Shown one piece after another: positions 1-64,000 of a stretch of DNA of 64,000 nt. The position numbers were made by a program, and so were the translations under genes. The stretch lies in the NCBI RefSeq assembly GCF_900172275.1, contig NZ_FWFT01000001.1:1-64000 (forward strand), in the 5' to 3' direction. Position 1 is the first letter of the stretch, and the number at the start of each line of letters is the position of its first letter. The stretch comes from Pseudooctadecabacter jejudonensis. GTDB lineage: Bacteria; Pseudomonadota; Alphaproteobacteria; Rhodobacterales; Rhodobacteraceae. The notes under the pieces were generated by a model. The model saw only the letters and a program-made list of their open reading frames with translations. It did no database searches and was not told where the DNA came from.

Positions 1-121
1 GGAGGAGAGGGAAATCTTAAAAAAGGGTGAGGCCATTTTCCGCCATTGGTCCGAGGACAATGGACGAACCAGTTCTTTGCGGGCCTAAAGCAATGAGATT
101 TAGGTTTGTCGAAGAGCATAG

Positions 122-357
122 GGCCAGAATGGTCTCAAGGTGTCCATGAGCGGCAAAGGCAACTGCTATGACAATGCCGCCGTCGAAACCTTCTTCAAGA
201 CGATCAAAGCCGAGTTGATCTGGCGACGATCATGGGCAACGAGGCGGCAGGCTGAGATGACCATCTTCGAATATATCAATGGCTTCTACAATCCGCGTCG
301 TCGCCACTCAGCACTGGGTTGGAAAAGCCCGGTCGCTTTCGAACGCAAGGTGGCCTA
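122..357 (+). pseudogene. IS3-family transposase, C-terminal fragment
   Basis: Only the last ~78 residues of an OrfB-type DDE transposase remain. The frame is open from just after a stop at 119-121 and carries the GNCYDNA...E.FF motif of the catalytic glutamate region, followed by the conserved ending YI..YN..R.HS.LG. The upstream catalytic Asp residues are not encoded in the 121 bases available, and the sequence before the stop does not continue the transposase in this frame. A GTG at 140 gives a short ORF but is unlikely to be a real start. Sequence 380-396 (AAGCGGGACAGGTCC core) looks like the right terminal inverted repeat. This is an IS remnant, or the 3' end of an element interrupted by the window edge. 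Confidence 0.8.
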
Positions 358-518
358 AACGAGCACTTGGGGCGGCACTAAAGCGGGACAGGTCCAGTGT
401 TTTTGTGTAAGAAGATGTGCCCCCTCCGCAGCCAATCACAGCTGAATGAAACCGCTTTCAAATCGGTCCGTCTCTGTGCAGTATGTCCCACGACATTCGC
501 GCGAAAGAGGAACGACAG

Positions 519-2312
519 ATGACCGACGCCCCCAGCCGCCCGCTTCGGTCCAGAGCGTGGTTTGACAACCCCGACAACCCGGGGATGACCGCGCTTTATC
601 TTGAAAAATATATGAATTTCGGCCTCTCGCAGGAAGAGTTGCAATCCAACCGGCCGATCATTGGCATCGCGCAGACCGGTTCGGATTTGGCACCCTGCAA
701 TCGCCATCATATTGAATTGGCCAAACGGGTGCGGGAGGGGATCCGCGATGCAGGCGGGATTGCCATCGAGTTTCCGGTTCATCCCATCCATGAAAGCGGC
801 AAGCGCCCCACAGCGGGGCTGGATCGCAACCTGACCTATCTGAGCCTGGTTGAGGTGCTGCACGGCTACCCGCTGGACGGCGTTGTGCTGACCATCGGGT
901 GTGACAAGACCACGCCTGCGTTGCTTATGGCGGCCGCAACCGTCAACATGCCCGCAATCGCGCTGTCATCGGGCCCGATGATCAACGGCTATTTTCAGGG
1001 GGAGCGCGCGGGGTCCGGAACGATCATCTGGAAGGCGCGTGAGATGATGGCCAAGGGCGAGATCGACTACGCGGGGTTTGTGAAACTGGTCACGGCCTCT
1101 GCCCCGTCGATTGGGTATTGCAACACGATGGGCACGGCCTCGACCATGAATTCACTGGCCGAGGTGTTGGGCATGCAGCTGCCCGGGTCCGCCGCGATCC
1201 CTGCGCCGCACCGTGACCGGGCCGAGGTGGCGTTTCGCACGGGGCGGCGCATCGTTGATATGGTGCATGAGGATCTGAAACCGTCGGATATTCTGACGAA
1301 GGAGGCGTTTATCAATGCCATCCGCGTCAATTCCGCCATTGGTGGATCGTCTAACGCACCCATCCACATCGGCGCCATCGCGCGGCACATTGGCGTCGAT
1401 CTGCCGGTGACGGATTGGCAAGCCTATGGGCGCGACATCCCGTTGTTGGTGAACATGCAGCCCGCGGGCGATTATCTGGCCGAGGATTTCTACCGCGCGG
1501 GCGGTGTGCCTGCGGTCGTCAACCAACTGATGGAACAGGATCTGATCCACGCGGATGCGCCCACGGTCAACGGTCAAACGCTGGGCCAGAACTGCGCAGG
1601 GGCGGCGATTGAGGACACGGATGTGATCCGTCCCTATGCGGCCCCCATCACCGAGCGGGCGGGGTTTCTGGTGCTGTCGGGCAATATTTTTGACGCGGCG
1701 ATCATGAAAACCTCTGTCATCTCAGACGAGTTTCGCGCGCGGTATCTGAGCAACCCCGACGACCCGGAGGCGTTTGAGGGGCGCGCCGTGGTCTTCGACG
1801 GGCCGGAGGATTACCACGAGCGGATCGAGGACCCTGCCTTGGGCGTCACCGAAAATTCGATCCTGTTTATGCGCGGCGCGGGCCCCGTGGGCTATCCCGG
1901 TGCGGCTGAGGTCGTGAATATGCAGGCCCCTGCGGCCCTTCTGACGGCGGGCATTTCATCGCTGCCGTGTGTGGGCGACGGGCGGCAATCGGGGACCTCT
2001 GGCTCCCCCTCGATCCTGAATGCCGCACCTGAGGCGGCGGTGGGCGGGGGGCTTGCGCTTTTGCAGACTGGGGATCCGGTGCGCATTGATTTGGCGCGCG
2101 GCACCGTCAATATGCTGGTGGCTGAGGATGAGCTGGCCGCGCGGCGCACAGCCTTGGACGCGCAGGGCGGCTATGCCTATCCCGAAAGCCAGACCCCGTG
2201 GCAGGAAATTCAACGGGGACTTGTGGGCCAATTGGACAGCGGCGGGGTTCTGGAACCGGCTGTGAAATATCAACGTCTCGCGCAGAAGGGTCTGCCGCGG
2301 GACAGCCATTAG
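519..2312 (+). CDS. sugar-acid dehydratase, IlvD/Edd family (L-arabinonate/D-xylonate/L-fuconate dehydratase type)
   Basis: This 597-residue protein is of the dihydroxyacid/phosphogluconate dehydratase family and should dehydrate an aldonic acid to a 2-keto-3-deoxy acid in the cytosol. Cysteines at about 60 (LAPCN), 128 (TIGCDKT) and 201 (GYCNT) match the Fe-S ligands of pentonate dehydratases rather than of IlvD proper. The ATG at 519 is chosen because it is preceded by GAAAGAGGA; an in-frame alternative at 483 has no such site. It begins a run with a FAH hydrolase and two SDRs, which points to non-phosphorylative sugar catabolism. The exact sugar acid cannot be told from sequence. Confidence 0.88.
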
Positions 2313-2330
2313 ACAACAAGGAAAACGCAG

Positions 2331-3170
2331 ATGAAACTTATTCGGTTCGGCCCCGCAGGTCAGGAAAAACAGGGTGTTCTGGATGACGCGGGCACACTCC
2401 GTGATCTGAGCGGGGCACTGGACGGCACCGCCGCCTATTTGTCCGACGCCTATATGGCGCAGATTGCGGCGCTTGATCTGGCCGCGTTGCCCGCTGTGCC
2501 TGCGGACACGCGCGTGGGCGCTTGCGTCACGGGGGTGGGCAATTTCATCGCCATTGGCCTCAACTACGCTGATCACGCGGCAGAGGCGGGCATGGACATC
2601 CCCGCAGAGCCTATTTTGTTCAATAAGGCGCCGTCCTGCATCGTTGGGCCCAACGACGATGTGCGCATTCCGCCCGGATCCGAGAAGACCGATTGGGAGG
2701 TCGAGCTGGCCGTCGTCATAGGCAAAACCGGAAGCTATATAGCCGAGGCTGATGCCATGGATCACGTCGCGGGTTTTTGCGTGTGCAACGACGTGTCCGA
2801 ACGGGAATATCAGCTGGAACGGGGCGGCACATGGACCAAAGGCAAGGGCAGCCCGACGTTTGGGCCGCTTGGGCCGTGGTTGGTGACCCGTGATGAGGTG
2901 GACACCGCAGATCTGGCCATGACCTTGTCGGTAAACGGCGACACCGTGCAGAACGGATCGACGTCGACGATGATTTTCAAGGTGCCCCATCTGGTGTCCT
3001 ATGTGTCCCATTTCATGGAATTGCAGGCCGGGGACGTGATCACCACGGGCACGCCCCCCGGTGTGGGCATGGGGCTGAAGCCGCAACGCTACCTGAAGCC
3101 TGGCGATGAGATGGTGCTTGAGATTGCGGGCCTTGGCGTGCAGCGCCAGACCGCTGTGGCCACACCGTAA
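2331..3170 (+). CDS. fumarylacetoacetate hydrolase family protein (2,4-diketo-3-deoxy-sugar-acid hydrolase type)
   Basis: A 279-residue FAH-fold protein lies 18 bases after the dehydratase. The metal-binding segment WEVELAVVIG and the C-terminal TGTPPGVGMG loop are intact. FAH enzymes hydrolyse or isomerise beta-diketo acids using Mg2+ or Mn2+. In the L-rhamnose/L-fucose and Herbaspirillum-type pentose routes, such an enzyme splits the diketo-deoxy acid to pyruvate plus lactate or glycolate. The dehydratase before it and the SDR after it fit that route. A role as a homologue of HpaG or ureidoglycolate lyase is a weaker alternative, since the true HpaG candidate lies at 19846. Confidence 0.85.
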   Translation: MKLIRFGPAGQEKQGVLDDAGTLRDLSGALDGTAAYLSDAYMAQIAALDLAALPAVPADTRVGACVTGVGNFIAIGLNYADHAAEAGMDIPAEPILFNKAPSCIVGPNDDVRIPPGSEKTDWEVELAVVIGKTGSYIAEADAMDHVAGFCVCNDVSEREYQLERGGTWTKGKGSPTFGPLGPWLVTRDEVDTADLAMTLSVNGDTVQNGSTSTMIFKVPHLVSYVSHFMELQAGDVITTGTPPGVGMGLKPQRYLKPGDEMVLEIAGLGVQRQTAVATP

Positions 3171-3185
3171 AGAGGGGGGGTAATT

Positions 3186-3923
3186 ATGTCAAAACTGACG
3201 GCGAAGACCTGTCTTGTGACCGGCGCCGCCCAAGGCATTGGTGCGCGCATCACAGAGGTGTTTTTGGAGGAGGGCGCGCGCGTCATTGCCGCTGATCTGC
3301 AATATGACGGCACCGGTACGGGGTTTGACGACACGGGCCGCCTCAACCGGCATCTGGACGTCACGAACCCCGAACAGGTTGCGGCTTTGGCGGCGGAGTT
3401 TCCGGACATCAATGTTCTGGTCAATTGCGCGGGCTATGTGGCGGCGGGCAGCGTGATTGACTGCACGCCTGCGGATTTTCAGCGCAGCGTCGATTTGAAC
3501 GTTACGGCCACATATTCGGTCACCGCCGCGGTTTTGCCCGCCATGGTCGAGGCACGGGATGGTGTGATCATCAACATCGCTTCGGTGGTGTCATCGGTTA
3601 TGGCCGCCCCCGGTCGTTTTGCCTACGGGGCGACCAAGGCGGCGGTGTTGGGGATGACGCTGTCCATTGCGCGGGACTTTTCGGACAAGGGCATTCGCTG
3701 CAACGCGATCAGCCCGGGCACCGTGGACACCCCGTCGCTGCACGAACGGCTGGCCGCCACGGGCGACGCCGAGGCCGCGATGACGGCATTCAAGGCGCGT
3801 CAGATGACGGGCCGGTTGGGCACGGTGGACGAAATCGCCGCTGTGGCGTTGCTGATGGCCTCGGACGATGCGACGTTCATGACAGGATCTAACGTCGTCA
3901 TCGACGGCGGTATGTCCCTGTAA
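3186..3923 (+). CDS. SDR-family dehydrogenase, probably 2-keto-3-deoxy-sugar-acid 4-dehydrogenase
   Basis: This classical short-chain dehydrogenase has 245 residues. The cofactor motif TGAAQGIG is at residues 12-19, the catalytic pair Y147/K151 sits in YGATK, and the family ending is GSNVVIDGGMSL. The Asp after the second beta strand (AADLQYD) favours NAD+. Its start resembles 2-keto-3-deoxy-L-fuconate dehydrogenases, which oxidise C4 of the keto-deoxy acid before FAH cleavage. The gene is 15 bases after the FAH gene, with AGAGGGGG as ribosome site, so it is very likely in the same transcript. Confidence 0.85.
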   Translation: MSKLTAKTCLVTGAAQGIGARITEVFLEEGARVIAADLQYDGTGTGFDDTGRLNRHLDVTNPEQVAALAAEFPDINVLVNCAGYVAAGSVIDCTPADFQRSVDLNVTATYSVTAAVLPAMVEARDGVIINIASVVSSVMAAPGRFAYGATKAAVLGMTLSIARDFSDKGIRCNAISPGTVDTPSLHERLAATGDAEAAMTAFKARQMTGRLGTVDEIAAVALLMASDDATFMTGSNVVIDGGMSL

Positions 3924-3942
3924 GCGGCGCGAAGGACACAGC

Positions 3943-4710
3943 ATGCAGAAACTTGCGGTCATTACGGGCGGCAGCACAGGCATCGGCCACCACCTTGTGG
4001 GGGCGGTGGCCAAGGCGGGATACCGTGTAGCGTTCACGTACCATTCTACCGCCGCCCCGGCGGAGGCACTGGCGGAGACGTTGCGCGCGCAGGGCCATAG
4101 CGTCAGTGCGCACCGGTGTGATGTGGGGGATGCGGATCAGGTGGCAGGTTTTTATGACGCCCTTTTGGCCGAGACCGGACAGGCGCCTGATTTGCTGGTC
4201 AACAATGCCGGCATCCAGACATGGGCGCCGCTGCTGGAGTTGGACGTCGAGGACTGGGATCGAACAATCAAGACCAACCTGCGGGGCTGCTTTTTGAACA
4301 CCCAAGCCGCCGCACGTCAGATGAAGGATCACGGCATCCGAGGGGCCATCGTCAACCTTGGGTCTGGCTGCAACAAATTGGCCTTCCCTAACCTTGTGGA
4401 TTACACGGCGTCCAAAGGGGGGATTGAGCAATTCACCAAGGTGTCTGCCGCAGAACTTGGCCCCTACGGCATCCGCGTGAACTGCGTGGCCCCCGGTGCG
4501 ATTGAAACGGACCGCACCAACGAGGAAGCGGATGGTTATGGCGACAAATGGTCGGCATTGACGCCGTTGCGCCGTGTGGGCAGGCCTGCTGATCTGGTGG
4601 GGCCGATCCTGTTTCTGGCCTCTGATGCGGCGGGCTTTGTGACGGGCCAAACCCTGTGGGTGGACGGAGGTGTCTTCACCCAAGCCGCGTGGCCACAAGA
4701 CGCACGCTGA
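3943..4710 (+). CDS. SDR-family oxidoreductase, putative sugar 1-dehydrogenase
   Basis: A second classical SDR of 255 residues, 19 bases downstream of the first. TGGSTGIG is at residues 8-15, LVNNAG near 83-88, and the catalytic Y154/K158 in YTASK. The overall pattern resembles glucose/galactose 1-dehydrogenases of the SDR superfamily. In this operon it could supply the first oxidation, sugar to lactone; no lactonase is encoded nearby. It is the last gene of the group and faces the P450 gene across a hairpin. Substrate not determinable. Confidence 0.83.
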   Translation: MQKLAVITGGSTGIGHHLVGAVAKAGYRVAFTYHSTAAPAEALAETLRAQGHSVSAHRCDVGDADQVAGFYDALLAETGQAPDLLVNNAGIQTWAPLLELDVEDWDRTIKTNLRGCFLNTQAAARQMKDHGIRGAIVNLGSGCNKLAFPNLVDYTASKGGIEQFTKVSAAELGPYGIRVNCVAPGAIETDRTNEEADGYGDKWSALTPLRRVGRPADLVGPILFLASDAAGFVTGQTLWVDGGVFTQAAWPQDAR

Positions 4711-4785
4711 GAGGCACTGTCCCCAACGTCATCATGCGCGAGCCGCGCCAAAGGCATAGGCTGTCCGGGGGCTGCCTGTGGGGAG

Positions 4786-4810
4786 ACCGCGGCCCGAACG
4801 GGCGCGCGGT
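4786..4810. terminator. GC-rich hairpin between convergent genes
   Basis: An imperfect inverted repeat with arms ACCGCG(G)CCCG and CGGGC(G)CGCGGT and a 2-base loop lies in the 103-bp gap between the convergent SDR and P450 genes, just past the P450 stop. There is no clear T-run, so factor-independent termination is uncertain. It is a plausible bidirectional end signal. Confidence 0.45.
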
Positions 4811-4813
4811 GCG

Positions 4814-6067
4814 TTACAGCTGAACGGTGACGGGCAGGTGTTTGATGCCGCCCACGAAGTTTGACCGCAGGTATTGCACATCCCCCGCAGGTTCGATGGA
4901 TTTCAGGCGGCGGCTGAGTTCCTGAAACAGGATGCGGACCTCAAGCCGCGCCAGATGCATCCCAAGGCAGACATGCGGCCCGTGCTGCCCGAATGCCAGA
5001 TGCTGGTTCTGCGTGCGGGTCAGATCAATGTGAAACGGGTCAGGGATCGCGTCTGGGTCCCGGTTGGCGGAGGTCCACCAATAGACCACTTTGTCACCGG
5101 CACGAATGGTCTTGCCGTGGACTTCGGTGTCTTCGGTGCAAGTGCGGCGGAAATAGGTGGCGGGGGTGGCCCAGCGGATGATTTCATCGGCCATGGTGTC
5201 CCAGACGTCTTGCGTTTGCATCTGGTGCAGCAGTTCGGGTTTTTCGGCGATGGCGTGAACGCCTGCAGCGATGGAATAACGGGTGGTGTCATTGCCCGCA
5301 GCGACCAACAGGCAAAAGAAATTGCGAAACTCATCCTCGGAGATCACGGTGCCGTCTTTGGCCGGTTTCAGGATCATATGCAGAATGCCATCGGTGTCAC
5401 CCATGCGCGCTTTGTGGTCCATCAGATCCTTGGCATAGGCGTACAGTTCGGCACCTGCGGGGGAGTTGAAGGGCATCAGGCGGAATTCATCCGTGGTCAG
5501 TTTATCGACCACATGATCGGTGAAATCCGGGTCCGAATTGGCCATCAAGGCGTCGCCCTTTTCCACCAACCATTCCAGATCACTTTCGGGCAGCCCCATG
5601 ATGCGGCCCAACATGCGCATGGGCAATTCGCGGGCAATTTCGCGTGTGGCGTTGAAGGTGCCTTGGGCCAAGGCGCGATCAAGGATCGGGCCTGTGAGGT
5701 CAGTGATGTCTTGGGCGAAATTGGCGACGGAGGTTTTGGCAAAGGCTTTGAACACCTTCATGCGGGTCTGCAGATGTTCGGGGGCGTCGGTTTCCTGAAA
5801 GGTGCGTCGGGCAAGGTATTCTTCGCGGGTCTGGTCCTCGATCCGGATGCCTTGCGCCGAAGAAAAAACGCGAGGGTTGCCGTTCATCGCGGTGATGTCC
5901 GCGTTGCGGGTGATGGACCAGAATGGTGCGCCACCGTCCCATTCTGTCCAATGCACAGGGTCGTCGCGGCGCAGGCGGGCGAAGGTGTTGTGCGGCACGC
6001 CTTGGGTGTAGGTGTCGTGGCTTACGATGTCGGCATGGCCATCATCTGTCGGGGTCCACATGGACAT
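4814..6067 (-). CDS. cytochrome P450 monooxygenase
   Basis: A soluble class I bacterial P450 of 417 residues. The I-helix oxygen-activation motif is AGNDTT, the K-helix ExxR is EIIR, and the haem thiolate is C367 in FGQHGPHVCLG. The Phe is one residue further from the Cys than in the PROSITE consensus, a variant found in other bacterial P450s. The ATG at 6067 is chosen because AGGAGG lies 9 bases upstream; the ATG at 6091 has none. No ferredoxin or ferredoxin reductase gene is adjacent. It is divergent from a class I amidotransferase gene. Substrate unknown; perhaps a terpenoid or alicyclic compound by general resemblance. Confidence 0.93.
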   Translation of the reverse strand: MSMWTPTDDGHADIVSHDTYTQGVPHNTFARLRRDDPVHWTEWDGGAPFWSITRNADITAMNGNPRVFSSAQGIRIEDQTREEYLARRTFQETDAPEHLQTRMKVFKAFAKTSVANFAQDITDLTGPILDRALAQGTFNATREIARELPMRMLGRIMGLPESDLEWLVEKGDALMANSDPDFTDHVVDKLTTDEFRLMPFNSPAGAELYAYAKDLMDHKARMGDTDGILHMILKPAKDGTVISEDEFRNFFCLLVAAGNDTTRYSIAAGVHAIAEKPELLHQMQTQDVWDTMADEIIRWATPATYFRRTCTEDTEVHGKTIRAGDKVVYWWTSANRDPDAIPDPFHIDLTRTQNQHLAFGQHGPHVCLGMHLARLEVRILFQELSRRLKSIEPAGDVQYLRSNFVGGIKHLPVTVQL

Positions 6068-6090
6068 GGCGCTCTGCCTCCTGCTTGGCA

Positions 6091-6107
6091 TTAATTAACA
6101 TGTGTAA
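6091..6107. promoter_or_regulatory. AT-rich partial palindrome, candidate HpaR/MarR-type operator
   Basis: TTAATTAACATGTGTAA lies in the divergent promoter region between the P450 (start 6067) and amidotransferase (start 6150) genes. It contains TTAACATG followed by TGTAA and is close to the perfect palindrome TTAACATGTTAA at 15539-15550 beside the MarR-family gene hpaR, which itself is preceded by TTAATTAAC. Shared control is an inference. Confidence 0.4.
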
Positions 6108-6149
6108 TATGCAAGACCATAAACCGGCCTCTGTCAAACGGAACCTGCG

Positions 6150-6869
6150 ATGCATCTGGCTATTCTTGTGACCAATACGGATTTGTCCGACTTTGCCCAT
6201 AGGCATCCGTTTGATGCCGAGAAATTCGAGACGATGGTGCACAGTGTCCGGCCTGATTGGACCTGTACGGCGTTCCGCGTGCATCTTGACGAATTCCCGC
6301 CCAGTCTTGCGCCCTTTGACGGGATCATCATCACCGGCAGCCCGGCATCGGTGCATGACACGGACCCGTGGGTGGGCCGGCTGTTGGAGGTGATCCGCAA
6401 CACGACGCTGCCGTTGTTTGGGGCGTGCTATGGGCATCAGGCGATTGCCTTGGCCTTGGGCGGCACTGTTGGGGACAACCCCCATGGCTGGAGCCTTGGG
6501 TTGAAGCGCAGCGATGTCGTTGACCCCCAGCCATGGATGGCGGGGCTGGGCGGCAGCTATCGTCAGTTTGCGGCCCACAAGGAACAGGTGACGGCGTTGC
6601 CCGACGGGGCGCAGACGATCACATCCGCAGATGGCGTGCCCTGTGCGGGCTTTGTGATGGGCCGGCGGGTTTACACCACGCAGAACCACCCCGAAATATC
6701 GCCTGCCTTCTTTGAGGCTTTGTTGGCGGAATTCGGGCCGTCTTTTGGGGCGGACGTCGCGGCGGCGGCCAAAGCGTCGATGACGGGCCAGGACGATAAT
6801 CTGGCCTACGCGGAGAGCATTGCTGCGTTCTTTGAACAGGCCGTTAAAGGCGAGCGGTATACTCGGTGA
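6150..6869 (+). CDS. class I glutamine amidotransferase-like protein
   Basis: A stand-alone GATase1 domain of 239 residues. The nucleophile C93 is in GACYGHQ and the catalytic His/Glu pair H180/E182 in NHPEIS, so the triad is complete. It resembles the GMP-synthase-like amidotransferases and gamma-glutamyl hydrolases used in polyamine or amine catabolism. Its 3' end overlaps the converging kinase gene by 26 bases. The neighbouring amine-handling operon and the GS-like ligase at 30010 make hydrolysis of a gamma-glutamylated amine possible, but nothing in the sequence proves it. Confidence 0.82.
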   Translation: MHLAILVTNTDLSDFAHRHPFDAEKFETMVHSVRPDWTCTAFRVHLDEFPPSLAPFDGIIITGSPASVHDTDPWVGRLLEVIRNTTLPLFGACYGHQAIALALGGTVGDNPHGWSLGLKRSDVVDPQPWMAGLGGSYRQFAAHKEQVTALPDGAQTITSADGVPCAGFVMGRRVYTTQNHPEISPAFFEALLAEFGPSFGADVAAAAKASMTGQDDNLAYAESIAAFFEQAVKGERYTR

Positions 6870-7779
6870 TCTGGGCCTCAGCCTGGGTGATGAAGCGGGC
6901 GTTGCGGGCTCCGGTGTCGTCCTCATCTGCGCGGCTGATGTTCCAACCCACATAGCTGGCGGCCCGCAGCGCCATAAAGAGAGGCAGATGCGGCGTGTCC
7001 AGTGGCCGCAAAGAGGTATAGCCCGCCAGAAGTGCGGCGCGCAGGGCGGGGTAATCGCGGGCCGTCCGATGTTTCAACAGGGCTGTTGCGACATCGAACA
7101 AACGAAAGCCGAAGCCCCCGTCGTCAAAGTCGATGACGTGCAGGGTGTCACCAGACACCATCACATTTGCCGCCACGAGATCAGCGTGGATCAGCCCGTA
7201 GTCAAGGCTGGGCGCGATTTGGGTCAGGTCGTCGCGGGCGCTGTCGCGGAACGCCAACAGGCGCGTCTTTTGGTCCAAGTTCAGCGCGGGATTGTCCCAA
7301 AACCGATCCCAAAGCGGGGCGTGCCCCAAAAGGCCACCCTGATCCCATGCCGGACGGTCGCAAGATATGGCCTGTGGCCAGGCATCAATTGCACTGTGCA
7401 TCCGCGCCATGTCGTGGCCCAGTTGGTGGAACACCTTTTCGCGCTGTGCGGCATCCATCTGGGGCAGGGCGGCATCAAGGGTTTCCCCCTCCAGCCAGGT
7501 CAGAACATCGACCTGCATCCCATCGACGCTGTGCAGATACGTGCCCTCAAGGCTGGCAATGGGCGAAGGAACAGACAGTCCCGCGCGGTCCAGCATCGCC
7601 ATCCAGTCCAGTTCGGCCGCCAGTTCACTGTCCGTCCGGTAGCCCTGACGGTGGAGCCGCAGCGCAAAGCGGTTTTGGCCGTGCTCCACCCTGTAGACTG
7701 CGTTTTCGCGGACGGCGATCAGGGTGATCTTTGCCCCCTCAAGGCCCCATATAGGCAAGGCGTTGGCCGCTGTGTTCAT
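6844..7779 (-). CDS. APH-family small-molecule kinase (hydroxylysine/homoserine kinase-like)
   Basis: The 311-residue aminoglycoside-phosphotransferase-fold kinase has the Brenner-type catalytic loop LIHADLVAANVMVS and the metal-binding IDFDDGGFGF. Its start overlaps the stop of the upstream aminotransferase (ATGA type). In animals and some bacteria a kinase of this type phosphorylates 5-hydroxylysine, and the partner PLP enzyme then eliminates phosphate. The same pair sits here, so an amino-alcohol such as hydroxylysine or ethanolamine is the likely substrate. It is the last gene of the iclR operon. Confidence 0.8.
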   Translation of the reverse strand: MNTAANALPIWGLEGAKITLIAVRENAVYRVEHGQNRFALRLHRQGYRTDSELAAELDWMAMLDRAGLSVPSPIASLEGTYLHSVDGMQVDVLTWLEGETLDAALPQMDAAQREKVFHQLGHDMARMHSAIDAWPQAISCDRPAWDQGGLLGHAPLWDRFWDNPALNLDQKTRLLAFRDSARDDLTQIAPSLDYGLIHADLVAANVMVSGDTLHVIDFDDGGFGFRLFDVATALLKHRTARDYPALRAALLAGYTSLRPLDTPHLPLFMALRAASYVGWNISRADEDDTGARNARFITQAEAQITEYTARL

Positions 7780-9062
7780 GGGTGCAAGGACGTGTCCGCC
7801 AGCACTTCGTCCAGCGTGTCAAAAAGAAGATCCGCGTTGTCCTTGGAAAACGGCATCGGCGGACGGATCTTGAGCGTGTTTTTGTGGCGCCCCAGTTTCG
7901 ACAGGATGACCCCGCGATGCCGCAGGGCGTTGATAACGCGGTCGGTGAAGTCGGAGGCGGGGGCTTTGGTGGTGCGGTCGGTCACCATTTCGGCCCCAAA
8001 GATGAGGCCAGAGCCGCGGATATCACCAATGACCTCATGTTGTGTTGCAAGCTTTTGCATCCGTTCACGGGCATAGGCACCGACGGTCTGGGCATTGGCA
8101 ACAAGGCCCTTGTCGTCGATTTCTTCCAACACGGCCATGGCTGCGGCGCATGATACGGGGTTGCCGCCAAAGGTGTTGAAATAACGATACCCTGTGCGGA
8201 AGGCCGCGACGATGTCGTGGTTTGCGACAACGCCACCCACGGGGTGGCCGTTGGCCATGGGTTTGCCCAGCACCATCACATCCGGCACCACACCCATTTT
8301 TTCGTGGGCCCACATGTGGGTGCCCGTGCGGCCAAAGCCTGATTGGACCTCGTCACAGATTAGTAAACCGCCCGTACGGCGCACGACCTCCGCCACGGGT
8401 TTGAGCCACCCGTCGGGGAGGTCGGGGAAGCCTTCGTTGAGGAAATAGGGGCATACGACAAGGGCCGCAAAGCCTGTGCCGTCCTTTTCCAAACCGTCGA
8501 TCTGTTGGGCCACATGGGCCGCAAAGGTCGTTCCATCAGGGTCGGGGTGGCGATAGCTGTCTGGGGCATCGACGAACCGGAAAAACTGGCCAAGTCCGAA
8601 GCCGACTGTTGGAATGTTGGATTTACCAAGCTGGCTGACCAGCGCGGTGTTCCCGTGATACGTCGCGTCGGTTGCAATGATCCCGCGTTTGCCAGTCACG
8701 GCTTCGGCCATGCGCAGGGCGATGTCGTTGGCCTCGGACCCCGTGCAGGTGAGGATCGCGGTATCAAGGCTGGCGTCGGTCGTGGCTGTCAGCCGTTCGA
8801 TGTAGGACAAAATGCCCTCATGCAGGTAGCGCGTGTGCGTGTTGAGCGTGCTGGCCTGTCGGCAGATCGCCTCAACCACGCGAGGGTTGCAGTGCCCCAC
8901 ATGGGGCACGTTGTTGTAGCAATCCAGATACTTGCGCCCGTCTGCATCCCAAAGCCACACCCCTTCGCCGCGCACCAGATGCAGCGGGTCGTCGTAGAAT
9001 GTGGACACGTTCGGCCCCATCAGGCGTGCACGGTCGACCAGCAGCTGTTCGGTGGAGCGCAT
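7776..9062 (-). CDS. class III PLP aminotransferase / phospho-lyase-like enzyme
   Basis: This 428-residue fold-type I PLP enzyme has the pyridine-N Asp D237 in ICDEVQSGFGRTG and the Schiff-base Lys K267 in VLGKPMANGHP. Residues resemble the ethanolamine-phosphate and 5-phosphohydroxylysine phospho-lyase branch (AGXT2L-like) more than ordinary omega-transaminases. Overlap with both neighbours (stop-start at 7776-7779 and at 9062) shows tight translational coupling to the kinase. Together they suggest phosphorylation then elimination of an amino-alcohol, giving an aldehyde that the divergent aldehyde dehydrogenase could oxidise. Plain transamination remains possible. Confidence 0.85.
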   Translation of the reverse strand: MRSTEQLLVDRARLMGPNVSTFYDDPLHLVRGEGVWLWDADGRKYLDCYNNVPHVGHCNPRVVEAICRQASTLNTHTRYLHEGILSYIERLTATTDASLDTAILTCTGSEANDIALRMAEAVTGKRGIIATDATYHGNTALVSQLGKSNIPTVGFGLGQFFRFVDAPDSYRHPDPDGTTFAAHVAQQIDGLEKDGTGFAALVVCPYFLNEGFPDLPDGWLKPVAEVVRRTGGLLICDEVQSGFGRTGTHMWAHEKMGVVPDVMVLGKPMANGHPVGGVVANHDIVAAFRTGYRYFNTFGGNPVSCAAAMAVLEEIDDKGLVANAQTVGAYARERMQKLATQHEVIGDIRGSGLIFGAEMVTDRTTKAPASDFTDRVINALRHRGVILSKLGRHKNTLKIRPPMPFSKDNADLLFDTLDEVLADTSLHP

Positions 9063-9925
9063 TACAGATCGATCCGGAGGCCGTCGCGCCCCACGATCAG
9101 TTCACCGTCATAGTGATCCGCGCAGGCGGCGTGCCATTGGGCCTCGCCAAAGGTCGGATCGTCGGACGGGATGAGGTGGGACAGTGCCAGCCGTTTCGCC
9201 CCGGCCTTGGCTGCGGTTTTGGCCGCGTCATGGGCGAAGGTGTGCGACCGCAGCCAATGGGCCATCAGTTTGTCGTTGCCGGTGCCGTTGCCGACGCGGT
9301 CCAGCAAGGACGGCAGGGCTGCGTCCAACATGGCCTCGTGGATCAGCAGATCTGCCCCGCGCGCGAAGTCCTCCATCGCAGCGATAGGGGCCGTGTCACC
9401 GGAGAAGACGACGTGATGGGTGGCGGTTTTGAACGAAAAGGCAAAGCTGTCGATCAAGGGCGGATGTGCGGTGCGCATGGCGGTGACGGTCAGCCCGTCG
9501 TGATCCAGAACCGTGCCCGCATCGACCACATGGATGCGCACGAAACTGCGCAGATCCTCGCGGCCATCGTCGTCGATCCGAAGATCGATGTCGGCCTTCA
9601 TGGAGGCCAGGAAACCGTCCCAATAGGCTTGCAGGCCGTCTGGGCCATAGACATCAACGGGCGTGACCAGCCCAGAACACCACGCGGTGTGGATGAGGGG
9701 GCCCAGTTCGATGTAGTGATCCGAATGCAGGTGGCTGATCAGAATGGTTGAGAGGCGTTTGAGGAGAAACCCCTGATCAACCAGCCCCCGCGTGACACCC
9801 AATCCGCAGTCTACTACGATCTGGCGGCCGCCCATGACGCACAGGTTGGATGTGGGCATGGACGATCCTTGCCGCACCGATGGCCCCCCCTTTGTGCCCA
9901 ACAGGGCCACATAATTTTCCGTCAT
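9062..9925 (-). CDS. MBL-fold metallohydrolase (RNase Z/arylsulfatase-like)
   Basis: A 287-residue metallo-beta-lactamase-fold protein. The zinc motif HLHSDH is at residues 65-70, followed by VVFSGDT (bridging Asp) and a distal ALSHLIP histidine. The N-terminal LGTKGGP and long interdomain segment resemble tRNase-Z-like hydrolases of small molecules rather than true RNase Z. It lies between two aminotransferase genes in the iclR operon (11 bases after the upstream gene, 1-base overlap with the next), so an intermediate of that pathway is the likely substrate. Confidence 0.85.
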   Translation of the reverse strand: MTENYVALLGTKGGPSVRQGSSMPTSNLCVMGGRQIVVDCGLGVTRGLVDQGFLLKRLSTILISHLHSDHYIELGPLIHTAWCSGLVTPVDVYGPDGLQAYWDGFLASMKADIDLRIDDDGREDLRSFVRIHVVDAGTVLDHDGLTVTAMRTAHPPLIDSFAFSFKTATHHVVFSGDTAPIAAMEDFARGADLLIHEAMLDAALPSLLDRVGNGTGNDKLMAHWLRSHTFAHDAAKTAAKAGAKRLALSHLIPSDDPTFGEAQWHAACADHYDGELIVGRDGLRIDL

Positions 9926-9936
9926 ATCAGGGCCTT

Positions 9937-11283
9937 TCAGGCTGCGGCAAAACCGGCATCGAGTGCGGTCAGGATGGTGGTGGCGTCCGTCTCAGACAAG
10001 ATCAGAGGGGGCGACAGGATCAGGTTCGGGCCGGAGACACGGACCATGGCACCGTTTTGATAGGCGACCTCCTGGACGGTTTGGGCTGTGGCTGCATCGA
10101 TCGGCTTTTTGGTGGCGCGGTCGCTGACCATTTCCATAGCTGTCATCAGGCCATACCCCCCGCGCACGTCACCGATGATGTCGTATTTCTCCATCAACGC
10201 CCTGCAGCCTTCGTAAAGTTGGGTGCCCCTCGCGGCAGCGTTCTGCGGCACGTTCAGACGTTGGGTTTCGGCCAGACAGGCCAGGGCAGCGGCGGCCCCA
10301 ACGGGGTGGCCGGAATAGGTGTAGCCGTGGCCGATCTTGGCGTTTGGATTGTCTTCGAACACGTCGAGCATCCGTTGCCCCATCATGACAGCGCCAAAGG
10401 GGAAGTATCCGTTGGTGATCGCCTTGGCCGTGGCCATCATGTCAGGCTGGATGCCCCACAGCCGCGCACCGGACCATGCGCCGGTGCGGCCATAGGCGGT
10501 GATGACCTCGTCGGTGATCAGCAGGATGCCATGGCGGTTGCAGATGTCCTGGACGGCGGGGGCAAAGCTGGGGTGGGGCGGGATGACGCCGCCGGCCCCC
10601 AAGATAGGTTCCATGATCATGGCCGCGATGGTGCCCGCACCTTGGAACGCGATTTCGTCCTCAAGCGCCTGCAGACAAAGCTGCGCAAGCGCCTCGGGGT
10701 CCGTTTCATTGAACGGATTGCGATAGGTGTAGGGGGCGGGGATGTGGAAACAGCCAGGCAAAAGGGGTTCATAGGCGGTGCGGAAATTCGCGTTGCCGTT
10801 GACGGAGGCGCCGCCGATATGCGTGCCGTGATAACCCTTTTTCAGGCTGAGAAACTTGGTCCGTCCGGCCTCGCCGCGCAATTTGTGATACTGCCGCGCC
10901 AGCCGCAGAGAGGTTTCGACGGAGTCCGACCCGCCCGAGGTGAAGAACGCGCGGCTGAGGCCATCTGGCGCGAAGAACTTTGACAGCTCATACGACAGCT
11001 CAATCGAGACATCGTTCGTCGTGCCGCGGAATGTGGAATAATAGGGCAGAATATCGAGTTGCTGCGCGATTGCGTCTTTGACGGGCTGGCAGGAATAGCC
11101 AAGGTTCACGTTCCACAGGCCGCCCACGCCATCGACCACGCGGTGCCCGTCAATGTCGGTGATCGAGACACCGTCGGCACCGGTGATGATCGTCGGCGGC
11201 GCATCGGCGCTGTCTTTTGGCGATGTCATCGGGTGCCACATCAGGCGGCCATTGTGTTCCTTCAGGAAGTTTGAATCTTTCAT
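9937..11283 (-). CDS. class III aminotransferase (omega-amino acid:pyruvate type)
   Basis: This 448-residue PLP enzyme has D258 in ITDEVITAYGRTG and the Schiff-base K287 in ATAKAITNGYFPFGAVM. The Tyr/Gly-rich cofactor region (SGGSDSVETSLRLAR) is intact. These features fit pyruvate-dependent transaminases of beta-alanine, putrescine or similar amines. The ATG at 11283 is chosen because it overlaps the iclR stop (ATGA); a longer frame begins at 11328 inside iclR. Amino donor cannot be fixed from sequence. Confidence 0.88.
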   Translation of the reverse strand: MKDSNFLKEHNGRLMWHPMTSPKDSADAPPTIITGADGVSITDIDGHRVVDGVGGLWNVNLGYSCQPVKDAIAQQLDILPYYSTFRGTTNDVSIELSYELSKFFAPDGLSRAFFTSGGSDSVETSLRLARQYHKLRGEAGRTKFLSLKKGYHGTHIGGASVNGNANFRTAYEPLLPGCFHIPAPYTYRNPFNETDPEALAQLCLQALEDEIAFQGAGTIAAMIMEPILGAGGVIPPHPSFAPAVQDICNRHGILLITDEVITAYGRTGAWSGARLWGIQPDMMATAKAITNGYFPFGAVMMGQRMLDVFEDNPNAKIGHGYTYSGHPVGAAAALACLAETQRLNVPQNAAARGTQLYEGCRALMEKYDIIGDVRGGYGLMTAMEMVSDRATKKPIDAATAQTVQEVAYQNGAMVRVSGPNLILSPPLILSETDATTILTALDAGFAAA

Positions 11284-12089
11284 GATGTGCGTTCCAATGC
11301 GTTTGAATGTGTCAAAGAGCGGGCCCATGCGGCCTCAATTCCTGGGGGGATGGTGCCGCCCCAGTTGCGGGTGATGTTGCGGGCGGCGGTGACCAGTTCG
11401 GATTTGATGAGCTGTTCCAGGTCGGGGGTGAAGCGCGTGGCGACGCTGGCCACGGCGACCGCACCGGCAAGATGGCCGCTGTGGTCAAAGACGGGGGCGG
11501 ACAGGCTTTGGATTTCGGCCTCATAGGTCTGGTTGGCGCGGCCAAACCCAGTGTCGCGGATGCTGGATACCAGGGCGGCCAGATCCGTTTGCGTCGTTGG
11601 TGTCGCCGCGGTGAACCCGCTCAGGGATGCCACCGCCACGTCAAACAAATCCTGAGGTCCAAAGGCAACGGCGCACAGGCCCGAGGCTGTTGCGTGCAGC
11701 GGGAAGGTGTTGATGTCGATCACGGCGCGGATGCTGTTGTGGGGGGCCTCGCAGGCGCACAACCCATAGAGCGTCTGCCCCGACAGAACGGTGACATGGG
11801 CGGTTTCGCCTGTAGCATCGGCCAGCGCGGACAGGACGGGTTTTGCCCCGTCCTTGCGCGGCACTGTCGCCTCGCGCAGTTGGGCCAGCTGCATCAGGGC
11901 GGGGCCCAGCCGGTAGTGTTTGGTTGCGGGGTTCTGTTCGACAAATCCCGCCGTTTCAAGGGCCTGAAGGTGGCGATAGGTCGTCGCCTTATCCCGCCCC
12001 GCCATCCGGCACAGCTGTGACAGCCCGATCTCAGGCTGGGAGGCCGAGAAATGCGTCAGAAGCGACAGGGCTTTGGTGGTGGAGGACAT
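11280..12089 (-). CDS. IclR-family transcriptional regulator
   Basis: A 269-residue regulator with an N-terminal winged helix (residues ~5-65, recognition segment DKATTYRHLQALETAGFV) and a C-terminal IclR effector domain (from ~80). It is the first gene of the leftward aminotransferase operon and diverges from the aldehyde dehydrogenase operon. An inverted repeat at 12166-12182 between the two start regions is the obvious operator candidate. Effector unknown, probably a substrate of the amine pathway. Confidence 0.93.
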   Translation of the reverse strand: MSSTTKALSLLTHFSASQPEIGLSQLCRMAGRDKATTYRHLQALETAGFVEQNPATKHYRLGPALMQLAQLREATVPRKDGAKPVLSALADATGETAHVTVLSGQTLYGLCACEAPHNSIRAVIDINTFPLHATASGLCAVAFGPQDLFDVAVASLSGFTAATPTTQTDLAALVSSIRDTGFGRANQTYEAEIQSLSAPVFDHSGHLAGAVAVASVATRFTPDLEQLIKSELVTAARNITRNWGGTIPPGIEAAWARSLTHSNALERTS

Positions 12090-12165
12090 GATGGGCCTTC
12101 AGCATGGGCGAACACAAAAAAAGTTTGACACATGGGGTTAATCAAGACAAGCTTTTTGAAACGTC

Positions 12166-12182
12166 GGTTCATTATGTGAACC
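12166..12182. promoter_or_regulatory. inverted repeat, candidate IclR operator
   Basis: GGTTCA-TTATG-TGAACC is a perfect 6-bp inverted repeat with a 5-bp spacer, 77 bases upstream of iclR and 143 upstream of the aldehyde dehydrogenase gene. The preceding TTGAAACG adds a partial half-site. Size and form are typical for IclR-family sites. Confidence 0.55.
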
Positions 12183-12199
12183 AGATAGCGGAGGCAGGA

Positions 12200-12304
12200 A
12201 TGTTCAAGCGCACCACATCCATGTCGGCACGGGCGCTGGCCACGCCCTTGTTGGCGATTGGTGTGCGGGGCCTCGCAGCCCACAGACAGCCAAGACATAT
12301 ATGA
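12200..12304 (+). pseudogene. short ORF with signal-peptide-like sequence, possible relic of an exported protein gene
   Basis: An ATG preceded by GGAGGCAGGA opens a 34-codon frame. It reads like a Sec signal peptide: basic MFKR start, hydrophobic ALATPLLAIGV, then GLAA. After that the frame becomes RQPRHI and stops. In the +1 frame the sequence after GLAA reads DSQDIYDGE, which looks more like a mature N-terminus. This suggests a solute-binding protein gene lost by frameshift and deletion just before the dehydrogenase gene. A functional leader peptide cannot be excluded. Confidence 0.35.
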
Positions 12305-12324
12305 CGGCGAGACAAGGGTGACCC

Positions 12325-13809
12325 ATGGACCAGACCAAGATTGACGCGTTGCGTGCGCAGCCCGTAGCCGGTTTTGACCATTTGATTGATGGAAAACATG
12401 TGCCGTCTTCGGACGGTGGCCGGATGGAGGTTATCTCTCCCATTGACGGGACGGTTCTGACGACCACTGCGGCGGGGACGGCGGCGGACATGGAGGCCGC
12501 GATTGCCTCGGCCCGTGCCGCGTTTGAAGATGGGCGCTGGGCCGGGCAGCCCCCTGCGGCCCGCAAGAAGGTGCTTTTGAAATGGGCTGATCTGATTGAG
12601 GCCAACGCGCTGGAATTGGCGGTGTTGGGCGTGCGCGACAACGGGACCGAGATCGGCATGGCTCTCAAGGCGGAGCCAGGGTCGGCGGCTGGTACGATCC
12701 GCTATTACGCGGAGGCTTTGGACAAACTCTATGGTGAAATCGCGGCCACCCCGGGTGATATTCTGGCGATGATCCACAAGGAGCCCGTGGGCGTGGTCGG
12801 CGCGATCATCCCGTGGAACTTCCCCATGATGATTGGCGCGTGGAAGTTGGGGCCTGCCTTGGCCATGGGCAATTCGGTCGTGCTCAAGCCTTCTGAAACG
12901 GCGTCACTGTCGTTGATGCGCATGGCTGAGCTGGCGTTGGAGGCCGGTTTGCCCCCCGGTGTGTTGAACGCCGTCACGGGCGAGGGCCGCGTGGTGGGGG
13001 AGGCCATGGGCCTGTCCATGGATGTGGATGTGCTGGTGTTCACCGGGTCGGGTGCCACAGGGCGTCGGCTGATGGAGTATTCTGCGCGGTCCAACATGAA
13101 ACGGGTGTATCTGGAGTTGGGCGGCAAATCCCCCAACATCGTTTTTGCAGATGCGCCCAACCTTGAGGAGGCGGCCAAGGTCGCGGCGGGCGGAATTTTC
13201 CGCAATTCGGGTCAGGTGTGTGTCGCGGGGTCGCGCTTGCTGGTTGAGGCGGCCATCCATGACGAATTTGTCGCAGCTGTTGCCAAAGCGGCCGTGGCGA
13301 TGCGCGTGGGCGATCCGTTAAAGGTCGACACCCACATCGGGGCGGTGAATTCCGAAGGTCAGTTGAAGGCCAATCTTGGCTTTGTGGACACGGCCACATC
13401 CGAAGGCGGGCAGGTTATCACCGGTGGCGGGCGCATTCTGGAGGACACGGGCGGCTTTTACATGGCCCCCACGATCATCACCGGCGTGGCCCGCGACGCG
13501 ACGCTGGCCCAGAAGGAGGTGTTTGGCCCCGTTCTGGCCGTGACGCCGTTCGAGACGGAGGAGGAGGCCATTTCGCTTGCCAATTCAACCGTTTATGGCC
13601 TGGCCGGGGCCGCGTGGACATCGAACCTTGGCCGCGCGCACAGGATGGTCCGCGCGGTGCGCACGGGCGTGATGCATATCAACACGTATGGCGGCGCGGA
13701 TGGCACTGTGCCCTTGGGAGGGGTCGGCCAGTCGGGCAACGGGGCGGATAAGTCCCTGCATGCGATTGAGAAATACGTGAACCTTAAAACCGCGTGGATC
13801 AAACTATGA
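12325..13809 (+). CDS. NAD(P)-dependent aldehyde dehydrogenase (PuuC/gamma-aminobutyraldehyde type)
   Basis: This 494-residue ALDH-superfamily protein has the catalytic C299 in NSGQVCVAGSR, general base E264 in LELGGKSPN, the cofactor segment VFTGSGATGR and the oxyanion segment IIPWNFP. Such enzymes oxidise aldehydes from amine catabolism to acids. It diverges from iclR and is followed by an overlapping Tm-1-like gene. It is well placed to take the aldehyde made by the aminotransferases or phospho-lyase on the other side. The start region has no strong Shine-Dalgarno site. Confidence 0.9.
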   Translation: MDQTKIDALRAQPVAGFDHLIDGKHVPSSDGGRMEVISPIDGTVLTTTAAGTAADMEAAIASARAAFEDGRWAGQPPAARKKVLLKWADLIEANALELAVLGVRDNGTEIGMALKAEPGSAAGTIRYYAEALDKLYGEIAATPGDILAMIHKEPVGVVGAIIPWNFPMMIGAWKLGPALAMGNSVVLKPSETASLSLMRMAELALEAGLPPGVLNAVTGEGRVVGEAMGLSMDVDVLVFTGSGATGRRLMEYSARSNMKRVYLELGGKSPNIVFADAPNLEEAAKVAAGGIFRNSGQVCVAGSRLLVEAAIHDEFVAAVAKAAVAMRVGDPLKVDTHIGAVNSEGQLKANLGFVDTATSEGGQVITGGGRILEDTGGFYMAPTIITGVARDATLAQKEVFGPVLAVTPFETEEEAISLANSTVYGLAGAAWTSNLGRAHRMVRAVRTGVMHINTYGGADGTVPLGGVGQSGNGADKSLHAIEKYVNLKTAWIKL

Positions 13810-15038
13810 CAGACAAAACCATTCTGGTCATCGGCACCTATGACACCAAAGATGATGAACTGAGCTTTCTGGCGGGGGTGATCCGCGATCAGGGGGGACG
13901 GGTTGTGACCATGGATGTGTCCGTGCTGGGCGATCCATCACAGCCCACCGATTATTCCAAACATGCTGTGGCCGAAGAGGGCGGCAGCACCATTCAGGCC
14001 GCGATCGACAGTGGCGATGAAAACCACGCGATGCAGATCATGGCGAAGGGTGCAAGCCTATTGGCCGCGCGGCTGCATGCCGAAGGTGTGTTTGACGGCA
14101 TGATCGTGCTGGGTGGGACGATGGGCACTGATTTGGCGCTTGATGTGGCTTCGGCCCTTCCGCTGGGGGTGCCGAAATACATCGTGTCGACTGTGTCTTT
14201 TTCCCCGCTGATCCCAGCAGACCGATTGGCGGCGGACACGCAGATGATCCTTTGGGCCGGGGGGCTTTATGGGCTGAACTCTGTGTGCAGGTCGTCGCTG
14301 TCACAGGCGGCGGGCGCTGTGTTGGGGGCCGCGCGTGCGGTCCAGAAAATGGACCCTACGAAGCCTTTGGTGGGCATGATGTCGCTGGGCACATCTGCAT
14401 TGAAATACGTCATCCCGTTGAAACCCGCCCTGGAAGAGCGCGGGTTTGAAGTGGCCGTGTTCCACGCCACCGGCATGGGGGGGCGGGCGTTTGAAAGCCT
14501 TGCCGGGCAGGGGGCCTTTGCCTGTGTGATGGATTTCTGCACGCAAGAGCTGGGTAACCACATCCATGGATCGAACATATCGGCAGGGGCGGATCGTTTG
14601 ACGAATGCGGGCCGGACGGGCACGCCGCAGATTGTGGCGCCTGGCTGTTATGATCTGGTTGATGTTGTCGGCTGGCAGCCGATTGATGCCAAGTGGGACG
14701 CGCATATGAAACATGCGCACAACCGGTTGCTGACGTCGATTGTGTTGCAGCCCGCAGAAACGAAGCAGGTCGCGCGCGCCCATTGCGCGCAGCTGGCAAA
14801 GGCCAAAGGCCCGACCGCGCTGATCCTGCCAGAACAGGGCCTTGGCGAATGGGACCGGGAAGGGGCCGATCTGCACAATCCCCAAGGGCTGAGCGCATTT
14901 CTGGCAGAGGTCGAGGCACAGGCCCCCGACACCATCACACTCCACCGCATCCCGTGTCACATCAACGATTCCGCCTTTGCGGACAAAGCGTTGAAGATCT
15001 TTGACGGCTGGTGCGCGGATGGCACCATCACGGTCTAA
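13806..15038 (+). CDS. Tm-1-like ATP-binding protein (UPF0261 family)
   Basis: A protein of 410 residues with the UPF0261/Tm-1 N-domain pattern: VIGTYDTKDDELSFL at the start, IVLGGTMGTDLAL near 100, and HATGMGGRAFE near 220. Named after the tomato Tm-1 resistance protein; the bacterial function is not established. It starts within the ALDH stop (ATGA), hence the start at 13806 and not the earlier in-frame ATG at 13794. Usually a TIM-barrel PEP-hydrolase-family partner follows this gene; none is present here. Its stop overlaps that of the converging hpaR by a few bases. Confidence 0.85.
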   Translation: MTDKTILVIGTYDTKDDELSFLAGVIRDQGGRVVTMDVSVLGDPSQPTDYSKHAVAEEGGSTIQAAIDSGDENHAMQIMAKGASLLAARLHAEGVFDGMIVLGGTMGTDLALDVASALPLGVPKYIVSTVSFSPLIPADRLAADTQMILWAGGLYGLNSVCRSSLSQAAGAVLGAARAVQKMDPTKPLVGMMSLGTSALKYVIPLKPALEERGFEVAVFHATGMGGRAFESLAGQGAFACVMDFCTQELGNHIHGSNISAGADRLTNAGRTGTPQIVAPGCYDLVDVVGWQPIDAKWDAHMKHAHNRLLTSIVLQPAETKQVARAHCAQLAKAKGPTALILPEQGLGEWDREGADLHNPQGLSAFLAEVEAQAPDTITLHRIPCHINDSAFADKALKIFDGWCADGTITV

Positions 15039-15472
15039 TCCTGCGCGCCAGGATCCAGCCGTGTCAGAAGGTCGAGAAGGGTTTCATACTCTGCCGCGCC
15101 CAAGATGTCCTTGAACCCTTCCGCGATCTGCGCCGCTTGGGGGGCGTGGTCATTGATAATGCGCTGACCGGCTGCGGTGATTTCGATCAACTGACGGCGG
15201 CGGTCCTGGTCGTCGCGGGTCTGGGTGACAAAGCCCTTGTCGCGCAACGTGGCCGCGATGCGTGTCAGGCTGGGGAACAGAAGGCTTGATCTGTCGGCAA
15301 GCGTCTTTGTGTCCATCCGGCCAAAATCAGCCAAAACACGCAGAACGCGCCACTGTTGTTCGGTGATGCTGGTTTCTGACAACATGTCCCGAATGGGGGC
15401 CATCACGCCTTCCCGCGCGCGGATGAGGGCGATGGGAAGGGATCGGTTGGTGGAGGGAAGCGACTTTGACAT
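15035..15472 (-). CDS. hpaR: MarR-family regulator of homoprotocatechuate catabolism
   Basis: A winged-helix protein of 145 residues. The LRVLADFGRMDTKTLADRS and LLFPSLTRIAATL segments give the DNA-binding helices, and DDQDRRR the wing. Position divergent from hpaF with a palindrome between them matches HpaR, which represses the meta-cleavage operon until an aromatic acid binds. The ATG at 15472 (AGGA 5 bases before) is preferred; an in-frame start at 15508 would cover part of the promoter region. Confidence 0.85.
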   Translation of the reverse strand: MSKSLPSTNRSLPIALIRAREGVMAPIRDMLSETSITEQQWRVLRVLADFGRMDTKTLADRSSLLFPSLTRIAATLRDKGFVTQTRDDQDRRRQLIEITAAGQRIINDHAPQAAQIAEGFKDILGAAEYETLLDLLTRLDPGAQD

Positions 15473-15501
15473 GGGTCCTGAGATGCCCGCGATATGGATT
15501 G

Positions 15502-15550
15502 TTGACAACCGTTCTACCCATTAATTAACGTGCAACAATTAACATGTTAA
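15502..15550. promoter_or_regulatory. hpaR-hpaF divergent control region with 12-bp palindrome
   Basis: TTGACA at 15502-15507 is a good -35 for hpaF, with TTAACG 17 bases on as a weak -10. TTAACATGTTAA at 15539-15550 is a perfect palindrome ending 9 bases before the GTG start of hpaF. TTAATTAA at 15521-15528 is a second palindrome. Binding here by HpaR would block both genes. A near copy of this block lies at 6091-6107. Confidence 0.55.
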
Positions 15551-15559
15551 GGAAATGGA

Positions 15560-15949
15560 GTGCCGCACGTTCATATCGAGTATTCCGCCAACCTCGAAGA
15601 GGTCGTGGATATGGGGGCGTTGTGCGAGGCCATCCGTCAGGCGGCGGCGCACCTTGAGGCCTTCCCAACCGCGGGCATTCGTGTGCGGGCCATCCGCGTG
15701 GATCATGTGGCGATGGCCGATGGGGATGCCAAACACGGGTTTATCGATCTTTCAGTCCGACTGAGAGAGGGACGACCCGACGACGTCAAACACGACGCGA
15801 TCACGCGCATCTTTGCAGCCCTTCAAACCTTTATGGCCCCTGCGATGGACACCCGATCCATCGCGCTGTCCGCAGAGATGCGCGACATTGATGCGGCCCT
15901 TTCACCCAAATTTGGAAATGTCCGCGACCATATGGAGGACGGCACATGA
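15560..15949 (+). CDS. hpaF: 5-carboxymethyl-2-hydroxymuconate delta-isomerase
   Basis: A 129-residue protein matching the usual length of HpaF (about 126). It begins MPHVHIEYSANLE; after Met removal Pro1 becomes the catalytic base of this tautomerase-superfamily enzyme. It isomerises 5-carboxymethyl-2-hydroxymuconate in the homoprotocatechuate meta-cleavage route. The start is GTG with AAGGA 6 bases upstream. The stop overlaps the hpaE start. Confidence 0.92.
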   Translation: MPHVHIEYSANLEEVVDMGALCEAIRQAAAHLEAFPTAGIRVRAIRVDHVAMADGDAKHGFIDLSVRLREGRPDDVKHDAITRIFAALQTFMAPAMDTRSIALSAEMRDIDAALSPKFGNVRDHMEDGT

Positions 15950-17457
15950 GTGTTCTGGACGACAACATTTCAAAACTGGACGGCTTTTTGGCGCGGTTTC
16001 GTGAAACCGGCATTCAGAACCGGATTGCCGGTCAGGATGTGGCAGGGTCCCAGGGGGTGTTTCAGACGCTTTCGCCTGTTGATACGTCGGTGATCTGTGA
16101 CGTGGCCCATGGTGCGGCGGCGGATATTGATAAGGCCGCCAATGCCGCCCACGACGCGTTTGCCGCCTGGCGCGATCTGCCCGCAGCGGAACGCAGGCGG
16201 ATCATCATCCGCATCGCAGAAGGCATCGAAGCGCGCGCCGAAGAAATCGCGCTGTGCGAATGTTGGGACACGGGGCAGGCCTATAAATTCATGTCCAAGG
16301 CCGCCCTGCGCGGGGCCGAGAATTTCCGATATTTCGCCGATCAGGTCGTGCAGGCCCGCGACGGACAGCACCTGAAATCACCGACGTTGATGAACATTAC
16401 CACCCGTGTGCCCATTGGTCCCGTGGGCGTGATTACCCCATGGAATACGCCGTTCATGCTGTCGACGTGGAAGATCGCACCTGCGCTTGCTGCGGGATGT
16501 ACGGTTGTGCACAAGCCTGCCGAGGCCTCTCCGTTGACCGCGCGTTTGTTGGTGGAGATCGCCGAAGCGGCAGGCCTGCCGCCCGGTGTTCTGAACACGG
16601 TCAATGGCTTTGGGGAGGGCGCGGGCAAGGCGCTGTGCGAACACCCTAAGATCAAGGCGATTGCCTTTGTGGGCGAAAGCGGCACGGGGTCGAAAATCGT
16701 CAAACAGGGTGCCGATACGCTGAAGCGTAACCATCTGGAACTGGGCGGCAAGAACCCTGTGATCGTGTTTGACGATGCCGATCTTGATCGCGCCTTGGAT
16801 GCCGCGATTTTCATGATCTATTCGATCAACGGGGAACGCTGCACCTCATCCTCGCGCCTGTTGGTGCAAGACACGATCCGTGATGCGTTCGAGGCCAAGC
16901 TGGTGGAGCGGGTGAACGCGATCAAAGTGGGCCACCCGTTGGACCCAACAACCGAAGTCGGCCCGCTTGTATCGCAAGACCATTTCGACAAAGTGACCCG
17001 CTATTTTGATATCGCCACCCAAGAGGGCGCGACCATCGCCGCGGGCGGTGAGACTGTGGGCGACGCGGGCTATTTCGTCCGCCCGACGCTGTTTACGCAG
17101 GCCCATAACAAAATGCGCATCGCGCAAGAGGAAATCTTTGGCCCCGTGCTGACGTCCATTCCGTTTTCCACCGAGGCGGAGGCGTTGGAGATGGCCAACG
17201 ACACGGCCTACGGGTTGACGGGCTATCTGTGGACCAACGATCTGACCCGCGCCCTGCGCTTTACTGACACGTTGGAGGCGGGGATGATCTGGGTGAATTC
17301 CGAAAACGTCCGCCATCTGCCGACGCCGTTTGGCGGGGTGAAGGCCAGCGGCATCGGCCGCGACGGCGGTGATTGGTCGTTCGATTTCTACATGGAACAA
17401 AAGCACATCGGTTTTGCGACCGGTCAGCACAAGATCACCAAACTGGGAGCGCTCTAA
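15946..17457 (+). CDS. hpaE: 5-carboxymethyl-2-hydroxymuconate semialdehyde dehydrogenase
   Basis: This 503-residue aldehyde dehydrogenase has the catalytic C299 in NGERCTSSSRL, E265 in LELGGKNP, and the substrate/cofactor pocket segment ITPWNTPFML. It oxidises the ring-cleavage semialdehyde to the dicarboxylate using NAD+. Assignment among ALDHs rests on its place between hpaF and hpaD, with stop-start overlap to hpaF and one base to hpaD. Confidence 0.92.
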   Translation: MSVLDDNISKLDGFLARFRETGIQNRIAGQDVAGSQGVFQTLSPVDTSVICDVAHGAAADIDKAANAAHDAFAAWRDLPAAERRRIIIRIAEGIEARAEEIALCECWDTGQAYKFMSKAALRGAENFRYFADQVVQARDGQHLKSPTLMNITTRVPIGPVGVITPWNTPFMLSTWKIAPALAAGCTVVHKPAEASPLTARLLVEIAEAAGLPPGVLNTVNGFGEGAGKALCEHPKIKAIAFVGESGTGSKIVKQGADTLKRNHLELGGKNPVIVFDDADLDRALDAAIFMIYSINGERCTSSSRLLVQDTIRDAFEAKLVERVNAIKVGHPLDPTTEVGPLVSQDHFDKVTRYFDIATQEGATIAAGGETVGDAGYFVRPTLFTQAHNKMRIAQEEIFGPVLTSIPFSTEAEALEMANDTAYGLTGYLWTNDLTRALRFTDTLEAGMIWVNSENVRHLPTPFGGVKASGIGRDGGDWSFDFYMEQKHIGFATGQHKITKLGAL

Positions 17458-17458
17458 G

Positions 17459-18442
17459 ATGCCCGTACCTGCGCCAAACCTGTATCCCGATTTCAACGTC
17501 ATCCGCCTGAGCCATGTGTGCCTGAACGTCAAAGACCTCAGCGCGTCCAGGGCGTTTTACACCGAAATTCTGGGCTTTCAGGTCACGGATGAAAGCGACA
17601 GCCACGTCTATCTGCGCGCCATGGAGGAACGGGGGCATCATTGTGTGATCCTGCAAAAATCCGATCAACCGGGCACGGTCGAGGTGATGGGGTTCAAGAC
17701 CTTTGACGAAGACGACCTTGACCGCGCGGAGGCCTACTTCAGGGCCAAGGGCCGCCCGACGGAATGGGTGCAGCGCCCGTATCAGGGCAAGACGCTGCTG
17801 ACGTCCGACAACCTTGGTATTCCGTTGGAGTTCTATCACAAAATGGACCGGCTGGCGCCGATCCACCAAAAATACGCGCTTTACCGTGGGGTGAAACCGC
17901 TGCGGATCGACCATTTCAATGTGTTCAGTCATGACGTGGACGCGTCGGTGGCGTTCTATTCAGACTTCGGCTTTCGGGTGACCGAATATACGGAGGACGA
18001 GGACAGCAAGATGTTGTGGGCCGCGTGGATGCACCGCAAGGGTGGGGTGCATGACATGGCGTTCACCAACGGGGTCGGACCGCGGATGCACCATGTTGCG
18101 TTCTGGGTGCCGACGCCCCTGAATATCATCGATCTTCTCGATCTGATGGCGACAACGGGGTATGTGGCCAATATTGAACGGGGGCCGGGGCGACATGGGA
18201 TTTCCAATGCCTTTTTCCTGTATATTCTTGATCCTGACGGCCACCGGATTGAGATTTATTGCTCGGATTATCAGACAGTTGATCCTGATCTGGAACCGAT
18301 CAAATGGGATTTGAAAGACCCGCAGCGCCAGACCCTCTGGGGGGCGGCGGCACCCGAAAGCTGGTTCAATCACGGCACGACGTTTGTCGGGGTTGAGACC
18401 AATGAGCCCAAGATCAAAGCCAGCCCGATTATTGCGCCCTAG
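17459..18442 (+). CDS. hpaD: homoprotocatechuate (3,4-dihydroxyphenylacetate) 2,3-dioxygenase
   Basis: A 327-residue type I (vicinal-oxygen-chelate fold) extradiol dioxygenase. Metal ligands H152, H212 and E265 are present, and the second-sphere catalytic residues H198, H246 and Y255 align with those known in the Brevibacterium HPCD/Arthrobacter MndD enzymes (from memory, offset of 2). The metal is Fe(II) or Mn(II). This differs from the E. coli HpaD, which belongs to the unrelated LigB type. The ATG at 17459 directly follows the hpaE stop; a longer frame from 17369 lies inside hpaE and is rejected. Confidence 0.93.
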   Translation: MPVPAPNLYPDFNVIRLSHVCLNVKDLSASRAFYTEILGFQVTDESDSHVYLRAMEERGHHCVILQKSDQPGTVEVMGFKTFDEDDLDRAEAYFRAKGRPTEWVQRPYQGKTLLTSDNLGIPLEFYHKMDRLAPIHQKYALYRGVKPLRIDHFNVFSHDVDASVAFYSDFGFRVTEYTEDEDSKMLWAAWMHRKGGVHDMAFTNGVGPRMHHVAFWVPTPLNIIDLLDLMATTGYVANIERGPGRHGISNAFFLYILDPDGHRIEIYCSDYQTVDPDLEPIKWDLKDPQRQTLWGAAAPESWFNHGTTFVGVETNEPKIKASPIIAP

Positions 18443-18451
18443 GAGTGTGTC

Positions 18452-19849
18452 ATGAATTGGGACGATTTCGCGGGATGGAGCAGACATATCGCCGATTGGG
18501 GCGCGCAGTATCACAAGACGCTGCGCGACAGGCCGGTCCGCGCGCAGACCAGCCCCGGTGAGATTGCAGCCCAGTTGCCAGATGCCCCGCCTGAGCGGGC
18601 CGAAGACATGGCCGATATCCTGCGCGACTTCGAAGATATTGTGATGCCGGGAATGACCCATTGGCAGCATCCACGGTTCTTTGCCTATTTCCCCGCCAAT
18701 GCGACGCCGCCTTCGATGTTGGCTGAACAGTTGGTCAATACGGTCGCTGCGCAATGTATGCTGTGGCAGACCTCTCCGGCGGCGACGGAGCTGGAGGGGC
18801 GGATGATCGACTGGATGCGGCAGGCGCTGGGCTTGTCGGCCGGGTTTACCGGCGTCATTCAGGACAGCGCGTCGTCGGCCACGCTCTCCGCCGTGCTGAC
18901 CATGCGTGAAAGGGCCACGGGATATACCGGCAACCGCAACGGGGTGTCGGGCAAAGGGGCGTTGCGGATTTATTGTTCCGATCAGGTGCATTCGTCCATA
19001 GACCGCGCCTGTTGGGTTGCGGGCATTGGGCAGGACAATCTGGTGAAGATCGCAGGCCAAGGCCCGCGGTTCGGGATGGATGCGGGCGCGCTTGAGGAGG
19101 CGATCCGTGCGGATATCGCGGCAGGGCATACGCCTGCGGGTGTGATCGCGATCACGGGGGGCACGGGCGTCGGGGCCTGCGATGATCTGGCGACTGTGGC
19201 GGCTGTGGCGCAGGCCTATGATCTCTACACCCATCTGGATGCCGCTTGGGCGGGCTCTGCCATGATTTGCCCCGAATACCACGCGGCGTTTTGGCAGGGT
19301 GTCGATGCCTACGACAGCATCGTGTTCAACCCGCACAAATGGCTGGGTGCGCAGTTTGATTGTTCCATCCAGTTTTTGCGCGATGCCACGCCGCAGTTGA
19401 ATACGCTGAAGATTGAGCCGGAGTATCTGAAGACCACCGGCGACGGGGTGACGAATTATTCGGAATGGACGATCCCGCTGGGGCGCAGATTTCGGGCGCT
19501 GAAACTGTGGTTCCTGATCCGGTCCTATGGGCTTGAGGGATTGCAGACACGCATCCGTAATCATGTGACCTGGGCCGAGGCACTGTGCGCGGCCATCCGC
19601 CAGATCGACGGGTTTGAGATCAGCACCGATCCGATCCTCAGCCTGTTTTCCTTCCGCTGTCCGGGCGATGACGCGATGCAACAACGGCTGGTGGATGCGA
19701 TCAACGATGATGGGCGGATTTACCTGACCCAAGGCGCTTTTGAAGGGCGCAAGATCATTCGGGTTCAGGTGGGCCAATTTGAGACAACACGCGAGGACGT
19801 CATGACCGTGGCATCGGTCGTGCAAGAGGTCTGGGAGGCCATCAAATGA
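18452..19849 (+). CDS. aromatic-L-amino-acid decarboxylase (PLP group II decarboxylase)
   Basis: This 465-residue group II PLP decarboxylase has the Schiff-base Lys K296 in NPHKWLGAQFDCS and the upstream HLDAAWAGSA Asp. The N-terminal FAYFPANATPPS and CMLWQTSPAATELE segments are those of animal-type DOPA/tryptophan/5-HTP decarboxylases. It sits between hpaD and hpaG, 9 bases after hpaD and overlapping hpaG, so it is a built-in part of the operon. It probably feeds an aromatic amino acid (tyrosine or DOPA) via its amine or aldehyde into homoprotocatechuate. Substrate choice is inference. Confidence 0.9.
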   Translation: MNWDDFAGWSRHIADWGAQYHKTLRDRPVRAQTSPGEIAAQLPDAPPERAEDMADILRDFEDIVMPGMTHWQHPRFFAYFPANATPPSMLAEQLVNTVAAQCMLWQTSPAATELEGRMIDWMRQALGLSAGFTGVIQDSASSATLSAVLTMRERATGYTGNRNGVSGKGALRIYCSDQVHSSIDRACWVAGIGQDNLVKIAGQGPRFGMDAGALEEAIRADIAAGHTPAGVIAITGGTGVGACDDLATVAAVAQAYDLYTHLDAAWAGSAMICPEYHAAFWQGVDAYDSIVFNPHKWLGAQFDCSIQFLRDATPQLNTLKIEPEYLKTTGDGVTNYSEWTIPLGRRFRALKLWFLIRSYGLEGLQTRIRNHVTWAEALCAAIRQIDGFEISTDPILSLFSFRCPGDDAMQQRLVDAINDDGRIYLTQGAFEGRKIIRVQVGQFETTREDVMTVASVVQEVWEAIK

Positions 19850-20700
19850 ATTTCGCAACCTATTCAAGCGGCGGTGACACGTTTTATGGGGGCGTCACAG
19901 AGGGCGGGATGATCGCGCTGAATGACGCGTTCCCGCAGTGGCCGACACTTTTGGATGCTGTGCAGGCAGACGGATTGGCGGCGTTGGGGGCCGCGGCGGC
20001 GGACAGGCCGGTGACCCACAAAGATGTTCAGTACGAAATGGTTTTGCCCAACGCGCGCCGCATTATCTGCGTGGGCGTCAATTTTCCGGACCGCAACGCA
20101 GAATACAAAGACGGATCCGAGCAGCCGAAATTTATGTCGCTTTTTCCGCGCTTTGCCTCTGGGTTTACGGGCCATGACCGGCCGTTGATCCGTCCCCCCG
20201 AAAGCGACCAATTGGATTATGAGGGCGAAGTCGCGGTGGTCATCGGCACGGGCGGGCGGCGCATTGCGCAGGCCGATGCCTATGATCACATCGCCGGTCT
20301 GACCATCTGCAACGAAGGCACGATCCGCGATTGGGTCCGCCATGCGAAATTCAATGTCACCCAAGGCAAGAACTGGGACAATTCTGGTGCGATCGGCCCG
20401 TGGTTGGTCCCCTTCACAGACGCCGCGCAACTGGATGACGCCCGCATCATCACCCGCGTGAACGGCGAGGTGCGGCAGGACGATGTGCTGGCCCGCATGA
20501 TGCATCCGATCCGGCGGGAAATCGAGTATATCTCGACGTTTATGACGCTGGAGCCCGGCGATATCATCGTGACGGGCACCCCTACGGGGTCTGGTGCGCG
20601 GCTTGATCCGCCGCAATTCCTCAAACCTGGGGATGTGGTGGAGGTGGAGGTCAACACCATCGGCACCCTGCGCAACACCATCAAGGATGAAGAGGTATGA
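19846..20700 (+). CDS. hpaG: HpaG-type FAH-family decarboxylase/isomerase
   Basis: A 284-residue FAH-fold enzyme with metal-binding segment LDYEGEVAVVIG and the TGTPTGSGARLDPP loop. In this pathway HpaG decarboxylates 5-oxopent-3-ene-1,2,5-tricarboxylate and isomerises the product. The E. coli enzyme is a tandem of two FAH domains (over 400 residues); here only one domain is present, and no second FAH gene occurs in the operon. The single protein may do both steps as a homodimer, or a separate gene may exist elsewhere. Confidence 0.83.
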   Translation: MNFATYSSGGDTFYGGVTEGGMIALNDAFPQWPTLLDAVQADGLAALGAAAADRPVTHKDVQYEMVLPNARRIICVGVNFPDRNAEYKDGSEQPKFMSLFPRFASGFTGHDRPLIRPPESDQLDYEGEVAVVIGTGGRRIAQADAYDHIAGLTICNEGTIRDWVRHAKFNVTQGKNWDNSGAIGPWLVPFTDAAQLDDARIITRVNGEVRQDDVLARMMHPIRREIEYISTFMTLEPGDIIVTGTPTGSGARLDPPQFLKPGDVVEVEVNTIGTLRNTIKDEEV

Positions 20701-21497
20701 CGCCCCAAGACCACGCCCAAGCGGCCGCTGATCTGCTGCGCGCCGAAACGACAGGCGCACAGATCGGCCTGCTGACGAAGCGCCACCCCGACATGGGCAT
20801 GGACGATGCCTATGCGGTGCAGAACGCCATTTACCGCGCCAAACTGGGCCAAGGGCGGTCTGTGGTCGGCTGGAAAATCGGGCTGACGTCAAAGGCGATG
20901 CAATATGCGCTGAACATCGACATTCCCGACAGTGGTATTTTGTTCGACGACATGGTGTTTGACCATCGCGCGACAGTGCCTGCGGGGCGGTTTATCCAGC
21001 CCCGGATCGAGGCCGAGATTGCCTTTGTGATGAAGGCGCCGATTGGCGGCGCGGATGTCACGCGAGAGGATGTGATTGCGGCCACGGATTATGTGGCGCC
21101 GTCTATTGAGATCCTCGACACCCGTATTGTGCGGCTTGATCCCGAGACGAAGGCCACGCGCACCGTTTTTGACACCATCAGCGACAATGCGGCCAATGGG
21201 GGCGTGGTGCTGGGGGCGGAACGTCACGTAGTTGAGGCCTTTGATCTGCGCTGGGTTGGCGCAATCACGTCGCGCAATGGCGAGGTTGAGGAAACCGGTC
21301 TTGGGGCAGGGGTGTTGAACAATCCGGTGGAAAGCGTCGTTTGGCTGGCCCGCCGCATGGCGCAGTACGGGCAAACCATCGAACCGGGTCAGATTGTCCT
21401 GTCGGGCAGTTTCATCCGGCCTGTCGAATGCCCGTCCGGCACCGATATCCGCGCCGATTTTGGGCCTTTCGGGTCTGTTGAAATTGCATTTGCCTAA
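20697..21497 (+). CDS. hpaH: 2-oxohept-3-ene-1,7-dioate hydratase
   Basis: A 266-residue hydratase/decarboxylase-superfamily protein (MhpD/HpaH fold). The markers VVGWKIGLTSKAMQ near 60, the acidic metal site RIEAEIAFVM near 105, and the LSGSFIRP ending are present. It adds water to 2-oxohept-3-enedioate, giving the substrate of the aldolase HpaI encoded next. Starts within the hpaG stop (ATGA). Confidence 0.93.
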   Translation: MTPQDHAQAAADLLRAETTGAQIGLLTKRHPDMGMDDAYAVQNAIYRAKLGQGRSVVGWKIGLTSKAMQYALNIDIPDSGILFDDMVFDHRATVPAGRFIQPRIEAEIAFVMKAPIGGADVTREDVIAATDYVAPSIEILDTRIVRLDPETKATRTVFDTISDNAANGGVVLGAERHVVEAFDLRWVGAITSRNGEVEETGLGAGVLNNPVESVVWLARRMAQYGQTIEPGQIVLSGSFIRPVECPSGTDIRADFGPFGSVEIAFA

Positions 21498-21510
21498 AAA
21501 GGATCACGCC

Positions 21511-22287
21511 ATGCCAGCCCCCCACAATCCATTCAAAGCGGCCATCGCCCAAGGCAATGTACAGCTGGGGTGCTGGCTGGGCCTTGCGGATCCTTATATT
21601 GCAGAAATCAGCGCAGGTGCGGGGTTCGATTGGCTGTTGATTGACGCAGAACATGCGCCGAACGATTTGCGGTCCATCACGGCGCAGTTGCAGGTGATCG
21701 GCGCGCGTGGGGTCCATGCCATGGTGCGTCCGCCGATCGGAGAGACCTGGATGATCAAGCAATTGCTGGACGCAGGCGCGCAATCGCTGTTGATCCCCAT
21801 GGTGGAAAGTGGCGCACAGGCACAAGGGCTGGTCGATGCGGTGACCTATCCGCCTCACGGCGTGCGGGGTGTTGGCTCTGCTTTGGCGCGGGCGTCTGAT
21901 TTTGCTGCCATCGGGGATTACCTCACGACCGCGCGGGAGGAGATTTGCCTGTTGGTGCAGGTCGAGAACACGAAGGGCATGGCGGCGCTTGATGATATTT
22001 TGGCGGTTGAGGGGGTGGACGGCGTTTTCATAGGCCCGGCTGATCTGGCCGCGGATATGGGGTTTATCGGCAGCCCCAATCAGGCCGAGGTCAGGGCCGC
22101 CGTTCTGGACGCCATCACGCGTATTGTGGCAGCGGGAAAGGCGGCGGGTATCCTGACATTGGATCAAGGATTGCAGGCGCAGTGCCGCGATCTGGGGGCC
22201 ACGTTTATCGCCACGGAAATTGATGTGACGCTGTTTGCCCGCACCATGCGGGCCTCGGCGGCGGAGGCGGCAAAGCGGTTTAAGTAG
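21511..22287 (+). CDS. hpaI: 4-hydroxy-2-oxoheptanedioate aldolase
   Basis: A class II, metal-dependent HpaI/HpcH-type aldolase of 258 residues. The pattern is DWLLIDAEHAPND (catalytic His/Asp), MVRPP (Arg), LIPMVESGAQA (metal Glu), and DGVFIGPADLAADMG (metal Asp). It cleaves the final C7 acid to pyruvate and succinic semialdehyde. The ATG at 21511 is chosen (AAAAGGA 8 bases before); the in-frame start at 21394 lies within hpaH. Last gene of the hpa operon. Confidence 0.93.
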   Translation: MPAPHNPFKAAIAQGNVQLGCWLGLADPYIAEISAGAGFDWLLIDAEHAPNDLRSITAQLQVIGARGVHAMVRPPIGETWMIKQLLDAGAQSLLIPMVESGAQAQGLVDAVTYPPHGVRGVGSALARASDFAAIGDYLTTAREEICLLVQVENTKGMAALDDILAVEGVDGVFIGPADLAADMGFIGSPNQAEVRAAVLDAITRIVAAGKAAGILTLDQGLQAQCRDLGATFIATEIDVTLFARTMRASAAEAAKRFK

Positions 22288-22400
22288 ATCCGGTTTAGGC
22301 GGCTGGCGCGGCGGATGCCGCACACGTCGGGATCACGCCTGCGGGGCGCCACGCGGCCTTGGGTCAGATGCAACACCGGATCACTGTCTGTCGGACTGTC

Positions 22401-23840
22401 CTAACTGCGTTGAATTTCCAGCTTTGCGGCGACCCCCCGTGAGACGTCTTCAAAGACCAGACTGCCCCCGTGAAGTTTGGCGATGGTCGCAACGATGGTC
22501 AGGCCCAATCCGTGTCCGTCGATGGTGGCGGTGTCGTCGCCGCGCTGGAAGGGATCCATGAGGGCCTCGATGTCCTGGGCGCTGGATTGTGTGCCTTCGT
22601 CTTCGATCACAACGGTTGCGGTGTCTGCCGTTGTTTCGATGGAAACATGGGCGCGCCGTCCATATTTCAAAGCGTTTTCAATCAGGTTCGTGATCGCACG
22701 TTGCAATGCGACGGGTCGCGCCACAACGATGACATCCTGTTCAGAGGGGACGACACCCTGACCTTGGCGTGACATGAAGATTGATCTTGCGCCCTGCACG
22801 ATCAATTCCTTGCTGTCTTCCGATTTCACGGGTCGCCCGATGTCCTGATAGTCGGCGACAATCGCATCAACGAGAGATGTGAGGGAAAGGGGGCGGGGGG
22901 CTTCTGAGTTCATTTCGACGTTTGTGTAGCTCAGAACGCTTTCGATGATGCCCGTCATGGTGTCGATGTCGTTTTCGAACTTTTTGCGCAGGTCAGCGTC
23001 GGGGATCAGGGCGGCGCGCAGGCGCAGGCGGGTCGCGGGTGTGCCAAGGTCATGGCTGACGCCGGACAGGACAGCGGCACGGCTGGCCAATTGATCCCGT
23101 TCCAGTTCAAGATACCCATTCACCGCTGAAACGATCTCGCGCAGTTCTTGCGGGCCGGTTGCGTCATATTGTGTGGGGCCGCCGACACGCCGCCGGTCGC
23201 GCAACTGTTGTGCAAACGACATGAAGTCGGCGGATTGGTTCAAGGCCAGCGTGATCATCGCACTCATGGAGACGACGGCCAGAAACACGGCCAACAGCCG
23301 CAGGTCCGAGGGGCTGGCCTCACATCCCCAGACCGTGCTGCCCTCAATGCCGATCCAAGGCGCATCGCCCATCTTTGCGACAACGACCGGATCACTGCAA
23401 AAGGAAGCAAATTTGGTGGTGACGGCGCCCAAGGTCTCTGCCGCTGTTTGGCCATCGCGGTTGGGCAGATCAGCGATGTTGTAAGTGAGGTCAGGGGACA
23501 ACACCGCCAGCGTCAGGGGCAGGCCGACCCCGTTGGCCGTCACGTCTGGCGAAATGGGGATGATCGTCAGCCGCGATGCAGGGCTGGCACCGCGGATCTG
23601 GCGAAACTGGCCCGTGGCGGCAAGGGTCTGATCTTCGGGGGGCAATGTACGCAGTGTCACCCCAGCCGGTGGGGCCGTCCCATTCTGGAGAGCGCCATAG
23701 AGCGTCACGCCCGCCAGATAAGACGCAGACTGATGGGCGCGCCAGCTGGCCGTCGATTGCATCCACAGCCACGCCGACAGCCCCCCCGAAAGGAAGGCTG
23801 CGCTGACAAAGATAAGGCCAATGGAGCGAAGGTTCGACAT
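22401..23840 (-). CDS. sensor histidine kinase (GtrS/EnvZ-like)
   Basis: A 479-residue membrane kinase: a TM helix at about 8-24, a periplasmic domain of roughly 170 residues, a second TM near 185-205, a HAMP-like linker, the phospho-accepting H263 in GVSHDLGTP, and a C-terminal ATPase domain with NLIENALKYG and GLGLTIV boxes. It is 7 bases after the response regulator gene. The start at 23840 is used because the longer frame (from 23972) runs into that gene. Position beside a Gts transporter recalls the Pseudomonas GtrS-GltR system that controls glucose uptake. Signal inferred: glucose or its oxidation product. Confidence 0.88.
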   Translation of the reverse strand: MSNLRSIGLIFVSAAFLSGGLSAWLWMQSTASWRAHQSASYLAGVTLYGALQNGTAPPAGVTLRTLPPEDQTLAATGQFRQIRGASPASRLTIIPISPDVTANGVGLPLTLAVLSPDLTYNIADLPNRDGQTAAETLGAVTTKFASFCSDPVVVAKMGDAPWIGIEGSTVWGCEASPSDLRLLAVFLAVVSMSAMITLALNQSADFMSFAQQLRDRRRVGGPTQYDATGPQELREIVSAVNGYLELERDQLASRAAVLSGVSHDLGTPATRLRLRAALIPDADLRKKFENDIDTMTGIIESVLSYTNVEMNSEAPRPLSLTSLVDAIVADYQDIGRPVKSEDSKELIVQGARSIFMSRQGQGVVPSEQDVIVVARPVALQRAITNLIENALKYGRRAHVSIETTADTATVVIEDEGTQSSAQDIEALMDPFQRGDDTATIDGHGLGLTIVATIAKLHGGSLVFEDVSRGVAAKLEIQRS

Positions 23841-23847
23841 CTGCGGG

Positions 23848-24585
23848 CTATTCGTCCTCGGCAGTGACGTCGACCGAAAAGACATAGCCGACACCGCGTT
23901 CCGTCTTGAGGATCTGTGGGGCTTTGGGGTTTGTCTCAATCTTGGACCGCAGACGCCCCACAAGGACATCAATCGACCGGCCCATGGCCTCTGTCGATTG
24001 GGATGTGCTGCCTGTCACATCAAATGCCACGGCGATTTCAGTGCGGGTGAGGGGGATGTGGGGGTTGGCCAGCAGGACCTGCAAAAGGGCGGTTTCACGT
24101 TGCGACAGGGCCACTTGGATGTTGTCAGGCGACAGAACCTCTTGCGATTTGGCGCGGTAGGTCCAGCCCGCAAAGCGGAACGTTTTGGTGTTGCGCCGAT
24201 GCACAAGGGAGGAGGATCGCCGCGCACGCGACAAAACAGCCTTGACCCGCGCAAGCAGGAGTTCGGGGTTAAAGGGTTTGGTAATGTAGTCATCCGCGCC
24301 CACGGCATAGCCTGCCATCCGCTGGTGATCGGCCGACAGCGCAGAGACCATGATGACCGGCACGTCTTGTTCTTCGCGCAAGCGACGACAGATCTGCAGC
24401 CCGTTTTCATCGCCCAGCATCACATCAAGCAAGATCAGATCGACCCGACCACCATCGAGATGGGATTGGACCTCACGTTCGGAACTTGCCGGTAGGGCAA
24501 TGGTCCCGTTCTGGCGCAGAAATTGCGTCATCATCTGCCGCATTTCAGAATCGTCATCGACAACAAGGATGCGAGGGATCGCCAT
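23848..24585 (-). CDS. OmpR-family response regulator (GltR-like)
   Basis: A 245-residue two-domain regulator. The receiver has D10-D12, phospho-acceptor D54 in LILLDVML and K103 in ITKPF. The C-terminal winged helix ends KTERGVGYVF. The ATG at 24585 has AAAGG 7 bases upstream. It is divergent from gtsA, and four GTAAC-type half-sites lie between the two starts. Very likely it regulates the glucose transporter operon and itself. Confidence 0.92.
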   Translation of the reverse strand: MAIPRILVVDDDSEMRQMMTQFLRQNGTIALPASSEREVQSHLDGGRVDLILLDVMLGDENGLQICRRLREEQDVPVIMVSALSADHQRMAGYAVGADDYITKPFNPELLLARVKAVLSRARRSSSLVHRRNTKTFRFAGWTYRAKSQEVLSPDNIQVALSQRETALLQVLLANPHIPLTRTEIAVAFDVTGSTSQSTEAMGRSIDVLVGRLRSKIETNPKAPQILKTERGVGYVFSVDVTAEDE

Positions 24586-24643
24586 AGTCTGCCTTTCTTT
24601 GATGCGACGGGCGGGTGAGACCGCGGCCTGTTTCAGCACCTAT

Positions 24644-24688
24644 GTAACAACGTGCAACAAAATCGAGCCTAACGTAACATCGTGTAAC
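24644..24688. promoter_or_regulatory. four phased GTAAC/GCAAC half-sites, candidate response-regulator operator
   Basis: GTAAC at 24644, GCAAC at 24654, GTAAC at 24674 and GTAAC at 24684 all lie on the same strand with start spacings of 10, 20 and 10 bases. This is two direct-repeat pairs on one face of the helix, the form bound by OmpR-family dimers. The array is 56 bases before the regulator gene and 131 before gtsA. Confidence 0.6.
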
Positions 24689-24818
24689 GAAGTGCTTAGA
24701 AAATCGTGGGTAAGGCAGGAATACCAGCCCTGCATCAATTGCAATGCTGGGTCGGAATGAGGCGTATTCAGCCCACGCCCCACGTTGGGGTGCCAAAATT
24801 TCTGGGAGGAAATCTAAA

Positions 24819-26075
24819 ATGACCATCAAACTTCTTGGTGCAGTATCTGGCATGGCGATCATCGCCTCATCCGCCGCATTCGCAGACGGCCACGCGGCGC
24901 CTGAGGCGGAAGTTCTGCACTACTGGACATCGGGCGGCGAGGCGCGTTCCGTGGCCGTTCTGCAGGAAGAGTTTGCCGCAAACGGCGGCACCTGGACCGA
25001 CATGCCTGTCGCTGGCGGTGGCGGTGACGCCGCGGGCACAGCCCTGCGTGCCCGCGTTCTGGCCGGCAACGCGCCGACAGCTGCCCAGATCAAAGGCCCT
25101 GCCATTCAGGAATGGTACGAAGAAGGCGTTCTGGCTGACATCTCAGAGGTTGCAGAAGCCAACAACTGGTCCGGCATCCTGCCCGAAGCCATCGCAGGCC
25201 ACATGCAGTGTGACGGCACATGGTGTGCAGCGCCTGTAAACGTGCACCGCGTTGACTGGATCTGGGCAAACGCCGAAGTTCTCGAAGCCAACGGCATCGA
25301 AATGCCAACAACATGGGACGAATTCAACGCAGCCGCCGAAACTCTGCAGGCCGCTGGCGTCATCCCACTGGCACACGGTGGTCAGGCTTGGCAGGACGCG
25401 ACAGTGTTCGAAGCCGTTGCACTGGGCATCCTGGGCGCCGACGGTTTCCGCAAGGCCTTTGTTGAGCTGGACATGGACACCATCAAGTCCGACGACATGA
25501 TCGCTGTTTTCGACCAGATGCGCACCATGCGTGGTTATGTCGATGACAACTTCTCCGGTCGTGACTGGAACCTTGCCACAGCTATGGTCATGAACGGCGA
25601 AGCGGCGTTCCAGATCATGGGTGACTGGGCCAAAGGCGAATTCATGGCCGCTGGCAAAGTGCCTGGCGAAGACTTCCTGTGTCTGTCCACGCCCGGTGAC
25701 GGCTTCCTCTACAACGTGGACAGCTTTGCCATGTTCGCCGTTGACGGCGACGACAAGCAAGCCGGTCAGGCCCTTCTGGCGGAGTTGGTTGTTGGCGAAA
25801 GCTTCCAAGAAGTGTTCAACCTGAACAAAGGTTCTATCCCTGTGCGTACTGACGTCGCCCTGGATAACTTTGACAGCTGTGCCACACTGTCTGCTGACGA
25901 CATGGCAGCCAGCAACGAAGGTGGGTCTCTCCTGCCATCTTACGCCCACGGCATGGCGCTTCGCGGCGCACAGGCCGGTGCAATCACGGACACTGTGACG
26001 GCACACTTCAACTCTGATATGTCGTCCGAGGACGCCGTTCAGATGTTGGCTGACGCAATCGCGAACAGCCTGTAA
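24819..26075 (+). CDS. gtsA: glucose/mannose-type ABC transporter substrate-binding protein
   Basis: A periplasmic family 1 solute-binding protein of 418 residues with a signal peptide (~1-23, cleavage after AFA). The mature start EVLHYWTSGGEA, the APVNVHR and GDWAKGEF segments, and the late FQEVFNLNKGSIPVR match my memory of Pseudomonas GtsA closely. Four Cys are present, likely two disulfides. The ATG at 24819 has GGGAGG upstream. First gene of the gtsABCD-glk operon. A hairpin and G11 tract follow the gene and may raise its expression over the permeases. Confidence 0.93.
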   Translation: MTIKLLGAVSGMAIIASSAAFADGHAAPEAEVLHYWTSGGEARSVAVLQEEFAANGGTWTDMPVAGGGGDAAGTALRARVLAGNAPTAAQIKGPAIQEWYEEGVLADISEVAEANNWSGILPEAIAGHMQCDGTWCAAPVNVHRVDWIWANAEVLEANGIEMPTTWDEFNAAAETLQAAGVIPLAHGGQAWQDATVFEAVALGILGADGFRKAFVELDMDTIKSDDMIAVFDQMRTMRGYVDDNFSGRDWNLATAMVMNGEAAFQIMGDWAKGEFMAAGKVPGEDFLCLSTPGDGFLYNVDSFAMFAVDGDDKQAGQALLAELVVGESFQEVFNLNKGSIPVRTDVALDNFDSCATLSADDMAASNEGGSLLPSYAHGMALRGAQAGAITDTVTAHFNSDMSSEDAVQMLADAIANSL

Positions 26076-26082
26076 AAATGCC

Positions 26083-26126
26083 TCTACCTCCCTCCTCCTC
26101 TGCGTTCGCGTGGGGGGGGGGGCGAA
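26083..26126 (+). promoter_or_regulatory. intercistronic hairpin with 11-G tract between gtsA and gtsB
   Basis: A C/T-rich arm (26086-26102) can pair with the run of eleven G at 26112-26122 across the loop GCGTTCGCG. Such hairpins after a binding-protein gene commonly protect its mRNA and reduce read-through to the permeases. The homopolymer is also prone to slippage. Confidence 0.5.
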
Positions 26127-26144
26127 CCGTTAAAGGATCATCCA

Positions 26145-27017
26145 ATGACCAAGTGGTTTGAAGAACACTTGCCGAAATTGGTATTGGCCCCCTCGTTCAT
26201 CGTTGTCCTGATTTTCGTCTACGGCTTTATCGGCTGGACGGCCTGGGTTTCGTTTACGCGGTCGCGCCTTTTGCCAAGATACGAGCTTGACGGGTTCATC
26301 CAGTATGACCGTCTTTTTGACTCTCCCCGCTGGGACACAGCGTTTAGCAACCTGTTTGTGTTTGGCTTTCTGTTCATTGTGATTGCAATGATCCTTGGCC
26401 TCATTCTTGCTATTTTGCTGGATCAGAACATCCGCACCGAGGGTGCAATTCGCACGATCTACCTCTATCCGATGGCCCTTTCGATGATTGTGACCGGTAC
26501 GGCGTGGAAGTGGATCCTGAACCCAGGTCTGGGCCTTGAGGCGACGGTGCGCGGCTGGGGCTTTGAGGACTTCACCTTCGACTGGCTCGTGAACCCTGAC
26601 ATGGCGATTTATACGGTTGTCATTGCCGCGATCTGGCAAAGCTCGGGCTTTGTGATGGCCTTGTTCCTGGCTGGCCTGCGGTCGGTGGATCAAGAGATCA
26701 TCAAGGCCGCACAGGTCGATGGTATCCCCACATGGCGGGTCTACACGGCGATCATCATCCCCGCGATGGCCCCGATCTTTCTGTCCGCCTTTATCGTGCT
26801 GTCACACCTCGCGATCAAAAGCTTTGACCTTGTTATCGCGCTGACCGGCGGTGGCCCCGGCTACGCCACAGATCTGCCCGCCACGTATATGTACACGATG
26901 GCATTTTCGCGCGGTGACATTGGGCAGGCTGCAAGTTCCGCCATGATCATGATGGCCGTCGTGTTCACGATTGTTGTGCCTTACCTCTATTCCGAATTGA
27001 GGACCAAAGATGACTGA
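26145..27017 (+). CDS. gtsB: sugar ABC transporter permease, MalF type
   Basis: This 290-residue inner-membrane protein has six predicted TM helices and the ABC-permease EAA loop (EIIKAAQVDGIPTWRVYTAIIIP near 185-207) that contacts the ATPase. It pairs with the next gene product to form the channel for the sugar bound by GtsA. Its 3' end overlaps the next gene by 8 bases. Confidence 0.92.
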   Translation: MTKWFEEHLPKLVLAPSFIVVLIFVYGFIGWTAWVSFTRSRLLPRYELDGFIQYDRLFDSPRWDTAFSNLFVFGFLFIVIAMILGLILAILLDQNIRTEGAIRTIYLYPMALSMIVTGTAWKWILNPGLGLEATVRGWGFEDFTFDWLVNPDMAIYTVVIAAIWQSSGFVMALFLAGLRSVDQEIIKAAQVDGIPTWRVYTAIIIPAMAPIFLSAFIVLSHLAIKSFDLVIALTGGGPGYATDLPATYMYTMAFSRGDIGQAASSAMIMMAVVFTIVVPYLYSELRTKDD

Positions 27018-27903
27018 TATCTCTTACACGCCGCCTCAGTCGGGCAGCCGTATGGCAAAGATTGTGCTGCGTTGGGGCCTTTACCTGATGCTGGGTGTCT
27101 TCATCCTGTTCTATCTGATGCCGCTGTTCGTCATGATCACGACATCCTTCAAGAGCCTTGATGAAATCCGCACGGGAGACCTGATTTCGCTTCCCCGCGA
27201 AGTCACGCTGGAGGCCTGGCGCACCGCCTGGTCCGAAGCCTGCACAGGCATTCAGTGCGAAGGCGTGCGTCCTTATTTCTGGAATTCGGTTCTGATTGCG
27301 ATCCCTGCGGTTCTGATATCAACCCTGATTGGTGCCCTGAATGGATACGTTGTAGCGCAGTGGCGCTTTAGGGGGGCCAACCTGTTCTTTGCGCTGATGC
27401 TTTTTGGGTGCTTCATTCCGTTTCAGGTGGTTTTGCTGCCCATGGCCCGCATGTTGGGTCTGATGGGGATGGCTGGAACCATACCGGGGCTGATCTTTGT
27501 CCATGTCATCTACGGGCTGGGGTTCACCACATTGTTTTTCCGGAACTACTACGTGTCGATCCCGTCTGAGCTGACGAAGGCCGCCAAGGTCGATGGGGCA
27601 GGGTTCTTCCGCATCTTTTGGTCGATCTTCTTGCCGCTGTCCTTGCCGATCATCGTCGTGACCGTCATCTGGCAGTTCACCCAGATCTGGAATGACTTCC
27701 TGTTCGGCGTGTCCTTCAGCCAAGCAGGCACACAGCCTGTGACGGTCGCCCTCAACAACATCGTAAACTCAACCACTGGCGTCAAAGCTTACAACGTGGA
27801 TATGGCCGCCGCGATCATCGCAGCCCTGCCGACCTTGTTTGTCTATGTCGTCGCTGGCAAATATTTCGTCCGCGGTCTGACCGCTGGATCCGTGAAAGGA
27901 TAA
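27010..27903 (+). CDS. gtsC: sugar ABC transporter permease, MalG type
   Basis: A 297-residue integral membrane protein with six TM helices. The EAA loop is ELTKAAKVDGAGFFRIFWSIFLP near 194-216, and the C-terminus KYFVRGLTAGSVKG is characteristic of MalG-like permeases. It overlaps gtsB and lies 4 bases before the ATPase gene. Confidence 0.92.
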   Translation: MTDISYTPPQSGSRMAKIVLRWGLYLMLGVFILFYLMPLFVMITTSFKSLDEIRTGDLISLPREVTLEAWRTAWSEACTGIQCEGVRPYFWNSVLIAIPAVLISTLIGALNGYVVAQWRFRGANLFFALMLFGCFIPFQVVLLPMARMLGLMGMAGTIPGLIFVHVIYGLGFTTLFFRNYYVSIPSELTKAAKVDGAGFFRIFWSIFLPLSLPIIVVTVIWQFTQIWNDFLFGVSFSQAGTQPVTVALNNIVNSTTGVKAYNVDMAAAIIAALPTLFVYVVAGKYFVRGLTAGSVKG

Positions 27904-27907
27904 CTCC

Positions 27908-29005
27908 ATGGCTCCCATCCTCGAAATCAACAACCTGTTCAAAAGCTATGGGTCGGTTGAAATTCTCAAAGACATCAACGTGTCCATCGAACAGGGGGAC
28001 TTTCTTGTTCTGGTCGGCCCCTCCGGTTGCGGCAAATCCACCTTGCTGAACTGCATCGCAGGGCTTGAGCCGATCTCGGGCGGCACGCTGAGCATCAGCG
28101 GGCGTGACATGACCCACGTCAACCCCAAGGACCGAGACATCGCCATGGTGTTCCAGTCTTACGCGCTTTATCCGACGATGACCGTTGCCAAAAACATCAC
28201 CTTTGGCATGAAGGTGCGCGGCGTCGATCAGGCCACGCAGGACGAAAAGCTGAAACAGGTCGCAGGCCAGTTGCAGATTGAACCGTTGTTGGATCGCAAA
28301 CCGGGTCAACTGTCCGGCGGCCAGCGACAGCGCGTCGCCATGGGCCGTGCGCTGGTTCGTGACCCCAAACTGTTCTTGTTTGACGAACCGCTGTCCAACC
28401 TTGATGCCAAACTGCGCGTTGAAATGCGGACCGAAATCAAAGCTCTGCACCAGCGCCTTGGCGCGTCCATGGTCTATGTGACCCACGACCAGATTGAGGC
28501 GATGACACTGGCGACCAAGATTGTGGTGATGAAAGGGGGCGTTATCCAACAGATCGGCACCCCGTCCGAGATCTATAATCACCCGGCCAACCTGTTTGTG
28601 GCGGACTTCATGGGCAGCCCCGCGATGAACCTGATCCCGGCCACGACCCGGATGAACGGGAAGGGCCTGGAGGTTGAAATCGCTCGCGCCAACGGGACCC
28701 CGATCACTTTGATCGACACCAACAACAAGGACCTGCCCGAGAATGTGATCCTCGGCGTGCGTCCTGAAGACATCGCTGACGCATCGTTGCGCGGTGGTGA
28801 AGGGCGTCAGGAAGCCGATTGCATGATCGACATCGTAGAGCCTGCGGGCGCTGACACCTATGCGGTGATGCAGCTGGGCGGAAAGCACGTGACGGCACGT
28901 CTGCACGCTGAAACGGGTGCTGTGGCCGGACAACACCTCAACCTCGCGTTCGATCTGGGCAAAGTGTCTTACTTTGCGCCGGATACGGGCGAACGGTTGA
29001 ATTAA
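27908..29005 (+). CDS. gtsD: sugar ABC transporter ATP-binding protein (UgpC/MalK family)
   Basis: A 365-residue ATPase with Walker A GPSGCGKST at 38-45, signature LSGGQRQRVAMGRALV, Walker B LFLFDEPLSNLDA, and switch His in YVTHDQ. The C-terminal ~130 residues are a TOBE/OB regulatory domain as in MalK. It energises GtsBC. Operon member, 4 bases after gtsC and 4 before glk. Confidence 0.94.
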   Translation: MAPILEINNLFKSYGSVEILKDINVSIEQGDFLVLVGPSGCGKSTLLNCIAGLEPISGGTLSISGRDMTHVNPKDRDIAMVFQSYALYPTMTVAKNITFGMKVRGVDQATQDEKLKQVAGQLQIEPLLDRKPGQLSGGQRQRVAMGRALVRDPKLFLFDEPLSNLDAKLRVEMRTEIKALHQRLGASMVYVTHDQIEAMTLATKIVVMKGGVIQQIGTPSEIYNHPANLFVADFMGSPAMNLIPATTRMNGKGLEVEIARANGTPITLIDTNNKDLPENVILGVRPEDIADASLRGGEGRQEADCMIDIVEPAGADTYAVMQLGGKHVTARLHAETGAVAGQHLNLAFDLGKVSYFAPDTGERLN

Positions 29006-29009
29006 ACCC

Positions 29010-29921
29010 GTGCGGCTGGTTGCGGATATTGGTGGCACCAACGCCCGTGTGGCGTTGTGCGCGAAAGGCGTTATCGACGACACGTCAATCGAACGGTATT
29101 CCAACGCCGATTGGGATAGCCTAGATGACCTGCTGCGCGCCTATCGCGGCGCGCAGCGCGGTGCGGGGATCGATGAAATGGTCATTGCGGTTGCGGGGCC
29201 CGTGCACGCGGGCCGCGCGCGATTGACCAACCGCAACTGGACGATCAATGCAGATGCAATGAAACAGGACTTCGCGTGCAAGCGCGTGGTTTTGCTGAAT
29301 GATCTTGGGGCCTTGGGACATGCTGTGCCTGTGTTTGGCGCAGATCACGTGACGCAGGTGTGCGGGGGAGACCTGCCCCGTGAACCCGACGGTCAGGCGT
29401 TGGTTGTGGGGATCGGCACCGGGTTCAACATCTCTCAGGTGATCTGCAAAGATGGGGCAACGGTGTGTCCGCCCGCAGAAGCGGGGCATGTGTCGATGCC
29501 GTCCGCGATCTTGGCTGAACTGGTCGAACATGGCTGTAATCCAGCCCTGTTTCCGACAATCGAGACCTTGTTTTCAGGCCGTGGCCTGACAGCCTTTTGT
29601 CGCGCGGTCACAGGCGCGGGCAGGCTCACGGGGGAAATGGCTGTGCAGGCGTACGCAACGGACGGCGCCCCCAACACCAAGGCTGCGATTGACCTTTATG
29701 CGCGGCTGTTGGGTTTGTTGTTGCGTGAATTTTCACTCAGCTACATGCCGACGCAGGGCATTTTTCTTGCGGGCAGCGTGGCGCGCGCCATTGTGGGATG
29801 CGCGTCGGATCCGCTTGTCACCGTCCTGAAAATGCCCTGCAGGTTTCGGGCGGACAGCACACCTGCGCTGTATGTGATTGAACAAGATGGCGCAGCCCTT
29901 TTGGGCAGCGCACGGTACTGA
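29010..29921 (+). CDS. glk: glucokinase
   Basis: A 303-residue Glk-family (ASKHA fold) hexokinase. The phosphate loop ADIGGTNARVAL is near 4-15, NDLGALGHAVP provides the catalytic Asp, and VGIGTGFN the second nucleotide motif. It phosphorylates glucose after import and lacks the ROK-type zinc Cys cluster. GTG start 4 bases past gtsD. Its presence at the operon end strongly supports glucose as the transported sugar. Confidence 0.92.
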   Translation: MRLVADIGGTNARVALCAKGVIDDTSIERYSNADWDSLDDLLRAYRGAQRGAGIDEMVIAVAGPVHAGRARLTNRNWTINADAMKQDFACKRVVLLNDLGALGHAVPVFGADHVTQVCGGDLPREPDGQALVVGIGTGFNISQVICKDGATVCPPAEAGHVSMPSAILAELVEHGCNPALFPTIETLFSGRGLTAFCRAVTGAGRLTGEMAVQAYATDGAPNTKAAIDLYARLLGLLLREFSLSYMPTQGIFLAGSVARAIVGCASDPLVTVLKMPCRFRADSTPALYVIEQDGAALLGSARY

Positions 29922-29974
29922 TCTGGAACGTGGGTTGGCGCAGACCATGGTGCGCCGGTGACGATCGGCCGCAG

Positions 29975-30004
29975 CCGTCGCGCTGGGCGTTCGAAGCGCG
30001 ACGG
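29975..30004. terminator. strong hairpin between convergent glk and GS-like genes
   Basis: Arms CCGTCGCGCT (29975-29984) and AGCGCGACGG (29995-30004) form a perfect 10-bp stem with a 10-base loop between the two converging stops. No T-run follows on either strand; bidirectional termination or RNA end protection is likely. Confidence 0.55.
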
Positions 30005-30009
30005 TCCGG

Positions 30010-31284
30010 TCAGACAAACGGAAGATAAAAGTCGCGGACCTCATCGACGCTTTTGCCGGTCAAGCGTTTGAATTCATCCCGTTTCAGGTACAGCAACGCG
30101 TCGCAGTACAATTCGCCAATCGCTTTGCGCAGTGCGACGTCATGGTCCAAAGCATCAAGGGATTTGTCCAAACCGGCCGGCACATGACGTTTTTCGCGCA
30201 CGTTTTCCCAGCCGTCCAAATCCTCGGCTGGTTGCAGGGGCATCTTGTTGACGTAGCCCAAGCGGGCCGCCTGTAGAACGGAGGCCACGGCCTGATACGG
30301 GTTGGTCGCGCAATCGGCCATACGGTGTTCAAGACGTGCGGATTTGGGCGATTTGGTCGATGTTCGTGTGGTGACCAAGCGGTGATCTTCGGCCCAGTTT
30401 GCCCAGTAGCCCGCCAAGCCGCCCGCGGTCAGGCGGTCATAGCTGTTGACCGTCGTGGCCAGAAGACCGGCAAGCGCGGGGTGGTGGTGGATCAACCCCG
30501 CCACGCAGTGTTTTGCCAGATCAGACAGGCCACCGTTGGGCGCAATGGCGTTGTGTCCGTTTGTGTCATTGAAGCTGAAGTTCACATGCAAACCGGACCC
30601 GCCGCGATCCGGCACGGGTTTGGGAAGAAATGTCAGCAGCAGGCCCTTTTTCAACCCGATCTCACGCGCCATTGTTCGCAGCAGAAAGGCATCGTCGCAG
30701 GCTTTGACAGCGCCATCAAACCGAAGTGTCAGTTCGAACTGACCATTGTCGAATTCGCCGTTCATGCTCTCGATCGGGATGTCGGCGGCGTAGGCGGCCT
30801 CCCAGATGTCATCCATGACGCCCTTCGGATCACCTTCGGGGCCAGTGCTGTAGACGAAGGCGCCAGGGGTGTCATAGGGACGCCAAATGCCGTCTTCGTC
30901 GCGCTGGAAAATGAAGGCTTCGGTCTCAAGCCCGATCATGGGGGAGAACCCAAGGCTTTCCCAGTCCGACACTGCACGTTTGAGGGCGCCGCGCTGACAC
31001 AAGCCAAAAGGCATGTCACCTGCATAAAGGTCGCCAAGGGCGATCTCCGTGCCGGGTTGCCATCCTTTGCGTCGTTCGGCGTCCAGCACCAATTCCATAT
31101 CCGGCACGCCGTTGAAGAAATCGCAGCCCGGAACCGTTACAAGTTCGCGGTCATACGACACCGCAAACGCACCGCGCGCAAACCCAACCGTCCCACCGGC
31201 GGCCACATCCACGGGCACATATTTGCCGCGGGGCAGGTTAAGGTAATCGCAAAAGAGCGCCCGCGTCCGGTTGATATTCGTCAT
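30010..31284 (-). CDS. glutamine synthetase-family ligase (gamma-glutamyl-amine synthetase-like)
   Basis: This 424-residue GS catalytic-domain protein has GLETEAFIF, the GEFDNGQFELTLR glutamate-binding region, SGLHVNFSF, and SARLEHRMAD (Arg/Glu active site). It is shorter and more divergent than housekeeping GlnA and lacks the adenylylation Tyr loop. Members of this branch glutamylate amines such as putrescine, ethanolamine or isopropylamine. It follows tctC in the leftward TTT operon, so it may act on the imported compound. Substrate unknown. Confidence 0.83.
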   Translation of the reverse strand: MTNINRTRALFCDYLNLPRGKYVPVDVAAGGTVGFARGAFAVSYDRELVTVPGCDFFNGVPDMELVLDAERRKGWQPGTEIALGDLYAGDMPFGLCQRGALKRAVSDWESLGFSPMIGLETEAFIFQRDEDGIWRPYDTPGAFVYSTGPEGDPKGVMDDIWEAAYAADIPIESMNGEFDNGQFELTLRFDGAVKACDDAFLLRTMAREIGLKKGLLLTFLPKPVPDRGGSGLHVNFSFNDTNGHNAIAPNGGLSDLAKHCVAGLIHHHPALAGLLATTVNSYDRLTAGGLAGYWANWAEDHRLVTTRTSTKSPKSARLEHRMADCATNPYQAVASVLQAARLGYVNKMPLQPAEDLDGWENVREKRHVPAGLDKSLDALDHDVALRKAIGELYCDALLYLKRDEFKRLTGKSVDEVRDFYLPFV

Positions 31285-31319
31285 GTTTTTGGCCTTTGTC
31301 GCGCGTTCGTGTGGGACGT

Positions 31320-31347
31320 GCCTGCCCGTCGCACTGGACGGGCAGGC
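31320..31347 (-). terminator. 11-bp-stem hairpin between tctC and GS-like gene
   Basis: GCCTGCCCGTC (31320-31330) and GACGGGCAGGC (31337-31347) pair perfectly with a 6-base loop, 10 bases after the tctC stop. There is no T-run. It probably stabilises the tctC transcript or partly terminates before the ligase gene. Confidence 0.5.
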
Positions 31348-31356
31348 AACAGGGCC

Positions 31357-32298
31357 TTACTGGCCGATTGCTTCCATCATGCCGGTCACGACCTCGCGGT
31401 CATTTGCGACGCGACCAGCCGCAGTGGCCGCATCTTGCCAGTATACGCCAGCACCCGTTTCGATCATCAGTTGCTGGGCGGCCTCAGAGGCCATGGTCTC
31501 TTCGGCAATGGCAGCAAGGGTATCGACCACCTCTTGCGGGGTGCCCTTTGTGACAAAAAGGCCGTTCCACAATTCAAGATCTTCGATGCCGGCTTGGGAC
31601 GACAAGGTTTCGACGCCGTCCAGCTTTGCGATGGGATCATTACCGATGTTGGCCAGGATGTTCAGGTCATCGAGGCAGGGTTCGATCAAGGCCAAAGTGG
31701 TGTTGATCACATCCGCGTCGCCCGCAGACAGCGTGTTGCAATCCAGCAGGTCAAAGGCGGAATCGTCCGCAAATTCAAAATCCATCGCTTGGGCGGCTGC
31801 AAAAGAGGCCACTGTGGGCGTCAGGCTGGCGCCGAAATGGCCCAGCACAACATCGTTGTCTTGGGCGTAGGCCGCAAGCTCTGCCATGTTGCTGTAGGGC
31901 GCATCACCAGAGGCTGCCAGAACGAAGGGATAGGTCAAAAAGATCCCGACGGGAACAAAGCTGTCCATTTCGATGCCGATGTCGATGAGGGGGCCCACAA
32001 TTGGAACAACGCCCACAAAGGATCCCACAACAGTGCCATCCGCAGGGGCAGCGAGGACTTCAAGCGCGCCGGGGAAGGGGCCGTCGCCGCCACCGGGTTT
32101 GTTCACCACAGAGACGGACACGCCGGTCTTTTCTTGCATGTTCGCGGCAATCATCCGTGTGAGGATGTCTTCAAAATCACCCGGAGGGAATGGCACCACA
32201 AATTGCACAGGTGATGTGGGGTATTCTGCATAGGCCGGCAGGGCACCCACGAGGGCGGTTGTCGCAGCCAAAGCGGCCGTAAGTGCGAGATTTTTCAT
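31357..32298 (-). CDS. tctC: TTT transporter substrate-binding protein (TctC family)
   Basis: A periplasmic protein of 313 residues with a clear signal peptide (MKNLALTAALAATTALVGA, cleavage about residue 24 after AYA). The mature start YPTSPVQFVVPFPPGD and the KPGGGDG loop are typical of Bug/TctC proteins that bind carboxylates through water molecules. Four Cys occur in the mature part, unusual for the family. Encoded after tctB and tctA rather than first. Ligand not predictable; linkage to a GS-like ligase hints at an amino or carboxylic compound. Confidence 0.9.
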   Translation of the reverse strand: MKNLALTAALAATTALVGALPAYAEYPTSPVQFVVPFPPGDFEDILTRMIAANMQEKTGVSVSVVNKPGGGDGPFPGALEVLAAPADGTVVGSFVGVVPIVGPLIDIGIEMDSFVPVGIFLTYPFVLAASGDAPYSNMAELAAYAQDNDVVLGHFGASLTPTVASFAAAQAMDFEFADDSAFDLLDCNTLSAGDADVINTTLALIEPCLDDLNILANIGNDPIAKLDGVETLSSQAGIEDLELWNGLFVTKGTPQEVVDTLAAIAEETMASEAAQQLMIETGAGVYWQDAATAAGRVANDREVVTGMMEAIGQ

Positions 32299-32320
32299 TA
32301 TAGTCTCCCTTGTTGTTAGG

Positions 32321-33817
32321 TCATGTTTGATAATTCGTGCGTCTGTTTTTGATCGACGTCCAAATGATGAATCCTATGACCATGAGGATCACCACGAATA
32401 AGGTGCCCGAAACGGGCCGGTTGATCAGATCAACCGCTGATTTGATTTGCCCCGCGCCAGCGGTCAAACGTTCTACAATGATGGACCCAAGCACAAGGCC
32501 CAGCACAATCGGGACAAGTGGCCAGTCAAGGCGGCGCAGCACGAACCCGATAAAGCCGAAGATAACCGCAAAGATGCAATCCGTCAGGCTGTTGCGGATC
32601 GAATAAACGCCGACGAACGACAAGATCATGATGAACGCGCCCAGAAAACGGTTCGGGATGTAGACCATCTTGGCAATCAGACGTGTTGAAAACAGCAGGG
32701 TGATCAGGACCAACACATTGATGATCAACAGCGCGGTAAACAGGCTGAACAGGAAGTCGGGGTTGTTTTCAAAGATGTCAGGTCCCGGCTTGATCCCAGC
32801 GTCAAAGAACACGACCATCATCATCGCGGTCAGTGCTTCGCCGGGCACGCCCAAGGCCAAAAGGGGGATCATTGCGGCGGCGGGCACCGCGTTGTTGGAT
32901 GTCTCTGATGCGATAAGTCCTTCGGGTGAACCATGGCCGAACCGTGCAGGGTCCTTGGACAAAGACCGTGCCGTTGAATAGCTGAAGAACTGCGCCACGA
33001 ATTCGCCAACACCGGGGATGATGCCCATGATCGTGCCATAGATCGCAGAACACACCGTGATCAATTTGCGCCGAGCGATTTCGCGGAACCCGTTGAGAAG
33101 ACCGCCCGAAATACGGGCCTCGGGCGGGTCATCATCCTTGCCGACCATCAGGTTCAGGGCCTGACTGAGGGCGAAGATCCCGACGATCACCACGATCAGG
33201 TTGAAACCGGAATAGAGGTATTCGATGTCGAAGGTGTATCTGTCGATCTGGCGGGTCGACTGCCGCCCGATCATGGCAATCAGAAAGCCGAACCCGAACA
33301 AAAGCGCCGCAATGCCCATGGTCTGCCGATGTGCGGCAATCAACAACACGCCGCCCAGAATTGCAGCCATCAAGATGTCACGCTGACCAAACAGCGCCCC
33401 AAGATCACGCAGGTATGGTCCAAAGGCGAACAAAGCCAGCAGCGCCATGATGATCGAAAAACAGCCCCCAAAGAATGAGGCAGAATAGGCCAGTGACAGC
33501 GCGCGCGAGGCCTCACCCCGGCGGGTCATAGCGTAGCCGTCATAGGTGGTCAGCGCGTTGACGGGTGTTCCGGGGGTGTTGATCAAAATGGCAGGGACAG
33601 CGCCGCCATACATGGACGACCCATAAACCCCCAAAAGCAAGACAAGACTGACCAGATCATCCAGAAACACCGTGGCGGGCAGCAGGATCGCGATGGCGAT
33701 GGCGGGGCCAATCCCCGGCACCGCACCAATAGCCAAACCACCGACAGACCCGATCAGGATTGCAAGCAGCACGCTGGGTTGCATCAAACTGTCCAAACCT
33801 GTCAGAAACGCCTCCAT
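32321..33817 (-). CDS. tctA: TTT transporter large permease (TctA family)
   Basis: This 498-residue membrane protein has about 12 TM helices and the paired family motifs AIGAVPGIGPA near 32-42 and MGIIPGVGEF near 260, both of the GxxPGxG type. It forms the cation-coupled transport channel. It is 8 bases after tctB and 22 before tctC. Confidence 0.94.
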   Translation of the reverse strand: MEAFLTGLDSLMQPSVLLAILIGSVGGLAIGAVPGIGPAIAIAILLPATVFLDDLVSLVLLLGVYGSSMYGGAVPAILINTPGTPVNALTTYDGYAMTRRGEASRALSLAYSASFFGGCFSIIMALLALFAFGPYLRDLGALFGQRDILMAAILGGVLLIAAHRQTMGIAALLFGFGFLIAMIGRQSTRQIDRYTFDIEYLYSGFNLIVVIVGIFALSQALNLMVGKDDDPPEARISGGLLNGFREIARRKLITVCSAIYGTIMGIIPGVGEFVAQFFSYSTARSLSKDPARFGHGSPEGLIASETSNNAVPAAAMIPLLALGVPGEALTAMMMVVFFDAGIKPGPDIFENNPDFLFSLFTALLIINVLVLITLLFSTRLIAKMVYIPNRFLGAFIMILSFVGVYSIRNSLTDCIFAVIFGFIGFVLRRLDWPLVPIVLGLVLGSIIVERLTAGAGQIKSAVDLINRPVSGTLFVVILMVIGFIIWTSIKNRRTNYQT

Positions 33818-33825
33818 GTGATCCC

Positions 33826-34560
33826 CTAGAAATACGTCAACATGAACGCGCGCGTGGCGTCAGGAAGTTGATCATAAAGCCAAATGTTCAATGGCGTTTT
33901 GATTTGCAGAAACGTGCGAAACGCCAGGACGACGGCGACACTGGATAGGAACCCCGTCATTATCCAGCGGGGGCTGCGATAGCCCAGACGCCATGTCAGA
34001 TAGGTGCCCAAGATCAACGTCGAGACGAGGTAGCCCAGAATGGGCACGATCAGGGTGTAGCCAATAAAATAGGCCACATATTCCAAGGCCGCCACGTATT
34101 TGGTCAGCTCGAAATATGCGCTCGTGGGCAAAAGAAACCGTTTGCGCCATGTGGTTTCTTTCCACGACGCGCGTAAATTCCACAGGGCAGCGGGGACGAG
34201 AATGATCAGGCACAGCAGTGGTGCGACCCATGATTGTTTAACGATCCGGCCCAGACGGGTCACACGGCCTTCGATATCGGCGAGCCCAAATTGATAGGCG
34301 ACGTAGGTTCCCATATCGTCTGGCAGTTTTCTGGCGTCCCAGCCGGTCTGGCTCCCAAAGAACACAAGGAAAAACAAGGCGAGCAAGGCCGCGACGATGG
34401 AGGCCTGAAAATCACCCCGTTTGCGGGAGAAATTGAACAGATCCTCGACTTTGACCTTCTTGTCGGGAGGGCATTCGCTTTGGAAACCGTGGCCTGCCTC
34501 AGCCGGCACGCTTTCATCAAAAAGGTAAAGGTCCGCGCTGGACCCGGCATTGGCCGTCAT
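33826..34560 (-). CDS. tctB: TTT transporter small permease (TctB family), extended
   Basis: A 244-residue protein with a soluble N-terminal region of about 55 residues and four or five TM helices. TctB proteins are usually about 150-170 residues, so this one is enlarged at the N-terminus and middle. The ATG at 34560 is preferred over an in-frame TTG at 34572. Assignment rests mainly on operon position before tctA and on topology. Confidence 0.7.
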   Translation of the reverse strand: MTANAGSSADLYLFDESVPAEAGHGFQSECPPDKKVKVEDLFNFSRKRGDFQASIVAALLALFFLVFFGSQTGWDARKLPDDMGTYVAYQFGLADIEGRVTRLGRIVKQSWVAPLLCLIILVPAALWNLRASWKETTWRKRFLLPTSAYFELTKYVAALEYVAYFIGYTLIVPILGYLVSTLILGTYLTWRLGYRSPRWIMTGFLSSVAVVLAFRTFLQIKTPLNIWLYDQLPDATRAFMLTYF

Positions 34561-34649
34561 CGCACAACCCAATCACGGCGCGCCAAATCATCGAACTGTC
34601 TGCCCAACATCCTTGACCTCCCTCGACAAAGATTAGCGTGTTTTTTGAC

Positions 34650-34663
34650 TTGGCCATGGCCAA
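34650..34663. promoter_or_regulatory. 14-bp perfect palindrome upstream of tctB
   Basis: TTGGCCATGGCCAA is fully self-complementary and lies 90 bases before the tctB start. It is a candidate operator for the TTT operon. No regulator gene is adjacent. Confidence 0.35.
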
Positions 34664-34988
34664 ACCCCAACGGCAGACTGCGAAGAGATAGTTAACATGT
34701 CAAGTATTAATGGCGTGAGCGATGCCCCTATAGGTCTTGCTGGCCCCTCGCATGGCAAATCGACCGGTCGATGTGCTTTGGCATCTCGCCGTGACTGGTG
34801 CAGCGTGGCCCTAGAAGGGGGGATTGGTTTGTCTTTCACGCGTCACGCGCATCCTCTGCATTTGCATTGCGGCAAAACCGACGTAAACACGCCAGACGTA
34901 CATATTGGTGCAGTCAAACCCGTCAGCGTATCGCATCGCATCGGCCCCAAGTTGGAACGCCACTTTGACACAATAATTTCAGAGAGAT

Positions 34989-35005
34989 TTGGCTCCGGCG
35001 GTAGG
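34989..35005. repeat. attL core (tRNA-Asn 3' end duplicate)
   Basis: TTGGCTCCGGCGGTAGG, 17 bp, is identical to 45837-45853. Flanks diverge at once on both sides, as expected for a site-specific recombination core. It contains the complement of the tRNA CCA end and acceptor/T-arm 3' strand. Confidence 0.88.
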
Positions 35006-35141
35006 CAAAAAAACGATATTTCTTGATATGTCCTGTTATGACTAATCTATTAAAATCACTGAACAATCCGACCCTGAATAGGATCAACGCCTAACATCGA
35101 ATATCATGACAGAACGAATTTAATGTCAGATAGGTTGATGG

Positions 35142-36410
35142 ATGCCAAAACAAGCACAAAAACTGAGAGCCACACAAATTGACAGGCTCCGACCCAAACA
35201 TGAGAACAGACCAACAGTCTATCCAGTTGGTCACGTTTCGGGGCTTCATATTCAGATCACGCCGAACAACGCGCGAAGCTGGTTTCTAAAAACTATGATC
35301 GGCACGAAGCGCCGTCACATTGGTCTTGGGTCATGTAGCGAAGTGCTGCTTGGCATGGCCGTGAACGCGGCCCGTGAAGCTAAAGAGCAAATCAGGAATG
35401 GTGTCGATCCTATCGCATTGCGACAAAAGGCTAGGGCGGCTCTGATTGCGGCTGAGGTGAAGGGGCCAACGTTTAGTGATGTGATGGACGCCTACCGTCC
35501 GAGACGGGCTGCTAAGATCACAGCTAAGAACCTCAAGAATTGGGAGGCGGCGTTGAACACCTACGCTGTCCCGACCTTGGGACATTTGCAGGTCGCCGAC
35601 ATTGTTATGCGCGACGTGCTGTCTGTTTTGGAACCCATATGGCTAGAAAAGAACGAAGCTGCGACCAAACTTCAAAGATCAATCCACGACATTCTTGATT
35701 ATGCCATGGTCATGGAAATGCGGACGGGTGACAATCCAGCACGTTACCGTGGCAATTTGCAGATTGTGTTGCCAGAATTTAAGGGCAGCAAAAACTATCC
35801 AACTCTGCAGCTTAAAGATGTTCCGTCTTGGTGGGCTGATTTGTGCGAACAGGACAGCATGGGTGCAAAGGCACTGCAATTCCAAGCTATGACCGCCACG
35901 CGAACAGGGGCCGTTCGCCACGCGACATGGTCAGAGTTTGATTTAGAAGCCGGAATATGGACCGTCCAGCCAGCGCGAGTAGCTTCGAAAATACCCGCCA
36001 AAGACAGGCCGAAAAAGGTGCCACTAACACCTGACATGATTGAGCTGTTGAAAGATTTGCCAAGATACGCCGACAGCGACGTCGTTTTTCATGGGCCAAA
36101 GGGTAAGGCATTGTCAGACGCAACGGCGGGGAAGACAATGCGAATGCAACATGAAGCTAAGGTAGAGATTGACGGTGTCGGTTATGTGGACGGGCATACT
36201 GGTGCCGCTGCTATCCCGCACGGGCTTAGAACTGCCTTCCGCGTTTGGGTGTCTGACGTCTCTGATTATGAAGCTGATCTTGGTGAAATCGCGCTTTGGC
36301 ATAAGCTAGGTTCTAAGACACAACAAGCCTACGACCGTGGTGATATGGTCGAAAAACGCCGCGCGATGATGGAGGATTGGGTGCGGTTTTTGCACGCCTC
36401 GACGTCCTAG
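35142..36410 (+). CDS. int: P4-type tyrosine recombinase/integrase
   Basis: A 422-residue integrase with an N-terminal arm-binding domain (to about 95), a SAM-like core-binding domain (~105-205) and a catalytic domain. Active-site residues visible: Arg in ATRTGAVRHA, HGLR (HxxR), and the Tyr in QQAYDRGD. It inserts at tRNA-Asn, lying 136 bases inside attL. Base composition is lower in GC than the host genes. No excisionase beyond the AlpA-like protein is seen. Confidence 0.95.
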   Translation: MPKQAQKLRATQIDRLRPKHENRPTVYPVGHVSGLHIQITPNNARSWFLKTMIGTKRRHIGLGSCSEVLLGMAVNAAREAKEQIRNGVDPIALRQKARAALIAAEVKGPTFSDVMDAYRPRRAAKITAKNLKNWEAALNTYAVPTLGHLQVADIVMRDVLSVLEPIWLEKNEAATKLQRSIHDILDYAMVMEMRTGDNPARYRGNLQIVLPEFKGSKNYPTLQLKDVPSWWADLCEQDSMGAKALQFQAMTATRTGAVRHATWSEFDLEAGIWTVQPARVASKIPAKDRPKKVPLTPDMIELLKDLPRYADSDVVFHGPKGKALSDATAGKTMRMQHEAKVEIDGVGYVDGHTGAAAIPHGLRTAFRVWVSDVSDYEADLGEIALWHKLGSKTQQAYDRGDMVEKRRAMMEDWVRFLHASTS

Positions 36411-36602
36411 ACGTTAACACCGCGTAACAAGTTAGAACTACCCCTATTTGGAGGGGGTTGACAGCCATGATACGATATGAGTGTTGCTACTATTTTTCAG
36501 CGAATCGGCAACGAGGGAACGGTTTTATAGCCGAATCACCAGATTAGATTGGACGTCTATCTGGATTCCTTTTCGCACTACCCAGAAAGGAAGTCAACAA
36601 AA

Positions 36603-36794
36603 ATGACTTTTCAAAGACAATTGAACTCGGTTGAGCTGCGCGACCGTCTAGGCGGAATTTCAACCATGACCCTATGGCGCATGGGGCAAGATGAAACGCT
36701 CAACTTCCCTGAGCCGTCAAGAATTCGGGGTCGCCGCTACTGGTCTGAGGCCGCTCTTGCGACGTGGATGGAACAGCAAGGGGGCGCGCAATAA
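36603..36794 (+). CDS. AlpA-like helix-turn-helix regulator/excisionase
   Basis: A 63-residue MerR/AlpA-fold protein. ELRDRLGGISTMTLWRM forms the helix-turn-helix, and FPEPSRIRGRRYWSEAALATWM is the signature of the family in P4-like satellites, where it activates excision. The ATG at 36603 has AGGAAG 9 bases upstream; the longer frame from 36549 lacks one. It lies one base before the primase start. Confidence 0.88.
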   Translation: MTFQRQLNSVELRDRLGGISTMTLWRMGQDETLNFPEPSRIRGRRYWSEAALATWMEQQGGAQ

Positions 36795-36795
36795 T

Positions 36796-39015
36796 ATGAC
36801 ATTGCCAGAAAACGCCACCAGCGGCGAAACTAGTGGCGCAATCAATGCAGTGATTGTTAACTCTACCACACCCATAACGCTATCAAAAAAAGGGCAAGCT
36901 GCGCAAAATGCCGCTGAAAGGGGATTTAAGGTTTTTCCATGCAAAAAGGATGGAAAGGAGCCTGCCATTAGTGCGTGGCATAAGTATGCGACGGCTGACG
37001 TCGAACAGGTCCGTAGGTGGTGGACGGACAATCCAAACGCAAACGTCGGCTTGAACTTAAAGGCGTCAGATTTGGTCGCTGTAGATGTGGACAGCTACAA
37101 GCAAGACTGTGAATGGCAAATCTTCTCCGCTGGCTTGGATATTCCCGACACAACGATACAAACCTCTGCAAGAGGCGGCACACATTACATTTTCAAAGCA
37201 CCTTTTGGGGCTGAATACGCTAGCACCGCTTGCAGTGGCGTTGATGTAAAACACAACGGCTATATCCTGCTAGATCAATCTACCTTTCAGGGTGGCACTT
37301 ATGAAATGCAAACCGATTGGGACGATCTATCTGACGCCCCCGATTGGATACCGTTGAAGCAACGCCAAAGGGCCGTTCAAGCCCCTGCTACCGTGTCAAA
37401 GCTGGACCGCGCAAAGGTCATCGGGCTTCTAGATTTGGCTGAAAACAACTTTACGCGCGAAGAATGGGTCAAGATCGGCTTGGCCGCTAAAGGGGTTTGC
37501 GGGAATGAAGCCAGGGAAGCTTTCTTGGGGTTTTCCTACCGCTTTAGCGGCGCTAAAGAGGGTGACCCAGAGAAGCTTTGGGATACTTCATCGCCAGATG
37601 GCAGTTTGTCCGTTGGAACTCTCGTGCATTACCTTGGTGGCGAAGTCGCTACGTTTAACGGTGACGGTCTGAGCGAAGATGCTTTGGCCTTAGAGCTTGG
37701 CCTAATTGGCTGGAATAATGATGCTCGATACGCCGCTGATTTGGGCAGATGGTTTCTTTGGGAAGACGGCATCTGGCGACAAGATACTCTTAAGCGCCAT
37801 ATGACCCAAGTAAGAGAATTCTTACGTGGCAAAGGCGAAAGCTTGTTTGCATATGCGGCCAGAGAGGGAATTGAAGGCGTAGAGCTAGACAAAATAAGAG
37901 CGGCGGTAAAGTCTCTACGTGCTAACAGTAAGGTCCAAGCAGTCGAAACGCTAGCGCGCTCGAATCCCGCAAGTGCAACCTTGTCAGACTATTTTGACAA
38001 AAACCTCACGTTGCTTGGCACCCCGTCAGGAACAATTGACCTCACCACGGGCGATCTAAACGACGCCAAGCGAAAGGACATGATTACAAAGTCGGTTGCT
38101 GTATCGCCTGCACCCGCTGGATCGGTTCCAAAACGCTGGCTGACGTTTTTAGATCGAACGTTTGCAGGGGACGCGGAAAAGATTGCTTTCGTCCAACGTG
38201 CGGCGGGCTATGCGCTCACGGGACTGACAACAGAGCATAAATTGCTTTTTTTCCACGGTAGCGGTCGGAACGGCAAAGGCGTTCTTACAAATACACTTTC
38301 GGGCATTTGGAAGGATTATGCGCGTCAGGCGGCCTCAGAGATTTTTCTAAAGTCGTCGGGGGATAAGCACGCCACGGGTTTGGCAGGGTTGCAGGGGGCA
38401 AGGTTGGTGCTTGGTAGCGAACTACCACGCGGAAAGGTGTGGAATGAGGCGGTTATCAAAGACCTAACAGGTGGCGACAAAATAACCGCACGCTTAATGC
38501 GTCAGGATTTCTTTGATTTTGACCCGCAGTTAACCTTGATGATTTCAGGCAATACACGGCCAGACTTAAATGGCGTCGATGAAGCGATCCGCAGTCGCTT
38601 AGTATTGGTCCCGTTTGACGTGACTATCCCAAAGAATGAACGCGATCCAGATTTAGCGAACAAGCTAAAAGAGGAATGGCCTGAAATTCTACGGTGGTGC
38701 ATTGACGGGTGTTTAGAATGGCGGCGCATCGGTCTGGCTGTCCCTGATTGTATTCAGCAAGCGAGCGATGGTTACTTTGACGATCAGGATTGGTTGGGTC
38801 AGTTTTTAGCCGATGAGACCTCCGACCTACTTGGCGGTTTCGTTTCTAACAGTGATCTTGAACGGCGTTTTGGCAGTTGGTCCGAAAAGAATGGCGCAAG
38901 CGAGGTAACTTTGAACGCCTTAAAGAGTCAGCTAAATGAGCGCGGCTATCCAAATGGGCGAACAAGTAAGGGGCGAGGGATTAAGGGGCTTAAATTGATC
39001 CAAAATGACACATAG
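36796..39015 (+). CDS. prim-pol / D5-type SF3 helicase replication protein
   Basis: A 739-residue fusion. Residues ~30-200 are an archaeo-eukaryotic primase-polymerase domain (AVDVDSY metal Asps, ARGGTHYIF). A PriCT-like linker (NNFTREEWVKIGLA) follows, then a D5_N region (~310) and an SF3 helicase with Walker A GSGRNGKG near 486-493 and sensor-1 SGNTRPDLNG. It should initiate and unwind replication of the element. The ATG at 36796 is used, as the earlier frame start lies within alpA. P4 alpha-type proteins have this layout. Confidence 0.93.
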   Translation: MTLPENATSGETSGAINAVIVNSTTPITLSKKGQAAQNAAERGFKVFPCKKDGKEPAISAWHKYATADVEQVRRWWTDNPNANVGLNLKASDLVAVDVDSYKQDCEWQIFSAGLDIPDTTIQTSARGGTHYIFKAPFGAEYASTACSGVDVKHNGYILLDQSTFQGGTYEMQTDWDDLSDAPDWIPLKQRQRAVQAPATVSKLDRAKVIGLLDLAENNFTREEWVKIGLAAKGVCGNEAREAFLGFSYRFSGAKEGDPEKLWDTSSPDGSLSVGTLVHYLGGEVATFNGDGLSEDALALELGLIGWNNDARYAADLGRWFLWEDGIWRQDTLKRHMTQVREFLRGKGESLFAYAAREGIEGVELDKIRAAVKSLRANSKVQAVETLARSNPASATLSDYFDKNLTLLGTPSGTIDLTTGDLNDAKRKDMITKSVAVSPAPAGSVPKRWLTFLDRTFAGDAEKIAFVQRAAGYALTGLTTEHKLLFFHGSGRNGKGVLTNTLSGIWKDYARQAASEIFLKSSGDKHATGLAGLQGARLVLGSELPRGKVWNEAVIKDLTGGDKITARLMRQDFFDFDPQLTLMISGNTRPDLNGVDEAIRSRLVLVPFDVTIPKNERDPDLANKLKEEWPEILRWCIDGCLEWRRIGLAVPDCIQQASDGYFDDQDWLGQFLADETSDLLGGFVSNSDLERRFGSWSEKNGASEVTLNALKSQLNERGYPNGRTSKGRGIKGLKLIQNDT

Positions 39016-39030
39016 TGACGGTTAATCCTT

Positions 39031-39080
39031 TATCATACGTAGGATGTAACAAATACGACTTTTCTATCCTACGTGCGATA
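39031..39080. repeat. imperfect 15-bp inverted repeat before the packaging module
   Basis: TATCATACGTAGGAT (39031-39045) and ATCCTACGTGCGATA (39066-39080) pair at 13 of 15 positions across a 20-base spacer. There is no T-run, so it is more likely an operator or replication-origin element than a terminator. It lies between replication and head genes. Confidence 0.5.
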
Positions 39081-39125
39081 ATGGCTGAGGCGTCACAAAG
39101 CGTCATCCCCCAATTAAACCAATCG

Positions 39126-39153
39126 CCATGCCCCTGATAATATGCGGGCATGG
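39126..39153 (+). promoter_or_regulatory. hairpin covering the start codon of the first head-module gene
   Basis: CCATGCCC (39126-39133) and GGGCATGG (39146-39153) are perfect 8-bp arms with a 12-base loop. The ATG of the next gene (39150) is inside the right arm. The structure would hide the start codon or act as an operator. Confidence 0.5.
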
Positions 39154-39509
39154 CATATTCATTTGAACAGTTAAAAGACCGCGCTGCTCACCTATTGACC
39201 CATAAACGTATGGGGTCGGTGCAGCTAGCCAAGACAGTCACAACGGCAGGCGCGTCCCCATTTGATCCCCCTAGCACGTCAACAGTGTATCAGGACGTGC
39301 CTGCTGTCGTGGTCGGCGTATCGGCGGATTATGTGACTGCAAACAATCAAGTAAAGTCAACTGACCTGAGCGTCACAACTCTGTTGCCTGACGTATTGCC
39401 AAACTTAGGCGACACCGTGCGCGTGAATGGTCAGGATTTATCAGTCGTTCAAGTTAAAGCAATTCCGCACGGTGAACCCGTCGCGTTGCATATGATTGTG
39501 ACCGTATGA
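39150..39509 (+). CDS. putative head-closure/neck protein
   Basis: A 119-residue protein without a certain family. The C-terminal part (GDTVRVNGQDLSVVQVKAIPHGEP) resembles beta-rich head-tail joining proteins that have a GxxVxV-G-xxxxVxxVxP pattern. It is the first gene of the packaging and head module, and its stop overlaps the next start. No normal Shine-Dalgarno is visible; the start codon lies in a hairpin. Low certainty on function. Confidence 0.6.
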   Translation: MAYSFEQLKDRAAHLLTHKRMGSVQLAKTVTTAGASPFDPPSTSTVYQDVPAVVVGVSADYVTANNQVKSTDLSVTTLLPDVLPNLGDTVRVNGQDLSVVQVKAIPHGEPVALHMIVTV

Positions 39510-39694
39510 GAGACGCTTACAGGGCCATCTTGTCAGCGATACTGTCAGAGGTGGCATTGCTACGCATGGCACTGTGCGTGGCTGTAATAGAGCAGAGCGG
39601 GGCCACCGTAAGCGTTTCTGGGGAGGGGCTAGCACGAGGTGGGGAGTTACCTGTTCTCTCTCCCGAAAATTCCGAAAAAAAATCCAATGACTGA
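39506..39694 (+). CDS. small protein upstream of TerL, possible terminase small subunit or accessory
   Basis: A 62-residue protein overlapping both neighbours (ATGA with the previous stop; its end overlaps the TerL start). It has a helical N-terminus and a charged end. The place is that of a small terminase subunit, but the length is well below the usual 100-180 residues and no helix-turn-helix is recognisable. Function unknown. Confidence 0.5.
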   Translation: MRDAYRAILSAILSEVALLRMALCVAVIEQSGATVSVSGEGLARGGELPVLSPENSEKKSND

Positions 39695-41198
39695 CGCGGA
39701 TAAAGTAATCGAATTCGCCGCGACTTTGAAAATCCCTGAAGGCCCGAAAGCTGGCGAACCGCTTGTCCTTTGCCAATATCAGCAAGCATTTATCCGTGGG
39801 GCTTTAGAGCCTGACACGGAAATGGCAATCCTGACTATTGCACGGGGCAACGCAAAAACCGCTTTGGCGGCTGTCATCGCCTTGGCGCATTTGATTGGGG
39901 TCTATGACACGCAACCGCGCCGCGAAGTTTTGCTTGCCGCGCTGACCCGCGACCAAGCCAAAATCGCTTGGCAATTTGTCTTGGGGTTTTCGGAAAGTCT
40001 GCCCGATGATGTGCAAGAACAACTGACAATACGGCGTGGGTCCAAACTTGAGATAGAATTCAGCGGCCACAACGGCGGCATTGTTAAAGCCTTGGCGGCT
40101 GAGGGAAAAAGCAACCTTGGGTCGGCCCCGACTTTGGTGGTGCTGGACGAATTTGGGTTCTGGTCAGAAACCAAAGGCCGCGAACTAGAGCAATCCTTAC
40201 TGTCGGGCTTGGGCAAACGGGCAGGGCGTGCGTTGATTATTTCAACGTCAGCGCCAAGCGACACGCACCCGCTGTCCCAATTGATAGACAACCCACCAAA
40301 CGGCACCTTTGTTCTGGAATTCCGCGCCCCCGATGGCAAACCCGCTGACGATCTGGACGGTATTCTTGCGGCCAATCCGGGCGCGTCTGAGGGCGTGGGG
40401 TCAAGTGTTGCGTGGCTGCAAAAGCAAGCTGACAGGGCAATCGCACGGGGCGGGTCTGCGCTGACCAGTTTCAGGCTTTTGAACCTCAATCAACGCTTGT
40501 CAGACGAAACCCGCGACATGCTTTTGACTGTGGACCAGTATCTTGCAATCGAAACAGACAAGGTGCCAAAGCGCCAAGGTGATTGCATCATAGGCATTGA
40601 TATGGGCGGCGCGGTAAGTATGTCCTGCGCGGCGTTCTATTGGCCCGAAACGGGGCGTCTTGAATGTTTGGGTGCCTTTGGGTCAGAGCCGACACTTGCA
40701 GCGCGTGGTGAAGCTGACGGGGTAAAGGACCGATACGTCGAGATGAATACACGCGGCGAATTGAAAACCATTGGCGGGCAAGTGGTGCCGATTGCCGCCT
40801 TTCTGCGTGATACGTTGTCCCATGTGGACGGTGAAAATGTCGTGGCGCTGGTCGCGGACCGTTACCGCCAAGCCGAATTCACCGAATCCCTTGTGCAAGC
40901 GGGTATCCGTGTCCCTGTCGTGTGGCGCGGGTTTGGTTTCAAAGACGGGAATGAGGACGCAACAAGGTTCCAGCGGGCTTGCTTTGATGAACAGGTTTTT
41001 ACGGCCCCGTCACTTTTGTTGCGATCTGCCTTTGCCGATGCGGTTTGCCTGCGCGACCCTGCAAACAATATCAAAATCACAAAGGCACGTTCTAAAGGGC
41101 GGATTGATGCGGCGTCTGCAAGTGTCATTGCTATTGCTGAGGGACAAAGGCGCATTGCCCGCCCCGTAAAGGGGGCCACTGTTGTCGGGTGGGTCTAA
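39687..41198 (+). CDS. terL: terminase large subunit
   Basis: This 503-residue TerL has a Walker A-like ARGNAKTALA near 51, Walker B LVVLDEFG, coupling motif STSAPSD, and a C-terminal RNase-H-like nuclease with GIDMGGAVS and distal acidic residues. It pumps DNA into the prohead and cuts it. The ATG at 39687 overlaps the preceding gene; the frame start at 39639 is less likely. HK97-like family (Terminase_1). Confidence 0.93.
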   Translation: MTDADKVIEFAATLKIPEGPKAGEPLVLCQYQQAFIRGALEPDTEMAILTIARGNAKTALAAVIALAHLIGVYDTQPRREVLLAALTRDQAKIAWQFVLGFSESLPDDVQEQLTIRRGSKLEIEFSGHNGGIVKALAAEGKSNLGSAPTLVVLDEFGFWSETKGRELEQSLLSGLGKRAGRALIISTSAPSDTHPLSQLIDNPPNGTFVLEFRAPDGKPADDLDGILAANPGASEGVGSSVAWLQKQADRAIARGGSALTSFRLLNLNQRLSDETRDMLLTVDQYLAIETDKVPKRQGDCIIGIDMGGAVSMSCAAFYWPETGRLECLGAFGSEPTLAARGEADGVKDRYVEMNTRGELKTIGGQVVPIAAFLRDTLSHVDGENVVALVADRYRQAEFTESLVQAGIRVPVVWRGFGFKDGNEDATRFQRACFDEQVFTAPSLLLRSAFADAVCLRDPANNIKITKARSKGRIDAASASVIAIAEGQRRIARPVKGATVVGWV

Positions 41199-41493
41199 GG
41201 ACTATTTTCGCCATTCCAAGAAAGTGACGTCTAGTGCGCGGTGGCGGCGCTTACGGCCCTTAATTTTGAGGCGTGACGACTATGCCTGTGTCAGTTGTGG
41301 GTCTGTCGGACGTCTTGAAGTCGATCACATTGCACCTGTGCGCGACCGTCCAGATTTGGCGTTTGAACCGACTAACCTGCAATCGCTTTGCGCGGGGTGC
41401 CATACCCGCAAAACCCGCTTGGAATGTGGACACAAAGAAGCGTCCCCCGACCGCAAGGCATGGCAAGCGTTGATGCGCTGCCCAATTAGTTAG
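41182..41493 (+). CDS. HNH endonuclease (packaging-associated)
   Basis: A 103-residue HNH nuclease with zinc Cys pairs (CVSC and CAGC), the LEVDHIAPV catalytic His and the NLQSLCAGCHTRKT ending. HNH proteins next to TerL take part in cos cleavage in many HK97-like phages and are a hallmark of cf-PICI packaging modules. The start is TTG at 41182 with AAAGGGGG upstream, overlapping terL by 17 bases. Confidence 0.9.
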   Translation: MSGGSKDYFRHSKKVTSSARWRRLRPLILRRDDYACVSCGSVGRLEVDHIAPVRDRPDLAFEPTNLQSLCAGCHTRKTRLECGHKEASPDRKAWQALMRCPIS

Positions 41494-41551
41494 AACCTGC
41501 GAAACGCGGTAAAATGCCTGCAATTCAACGCAACATTGCATAGGTATTCAC

Positions 41552-42811
41552 TTGCTCGATTCAGTCAAAATCCAAACCCGCCAATCCACTATCCGCCAAG
41601 AACTGTCTGCCCTAGTCGGCAAGGCGGTCCCCGATGCGGACGAGACACGTTCAATTGATGATCTATCAGCCGAATATGAAACCAATGAAAAGCGGTTCCG
41701 TGCGGCGCTTATCTCTGAAGACACGCAACGCCAAGAGGCTAAGGGCGAACTTGATACGCGGTCGGACAAAGAATTCTCCGACATGGTGTCAAAGTTTGAA
41801 CTTCGCCAAGTCGCTTTGCATTTGGACGAAGGCCGCGCCCTTGATGGCGTCACGGCTGAGGTGGTGCAAGAGCTACGTAGCCAAGGCGGTTTCCGTGGCA
41901 CCCCCGTTCCCTATGATGCGCTAGAACAGCGGGCGGGAGAAACCATTGCCAGCGGCACGCCGGACCCCATGACAACGCGCCCTTTGATCGAACGTCTATT
42001 CCCGCAATCCGTCGCGGCGAAAATGGGCGGGTCCATGATCCAGATCGGATCGGGCGAAACTGAATTCCCCGTCACCACGTCCAGCGTCACGGCGTCTTGG
42101 CAGGGTGGTGAGTTGGCCGAAATTGATGGCCCGCAAGCCTATACGACTGTCGATAAGGCGTTGGCCCCTGACAACACGCTTGGCATTCAAATGCGGATTA
42201 GTCGCAAGACCATGAAGCAAAGCGGCGCGGCGCTAGAGCAAGCTGTCCGGCGCGATATGAATGGCGCAATTGCCCAAGAGGTTGATCGTGTCGTGTTCCA
42301 AGGCACGGGGGCAGATGGGCAACCCTTGGGCTTGTTTACGGGTGCCACGACTTACGGCATTGCGCAAACCCCGATTGATGCGGCTGCAAGCTGGTCAGCG
42401 TTTCGCGCGGCTGTGGTTGAATTTATGACCGCGAACGCGGCGTCTGGTCCTAATGCGGTCAAGTTGCTGATGCGCCCTGAGATTTGGGCCGCGCTCGATG
42501 ATGCCTTAACCACTGGCACGGCGGTCAGCGAATGGGACCGTCTGGTCAAAAACATTCCAGCGGGCAACATCGCAATGACGTCTAATGCCTTGGCTGCACC
42601 CGTTGGCGATCCTTTGGCGTCCTCTGCAATCCTGAGCACGAATTCCGGCGGCGTTGCCCCGTTCTTTGTGGGTCTTTGGGGGGCTGTGGACCTTATCCGT
42701 GACCCATATGCCGACGCGGCAAGCGGTGGCTTGCGGCTGACCGCGCTGTCCACAATGGACGTGACTGTCGCCCGTGGTGTCCAATCGCGTATCCTGACGG
42801 GTATCCAGTAA
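41552..42811 (+). CDS. HK97-type major capsid protein
   Basis: A 419-residue gp5-family protein. The N-terminal ~120 residues are charged and helical (scaffolding delta domain, removed by the protease). The shell domain begins near 130 and contains ETEFPVTTSSVTASWQGG, VFQGTGADGQPLGL and a final RGVQSRILTGIQ. TTG start at 41552 gives the expected length. It is encoded before the protease, the reverse of the usual phage order. Confidence 0.93.
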   Translation: MLDSVKIQTRQSTIRQELSALVGKAVPDADETRSIDDLSAEYETNEKRFRAALISEDTQRQEAKGELDTRSDKEFSDMVSKFELRQVALHLDEGRALDGVTAEVVQELRSQGGFRGTPVPYDALEQRAGETIASGTPDPMTTRPLIERLFPQSVAAKMGGSMIQIGSGETEFPVTTSSVTASWQGGELAEIDGPQAYTTVDKALAPDNTLGIQMRISRKTMKQSGAALEQAVRRDMNGAIAQEVDRVVFQGTGADGQPLGLFTGATTYGIAQTPIDAAASWSAFRAAVVEFMTANAASGPNAVKLLMRPEIWAALDDALTTGTAVSEWDRLVKNIPAGNIAMTSNALAAPVGDPLASSAILSTNSGGVAPFFVGLWGAVDLIRDPYADAASGGLRLTALSTMDVTVARGVQSRILTGIQ

Positions 42812-42812
42812 A

Positions 42813-43427
42813 ATGCTGCTGCACGCTGCTGAATTCACCGACTTGGAATTGCGGCGGCGTGACGGCTTTTACAACGTGCGCGGTCGGTTCCCTTACAACA
42901 AACCCGCTGTCTTATCGGACGGCGGGCGAACAGGACGGCCCCGCAAAGAAATCATTGCGCCCCGTGCCTTTGCTTATCGCGTGAACGATCCGGCTGAGGA
43001 CATTCATTTTTTACTAGGCCATTCCTATGACAAACCGCTTGCGTCCAAACTAACGCAAACCCTGTCTTTTGAGGACACGGCGGCGGCGTTGAACTTTGAA
43101 GCCAAAATCTTGCCAGCGGTTGCCGATACGTCCCACGGTGCCGATGCGCTGGCCCTTATTGAAACGGGTTTGGCGGTTGGTATTAGTCCAGGCTTTCGCA
43201 TTCCACCAAAGCGCGCCGTCGCTGAGGCTGAGACGGTTGCCCATGAAGGTATGCGACCAAACGAGGGCGCATATAATGCAATCATTAGAACGGTTTGGCA
43301 GGCGCTCTTATATGAGATTAGCCTCGTGACACGCCCCGCGTATCCAGAAAGCCAAGTCGAAGCGCGATCATGGGACGTTTCTGAATTAGCTTCACCCAAT
43401 AACCCAATGAAAAGGTGGCGTTTATGA
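42813..43427 (+). CDS. HK97-family prohead protease
   Basis: A 204-residue U35-type serine protease with His in FLLGHSYDKPLAS, GISPGF and LYEISLVTRPAYPESQVEAR, the standard C-terminal pattern. It matures the capsid by removing the delta domain. Two bases after the capsid stop; its own stop overlaps the next start. Confidence 0.92.
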   Translation: MLLHAAEFTDLELRRRDGFYNVRGRFPYNKPAVLSDGGRTGRPRKEIIAPRAFAYRVNDPAEDIHFLLGHSYDKPLASKLTQTLSFEDTAAALNFEAKILPAVADTSHGADALALIETGLAVGISPGFRIPPKRAVAEAETVAHEGMRPNEGAYNAIIRTVWQALLYEISLVTRPAYPESQVEARSWDVSELASPNNPMKRWRL

Positions 43428-44017
43428 TGTCTAACGCGTTTGAAGCTACGAACCGAACTGTCATCGAACAAGAGGAAATTTCTACCGCAGTTTATCCAGA
43501 CGCGCCGGACGGCCTCAGCGATGCGGCTGCGGCGCTTTCCAAGGAAATTGTTTGGGATCGTTTGGAACAATTCACCAACTACAAGATTGGCCAACGGTCG
43601 ATCCAGTTTCGGGTTTGCTCGAATCGCGGCCAACCGTGGTGGATACCTGCGGAACGCCCTTTTGAGATTACAGGAATCCTAATCGCTGACACTACGTTAG
43701 ACGACTATGTCGCAACGCCCGTGCGCCCCCGTGCTGACGGTGCTGTAAACCTTGAAGGCAAGGCTGCGCTAGTCACGGCAACGGTAGGGTTGGCAACGGC
43801 CCCGCCATTGTTCCTTGAGGCTTACAAGCGTTTGGCTGAATACTTTGCCGCGTCGCAGATCGGCCCTGAGGGTGTGACCCGTTACAGCTTGTCGGTTGGT
43901 CCTGACATTACTGAGGGCTATTCCAAACAAGCGACCCACACCGCCAAGGCGATGGTGAATTCCGGCGCGGCTGACCTGTTGCGCAAATATAGAAAACTAG
44001 GGGCTGCCCATGTTTAA
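43424..44017 (+). CDS. putative head-tail connector (gp6-like)
   Basis: A 197-residue protein with helical LFLEAYKRLAEYFA and a pattern (ITGILI...DDYV) seen in head-tail adaptor proteins. It lies between protease and portal, where a ring protein closing the portal is expected. The ATG at 43424 has AAAAGG 8 bases upstream and overlaps the protease stop. Family assignment is by position and weak resemblance. Confidence 0.6.
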   Translation: MMSNAFEATNRTVIEQEEISTAVYPDAPDGLSDAAAALSKEIVWDRLEQFTNYKIGQRSIQFRVCSNRGQPWWIPAERPFEITGILIADTTLDDYVATPVRPRADGAVNLEGKAALVTATVGLATAPPLFLEAYKRLAEYFAASQIGPEGVTRYSLSVGPDITEGYSKQATHTAKAMVNSGAADLLRKYRKLGAAHV

Positions 44018-45086
44018 CCCGTTCAAACGCAAAGAAGCTGTGGTCGTGACGCGAAGTCAAAGCGGTTACACCGCTGAGATTATTGGCGCACGGGAAAGCT
44101 ATATCGCTGGGACCCGTGGCCTTGCTGACCTGACGGCGACGGTGCAATCCGCTGTCTCATTATGGGAAGGCGCGTTCACTCTTGCTGACGTGTCTGGAAC
44201 CGACCTGATCGACCGTGCATCCCTTGGTCTTATGGCACGATCATTGGCGTTGCGAGGTGAATGGGTTGCTTACATCACCGACGATGGATTGGTGCAAGCC
44301 TCGGATTGGGACGTGACCACAAAGAACGGCAAACCAACGGCCTACCGTCTGACCATTCCAGAAACAGGTGGGGCGCAAACGGTCACGGCCTTGGCGGGTG
44401 AGGTTTTGCATATCCGTATCGGCTGCGATCCTGCGGCCCCGTATTACGGCACGGCCCCATTGCGCCGCGCGTCACTGTCTGCGGGTCTGTTGCAAACCTT
44501 GGAAACCGCTTTGGCTGAGGTCTATGAAACTGCGCCAATGGGGTCTCAGATTGTGCCATTCCCAGAGGGTCCGGCAAACGATCTTGAAACGCTAGGCCGT
44601 GGGTTTCGTGGCCGTCGCGGGTCTGTCCTGTTGCGCGAATCCGTGGCCGTAACGGCGGCGGGCGGTCCAGCGCCTAGCACCGATTGGAAACCGTCTGACG
44701 TGTCGCCTGACATGCAAAAGACTATGGCGTCCCAAAGTCATGAACATGCAAAGGCGGCAATCCTGAATGTGTTTGGAATTCTGCCCGCGTTGCTGTCCGC
44801 CAATACAACGGGACCACTGGTCAGGGAAGCGCAACGCCACTTGGCAACTTGGGGTCTGCAACCGATTGCCATGCTACTGGCAGAGGAAGCCACCACTAAG
44901 CTAGGTCAGCCTGTCATGGTTGATGTGTTGCGGCCCGTCCAAGCCTTTGACGTAGGCGGTCGCGCAAGAGCGCTGTCCACGATTGTGAAGGCGATGGCAG
45001 AGGCCAAGGCGGCTGGCGTGGAAGGGGCAGACTTTGACAAAGCTCTGACGCTGGTGAATTGGGGGCTAGATGACGGGGTGGGCTGA
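44010..45086 (+). CDS. phage portal protein
   Basis: A 358-residue HK97-like portal. Visible: YYGTAPLRRASLSAGLLQTLE of the clip/stem region, ILNVFGILPALLS, and REAQRHLATWGLQPIAMLLAEEA helices. It forms the dodecameric DNA gate of the capsid and docks TerL. It is at the distal end of the head module, overlapping the connector gene by 8 bases. Somewhat short for the family (about 380-420). Confidence 0.9.
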   Translation: MFNPFKRKEAVVVTRSQSGYTAEIIGARESYIAGTRGLADLTATVQSAVSLWEGAFTLADVSGTDLIDRASLGLMARSLALRGEWVAYITDDGLVQASDWDVTTKNGKPTAYRLTIPETGGAQTVTALAGEVLHIRIGCDPAAPYYGTAPLRRASLSAGLLQTLETALAEVYETAPMGSQIVPFPEGPANDLETLGRGFRGRRGSVLLRESVAVTAAGGPAPSTDWKPSDVSPDMQKTMASQSHEHAKAAILNVFGILPALLSANTTGPLVREAQRHLATWGLQPIAMLLAEEATTKLGQPVMVDVLRPVQAFDVGGRARALSTIVKAMAEAKAAGVEGADFDKALTLVNWGLDDGVG

Positions 45087-45144
45087 GGATACACAAGTTT
45101 AGATTGCAATTGCCACCTGGCATCTAACTCTTTGGAGAACAGCT

Positions 45145-45672
45145 TTGACCGAATTACCTTTTCTAACCTACCTTCAGGCTGGTGGTGAAAACACCCTAGG
45201 ATTCTACGGTGAAGGCTTCCAAGACATGGTTAAGAATGGAGAGGTGCCTTTTTTTGGTGCGCCAGTCGCGCAGCCTAACAGTTCAACGAAACAGTTTTTC
45301 TTCATTGAAGCGGTTATGCTTAGCTGTGCAAGAAATATTACTAGTGAACTTGCAGAGCCTTACGGAACGCAGTTAGCGCGTGCAGTGCAGATTGTTGAAA
45401 CGAATACTGATGTGATAATTGACGCTATCAAGCTGGTCGATACCGGTGCTGAAGCTTGGGTTGAAATTATTGAAGATGAGGTTGGTGGCCGCCTTAAAGT
45501 TTTTCCACGCAATGACACGCGAGTTCAACTTTTTCTCAGCACTTTCCCCCCTGAGGCAAATCCGGAAAAGCCAGTCATGATCGACGTTACGTCGATCATT
45601 AATCACGCTAAGAGTGTAGCAAACGACTTTGGCTTAACAAAACCGGATTTAGACATAGCTAAAAGAGCATGA
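45145..45672 (+). CDS. unrecognised element-encoded protein (candidate cargo)
   Basis: A 175-residue, probably cytosolic, acidic protein that I do not recognise. It starts with TTG at 45145, preceded by GGAGAAC. It is the last gene before attR, the place where satellites carry accessory genes such as anti-phage or helper-interference functions. Composition is more AT-rich than the head genes, suggesting separate origin. No transmembrane segment or known catalytic motif seen. Confidence 0.7.
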   Translation: MTELPFLTYLQAGGENTLGFYGEGFQDMVKNGEVPFFGAPVAQPNSSTKQFFFIEAVMLSCARNITSELAEPYGTQLARAVQIVETNTDVIIDAIKLVDTGAEAWVEIIEDEVGGRLKVFPRNDTRVQLFLSTFPPEANPEKPVMIDVTSIINHAKSVANDFGLTKPDLDIAKRA

Positions 45673-45836
45673 TCTAGAAGAAGTTGGCGGTTAGCAACTG
45701 CCAGCATTCTTTTCCGCAGTGCCACTAGACAACATATTGTTGCAAAAATACAACGAAGTCTTTTTGTCAGATAGATTGTAGGGCGATCAAGTTGTTTTCC
45801 AATAAAACCCTTTAAATCAATGACTTAAGGGGTGTA

Positions 45837-45853
45837 TTGGCTCCGGCGGTAGG
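45837..45853. repeat. attR core within tRNA-Asn
   Basis: The 17 bases match attL (34989-35005) exactly and include the last part of the tRNA gene plus CCA. Integration therefore restored an intact tRNA, with the element on its 3' side. Confidence 0.88.
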
Positions 45854-45912
45854 GATCGAACCTACGACCAATTGATTAACAGTCAACTGCTCTACCGCTG
45901 AGCTACGCCGGA
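45838..45912 (-). tRNA. tRNA-Asn (GTT)
   Basis: Reading the minus strand from 45912: acceptor TCCGGCG, D-arm GCTC..GAGC, anticodon stem GTTGA/TCAAT around CTGTTAA (anticodon GTT), T-arm GTAGG TTCGATC CCTAC, acceptor CGCCGGA, discriminator G and encoded CCA. All stems pair. It is the integration target of the satellite. Confidence 0.97.
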
Positions 45913-45960
45913 AAACCTTCGTCCGTATAGCCATGGGATTTCGGGGCGTCCAGAGGGATT

Positions 45961-46881
45961 TTACGTTTTTTCGACCGTCAGCAGAGAAAATTTTGCCGCT
46001 GCTGAAAGTGCGCCCAAAGGCGCGCAAATATCGCGCTTGGTCAGGTCGATAAGATGCGCCAGAACATTGCGTTCGGCCATAGGCAGGAGGGCGGTGGGCA
46101 CATCGGTATAGATCAATTCCGTCAAGGCCCGCGCGGTTTGCGCGCCCGCCGTCAGTGCTGCGCGAATTTGGTCTTCGCGCGCTGTTCTATGGGCCAAAAG
46201 CGTTTCAATGCGCGCGCTGAGGTCAGCGATGGGTGCGCCGTGCCCGCTGAGACCGGTTTTGGAACCCAGATCTGCGAGGCGGCGGCAGGACGTCATGAAA
46301 TCCGTCAGATCGCCATCGGGCGGCGACACCAATGACGTGGCCCAGCCCATGACCAAATCGCCTGTGAACACGATATCGTCGGTCTCATAACACAGATGAT
46401 TGCCGAAATGGCCGGGGGTGTGCAGGGCTGTGATGGTCCGCCCGCCTGCGGTCAGGGTCTGGCCGTCGCACACTATCTCATCCGGCTCAAACGCGGCATC
46501 GACACCTTCGCCGCCCCCCACGGCCCCCGACACATCCTGCATGATGGCGGATCGGCCCGCATTGCTGTCCCCAAACGCCAACACTGGTGCGCCGGTGATG
46601 CGGGACAGGTCGCGGGAGAGGGGGCTGTGATCAAGGTGGCTGTGGGTCACAAGGATGTGGGTCACGGGGCGCCCACGGATCGCGCGCAGCAAAGCGTCCA
46701 GGTGGGGGGCGCTTTGGGGACCAGGGTCGATCACGGCGACGGTGTCTGTCCCTAAAAGATAGGTGTTCGTGCCCCAATAGGTCATGGGTGAAGGGTTGGG
46801 GGCCAGCACACGGACCACGCCTTTCGCTACCGTTTCGGGCACACCGGGCTGGGGCGCGGTTGTTGGGGTGGGGGGCTGCAT
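45961..46881 (-). CDS. MBL-fold metallohydrolase (LACTB2-like)
   Basis: A 306-residue glyoxalase-II-like MBL protein. The zinc motif THSHLDH has H80, H82, D84 and H85; HTPGHFGNHLCY and VFTGDLVMG supply the later ligands. The C-terminal ~90 residues form a winged-helix-like domain as in LACTB2, an endoribonuclease-like relative. The ATG at 46881 is used since the upstream extension of the frame (to 47061) is antisense to the kinase gene. Substrate unknown. Confidence 0.88.
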   Translation of the reverse strand: MQPPTPTTAPQPGVPETVAKGVVRVLAPNPSPMTYWGTNTYLLGTDTVAVIDPGPQSAPHLDALLRAIRGRPVTHILVTHSHLDHSPLSRDLSRITGAPVLAFGDSNAGRSAIMQDVSGAVGGGEGVDAAFEPDEIVCDGQTLTAGGRTITALHTPGHFGNHLCYETDDIVFTGDLVMGWATSLVSPPDGDLTDFMTSCRRLADLGSKTGLSGHGAPIADLSARIETLLAHRTAREDQIRAALTAGAQTARALTELIYTDVPTALLPMAERNVLAHLIDLTKRDICAPLGALSAAAKFSLLTVEKT

Positions 46882-46938
46882 GATCTTGCGTTTCCTTGGG
46901 CGACGTTTACCGCTAGCGTCTGGCCTATGGGATATCGC

Positions 46939-48264
46939 ATGTCTTTTGGCTGGCTCAAACACTATATGCCACGGTCGCTTTATGGGCGGGCGGCGCTGAT
47001 CCTGATTTTGCCGGTCATTACGCTGCAATTGGCGATTTCTGTGGTGTTTATTCAGCGCCATTTCGAGGGCGTGACCGAGCAGATGACGCGCACGATGGTG
47101 TTGGATTTGCAGCTGTTGCTGGATGCGGTGAATGCCGCACCTGATGCGCAGGCGGCGTCAGAGGCGGGCGCTGCTGTTGCGGTTCCTTTGCAGCTGGACA
47201 TGGTTTTGCCCGCGACAGATGTCCCACAGGCAGATCAAAGACGGTGGTATGATTTTTCGGGCCGCGTGGTGATGCGGACGTTGAGGGCGAACGTGGCGGA
47301 TGTGGGGCCAGTTGTGTTGCCCAATGACCGGCGGGCGCTGGTCTGGTTTGACACGGTGCATGGCCCTATGTCGGTGGAGTTTCGGCGGTCACGGGTGTCC
47401 GCGTCAAACCCGCATCAGCTGTTGGTTTGGATGGTGGTTCTGGGCGGTTTCATGACCCTGATCGCCTATAGTTTTCTGCGCAATCAGCTGCGGCCGATCA
47501 AACGGCTGGCGGCGGCCGCCGCCGAATACGGGCGGGGCCGCGTTGTCACCTATCACCCGTCGGGCGCGAACGAAGTGCGGGCGGCGGGGCATGCCTTTTT
47601 AGATATGCGCAACCGGATCGAACGGCAGACCCAATCGCGCACCATGATGTTGTCGGGCGTCAGCCACGATCTGCGCACGCCGCTGACGCGGCTGCGTTTG
47701 GGTCTTGGGATGATTGACGACGCCGACGTGGGGCCACTGGTGCGCGACGTTGATGACATGCAGCGGCTGCTGGATGCCTTTCTTGATTTCGCCCGTGGGG
47801 ATGCCGAAGGAGAGGCCGAACCCGTCGATCCGATCGCATTGGCCCAGACCATACTGGCCGATGCCGCGCGCATGGGGCAGGCGGTCTCTGCGGGGGAGAT
47901 GGTGGCGGATACCTCGGATGTGCGCGTATCGCTGCGCCCCATGGCCATCCGGCGGGCCGTGGAAAACCTGATCGGCAATGCGCTGCGCTACGCGGGCGAG
48001 GCGCGTCTGAGTGTCGTTGTCAGCCCGCGCGCCGTGGTCTTTTGTGTGGAAGACGATGGGCCGGGCATTCCGGCGGACCAACGCGAGGAGGCGCTGAAAC
48101 CCTTTGCGCGTCTTGATCCGGCCCGCAATCAGGACAAGGGCACCGGCGTTGGGCTTGGCCTGTCGATCGTGTCTGATATTGCGCGCGCGCACGGGGGCAG
48201 CCTGCGGTTGGGCGACAGCGACGATCTGGGCGGTCTGAAAGCGGAGATTGTCTTGGCCCGTTAA
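46939..48264 (+). CDS. EnvZ-like sensor histidine kinase
   Basis: A 441-residue membrane kinase with TM helices near 15-35 and 160-180, a short periplasmic domain, a HAMP linker (QLRPIKRLAAAAAEYGRG), the phospho-acceptor H243 in SGVSHDLRTPLTRLRL, and an ATPase domain with NLIGNALRYAG and GVGLGLSIV. The partner OmpR-type regulator is not adjacent. Two starts are possible (46927, 46939); the second has GGGA upstream. Confidence 0.9.
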   Translation: MSFGWLKHYMPRSLYGRAALILILPVITLQLAISVVFIQRHFEGVTEQMTRTMVLDLQLLLDAVNAAPDAQAASEAGAAVAVPLQLDMVLPATDVPQADQRRWYDFSGRVVMRTLRANVADVGPVVLPNDRRALVWFDTVHGPMSVEFRRSRVSASNPHQLLVWMVVLGGFMTLIAYSFLRNQLRPIKRLAAAAAEYGRGRVVTYHPSGANEVRAAGHAFLDMRNRIERQTQSRTMMLSGVSHDLRTPLTRLRLGLGMIDDADVGPLVRDVDDMQRLLDAFLDFARGDAEGEAEPVDPIALAQTILADAARMGQAVSAGEMVADTSDVRVSLRPMAIRRAVENLIGNALRYAGEARLSVVVSPRAVVFCVEDDGPGIPADQREEALKPFARLDPARNQDKGTGVGLGLSIVSDIARAHGGSLRLGDSDDLGGLKAEIVLAR

Positions 48265-48300
48265 ACGGGGGCGGCTCTGATCATCTGCAGGCGGGGACGG

Positions 48301-48377
48301 TGGTAGGCCCGGCAGGACTTGAACCCGCAACCAAAGCGTTATGAGCGCTCTGCTCTAACCAATTGAGCTACAGGCCC
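48301..48377 (-). tRNA. tRNA with CAT anticodon (tRNA-Ile2 or elongator tRNA-Met)
   Basis: A 77-nt gene on the minus strand: acceptor GGGCCTG pairs with a CGGGCCT-type 3' strand, the D-loop is AATTGGTTA, the anticodon stem is GAGCG/CGCTT around the loop with CAT, the T-arm has TTCAAGT, and CCA is encoded. It is not the initiator (no unpaired first base). The G-rich acceptor favours the lysidine-modified Ile2 species, but elongator Met is not excluded. Confidence 0.9.
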
Positions 48378-48492
48378 GCCTAATGACGGTCGTACCAGAG
48401 GGGCCGCCATGGTCAAGCACGGGATTAAATTTGTTGTGCGGTTCATGAATTGTGATAGCGTTTGCGCCATAAAAATGGAAAAGGACAGACTT

Positions 48493-48735
48493 ATGAAATT
48501 TTTTACAAGCGCATTTGCTATTTGTTTGGCCGGAATGGCCCACGCGGGGACTGCGGTTATTGAGCCGATTGGACCCGAAGCCTCAGGCGGTGGCAGCAGC
48601 GAAGGCATTCTTTTGGTGCTTTTGGCGGTGGGCGCCTTGATGATCCTGAACCGCGGGCAGGGCACAACACAACGCAATGCCGCCCCCGTCGCGCAAGATG
48701 CGGATGATGACGACGACATTATCATGAAGTTCTAA
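48493..48735 (+). CDS. small exported/membrane protein, unknown function
   Basis: An 80-residue protein: signal-like MKFFTSAFAICLAGMAHA, a Gly/Ser-rich stretch (GGGSSEG), one TM helix (ILLVLLAVGALMIL) and an acidic tail of five Asp. The start at 48493 has AAGGA upstream. It is monocistronic, between a tRNA and a sterol-desaturase-family gene. I do not recognise a function. Confidence 0.75.
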   Translation: MKFFTSAFAICLAGMAHAGTAVIEPIGPEASGGGSSEGILLVLLAVGALMILNRGQGTTQRNAAPVAQDADDDDDIIMKF

Positions 48736-48785
48736 GATCGATCTGTGGCGCGCCTCGGTGGTGGGGCGCGCTGCATGCCGCAAGG

Positions 48786-49694
48786 CTACGGCGTTTGCCC
48801 GATCATCCGCCGCAGGGGTGACATCAGCACCGGCCCCAGACGCTGGGTCATCAACGGCGCGTCTTCTGGGGCATCGAGGCCAAAGCGCACGGCCTCATCC
48901 GGGTGCGTGACGTAAAGCGTCCCGAACATCCAATCCCACACAGCCAGATTTTGCCCGAAGTTCTTGTTGAAATGGATCGGGTTGGTGGAATGGTGCACCT
49001 GATGCTGTGCGGGCGAGATCACGAAACGTTCAACCACCGGCCCAAAGCTGACCCAGATGTGGGAGTGATGGAAATTTGTCACCAGCAGGTTCACAATCAC
49101 AATGAACGCATTGGCACCCGCGATTGTGGCAAAGGCCACCTCATCCGTCAGGCTGCCGATGATCAGCCCATAGAGAGCTCCAATCAGGATCGCGTTAAAG
49201 CTCAGAGAGACCAGAATCCCCACAGGATGCTGCCGATAGGCCGTCAACGGTGTCAGGACAGCGGCGCTGTGGTGCACCGCATGCAAGGGCCAGATGGTGT
49301 TAATCGTGTGATAGGCGCGGTGCACCCAATACAACGAGAAATCGGTGATCATCAAAAGCAACAAGGCCATCAGCACTGGCGACAGGGTGAGACCCTGCAA
49401 CAGCGGGCCGGGGCCATGGGCGACAACCCATGCGGCGACAAGGGGTGTGGCCGCAAATCGTGCGCCAACCTTGAACAGGATCATCAGTTGCCCCACGGCA
49501 AACAGCCACACATCCGTCTTTACCGACGGGTGCGACCAGATGCGTTTGGGCAGCAAAAACGCCCAGAACCCGCCTGTCTCACGGCGCCACGCATAAATGG
49601 CGTAGCCAATGGCCACAAACGACAGCAAATAAACCGGCGACAGCACCTGTTCGAGGCCAGCAAAGTCACGCAGATAGGCAATAAGGTCATCCAT
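48786..49694 (-). CDS. sterol desaturase / fatty acid hydroxylase family protein
   Basis: A 302-residue integral membrane di-iron protein with histidine boxes HRAYH, HAVHH and HQVHH plus FHHSH, and four or more TM helices. Members hydroxylate or desaturate lipids, ornithine lipids or carotenoids. Monocistronic, divergent from purM. Substrate unknown. Confidence 0.88.
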
Positions 49695-49798
49695 ATCCGA
49701 ACACTGGCCCGCGGGTTCATTTTGGTCAATGCCAACTGTTGCCGACGCCGGTCAAACGGGCTATCGGCCTTAGGCAAATCCAGCAGGAGGATATGCAC

Positions 49799-50854
49799 AT
49801 GGCTGAGGCGGGCAAAAACGGGCTGACGTATGCGGATGCCGGCGTTGATATTGACGCGGGCAACACACTGGTTGAACGGATTAAGCCTGCGGCCAAACGC
49901 ACGGCGCGGCCCGGTGTGATGTCGGGCCTTGGCGGCTTTGGCGCGATGTTTGACCTGAAAGGCGCAGGCTACACCGATCCGATCCTTGTGGGCGCTACAG
50001 ACGGTGTCGGCACCAAGCTGCGGATCGCGATTGATACCGGAAACGTGGATGGCGTTGGTATTGATCTGGTCGCCATGTGCGTCAATGATCTGGTGTGTCA
50101 GGGTGCTGAGCCTTTGTTTTTCCTTGATTACTTTGCGACCGGTAAGTTGGAGCTGGATCAGGCCACCCGTATCATCAACGGAATCGCCAAAGGCTGTGAA
50201 CTGTCGGGCTGTGCCTTGATCGGGGGCGAAACCGCCGAGATGCCGGGCATGTACCCTGAAGGTGATTTTGATCTGGCGGGCTTTAGCGTCGGCGCGATGG
50301 AGCGTGGCACGGAGCTGCCCAAGGGGGTCGCAAAGGGGGATATCCTGTTGGGCCTGGGGTCCAACGGTGTGCATTCCAACGGCTATTCATTGGTCCGCAA
50401 GATCGTCGAACGCTCTGGCCTTGATTGGGCCGATGCCTCTCCGTTTGGGGAGGGCACATTGGGTGAGGCTTTGCTGGCCCCAACGGCGCTGTATGTCAAA
50501 GGTGCCGTGGATGTTTTGAAGACAGAACCTGGTGATGTGCGCGCGCTGGCCCATATCACGGGGGGCGGTTTGACTGAAAACCTGCCACGTGTGTTGCCTC
50601 AGGGGCTTGGCGCTGACATTGATCTGAACGCCTGGACGATGTTGCCGGTGTTCAAATGGCTGGCCGAGGAGGGCGGTCTTGATGAGGCGGAAATGCTCAA
50701 GACCTTTAATTGTGGGATTGGCATGGTCGCCGTCGTGAAGCCGGGGGCCGAAGGCGCCGCGTGTTATGCTTTGGCCGCCGCCGGCCATGATGTCGTTGAG
50801 ATTGGCAAGATCACCGAAGGCGACGGCGTGCGGTATAAAGGATCGCTTTTGTGA
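49799..50854 (+). CDS. purM: phosphoribosylformylglycinamidine cyclo-ligase (AIR synthetase)
   Basis: A 351-residue PurM with [14 protein letters not shown] at the start, [24 protein letters not shown] and a [21 protein letters not shown]-binding segment. It makes AIR from FGAM in purine synthesis. The ATG at 49799 is 8 bases after AGGAGG; another at 49793 is too close to it. Coupled to purN by stop-start overlap. Confidence 0.96.
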
Positions 50855-51459
50855 AACGGGTCGCCATTCTGATATCGGGTGGCGGGTCAAACATGGTGGC
50901 GCTGGCTGAAAGCATGGTGGGGGACCATCCCGCGCGGCCGTGTGTTGTCATAGCCAATGATCCGGATGCGGGCGGGCTGGCAAAGGCAGCTGCGCTTGGG
51001 ATCCCGACGGCCGTGGTAGATCATCGAGATTTTCCAAAGGATCGCAATGGGTTCGAGGGCGCACTTCATGCATCACTTGAAGAATATCAACCCGACTTTG
51101 TGTGCCTTGCAGGGTTCATGCGCATCTTGGGTGCAGGTTTTGTTGGGCAGTATGCAGGGCGAATGCTAAACATCCATCCGTCGCTTTTGCCCAAATACAA
51201 AGGCCTGCACACCCACGCCCGCGCGCTTGAGGCTGGCGATACAAATCACGGCTGCAGCGTGCATGAGGTGACGGCAGATCTGGATGATGGCCCGATTTTG
51301 GGACAGGCGCGGATTGAGGTTGTGGCCGATGACACGCCCGAAACCCTGGCCCAGCGGTTGCTGCCCTTGGAACATCAGCTGTACCCGGCGGTGCTGCGGC
51401 GCTACGTGATGGGGGACCGCACGCCTGTCTATCTTCCATCTGCGCCCGTGATGCCCTAA
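50851..51459 (+). CDS. purN: phosphoribosylglycinamide formyltransferase (GART)
   Basis: A 202-residue folate-dependent transformylase: [13 protein letters not shown] at the start, the catalytic region [24 protein letters not shown] (Asn/His) and the late Asp in [11 protein letters not shown] start overlaps the purM stop. Transfers formyl from 10-formyl-THF to GAR. Confidence 0.96.
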
Positions 51460-51513
51460 GGTTGCGACACCCGAGCGAGAAAAGCCCGCGAAAGACATAT
51501 AAGAAGGCACCGG

Positions 51514-52671
51514 ATGAAGACGATCACGACGACCCAAGACCTTGCCGCGTTCTGCGAAGAGGCCGCAAAGCATCCATACGTCACCGTCGACACCGAATTT
51601 CTGCGCGAACGCACCTATTACTCAAAGCTTTGTCTGATCCAGCTGGCCTTCAACGGGGATGGTGAAGACGACGCCGTGTTGGTTGATCCGCTGGTCGAGG
51701 GGCTTGATCTAGCGCCGCTTTATGATCTGTTTCAGGATGCAGGCGTGGTGAAGGTGTTTCACGCCGCCCGTCAGGACCTTGAGATTTTCTTTGTGGATCA
51801 GGGGATTATCCCGACACCGCTGTTTGACACCCAAGTGGCCGCCATGGTCTGCGGGTTTGGCGAACAGGCGGGCTATGAGACCTTGGTGCGCAAGATTGCG
51901 CGGGACAGCGTGGACAAATCATCCCGTTTTACCGATTGGTCACGGCGTCCGTTGACCGATGCGCAAAAGAAATACGCACTGGCAGATGTCACCCATTTGC
52001 GGGTGATTTACGAATTCTTGTCGGACCACCTTGCCAAATCAGGACGAAAGAAATGGGTGGCCGAGGAAATGGCCGTTCTCAACGATCCGGCGACCTATCG
52101 CGTCGATCCCGCCAACGCGTGGAAACGCGTGAAGACCCGCACAAATTCCGGCAAGTTTCTGGCGGTGGTGCGTGAATTGGCCCAGTTCCGTGAGGCCCAC
52201 GCCCAAGCGCGCAACATCCCCCGCAACCGCGTGTTCAAAGACGACGCGCTGGTTGAGATCGCGTCAACCAAGCCGCAGTCGGAAAAGGATCTGGGGCGGT
52301 CCCGTTTGTTGCTGCGCGAGGCCCGCAAGGGGGACATTGCTGCAGGCATTTTGGACGCCGTGAAAGCCGGTTTGGCGGTCAAACCCGAGGACATGCCGCG
52401 CAGCGAGAGCCCGCGCGAAAAGCTGCAGGTGAACCCCGCTTTGGCGGATATGCTACGGGTGTTGGTGAAATCAAAGGCCGACAACGAGGGTGTCGCGCAA
52501 AAGCTGATCGCGACCAGTGCCGATCTGGATGCCATTGCCGGTGGGGTGCGCGATGTACAGGCCCTGCGCGGCTGGCGCAAAGAGGTGTTTGGCGCGGATG
52601 CGCTGCGCCTGTGCAACGGTGAGATCGGTTTGGCCGTGAAGGGCGAAAAGGTCGTAACCTTCGAGATTTAG
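51514..52671 (+). CDS. rnd: ribonuclease D
   Basis: A 385-residue 3'-5' exoribonuclease of the DEDDy class. VDTEFLRERTYY carries the first acids, FHAARQDLEIFF the second, and a YALADVTHL segment the Tyr/Asp. Two HRDC-like helical domains follow (~210-380). It trims tRNA 3' ends. Follows purN by 54 bases with AAGG before the start. Confidence 0.95.
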   Translation: MKTITTTQDLAAFCEEAAKHPYVTVDTEFLRERTYYSKLCLIQLAFNGDGEDDAVLVDPLVEGLDLAPLYDLFQDAGVVKVFHAARQDLEIFFVDQGIIPTPLFDTQVAAMVCGFGEQAGYETLVRKIARDSVDKSSRFTDWSRRPLTDAQKKYALADVTHLRVIYEFLSDHLAKSGRKKWVAEEMAVLNDPATYRVDPANAWKRVKTRTNSGKFLAVVRELAQFREAHAQARNIPRNRVFKDDALVEIASTKPQSEKDLGRSRLLLREARKGDIAAGILDAVKAGLAVKPEDMPRSESPREKLQVNPALADMLRVLVKSKADNEGVAQKLIATSADLDAIAGGVRDVQALRGWRKEVFGADALRLCNGEIGLAVKGEKVVTFEI

Positions 52672-52683
52672 GACGGGCGGGAC

Positions 52684-53172
52684 TTAGCGCCGCGCCACGC
52701 GGGCATTGGATGCGGCCTGCACGCGGACAGAACGCACCGCGGCCAGCTCAGACATATCCATCACATAAGCTGCCGAAATTTGGCGGGCGCGTGCGCTGCC
52801 ATCTGCACTGAAACCCTCCGGCGCTTGTGCGCGGAATGCAAGCGTTAGAACGCCGCCGTCAACGCCCGTTGGCACCAATTCAGCGTTGTAAAACCCCACG
52901 GTCGGGGCCACGCCCGTGGCGCGCACGATGGCGCCTGTTGTCGTGCGGTCCACACTGAGCGATGTGACGCTTTGAACCAAAGACCGGTTGTCGATCACGA
53001 TGGTTTGACGGCCTTCGGGCACCAGCGGGCGAACATCGCTTGTTACAGCCTGCACCGGCGCGCTTTCGCTGGGGCCAAACCAGTTGAGCGGGTTGAAACG
53101 GCTTTCGGCCACGCGGGCACAGCCCGTGACAGTGAGCATCACAGCGGTGCCAAGAAGAGTTGCGCGGATCAT
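52684..53172 (-). CDS. putative lipoprotein
   Basis: A 162-residue protein with a lipoprotein signal (LTVTGC, lipidated C18). The mature part has no known domain but is conserved-looking, with beta-rich TIVIDNRSLVQSVTSLSVDRT. It converges with rnd (12-base gap). Function unknown; envelope location is the only firm point. Confidence 0.8.
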   Translation of the reverse strand: MIRATLLGTAVMLTVTGCARVAESRFNPLNWFGPSESAPVQAVTSDVRPLVPEGRQTIVIDNRSLVQSVTSLSVDRTTTGAIVRATGVAPTVGFYNAELVPTGVDGGVLTLAFRAQAPEGFSADGSARARQISAAYVMDMSELAAVRSVRVQAASNARVARR

Positions 53173-53309
53173 GGATGTGCCCCTTTTGTCGTCCGGGGCG
53201 CGAGCCCCTTGGAAATTGTCTAACGTAAGTTACGGGTCATGAAAAGCGGGCACTGGACCTTTGGGAAGGGGGGGCCTAGATCGAAGGGAGAGTTGAGAAG
53301 GACAGCGCC

Positions 53310-53711
53310 ATGGCCACCGAAGCCTTTGAAGAGATTGCCGAAACGTTTGAGTTTCTGGACGATTGGGAAGACCGCTATGCCCATGTCATCGATATGGGGC
53401 GCGAAATGGACCCGCTGGACGACGCCTTTAAGGTGCCCGCGACCAAAGTGGATGGTTGCGCGTCGCAGGTCTGGTTGGTGCCGCAGGTGGAGGGGGGCGT
53501 GTTCACGTTCAAGGGGGCCAGCGATGCGATGATCGTCAGCGGCCTGATTGCGATTCTGCGTGCGCTGTATAACGGGTTGAGCGTGGAGGACGTGCAGCGC
53601 GTCGATGCACGGGCGGAATTCGAACGACTGGGGCTGAATGATCATCTGTCCGCCCAGCGGTCCAACGGGTTGCGCGCCATGATCGAACGGATCCGGTCGG
53701 TTACGGCGTAG
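53310..53711 (+). CDS. sufE: SufE family sulfur-acceptor protein
   Basis: This 133-residue protein has the active-site C50 in KVDGCASQVWL, and F-E-F-L-DDWEDRY near the start. SufE accepts persulfide sulfur from the desulfurase SufS and stimulates it for Fe-S cluster assembly. It stands alone here, away from any suf operon. Confidence 0.93.
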   Translation: MATEAFEEIAETFEFLDDWEDRYAHVIDMGREMDPLDDAFKVPATKVDGCASQVWLVPQVEGGVFTFKGASDAMIVSGLIAILRALYNGLSVEDVQRVDARAEFERLGLNDHLSAQRSNGLRAMIERIRSVTA

Positions 53712-53759
53712 CGGACTGTTTGGCTGCGCCAAAAGCGCCCGCCCGCCGACCCGTTTGGC

Positions 53760-53782
53760 TTGAGTTTTTCTGGTCAGATGAA
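53760..53782. repeat. 23-bp dispersed repeat, copy 1
   Basis: A 23-bp sequence with core GAGTTTTTCTGGTCAGAT occurs here between sufE and the DUF1638 gene, and again unchanged at 61775-61797 between purC and purS. Both copies are intergenic and in the same orientation. Confidence 0.8.
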
Positions 53783-53790
53783 GGGGGGCG

Positions 53791-54414
53791 TTATGCCTGA
53801 TCCGATAGCGCGGTGGCCAGATCGCCGTAGCCGGTATGCCGGTGTTCGAACGCAAGACCCAAACGGGCGGCGTGGGTTTGCGCGAGGGCGATCAAGCCTT
53901 CGTCTTTGGTTTGGGATTGATAGACCAATTTGGTATAATTGCCGAAATACATATCCCGAAGGTCAGGGTGGCGGTCGAGCCCGAGGGGTTTGATCACGAA
54001 AGCATCGAACTGGCGGACGAGGAAGTCTGTGAGGTAGAAGGCTGTCACTTCGTCTTGTGCTGCAAAAGCTGTGTTGCCTTCGAAGAAAGAATAGCAATGG
54101 GGCCCTGCGACCATTTTGACATCATGCGCATCGCAGACCTGTTGCAGCAGGCCGCCGGTCCCGCAATCGGCGTAGACGACGAAGATGTCGTCATAGGCGG
54201 CGCGGTGTTTTGTGATGGCCTGATCGACGGCATCAGGAATGCGGTCCGGATAGACGTGCAGGATTGCGGGCAGGCAGTGCAGATCCATATGATCCCACCG
54301 GTTGATCTTGATCAGGTCGAGGATTTCACGAGCCAGAGCCCCACAGGCCAGCAGCAGGATGCGCCCGCCTGTTTTTGCGGTCAGACCATGGGTGGTAAGC
54401 GTCGTGTCATCCAT
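53791..54414 (-). CDS. DUF1638 domain protein
   Basis: A 207-residue protein of the DUF1638 family, with LLLACGALAREILDL at the start, the DIFVVYADCGTGG segment and two further Cys/His positions (AGPHCYSF). Such proteins are often encoded beside corrinoid methyltransferase parts in Rhodobacterales and methylotrophs. Here it overlaps the GST gene by 8 bases, and the corrinoid protein gene is next. A role in the B12 methyl-transfer system is inferred. The ATG at 54414 is used; the frame extends upstream into the GST gene. Confidence 0.82.
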   Translation of the reverse strand: MDDTTLTTHGLTAKTGGRILLLACGALAREILDLIKINRWDHMDLHCLPAILHVYPDRIPDAVDQAITKHRAAYDDIFVVYADCGTGGLLQQVCDAHDVKMVAGPHCYSFFEGNTAFAAQDEVTAFYLTDFLVRQFDAFVIKPLGLDRHPDLRDMYFGNYTKLVYQSQTKDEGLIALAQTHAARLGLAFEHRHTGYGDLATALSDQA

Positions 54415-55009
54415 GAGCGTCAGAGACCCTCCTGACGGCGGCTCGGGCCTGCATTCGGCCGAAATGGGCGTGGAGTTTTGGGTAGTCGGCGATGTCGACG
54501 CCGTCGCCTTCAAGCCAGCGGCAGATGGTGTGCACGTGAATGTCCGCAATCGAATAGGCGCCCGCGACCCAATCGCCTGTCAGCTGATCTTCGATGTAGG
54601 CACAACTTGCGGCCATGGTTTGCGGCACTTTGGCCTGCATGGTGGCCTGGGCTGCCACATCATCTGACCAGCGTGCACCACGCATTTTATGGGCGTGGTT
54701 CACATGGAAGGTCGAGGTGCAATAGCTGAGCATCTCGCGCACTTTGGCGCGGTCGAAGGCGGTGTCGGGCATCAGCTGGCCGGATGTTTCGGCGATATAT
54801 TCAAGGGTCGCGGGTGTTTCGGTCAACACGCCGTCGTCGGTGACAAGGGCAGGCACGCGGCCCTTGGGATTTAGCGCAAGGTAGTCGGGTTTGAGTTGGT
54901 CGCCATCCGCAAAGCTGATCCAGTTGATCTGATAGGCCAGGCCCGTTTCCTCAAGCGCGATGTGGCTGGCGAAGGCGACGGTGTTTTTGGCAGCAAAGAG
55001 GGTCAGCAT
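54407..55009 (-). CDS. glutathione S-transferase family protein
   Basis: A 200-residue GST with an N-terminal thioredoxin fold (NPKGRVPALVTDDG, LTETPATLEYIAE) and an all-helical C-terminal domain. It could conjugate or transfer glutathione; the thiol substrate is unknown. Overlaps the DUF1638 gene and follows the corrinoid-protein gene at a gap of 79 bases. Confidence 0.88.
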   Translation of the reverse strand: MLTLFAAKNTVAFASHIALEETGLAYQINWISFADGDQLKPDYLALNPKGRVPALVTDDGVLTETPATLEYIAETSGQLMPDTAFDRAKVREMLSYCTSTFHVNHAHKMRGARWSDDVAAQATMQAKVPQTMAASCAYIEDQLTGDWVAGAYSIADIHVHTICRWLEGDGVDIADYPKLHAHFGRMQARAAVRRVSDAHG

Positions 55010-55088
55010 GTTTTGGGTCCTTTGAACGGAAAACGCCCCCTGACTTTGGGACAGGGGGCGCGGTTCGTAAAGTCAGATCGCAGGCGAT

Positions 55089-55793
55089 TTAGGCTGTGAC
55101 GCCTTGATTGTGCTTACGCGCCATGAATGTCTTGGCGGTTTCCACTGCAACAGCAGCGTCGCGGCAATAGGCGTCCGCGCCGATGGCTTTGCCGAATTCC
55201 TCGTTGAGCGGCGCGCCACCCACCAGCACGGTGTAATCATCGCGCACGCCTTCTTCGACCATGGTGTCGATGACAACCTTCATATAGGGCATCGTCGTTG
55301 TCAAAAGGGCGGACATGCCGAGGATGTCGGGCTGTTCTTCCTTGAGGGCTTCCATGTAGTTTTCAACCGGGTTGTTGATGCCCAGATCGACAACCTCAAA
55401 TCCAGCGCCTTCCATCATCATGGACACAAGGTTCTTGCCGATGTCGTGGATGTCGCCCTTGACGGTGCCGATGACCATTTTGCCCACGCGCGGGGCGCCG
55501 GTTTCGGCCAGAAGCGGTTTCAGGATGGACATGCCGCCCTTCATCGCATTGGCGGCCAACAACACCTCAGGGACAAACAAGATACCGTCGCGGAAATCGT
55601 GGCCGACGATGGTCATCCCGCCGACAAGCGCCTTGGTCAGGATGTCATAGGGCTGCCAGCCGCGTTCCAGAAGGATGTTCACACCTTCTTCGATCTCTTC
55701 TTTCAGACCATCATAAAGGTCGTCAAACATCTGCGCGACGAGGTCTTCGTCGTTCAGCTCAGAGAGGATGATGTCGTCTTCTTCGTCAGACAT
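55089..55793 (-). CDS. corrinoid (B12)-binding methyltransferase subunit, MtbC/MetH-like
   Basis: A 234-residue protein with a helical cap domain (~1-95) and a Rossmann B12 domain with GDIHDIGKN (cobalt-ligand H116) and GMSALLTTTMPYMK, VLVGGAPLN. It carries the methyl-cobamide between partners. In Phaeobacter-type Rhodobacterales, methionine synthase is split into separate polypeptides (from memory), and the homocysteine-binding partner is at 57539. The ATG at 55793 has AGGAG 8 bases upstream. Confidence 0.9.
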   Translation of the reverse strand: MSDEEDDIILSELNDEDLVAQMFDDLYDGLKEEIEEGVNILLERGWQPYDILTKALVGGMTIVGHDFRDGILFVPEVLLAANAMKGGMSILKPLLAETGAPRVGKMVIGTVKGDIHDIGKNLVSMMMEGAGFEVVDLGINNPVENYMEALKEEQPDILGMSALLTTTMPYMKVVIDTMVEEGVRDDYTVLVGGAPLNEEFGKAIGADAYCRDAAVAVETAKTFMARKHNQGVTA

Positions 55794-55931
55794 TGGCAAA
55801 TCTCCTATAATCCTTAGTCATTTGCGCCGGATTGACGCAGGCGGTCTGAACCGATTGCGACAAGTGGTGCCGCACGGGCGACCCGTATGCAAATGAATAC
55901 TTTGCGGGATCGTTGTGAGGCTTGTTTATTT

Positions 55932-55946
55932 GTTCTGCATTTGTTC
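55932..55946 (+). promoter_or_regulatory. LexA (SOS) box, alphaproteobacterial type
   Basis: GTTC-TGCATTT-GTTC is an exact match to the alphaproteobacterial LexA consensus GTTC-N7-GTTC. It ends 12 bases before the ATG of the radical SAM gene, overlapping the probable -10 region (TATATTTG). Suggests DNA-damage induction. Confidence 0.75.
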
Positions 55947-55958
55947 TATATTTGACTC

Positions 55959-57038
55959 ATGTCTGAACTTCATGATCTGAGGCGCGGAGACGCGCGGGGC
56001 CGCGGTGCGGGGACCAATATCGTTGGCCGGTTTGAACCCTATGCCCGGGTGGCCGTCGATGACGGATGGGACACGCCGGAGGAGGCGGTGTTGCGCACCG
56101 AAGTGGCCGAAGAAGTGCCGCGCACAGTTATCTCGCGCAACACCTCACCCGATGTGCCCTTTGATCGCAGCGTGAATCCCTATCGCGGGTGCGAACACGG
56201 GTGCGTCTATTGCTTTGCGCGGCCGGGGCATGCCTGGTTGGGGCTGTCGCCGGGGCAGGATTTTGAAAGCCGTCTGGTCGCGCGCCCAAAGGCGGCGGAG
56301 GTCTTGGATCAGGAGTTGCGCAGGCGCAGTTATCGCCCCGCAACGCTTGCGATCGGGACCTATACGGATCCCTATCAGCCTATCGAGACGGACTATCGCA
56401 TCATGCGCGCGCTGTTGGGGGTGTTGCGCGATTTCCGGCATCCGGTGGGCATTGTGACAAAGGGCACGTTGATCGAACGCGACATCGACATTCTGCGCGA
56501 CTTGGCGTCGGACGGTTTGGTGTCTGTGGGTCTTTCCGTGACCACGCTTGATCCGGCCATCGCGCGGGTGATGGAGCCACGGGTGCCGTCACCCGCGCGA
56601 CGGCTGAAGGTGATCGAACGGCTGGCTGCGGCCGGTGTGCCGGTGAAGGTCGCGGCCTCGCCGATGGTGCCCGCGCTGACGGATCATGAACTCGAAGGCA
56701 TCCTGACCGCTGCGCGCGATGCCGGGGCCCAGGCGGCCTCGGCCATTATGTTGCGCCTTCCGTCTGAGGTGGCACCTCTGTTTCAAGACTGGGCAGAGAC
56801 GCATTTTCCCGACCGCGCCAAACGCATTCTGAACCGGGTGCGCGAATTACACGGCGGGCAGCTGTATGAGGCAAAGTTCGGAACGCGGATGACAGGGCAG
56901 GGGATCTGGGCCAACCAGATGCGTCTGCGCCTGCGGGTTGCGCGTGAGAGGTTGGGGTTGTCGGATCGGCTGCCCGCCTTGCGCACGGATTTGTTTGAGG
57001 CCCCCTTTGCCAAAGGCGACCAGTTGGCGCTGTTTTAG
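55959..57038 (+). CDS. PA0069-family radical SAM protein (spore photoproduct lyase-like)
   Basis: A 359-residue radical SAM enzyme with the 4Fe-4S motif CEHGCVYC (C78, C82, C85) and TIM-barrel features (IGTYTDPYQPIE, VTKGTLIERD). It belongs to the PA0069/Rv2578c group, distantly like spore photoproduct lyase SplB. A LexA box at 55932-55946 directly upstream supports a DNA repair role. Reaction not known. Confidence 0.9.
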   Translation: MSELHDLRRGDARGRGAGTNIVGRFEPYARVAVDDGWDTPEEAVLRTEVAEEVPRTVISRNTSPDVPFDRSVNPYRGCEHGCVYCFARPGHAWLGLSPGQDFESRLVARPKAAEVLDQELRRRSYRPATLAIGTYTDPYQPIETDYRIMRALLGVLRDFRHPVGIVTKGTLIERDIDILRDLASDGLVSVGLSVTTLDPAIARVMEPRVPSPARRLKVIERLAAAGVPVKVAASPMVPALTDHELEGILTAARDAGAQAASAIMLRLPSEVAPLFQDWAETHFPDRAKRILNRVRELHGGQLYEAKFGTRMTGQGIWANQMRLRLRVARERLGLSDRLPALRTDLFEAPFAKGDQLALF

Positions 57039-57044
57039 GCGCGA

Positions 57045-57383
57045 TCAGGTGGTGATCCAGACGGCCATCTCGGTGCCACCCGGTTCGGTGAACTGAAAGC
57101 GTCGGCCACCGGGAAAATCGAAGGGTTCTACGGTAATGGTGGCACCGGCCTGTTTGACGCGGGTATACATCGCCTCCAGATCATCGGTTTCGATGACGGG
57201 CAGGGGTGCGCGCAATGCGCCACGTTCAATGCCGCCGCCGATGCCTGCGCCTTGGATGTCAGTGTAGTCGGGGCCGTAGTCCACAAACGTCCAGCCAAAG
57301 GCCGCGTCCATAAAGGCGCGGGTGTCCTCGGGTTTGGGGGAGGTCACTTCGACGTAATTGAGTGCGGCTTTGGGTTGGGTCAA
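57045..57383 (-). CDS. VOC-family (glyoxalase/bleomycin-resistance fold) protein
   Basis: A 112-residue single VOC module: NYVEVTSPKPEDTRAFMDAAFGW start, GIGGGIERG middle and FTEPGGTEMAVW end (metal Glu). Usually a homodimer; could be a dioxygenase, isomerase or binding protein. Only 6 bases from the converging radical SAM gene. Function open. Confidence 0.82.
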   Translation of the reverse strand: MTQPKAALNYVEVTSPKPEDTRAFMDAAFGWTFVDYGPDYTDIQGAGIGGGIERGALRAPLPVIETDDLEAMYTRVKQAGATITVEPFDFPGGRRFQFTEPGGTEMAVWITT

Positions 57384-57473
57384 TGCGGCCTCCTGCGGTT
57401 GCGCATCAGCCTAGGCCGGAACTGGGACTGGGGGAAGCCCTCGTGCACACGTTCGGCACCCGCTCCCCCTACG

Positions 57474-57561
57474 CGCCTTCGGCCGTTTTTATCCAACACG
57501 CCTCCGGCCGCTTTTATCCTGCGCGCCTCCGGCCGCTTTTATCCTGCGCGCCTCCGGCCGC
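57474..57561. repeat. 25-bp tandem repeat, about 3.5 copies
   Basis: Copies at 57474-57498, 57499-57523, 57524-57548 and a partial at 57549-57561. Each has CGCCTCCGGCCG followed by TTTTATCC. Copy 1 differs at a few positions; copies 2 and 3 differ only in their last bases. The array runs into the 3' end of the homocysteine methyltransferase gene. Each unit can form a short GC stem followed by T4, so it may act as a serial terminator. Confidence 0.85.
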
Positions 57562-58555
57562 GACGGGCCGCGCGGACAGGGCCCGCCCCATCGGTGCCGT
57601 CCGACACGGATGAAAACCCACCCAATGCCGCAGCGATCGTGTCCAAGGACGGCGCAGCAGCCTTGGGCCGTGTTTCAAGGGCCGCGCGCATCGCCCGCAA
57701 GTGATCGGGCGTCGTACCACAGCAGCCACCGATGATCGTTGCGCCGCTGTCGCGGGCCAGACAGGCGTAATCGGCCATCAGCTCGGGCGTGCCATCGTAA
57801 TGGATGTGGCCGTCGACGTATTTGGGGATGCCGGCATTGCCCTTGGCGATGATCGGCAGTGCTGGCGAGGCCGCGCGGAACCCTGCTACGGTGCGCAGCA
57901 GGTCCGATGCACCCACGCCGCAATTTGCCCCGAAGGCCAAGGGCGCGTTGGGCAGTTTTCCGACGAGTTTCACCAATTCGGCGCTGGTCAGGCCCATCAT
58001 CGTGCGCCCGGCTGTGTCAAAGCTCATCGTGCCGCACCATGGCATGTCAGCCAGCGCAAAGGCCTCAGCCGCGGCTTTGAATTCTTCACCGGCAGAAATC
58101 GTCTCAACCCAGAGAACATCTGCGCCGCCCGCTTTAAGCCCCTCGGCCTGTTCGTGAAACATCTCAACCGCGATGGCGTGGGTGAGGGACCCCATGGGCT
58201 GCATGATCTCACCGGTTGGGCCGACAGAGCCCGCAACGACGACTGTGCGCCCCGCCTTGTCTGCCACGTCGCGGCCGATTTCAGCGGCGATTTTGTTGAT
58301 CTCATGCACCTGAGTTTCGCCGCCATGCAGTTTTAGCCGTGAGGCATTGCCGCCAAAGGTGTTGGTGAGAAACATGTCTGATCCCGCGTCAATCGCCCCC
58401 TGATAAAGGGCGGTGATCCGGTCGCGGTGCTCAATGTTCCAGAATTCAGGTGCGTCACCCGATTGCAATCCCATGTTGAACAGGGTTGTGCCCGTCGCAC
58501 CATCGGCCAACAGCCAGTCTTGTGTCGAGAGAAGATGGGACAGCGCGTTTGTCAT
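57539..58555 (-). CDS. homocysteine S-methyltransferase (BMT / split-MetH N-domain type)
   Basis: A 338-residue zinc-dependent (betaine-)homocysteine S-methyltransferase. The thiolate ligands are C212 (GANCGVG) and C278/C279 (GGCCGTTP). With the corrinoid protein at 55089 it probably forms part of a split B12-dependent methionine synthase; the methyl-THF domain and activator are not in the window. A betaine-dependent role is the alternative. The last ~8 residues (RRGRRRAG) are encoded by the tandem repeat, implying a recently altered C-terminus. Confidence 0.88.
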   Translation of the reverse strand: MTNALSHLLSTQDWLLADGATGTTLFNMGLQSGDAPEFWNIEHRDRITALYQGAIDAGSDMFLTNTFGGNASRLKLHGGETQVHEINKIAAEIGRDVADKAGRTVVVAGSVGPTGEIMQPMGSLTHAIAVEMFHEQAEGLKAGGADVLWVETISAGEEFKAAAEAFALADMPWCGTMSFDTAGRTMMGLTSAELVKLVGKLPNAPLAFGANCGVGASDLLRTVAGFRAASPALPIIAKGNAGIPKYVDGHIHYDGTPELMADYACLARDSGATIIGGCCGTTPDHLRAMRAALETRPKAAAPSLDTIAAALGGFSSVSDGTDGAGPVRAARRGRRRAG

Positions 58556-58567
58556 CGGGGGACCTTT

Positions 58568-60364
58568 TCAGTTGGTCCCCAGCCCCTCGCACGCGCGCGA
58601 TGTGGGCTCAAATGAAAAATCCTCATCAAGATGCTGAGGTGTATTTGGAAGGGCTGGCGGGTGATGAATGCGCAGCGCCAGCGCGAGCATGGTATAGCCC
58701 AGCCGGATCGGGCCGGATGCGGCAATATAGCGGGGGTGCCAGACAGGGGCGAATGCGGTTTTGAACCGGCGCAGGCCCGCGCTGTCGCGCAGGGCCTTAC
58801 GTGCGAACGGCAAATGCTGCGCGGGCGCGGGTACGGCAGCGAGCGAGAGTTCTGTAAGCCCTGCGTCTTTGGCGGCGGTGATCGCGTGGGTCACCAGCGC
58901 GTGCATCGTGCCCTTGGGGCAATCCGCTTCGTGGCGCATCAGATCGAGGGTCCAATGGTCATTGCCTGCGTGCAGGCTGATAAAGGCGATGATCTGCCCC
59001 CGCTGGCGGGCCACAAAGACGTGTTGGTGGGCCAGATATGCCGGATCAAACCGGCCCATCGACAGGCCCCGTTCGCCGCCATGACGGCGCGCCCATACCT
59101 CTGCCACAGGCCGTAAGGCCTGCAGGTCTGTTGCACGGGACACCGTAATCCCCGCGGCCTCAGCGGAATTCAGGGCGCGGCGCAGCTGACGTTTATCTGG
59201 GCCGCCCAGCGACCATTTGGCCACATCGATCAGCGCGTCTTCGGCGCAGCGCAGCACAGTCCAGCCCGCACGGCGGGCGCGGGCCGCTTGGGTGTTGGAG
59301 CATTTGTAAAGAGGTGTGGAGATGTCGTGTGGCGACAAGCCCATCGGAAGATCGCCGAATACAGGCCGGACGCCGAAGGCGGGCAGGGTCAAAACCTCAC
59401 GCTTTGCGATGGTGTCAACATGGGCGTTTTGCATGGCCAGCGTCCCCTCAGGATGGGCGGCAAATGGCCCTCCGGCGCGGCGCTTGGGGCGTGCCAGCAG
59501 GGCCAGTGCAATCGCGGCGGGCAAAAGATAATAGACGATGCGAAAGGCCAGAAGGGCGCATGTCGCGGGGGCGGCATCCGTCAGCGGCAAAAGCGCCAGC
59601 AACGTCAAATCGAATGCACCGATCCCGCCGGGCGAGTTTGACACCAATCCCGCCCCCAGCGCCACAAGGTAAGCGCCAAACAGCATGCCAAACGGGGTGC
59701 CATCAGGCCATAAAACCCACAAGGCCGCAGCAGCCGCCAATGTGTCGATCGCCGTGGCCAGCAACAAGGCGGCGATGACCTGAAACCTGAGCCGCTGTTC
59801 GATCCAGCCAATCCGGTGCGCCAAGCGGCCCAACACCACAAGCCCCAACAGGGCCGCCAAACCGCCAGCGACAGCCCCCGTTGACACGGGCAGCACCCCC
59901 GACAGAGGCACCACGACCGCTGAGACGGCTGCAAGGGCTGCAAGAAATGTCACGCTGACGATGGCAGACAGCCGCGCAATGGCCATGCCGCCCAACTCGG
60001 GCATGCAGCGCCAGCGCACCAATCCGCCAGACAGCGCGCCAAACCCCACGGTTTGCGCAATGGCGATGGCCAATATGCCTGCGGTGCGGGCCTGTGGTTC
60101 CGGCTGTCCGGTGTTCAGGATGCGGTGGACGAGGACATCGTAGGTGCCAACGGCGCGAAAACTCAGCGCGGTGAACCCTGCGGCCATCGCCCATTGGCCC
60201 CATGTGATTTTTTCAAATGCGGTGCGCAGGTCAGCGACATCAAGGCTGAGCATGTGACGCGCAAACAGCGTCCCAAAAATGGCGAGGGCTAATACAGGTA
60301 CGGTGCGCCATACCATCGACGCCCAACGCGTTCGCTTTGCACCTGACGGAATGATCCGTTGCAC
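58568..60364 (-). CDS. MprF-like bifunctional flippase/aminoacyl-PG synthase, short form
   Basis: A 598-residue protein: N-terminal ~290 residues with about 7-8 TM helices (flippase-like, VGFGALSGGLVRWR, VSNSPGGIGAFDL), then a DUF2156/GNAT-like C-terminal domain (from ~320; FGDLPMGLSPHD, AKWSLGGPDKRQLRRALN). Typical MprF is near 840 residues with 14 helices, so half of the membrane part is missing. It may add lysine or alanine to phosphatidylglycerol, or ornithine to another lipid. It is 12 bases upstream of the homocysteine methyltransferase gene. Confidence 0.83.
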   Translation of the reverse strand: MQRIIPSGAKRTRWASMVWRTVPVLALAIFGTLFARHMLSLDVADLRTAFEKITWGQWAMAAGFTALSFRAVGTYDVLVHRILNTGQPEPQARTAGILAIAIAQTVGFGALSGGLVRWRCMPELGGMAIARLSAIVSVTFLAALAAVSAVVVPLSGVLPVSTGAVAGGLAALLGLVVLGRLAHRIGWIEQRLRFQVIAALLLATAIDTLAAAAALWVLWPDGTPFGMLFGAYLVALGAGLVSNSPGGIGAFDLTLLALLPLTDAAPATCALLAFRIVYYLLPAAIALALLARPKRRAGGPFAAHPEGTLAMQNAHVDTIAKREVLTLPAFGVRPVFGDLPMGLSPHDISTPLYKCSNTQAARARRAGWTVLRCAEDALIDVAKWSLGGPDKRQLRRALNSAEAAGITVSRATDLQALRPVAEVWARRHGGERGLSMGRFDPAYLAHQHVFVARQRGQIIAFISLHAGNDHWTLDLMRHEADCPKGTMHALVTHAITAAKDAGLTELSLAAVPAPAQHLPFARKALRDSAGLRRFKTAFAPVWHPRYIAASGPIRLGYTMLALALRIHHPPALPNTPQHLDEDFSFEPTSRACEGLGTN

Positions 60365-60450
60365 GATGGTAGACCCCTACACCTTTGCCAGCCTGTCTCA
60401 GGCCCGCCCCCAGGCCGGACCCTGACCCTTAAACCTTCAGATAAAGTAAA

Positions 60451-60478
60451 GGTCAGGACGGGGGTGACCATCCTGACC
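60451..60478 (-). terminator. factor-independent terminator after the zeta-subunit gene
   Basis: GGTCAGGA and TCCTGACC form a perfect 8-bp stem with a 12-base loop. On the minus strand it is followed by TTTACTTTAT and lies 30 bases after the zeta-subunit stop. Confidence 0.65.
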
Positions 60479-60508
60479 TATTGTCGCGGCAAATATTGGA
60501 CTGCGTTC

Positions 60509-60823
60509 TTACGCTTCGTCCATCAGTTGGGCTTTGGCCACGGCCATCAGTTCGGTCATTTTAGCGCGAATCGTCGCCTCATTTGCCAGATGGCCCACGT
60601 CCGCAAAAAGCTTGCGGTAGACGTCTTCGTCGCCTGCCTCTTCGAAATCGGCCTTAACGACCTCTTTGGCGTAGTCTGCGGCGGCGTCGGCGTCTTTGCC
60701 CATCAGATCCGCGGCCCAAAGGCCCAGCAATTTGTTGCGACGTGCTTCAGCTTTGAATTGCATTTCAGCTTCGTGGGCGAATTTGTTTTCAAACGCGTTT
60801 TCGCGATCGTCGAAAGATGACAT
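60509..60823 (-). CDS. F1-ATPase inhibitor zeta subunit (DUF1476)
   Basis: A 104-residue helical protein, MSSFDDRENAFENKFAHE at the start, as in the zeta inhibitor of Paracoccus denitrificans F1-ATPase. The N-terminal helix enters the catalytic interface to stop ATP hydrolysis. The ATG at 60823 has GGGAG 6 bases upstream; a much longer frame is antisense to purC. Confidence 0.93.
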   Translation of the reverse strand: MSSFDDRENAFENKFAHEAEMQFKAEARRNKLLGLWAADLMGKDADAAADYAKEVVKADFEEAGDEDVYRKLFADVGHLANEATIRAKMTELMAVAKAQLMDEA

Positions 60824-60986
60824 TAAAGGCTCCCTTTTTAAGCACGGCGGGCCTGCCGCGCGTCTTTGCACCAGATATGGCCTTCGTGACGCTTGCCCGC
60901 AAGGGGGGCTTGGATTATGAGGCGCGCAAGGGGGCTGCGGGATCGCCTTTGATCCAATGCTGACGCCCCGGGGTGCAGGAGACAGC

Positions 60987-61748
60987 ATGGCACGTCGCAA
61001 ACTGGTGTATGAAGGCAAAGCGAAGATTTTGTACGAGGGCCCCGAGCCCGGCACATTGGTGCAATACTTCAAGGATGACGCCACCGCGTTCAATGCCGAA
61101 AAGAAAGACGTCATCGACGGCAAAGGTGTGTTGAACAACCGGTTGTCCGAGTTTTTCATGACAGGCCTGCAGCGCATCGGCGTGCCCACGCATTTCATCA
61201 AACGTCTGAACATGCGCGAACAGCTGATCCGCCAGGTTGAGATCGTGCCGCTTGAGGTGATCGTGCGCAATTTTGCGGCGGGCACCATGGCGCAACGTCT
61301 GGGGCTGGAAGAGGGCACAGCGCTGCCGCGCCCGATTGTCGAGTTTTCCTACAAGGACGACAGCTTGGGTGATCCTTTGGTGCCCGAAGAATACATCATC
61401 GCCTTTGGGTGGGCCACGCAGCAGGATCTGGACGACATCGTGGCGCTGGCGCTGCGGGTCAATGATTTTATGGCCGGTGTCATGCATGGCGTGGGGATCA
61501 AGCTGGTTGATTTCAAAATCGAGGTCGGCCGCGTTTGGGAAAACGATTTCATGCGGCTGATCGTGGCGGATGAAATCAGCCCCGACAGCTGCCGTTTGTG
61601 GGATATTGAAACCGACCGCAAGTTGGACAAGGACGTGTTCCGCCGCGATCTGGGCGATCTGAACGACGCCTACACAGAGGTCGCGCGGCGTCTGGGCGTG
61701 CTGCCCAAGTCCGGCCAGCCGATCACGAAGCCCACATTGATTAACTGA
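60987..61748 (+). CDS. purC: SAICAR synthetase
   Basis: A 253-residue Pur[14 protein letters not shown] start, [25 protein letters not shown], and [20 protein letters not shown]-type ATP/Mg site (here [16 protein letters not shown]). Couples CAIR with aspartate. The ATG at 60987 has AGGAGA upstream; the frame start at 60957 is less likely. Confidence 0.96.
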
Positions 61749-61774
61749 ACCGCTTGAACTGAAGCGCCGGAATA

Positions 61775-61797
61775 TTGAGTTTTTCTGGTCAGATGAA
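61775..61797. repeat. 23-bp dispersed repeat, copy 2
   Basis: Identical to 53760-53782. Here it lies 26 bases after purC and 16 before purS, so it is part of the purS leader. Confidence 0.8.
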
Positions 61798-61813
61798 TAA
61801 AGGACACGATGCG

Positions 61814-62044
61814 ATGAAAGCCCGCGTGCATGTAATGTTGAAAAATGGCGTTCTGGACCCTCAGGGGGCGGCGGTGAAACACGCGCTGGGCGCTTTGGGG
61901 TTTGAGGGCGTCGAGGGCGTCCGCCAGGGCAAGGTGATCGAGCTGGATCTGGCCGACGGCGCCACGGAGGCGCAGGTGGGTGAGATGTGTGAAAAGCTGT
62001 TGGCCAATACTGTGATCGAAAGCTACCGGATTGAAATGCTATGA
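61814..62044 (+). CDS. purS: FGAM synthase subunit PurS
   Basis: A 76-residue PurS with [20 protein letters not shown] at the start and a dimer beta-sheet pattern. It bridges PurQ and PurL in the three-part FGAM synthase. Overlaps purQ (stop-start). The ATG at 61814 is favoured over the upstream frame start inside the repeat. Confidence 0.95.
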
Positions 62045-62709
62045 AGGCGGCTGTTGTTCAGTTTCCCGGATCTAACTGTGACCGCGACATGGCGGTGGCG
62101 CTGGAGGCATCGGGTGCGGATGTGCAGATTGTCTGGCACAAGGACAACGGTCTGCCGGATGGCATTGATCTGGTCGCCATTCCGGGCGGCTTTTCGTTTG
62201 GCGATTATCTGCGGTGTGGGGCCATTGCGGCCAATTCGCCAGTGTGTCGTGCGATTGTCGATCATGCCGAACGGGGCGGATATGTTCTAGGCGTCTGCAA
62301 TGGCTTTCAGGTGCTGACGGAAACCGGTTTGTTGCCCGGTGCGCTGTTGCGCAATGCGGGGCTGAAATACATTTGCCGCACTGTGGGTTTGAAGGTCGAA
62401 ACCTCGGCCTCTGCCTACACCGAAGGGTACACCGCCGGATCTGAGATCGGCGTGCCGATTGCCCACCATGATGGCAATTATTTTGCCGATGACGACGTGG
62501 TTACCCGTCTGCAAGGCGAGGACCGTGTGGCTTTTACCTACACCGACAATCCCAACGGCAGCCGTGCGGATATCGCAGGCATTCTGTCCGAAAACCGCCG
62601 TGTGCTGGGCATGATGCCCCACCCCGAACGCGCGTTTGAGGAGTCCCATGGCAACACGGACGGTCAGCGTCTTTTTGCCGGTTTGATGGGGCAGCTGGCC
62701 TCAGCCTAA
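62041..62709 (+). CDS. purQ: FGAM synthase glutaminase subunit PurQ
   Basis: A 222-residue class I glutaminase with nucleophile C86 in GVCNGFQ and His/Glu in MPHPERAFE. Supplies ammonia to PurL, which is not in the window. ATGA overlap with purS. Confidence 0.96.
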
Positions 62710-62781
62710 GGGGTGAATGGACGGGTGCGCCCCGGGCCTGTAAGGTCGCGCCATGACTTGGGGTAACACACTGGCGGCTGG

Positions 62782-64000
62782 ATGAAGCGGCGGCGCATCT
62801 CTCATGCGTGGTCAGCGCGTTTGATCGTGATGGCGTTGGTCTGCGTGGCCTGTGTGGTTGTTGTGATTTCAAACAGGCTGCTGACCGAACGCTTTACGGA
62901 ACGGACCCGTGGCGCGGCTGAGGTCCGCTTGGCGCTGTATTCCGCCAACCTACTGAGTGAGTTGCAGCGCAATTCCATCGTGCCGCAGCTGTTGGCACGC
63001 GATCCTGCATTGATTGGTGCCCTCAATTCCGAGGATTATACCCAATCGACCGCGCGGCTGTTGTCTTTCGTTGACGAAATCGGGGCCGCGTCGCTGGTCT
63101 TGATGGACACCGAGGGTCGCATTGTGGCCGCCACCAACCGCGAACGGTTGGGGGAAAACCAGCGCAATCAGCAGTCGTTTGTGGATGCGATGCGGTCCAA
63201 CATAACAACGTTCACCGTGGATGAACGGGACGAGGGCGGGTTTTCTTTTACCTATTCGCGCCGTGTGGATGATGGCGGCCTTGCGTTGGGCGTTGTGTCT
63301 GTCGGGGTTGATTTGGCCAAGTTGGAACGATCCTGGGCGGGGATTTCGGATGCTGTCATGGTGCTGGACAGCACGGGCCGCGCCATTTTGTCGACAGAGC
63401 CGCGGTGGCGGGGCCGGATGGAGGAAGAGGCCATTGCCTTGCAGGAACCCCAAACCGCCATTGAACGCGCGCTGAGGGCCACGCCGGATTGGTCCGCGCT
63501 GCCCATTGATGCCTATCTGCGCGGCGATGGTGTGATGCGCCAAGAGGTGCGCGTGCCGTTCCAGGGCTGGCGCGTCGTCAGCTTTACCACGTTCCAGTCG
63601 GTGCGCGAACGGGTGAACACCATTCTGGCGCTTGAAATCATGGGCTTTGCCATTTTGCTGGCGGGCCTGTTCTGGTTTTTGTCGCGCCGATCCAACATGG
63701 CCGCCCGCATGTTCCAACGGGAATCGGCAGAGCTTCGCCAGTTGAACGTCCGCCTCCAGCGGGAAATCGCCGAGAGGGAGAAGGTCGAAAAGGACCTTGA
63801 GGTCGCTGAACGGACCGTCGCCCAGACATCGAAACTGGCCGCCTTGGGGGAGATGTCGGCGGCTGTCAGCCATGAGCTGAACCAACCCCTTGCGGCCATG
63901 AAAACCTACCTTGCGGGCGCACGTCTTTTGATCACCCGTGACAGGCCTGATGAGGCTGTGGCCGCCGTCCACCGGATCGACAGTTTGATCGAACGGATGG
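62782..64000 (+). CDS. dctB: C4-dicarboxylate sensor kinase DctB-like, 3' end outside window
   Basis: An open frame from the ATG at 62782 to the window end (406 codons without stop). It has a TM helix at 12-30, a tandem-PAS periplasmic domain of about 250 residues (MDTEGRIVAATNRERLGENQ), a second TM near 285-305, a coiled coil, and the phospho-acceptor H364 in AAVSHELNQPLAAMKTY. This matches DctB, which senses succinate-type acids with DctD. The ATPase domain is beyond the edge. 72 bases after purQ. Confidence 0.88.
   Translation, partial: MKRRRISHAWSARLIVMALVCVACVVVVISNRLLTERFTERTRGAAEVRLALYSANLLSELQRNSIVPQLLARDPALIGALNSEDYTQSTARLLSFVDEIGAASLVLMDTEGRIVAATNRERLGENQRNQQSFVDAMRSNITTFTVDERDEGGFSFTYSRRVDDGGLALGVVSVGVDLAKLERSWAGISDAVMVLDSTGRAILSTEPRWRGRMEEEAIALQEPQTAIERALRATPDWSALPIDAYLRGDGVMRQEVRVPFQGWRVVSFTTFQSVRERVNTILALEIMGFAILLAGLFWFLSRRSNMAARMFQRESAELRQLNVRLQREIAEREKVEKDLEVAERTVAQTSKLAALGEMSAAVSHELNQPLAAMKTYLAGARLLITRDRPDEAVAAVHRIDSLIERM

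Follow-up and report, generated by a model that had tools for sequence, protein, structure and literature searches.

A probable capsid-forming phage satellite integrated at a tRNA-Asn gene of Pseudooctadecabacter jejudonensis

The E. coli cf-PICIs EcCIEDL933 and EcCI2 are satellites that, in the available text of the papers describing them, encode a capsid, protease, portal, connectors, TerL, an HNH endonuclease, AlpA and a replication protein, and use helper tails (PMC10690885, PMC10448857). The Streptomyces satellites MulchRoom and MiniFlayer likewise encode capsid and packaging genes, according to the same partial text (PMC10690885), and Vibrio PICMIs are described, in the available part of PMC10803314, as small marine satellites with an integrase, AlpA and a DUF5906-type primase. 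In a 64,000-nucleotide stretch of the P. jejudonensis genome (contig NZ_FWFT01000001.1, positions 1 to 64,000; hereafter the window) we found an island that resembles the E. coli cf-PICIs in gene set, with its own head genes, TerL and HNH, an AlpA-like protein, a replication protein and no recognised tail, and that is very likely a capsid-forming phage satellite, integrated and probably functional.

The island spans 10,865 bp (34989-45853 in window numbering) and is flanked by exact 17-bp direct repeats, TTGGCTCCGGCGGTAGG, the sole direct repeat of at least 11 nt between 33001-36600 and 45501-46100. With up to two mismatches allowed, the window contains these two 17-bp copies only, against 0.01 expected by shuffling. 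The 3' end of a tRNA-Asn gene lies within the right copy, and the att-bounded segment of 10.85 kb proposed in the sequence-only reading is borne out by the repeats and by the intact tRNA at its right end. GC content in 1-kb bins is 0.47-0.59 within the island and 0.55-0.65 outside it. No empty site was found in the 11 congeners examined of 16 matching; the tRNA and right flank are preserved in all 11, the left-flank gene tctB had no match in approximately 2-7 kb of their left side, and one of them carries a tctA homologue there at 31% identity.

Table 1. Features of the island, with window positions and the profile matches (E-values) or predictions on which each annotation is based.
Feature	Position	Strand	Evidence
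attL, 17-bp repeat	34989..35005		exact copy of 45837-45853
Tyrosine integrase, 422 aa	35142..36410	+	Arm-DNA-bind_3; Phage_int_M 5e-20; phrog_1 2.6e-30; Phage_integrase just under cut-off
AlpA-like excisionase/regulator	36603..36794	+	phrog_66 0.0017, weak taken alone; ORF open from 36549, likely ATG 36603
Prim-pol/D5-type helicase replication protein	36796..39015	+	Prim-Pol 1e-29; D5_N 3e-17; DUF5906 8e-9; ORF open from 36691, likely ATG 36796
Head-closure (stopper, Hc1) protein	39150..39509	+	phrog_161 5.6e-8
62-aa small ORF just 5' of terL, candidate small terminase	39506..39694	+	no Pfam/PHROG match
Large terminase TerL	39687..41198	+	phrog_9 6e-58; ORF open from 39639, likely ATG 39687
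HNH endonuclease	41182..41493	+	PF01844 4e-9; phrog_144 3e-23
HK97-fold major capsid protein	41552..42811	+	PF05065 (Phage_capsid) 1.6e-16; phrog_617 1e-18
Prohead serine protease (S78)	42813..43427	+	PF04586 (Peptidase_S78) 4.8e-15
Neck adaptor (connector)	43415..44017	+	predicted structure
Portal protein	44010..45086	+	PF04860 8.8e-11, barely above cut-off
Orphan ORF, 175 aa, possible cargo	45145..45672	+	
attR, 17-bp repeat at tRNA 3' end	45837..45853		
tRNA-Asn (GTT), integration target, intact	45838..45912	-	ARAGORN

Profile searches of all proteins, together with structure prediction, recovered every gene product that had been named from the letters (integrase, AlpA-like protein, prim-pol/helicase, TerL, HNH, capsid, protease, connector-like protein and portal), the AlpA-like protein weakly and the neck adaptor, which matched nothing in Pfam or PHROG, by its predicted structure. 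The head-closure gene and the orphan 175-aa ORF are additions to that list. Counterparts of the AlpA-like protein, 35-47% identical, occur in six related loci, and among the matches listed seven accessory proteins of relatives match phrog_66 more strongly than the window protein does. These seven come from two PHROG scans, two from one of 77 accessory ORFs and five from one of 84, whose listings cover the best 25 of 50 and the best 25 of 84 families, so that single rare matches fall outside. A TerL profile matches the terminase of PDB 6z6d (1.7e-51), and a profile built from six head-closure proteins matches the stopper gp12 of PDB 10lj (1.7e-5). The predicted adaptor structure (pLDDT 83.7) resembles neck proteins of phages and of a gene transfer agent (GTA), a GTA neck chain being the closest.

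Of the features by which cf-PICIs are recognised, the island has its own capsid, prohead protease, portal, head-tail connectors, TerL and HNH endonuclease on the one side, and an integrase with att sites, an AlpA regulator (weak alone) and a Pri-Rep type replication protein on the other. The division of labour first proposed for the island, an own capsid with no own tail, is matched in architecture, but the capsid lineage differs from that of the solved E. coli cf-PICI capsid. At E<=10 the profile of the island capsid gave no match to chain 9gyi, the capsid of EcCI2 and the one solved member of the three published cf-PICI clades that could be compared, while the GTA capsid of the source genome matches that chain at 2e-44; by architecture only, the island may be counted among the cf-PICIs. 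Among solved structures the only significant sequence-level capsid match was that of vB_Dshs-R4C, titled a siphophage (PDB 8gta, 5.8e-8), whose best stretch covers only 111 profile positions. An N-terminal helical region is predicted ahead of the shell domain, and the fold predicted for the capsid (pLDDT 70.3) resembles the shells of HK97, encapsulin, cf-PICI and GTA, with none of them ahead. MulchRoom and MiniFlayer differ from the island in their virulent helpers, terminal repeats, scaffolding gene and hosts, and PICMIs have fis as their integration site and carry no packaging genes. A classical PICI or SaPI, which has no capsid genes and either remodels its helper's capsid or uses it as it is, was ruled out by the island's own capsid and TerL.

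PHROG and Pfam searches recognised no small terminase, a usual member of the packaging set, either in the window or among the upstream ORFs tested in relatives. Small terminases diverge fast. That the satellite is complete, as it had been called, is supported by the head genes, intact in the window, but not by the search for this gene. Pfam and PHROG searches of the window recognised no tail, lysis or CI gene, in agreement with the sequence-only reading. Beside the head module of att-bounded relatives the searches likewise recognised neither tail nor lysis genes: none of the 21 PHROG families matched by 40 post-portal ORFs (the larger ones, from 20 elements including the window's) is annotated as such, and one relative has a weak HK97-gp10-like match ('putative tail-component') under the cut-off. 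Twelve of these 21 families have no function, and tailed phages of 11.6-14.5 kb have been isolated according to the available text of PMC7762592, both of which would suit a small podophage-like or tail-less virus able to multiply without a helper and hiding unrecognised tail or lysis proteins among its ORFs. We consider such a virus improbable: the 175-aa ORF that follows the portal in the window is an orphan (unmatched in Pfam and PADLOC, at best 0.069 in PHROG, and present only in the source genome and its IMG/VR copy) and not a shared tail gene, the approximately 0.75 kb between portal and attR was judged too little for tail and lysis functions, and the adaptor and head-closure proteins point to the joining of a separate tail.

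Capsids 56-67% identical to that of the island are encoded in 28 other genomes, giving 29 of 295 genomes of the host's family at 56% or more with its own included, and the lineage is also found in other alphaproteobacterial orders. A sample of 398 genomes across the phylum yielded six matches at E<=1e-20, all from the genome itself, the same family or the same class. One locus labelled Oceanospirillaceae is a 6.3-kb metagenome-bin contig. We compared the best 80 of 215 relatives' loci, a choice that favours intact and similar ones and that partly overlaps the 295-genome sample; three loci whose capsids are partial entered the check for broken elements but not the boundary and gene-order comparison. 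Candidate repeat pairs occur in 51 of the 80, and after six without a tRNA, three of 13 nt at tmRNA and one judged spurious were dropped, the 41 tRNA-linked pairs enclose 9,367-11,731 bp, with a median of 10,304. The related block sought in other strains is present, bounded, approximately 10.3 kb long and mostly at tRNA genes. Since the elements are of this size, we infer that they leave no room for a tail module. The available part of PMC10803314 gives cf-PICIs a larger average size, 14 kb, and alphaproteobacterial hosts such as those of the island family are absent from its main cf-PICI host list.

The order terL-hnh-capsid-protease-(adaptor)-portal is preserved in loci with the whole module, while the integrase sits at either the left or the right end. 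Among 47 loci longer than 19 kb, terL, hnh and adaptor were each found in 47, protease and portal in 46 each and integrase in 42; head closure was found in only 19 with three queries. One of the relatives' loci has neither a protease nor a portal match. In relatives a constant head module goes with swapped integrases, replication genes and attachment sites, as expected of a roaming satellite.

An ordinary prophage remnant, now decaying after loss of its tail, lysis and repressor genes, would also leave a phage-type head, integrase and replication genes as deletion leftovers, and three of the 29 elements with a close capsid are visibly broken: one has TerL split over two frames and a capsid-protease deletion, one lacks the first 168 capsid residues and TerL, and one has a truncated TerL. 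We nevertheless regard decay as very unlikely, given that elements with this tail-less layout are found at various tRNA genes within a narrow size range, that no stop codon interrupts any of the 159 capsid segments, which were taken from the best-matching loci, and that median dN/dS is 0.13 for capsid, 0.10 for TerL and 0.09 for portal. The claim that the head genes are intact stands for the window, where they are open, and for most relatives under purifying selection, but not for the three broken ones; inactivation in all relatives was not what we saw.

Viral contigs give a similar picture. In IMG/VR the capsid has relatives in 496 stretches, and among the best 80 of these, which favour intact and similar ones, the longest contig with the capsid is at most 15.3 kb; none of the 80 exceeds 15.5 kb, while a control search with a Roseobacter phage capsid gave 13 such contigs in 80 (p 1.4e-4). 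The lack of long contigs with the capsid among the best 80, together with open window genes and purifying selection, weighs against a defective prophage. A scan with TerL returned two contigs above 15.5 kb, one in which the satellite adjoins another island and one in which it adjoins an RHS-repeat protein of 2,221 aa; the tape-measure profile PF10145 matches neither, and it misses the GTA too. There was no close phage record among 50,697: TerL identity is at most 30% among the 30 matches listed of 137, and the 29 capsid matches are at 23-31% except for a single phage, which reaches 35% across one third of the query.

RcGTA-type GTAs are fixed clusters of head genes followed by their own tail genes, and are not known to have att sites or an integrase. 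Such an agent was ruled out for the island by its integrase and att sites, the lack of a recognised tail, and a capsid unrelated in sequence to that of the genome's own GTA, which accounts for the one further PF05065 capsid encoded there. The window capsid and adaptor have no detectable sequence similarity to that GTA, and the protease matches its counterpart at 2.7e-4 only. A related possibility, that the island is a domesticated, non-transmissible head-only device (a capsid-like compartment or GTA-like particle) kept by the host, could draw on the predicted capsid fold, tied with encapsulin, GTA and cf-PICI shells, and yet seems extremely unlikely. The family appears to be mobile because it has an integrase, att sites at many tRNA genes and a patchy presence, because TerL and portal are under selection, and because order labels are scattered over the capsid tree; moreover, the genome already has a separate GTA.

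No helper tail was identified in the genome with PF10145, a search that found nothing, the GTA included, and is therefore insensitive. It is conceivable, if improbable, that the satellites take tails from the host GTA and not from an infecting phage, and that they assemble T=3 HK97-type heads. GTA-type capsids are present in 28 of 29 satellite-bearing genomes versus 204 of 266 without (p 0.009, ancestry ignored). The adaptor of the island has a GTA neck chain as its nearest structural neighbour, and two relatives have head-closure proteins that align with the presumed stopper of the GTA along 32-34 residues. Against a GTA tail, neither the adaptor profile of the window type nor that of head closure matches its GTA counterpart. 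The T=3 HK97-type head is a small tailed-phage architecture described as missing in the available text of PMC7762592, which predicts genomes of 11.8 kb (8.1-17.1) for T=3 and a range of 13.2-24.5 kb for T=4. The median of 10.3 kb, which fits the T=3 prediction and lies below the T=4 range, hints at the smaller shell, although satellite P4, at 11.6 kb, makes T=4 shells according to the same text (PMC7762592).

The best reading remains that the island works like the published cf-PICIs, with its own small head and borrowed tails. Excision would be induced by a helper phage, or by another signal acting through the AlpA-like protein, and the excised circle would be replicated by the prim-pol/helicase. 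The element's capsid and protease would build a small head for approximately 10-11 kb, which its own TerL may fill together with HNH; the adaptor and head-closure proteins would then seal the neck and accept the helper's tail, and release would presumably follow helper lysis. We found no description of the island family among the titles and abstract openings listed in searches of the literature on cf-PICIs and alphaproteobacterial or rhodobacterial capsid-forming satellites, nor in the available text of a protein-language-model preprint (PMC10187409).

The separate capsid lineage, in 29 of 295 genomes, other alphaproteobacterial orders and 496 IMG/VR stretches, suggests that a capsid may have been recruited into a satellite independently. 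A protein-language-model paper, in its published form, reportedly refers to a capsid protein as the anchor of viral elements with a worldwide spread, which might be this family or another. These findings indicate that head-making, tail-borrowing satellites are not limited to enterobacteria and Gram-positives, and satellites may be among the short viral contigs that are counted as phages. The family offers a natural system for asking how the head of one element fits the tails of another, as well as a candidate source of very small HK97-type capsids, and it is a large, little-described family of islands that probably spread with tails borrowed from other phages.

Flanking the island is an exact 17-bp repeat; its right copy overlaps a minus-strand tRNA-Asn at the 3' end, and this tRNA gene is intact. 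The sequence-only reading had described an att-bounded segment at tRNA-Asn that encodes an integrase, an AlpA-like protein, a prim-pol/helicase, TerL, HNH, capsid, protease, connector and portal; the bounds were borne out, and each of these genes was recovered within the island, together with two genes beyond that list, one for head closure and one an orphan. Among 295 Rhodobacteraceae genomes, the orphan was found in this genome alone, plus its IMG/VR copy. All tested proteins of a 10,531-bp IMG/VR record (L039) were identical to those of the window element, which had thus already been catalogued as a viral contig.

Recognised genes of the island in their order, with window positions
Feature	Strand	Position	Remark
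Island		34989-45853	10,865 bp
Integrase	+
AlpA-like	+	36603	likely start codon, from ORF translation
Prim-pol/D5 helicase	+	36796	likely start codon, from ORF translation
Head closure	+
62-aa ORF	+
TerL	+	39687	likely start codon, from ORF translation
HNH	+
Capsid	+
Prohead protease	+
Adaptor	+
Portal	+
Orphan ORF	+	45145-45672	175 aa

Capsid matches (E<=1e-5) occurred in 39 of the 295 same-family genomes, with at least 56% identity in 29, the source genome included. In all, 32 stretches were retrieved, of which 29 loci could be oriented on the capsid for the repeat search; bounds were assigned to 20, the other nine having no credible repeat or reaching a contig edge. Looking for the block at tRNA-Asn in relatives had been proposed as a check; the repeat search placed a copy at an ARAGORN-called tRNA in 16 of the 20 bounded loci, with Asn among eight types (Asn, Cys, Phe, Glu, Ser, Arg, Lys or Thr). 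Repeats of L063 and L071 resemble tRNA sequence without a called gene, and the left repeats of L043 and L044 (6953 and 7099) overlap the serC leader RNA, a non-tRNA attachment site, as does that of L151 from the species-genome collection (repeats at 6771 and 17629); the right repeat of L151 gave a second, weaker serC leader match. Relatives differ in where the integrase sits: some have it on the left, like the window element, and others on the right.

Two family elements, or two capsid copies, were seen in single genomes or bins (L052 and L065 in genome G094; L078 and L079 in Roseovarius SP300). A relative in Gemmobacter serpentinus HB-1 (L109) lies on a 10,436-bp contig that has a 96-bp terminal repeat and is circular at about 10,340 bp; the contig title gives a coverage of 941, no integrase query used found a match in it, and it may be a satellite maintained outside the chromosome in the manner of a plasmid. 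When congeners were compared with the 3' side of the window tRNA-Asn, G296 showed four extra matching fragments of 48-55 bp and G297 a single one of 55 bp, which may be att scars left by other islands.

Scanning the collection of species genomes returned 215 relatives, of which the best 80 were kept. Their hosts include the Rhodobacterales Roseovarius, Ruegeria, Rhodobacter, Rhodovulum and Sulfitobacter and, outside this order, Jiella, Aurantimonas, Mesorhizobium, Hyphomonas, Ponticaulis, Sphingobium and Citromicrobium. On the 81-row capsid tree host order requires 12 changes (minimum possible 4), and the starred branches force at least six changes for Rhodobacterales and at least three for Hyphomicrobiales, an excess that does not prove transfer. 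The window capsid groups with that of Jiella mangrovi, from another order, with modest support (88/82).

Candidate repeat pairs were found in 51 of these best 80 loci; after six without a tRNA, three of 13 nt at tmRNA and one judged spurious (L155) were dropped, 41 tRNA-linked pairs remained, spanning 9,367-11,731 bp (median 10,304, s.d. 449). Median dN/dS was 0.13 for capsid (1,612 pairs), 0.10 for TerL (1,418) and 0.09 for portal (615), the pairs being non-independent and the loci best matches, so that broken copies are under-represented. Inactivation of the head genes in all relatives, which would have counted against a functional satellite, was not found: stop-bearing segments set aside numbered zero for capsid, two for TerL and four for portal (159, 151 and 131 used), though broken or truncated members exist (L066-L069, from three genomes). 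In G110 TerL is split over two frames and a deletion spans capsid and protease; in G262 the capsid lacks residues 1-168 and TerL is absent; in G252 TerL is truncated and the capsid lies at a contig end. A narrow size span with selected head genes is the pattern that a capsid-limited genome should show. By the predictions in PMC7762592, a T=3 capsid corresponds to a genome of 11.8 kb (8.1-17.1) and a T=4 capsid to one of 13.2-24.5 kb; the 10.3-kb median fits a T=3 head, with the caution, from the same source, that satellite P4 makes T=4 shells at 11.6 kb.

In the phage records and IMG/VR contigs searched, this head is not carried by any tailed phage. Against 50,697 phage records, TerL identity was at most 30% in the 30 matches listed of 137, and the 29 capsid matches lay at 23-31%, except in a single phage, represented by two records, where identity reached 35% across one third of the query. 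A capsid relative is encoded by 496 IMG/VR stretches, and the largest contig among the best 80 was 15,237 bp, versus 13 of 80 contigs above 15.5 kb for a control Roseobacter phage capsid (Fisher p 1.4e-4). With TerL, two of 80 contigs exceeded 15.5 kb. In the 23.7-kb record the satellite adjoins another island, and in the 18.3-kb record it adjoins a 2,221-aa RHS-repeat protein, to which a weak endolysin-domain match there (0.0055) was attributed.

A second, distant lineage (L070, L071) has capsids 31-36% identical to the window's, the same layout, a size of roughly 10.4 kb and no recognised tail genes; L070 sits at tRNA-Thr and L071 has a tRNA-Asn-like repeat. Relatives of the L070 capsid occur in six IMG/VR records (L261-L266), likely its kin, and in a 34.3-kb record of this lineage an element of 10,374 bp, bounded by repeats, is surrounded by other genes. 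The tape-measure profile PF10145 was unmatched in the 18.3-, 23.7- and 34.3-kb records, a weak test that was also silent in the source genome, including its gene transfer agent (GTA).

The papers PMC10690885, PMC10448857, PMC10803314 and PMC11389934 describe cf-PICIs as averaging 14 kb, with capsids in three clades, hosts that are primarily enterobacteria, several Gram-positive groups and Pasteurella, and genes for capsid, protease, portal, connectors, both terminase subunits, HNH, AlpA and a replication protein. The cf-PICI assignment made from sequence alone held for this gene list with the exception of a small terminase, none being recognised; the element is smaller than that average, and its capsid profile gave no match at E<=10 to the solved capsid of the E. 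coli cf-PICI EcCI2. The capsid of the source genome's GTA cluster (L074, G000:C13:138000-157900; 3.5e-177 to the R. capsulatus GTA) does match EcCI2 (2e-44), in agreement with the single branch for cf-PICI and GTA capsids in PMC12846349; the nearest solved relative of the window capsid is that of siphophage R4C (5.8e-8). The satellite family therefore probably took its capsid from a source other than the cf-PICI/GTA branch. In its working the island is therefore likened to a cf-PICI, and it is classed as a variant form rather than a proven member.

Sequence comparison established integration at tRNA-Asn, gene content, conservation and selection. In the cycle we propose, a helper would induce the satellite, which would excise and then replicate; a small head would be assembled, TerL and HNH would package satellite DNA self-specifically, and the head would dock to a borrowed tail. 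GTA tails might conceivably serve satellite heads, a reading of low probability. Profiles of window-type head closure and adaptor found no match among GTA proteins; two relatives encode head-closure proteins with similarity to the presumed GTA stopper across 32-34 residues (9e-9, 8e-5). The only other PF05065 capsid in the source genome is the GTA's, and a GTA-type capsid (E<=1e-60) is present in 28 of 29 satellite hosts versus 204 of 266 other genomes (p 0.009, a statistic that ignores ancestry).
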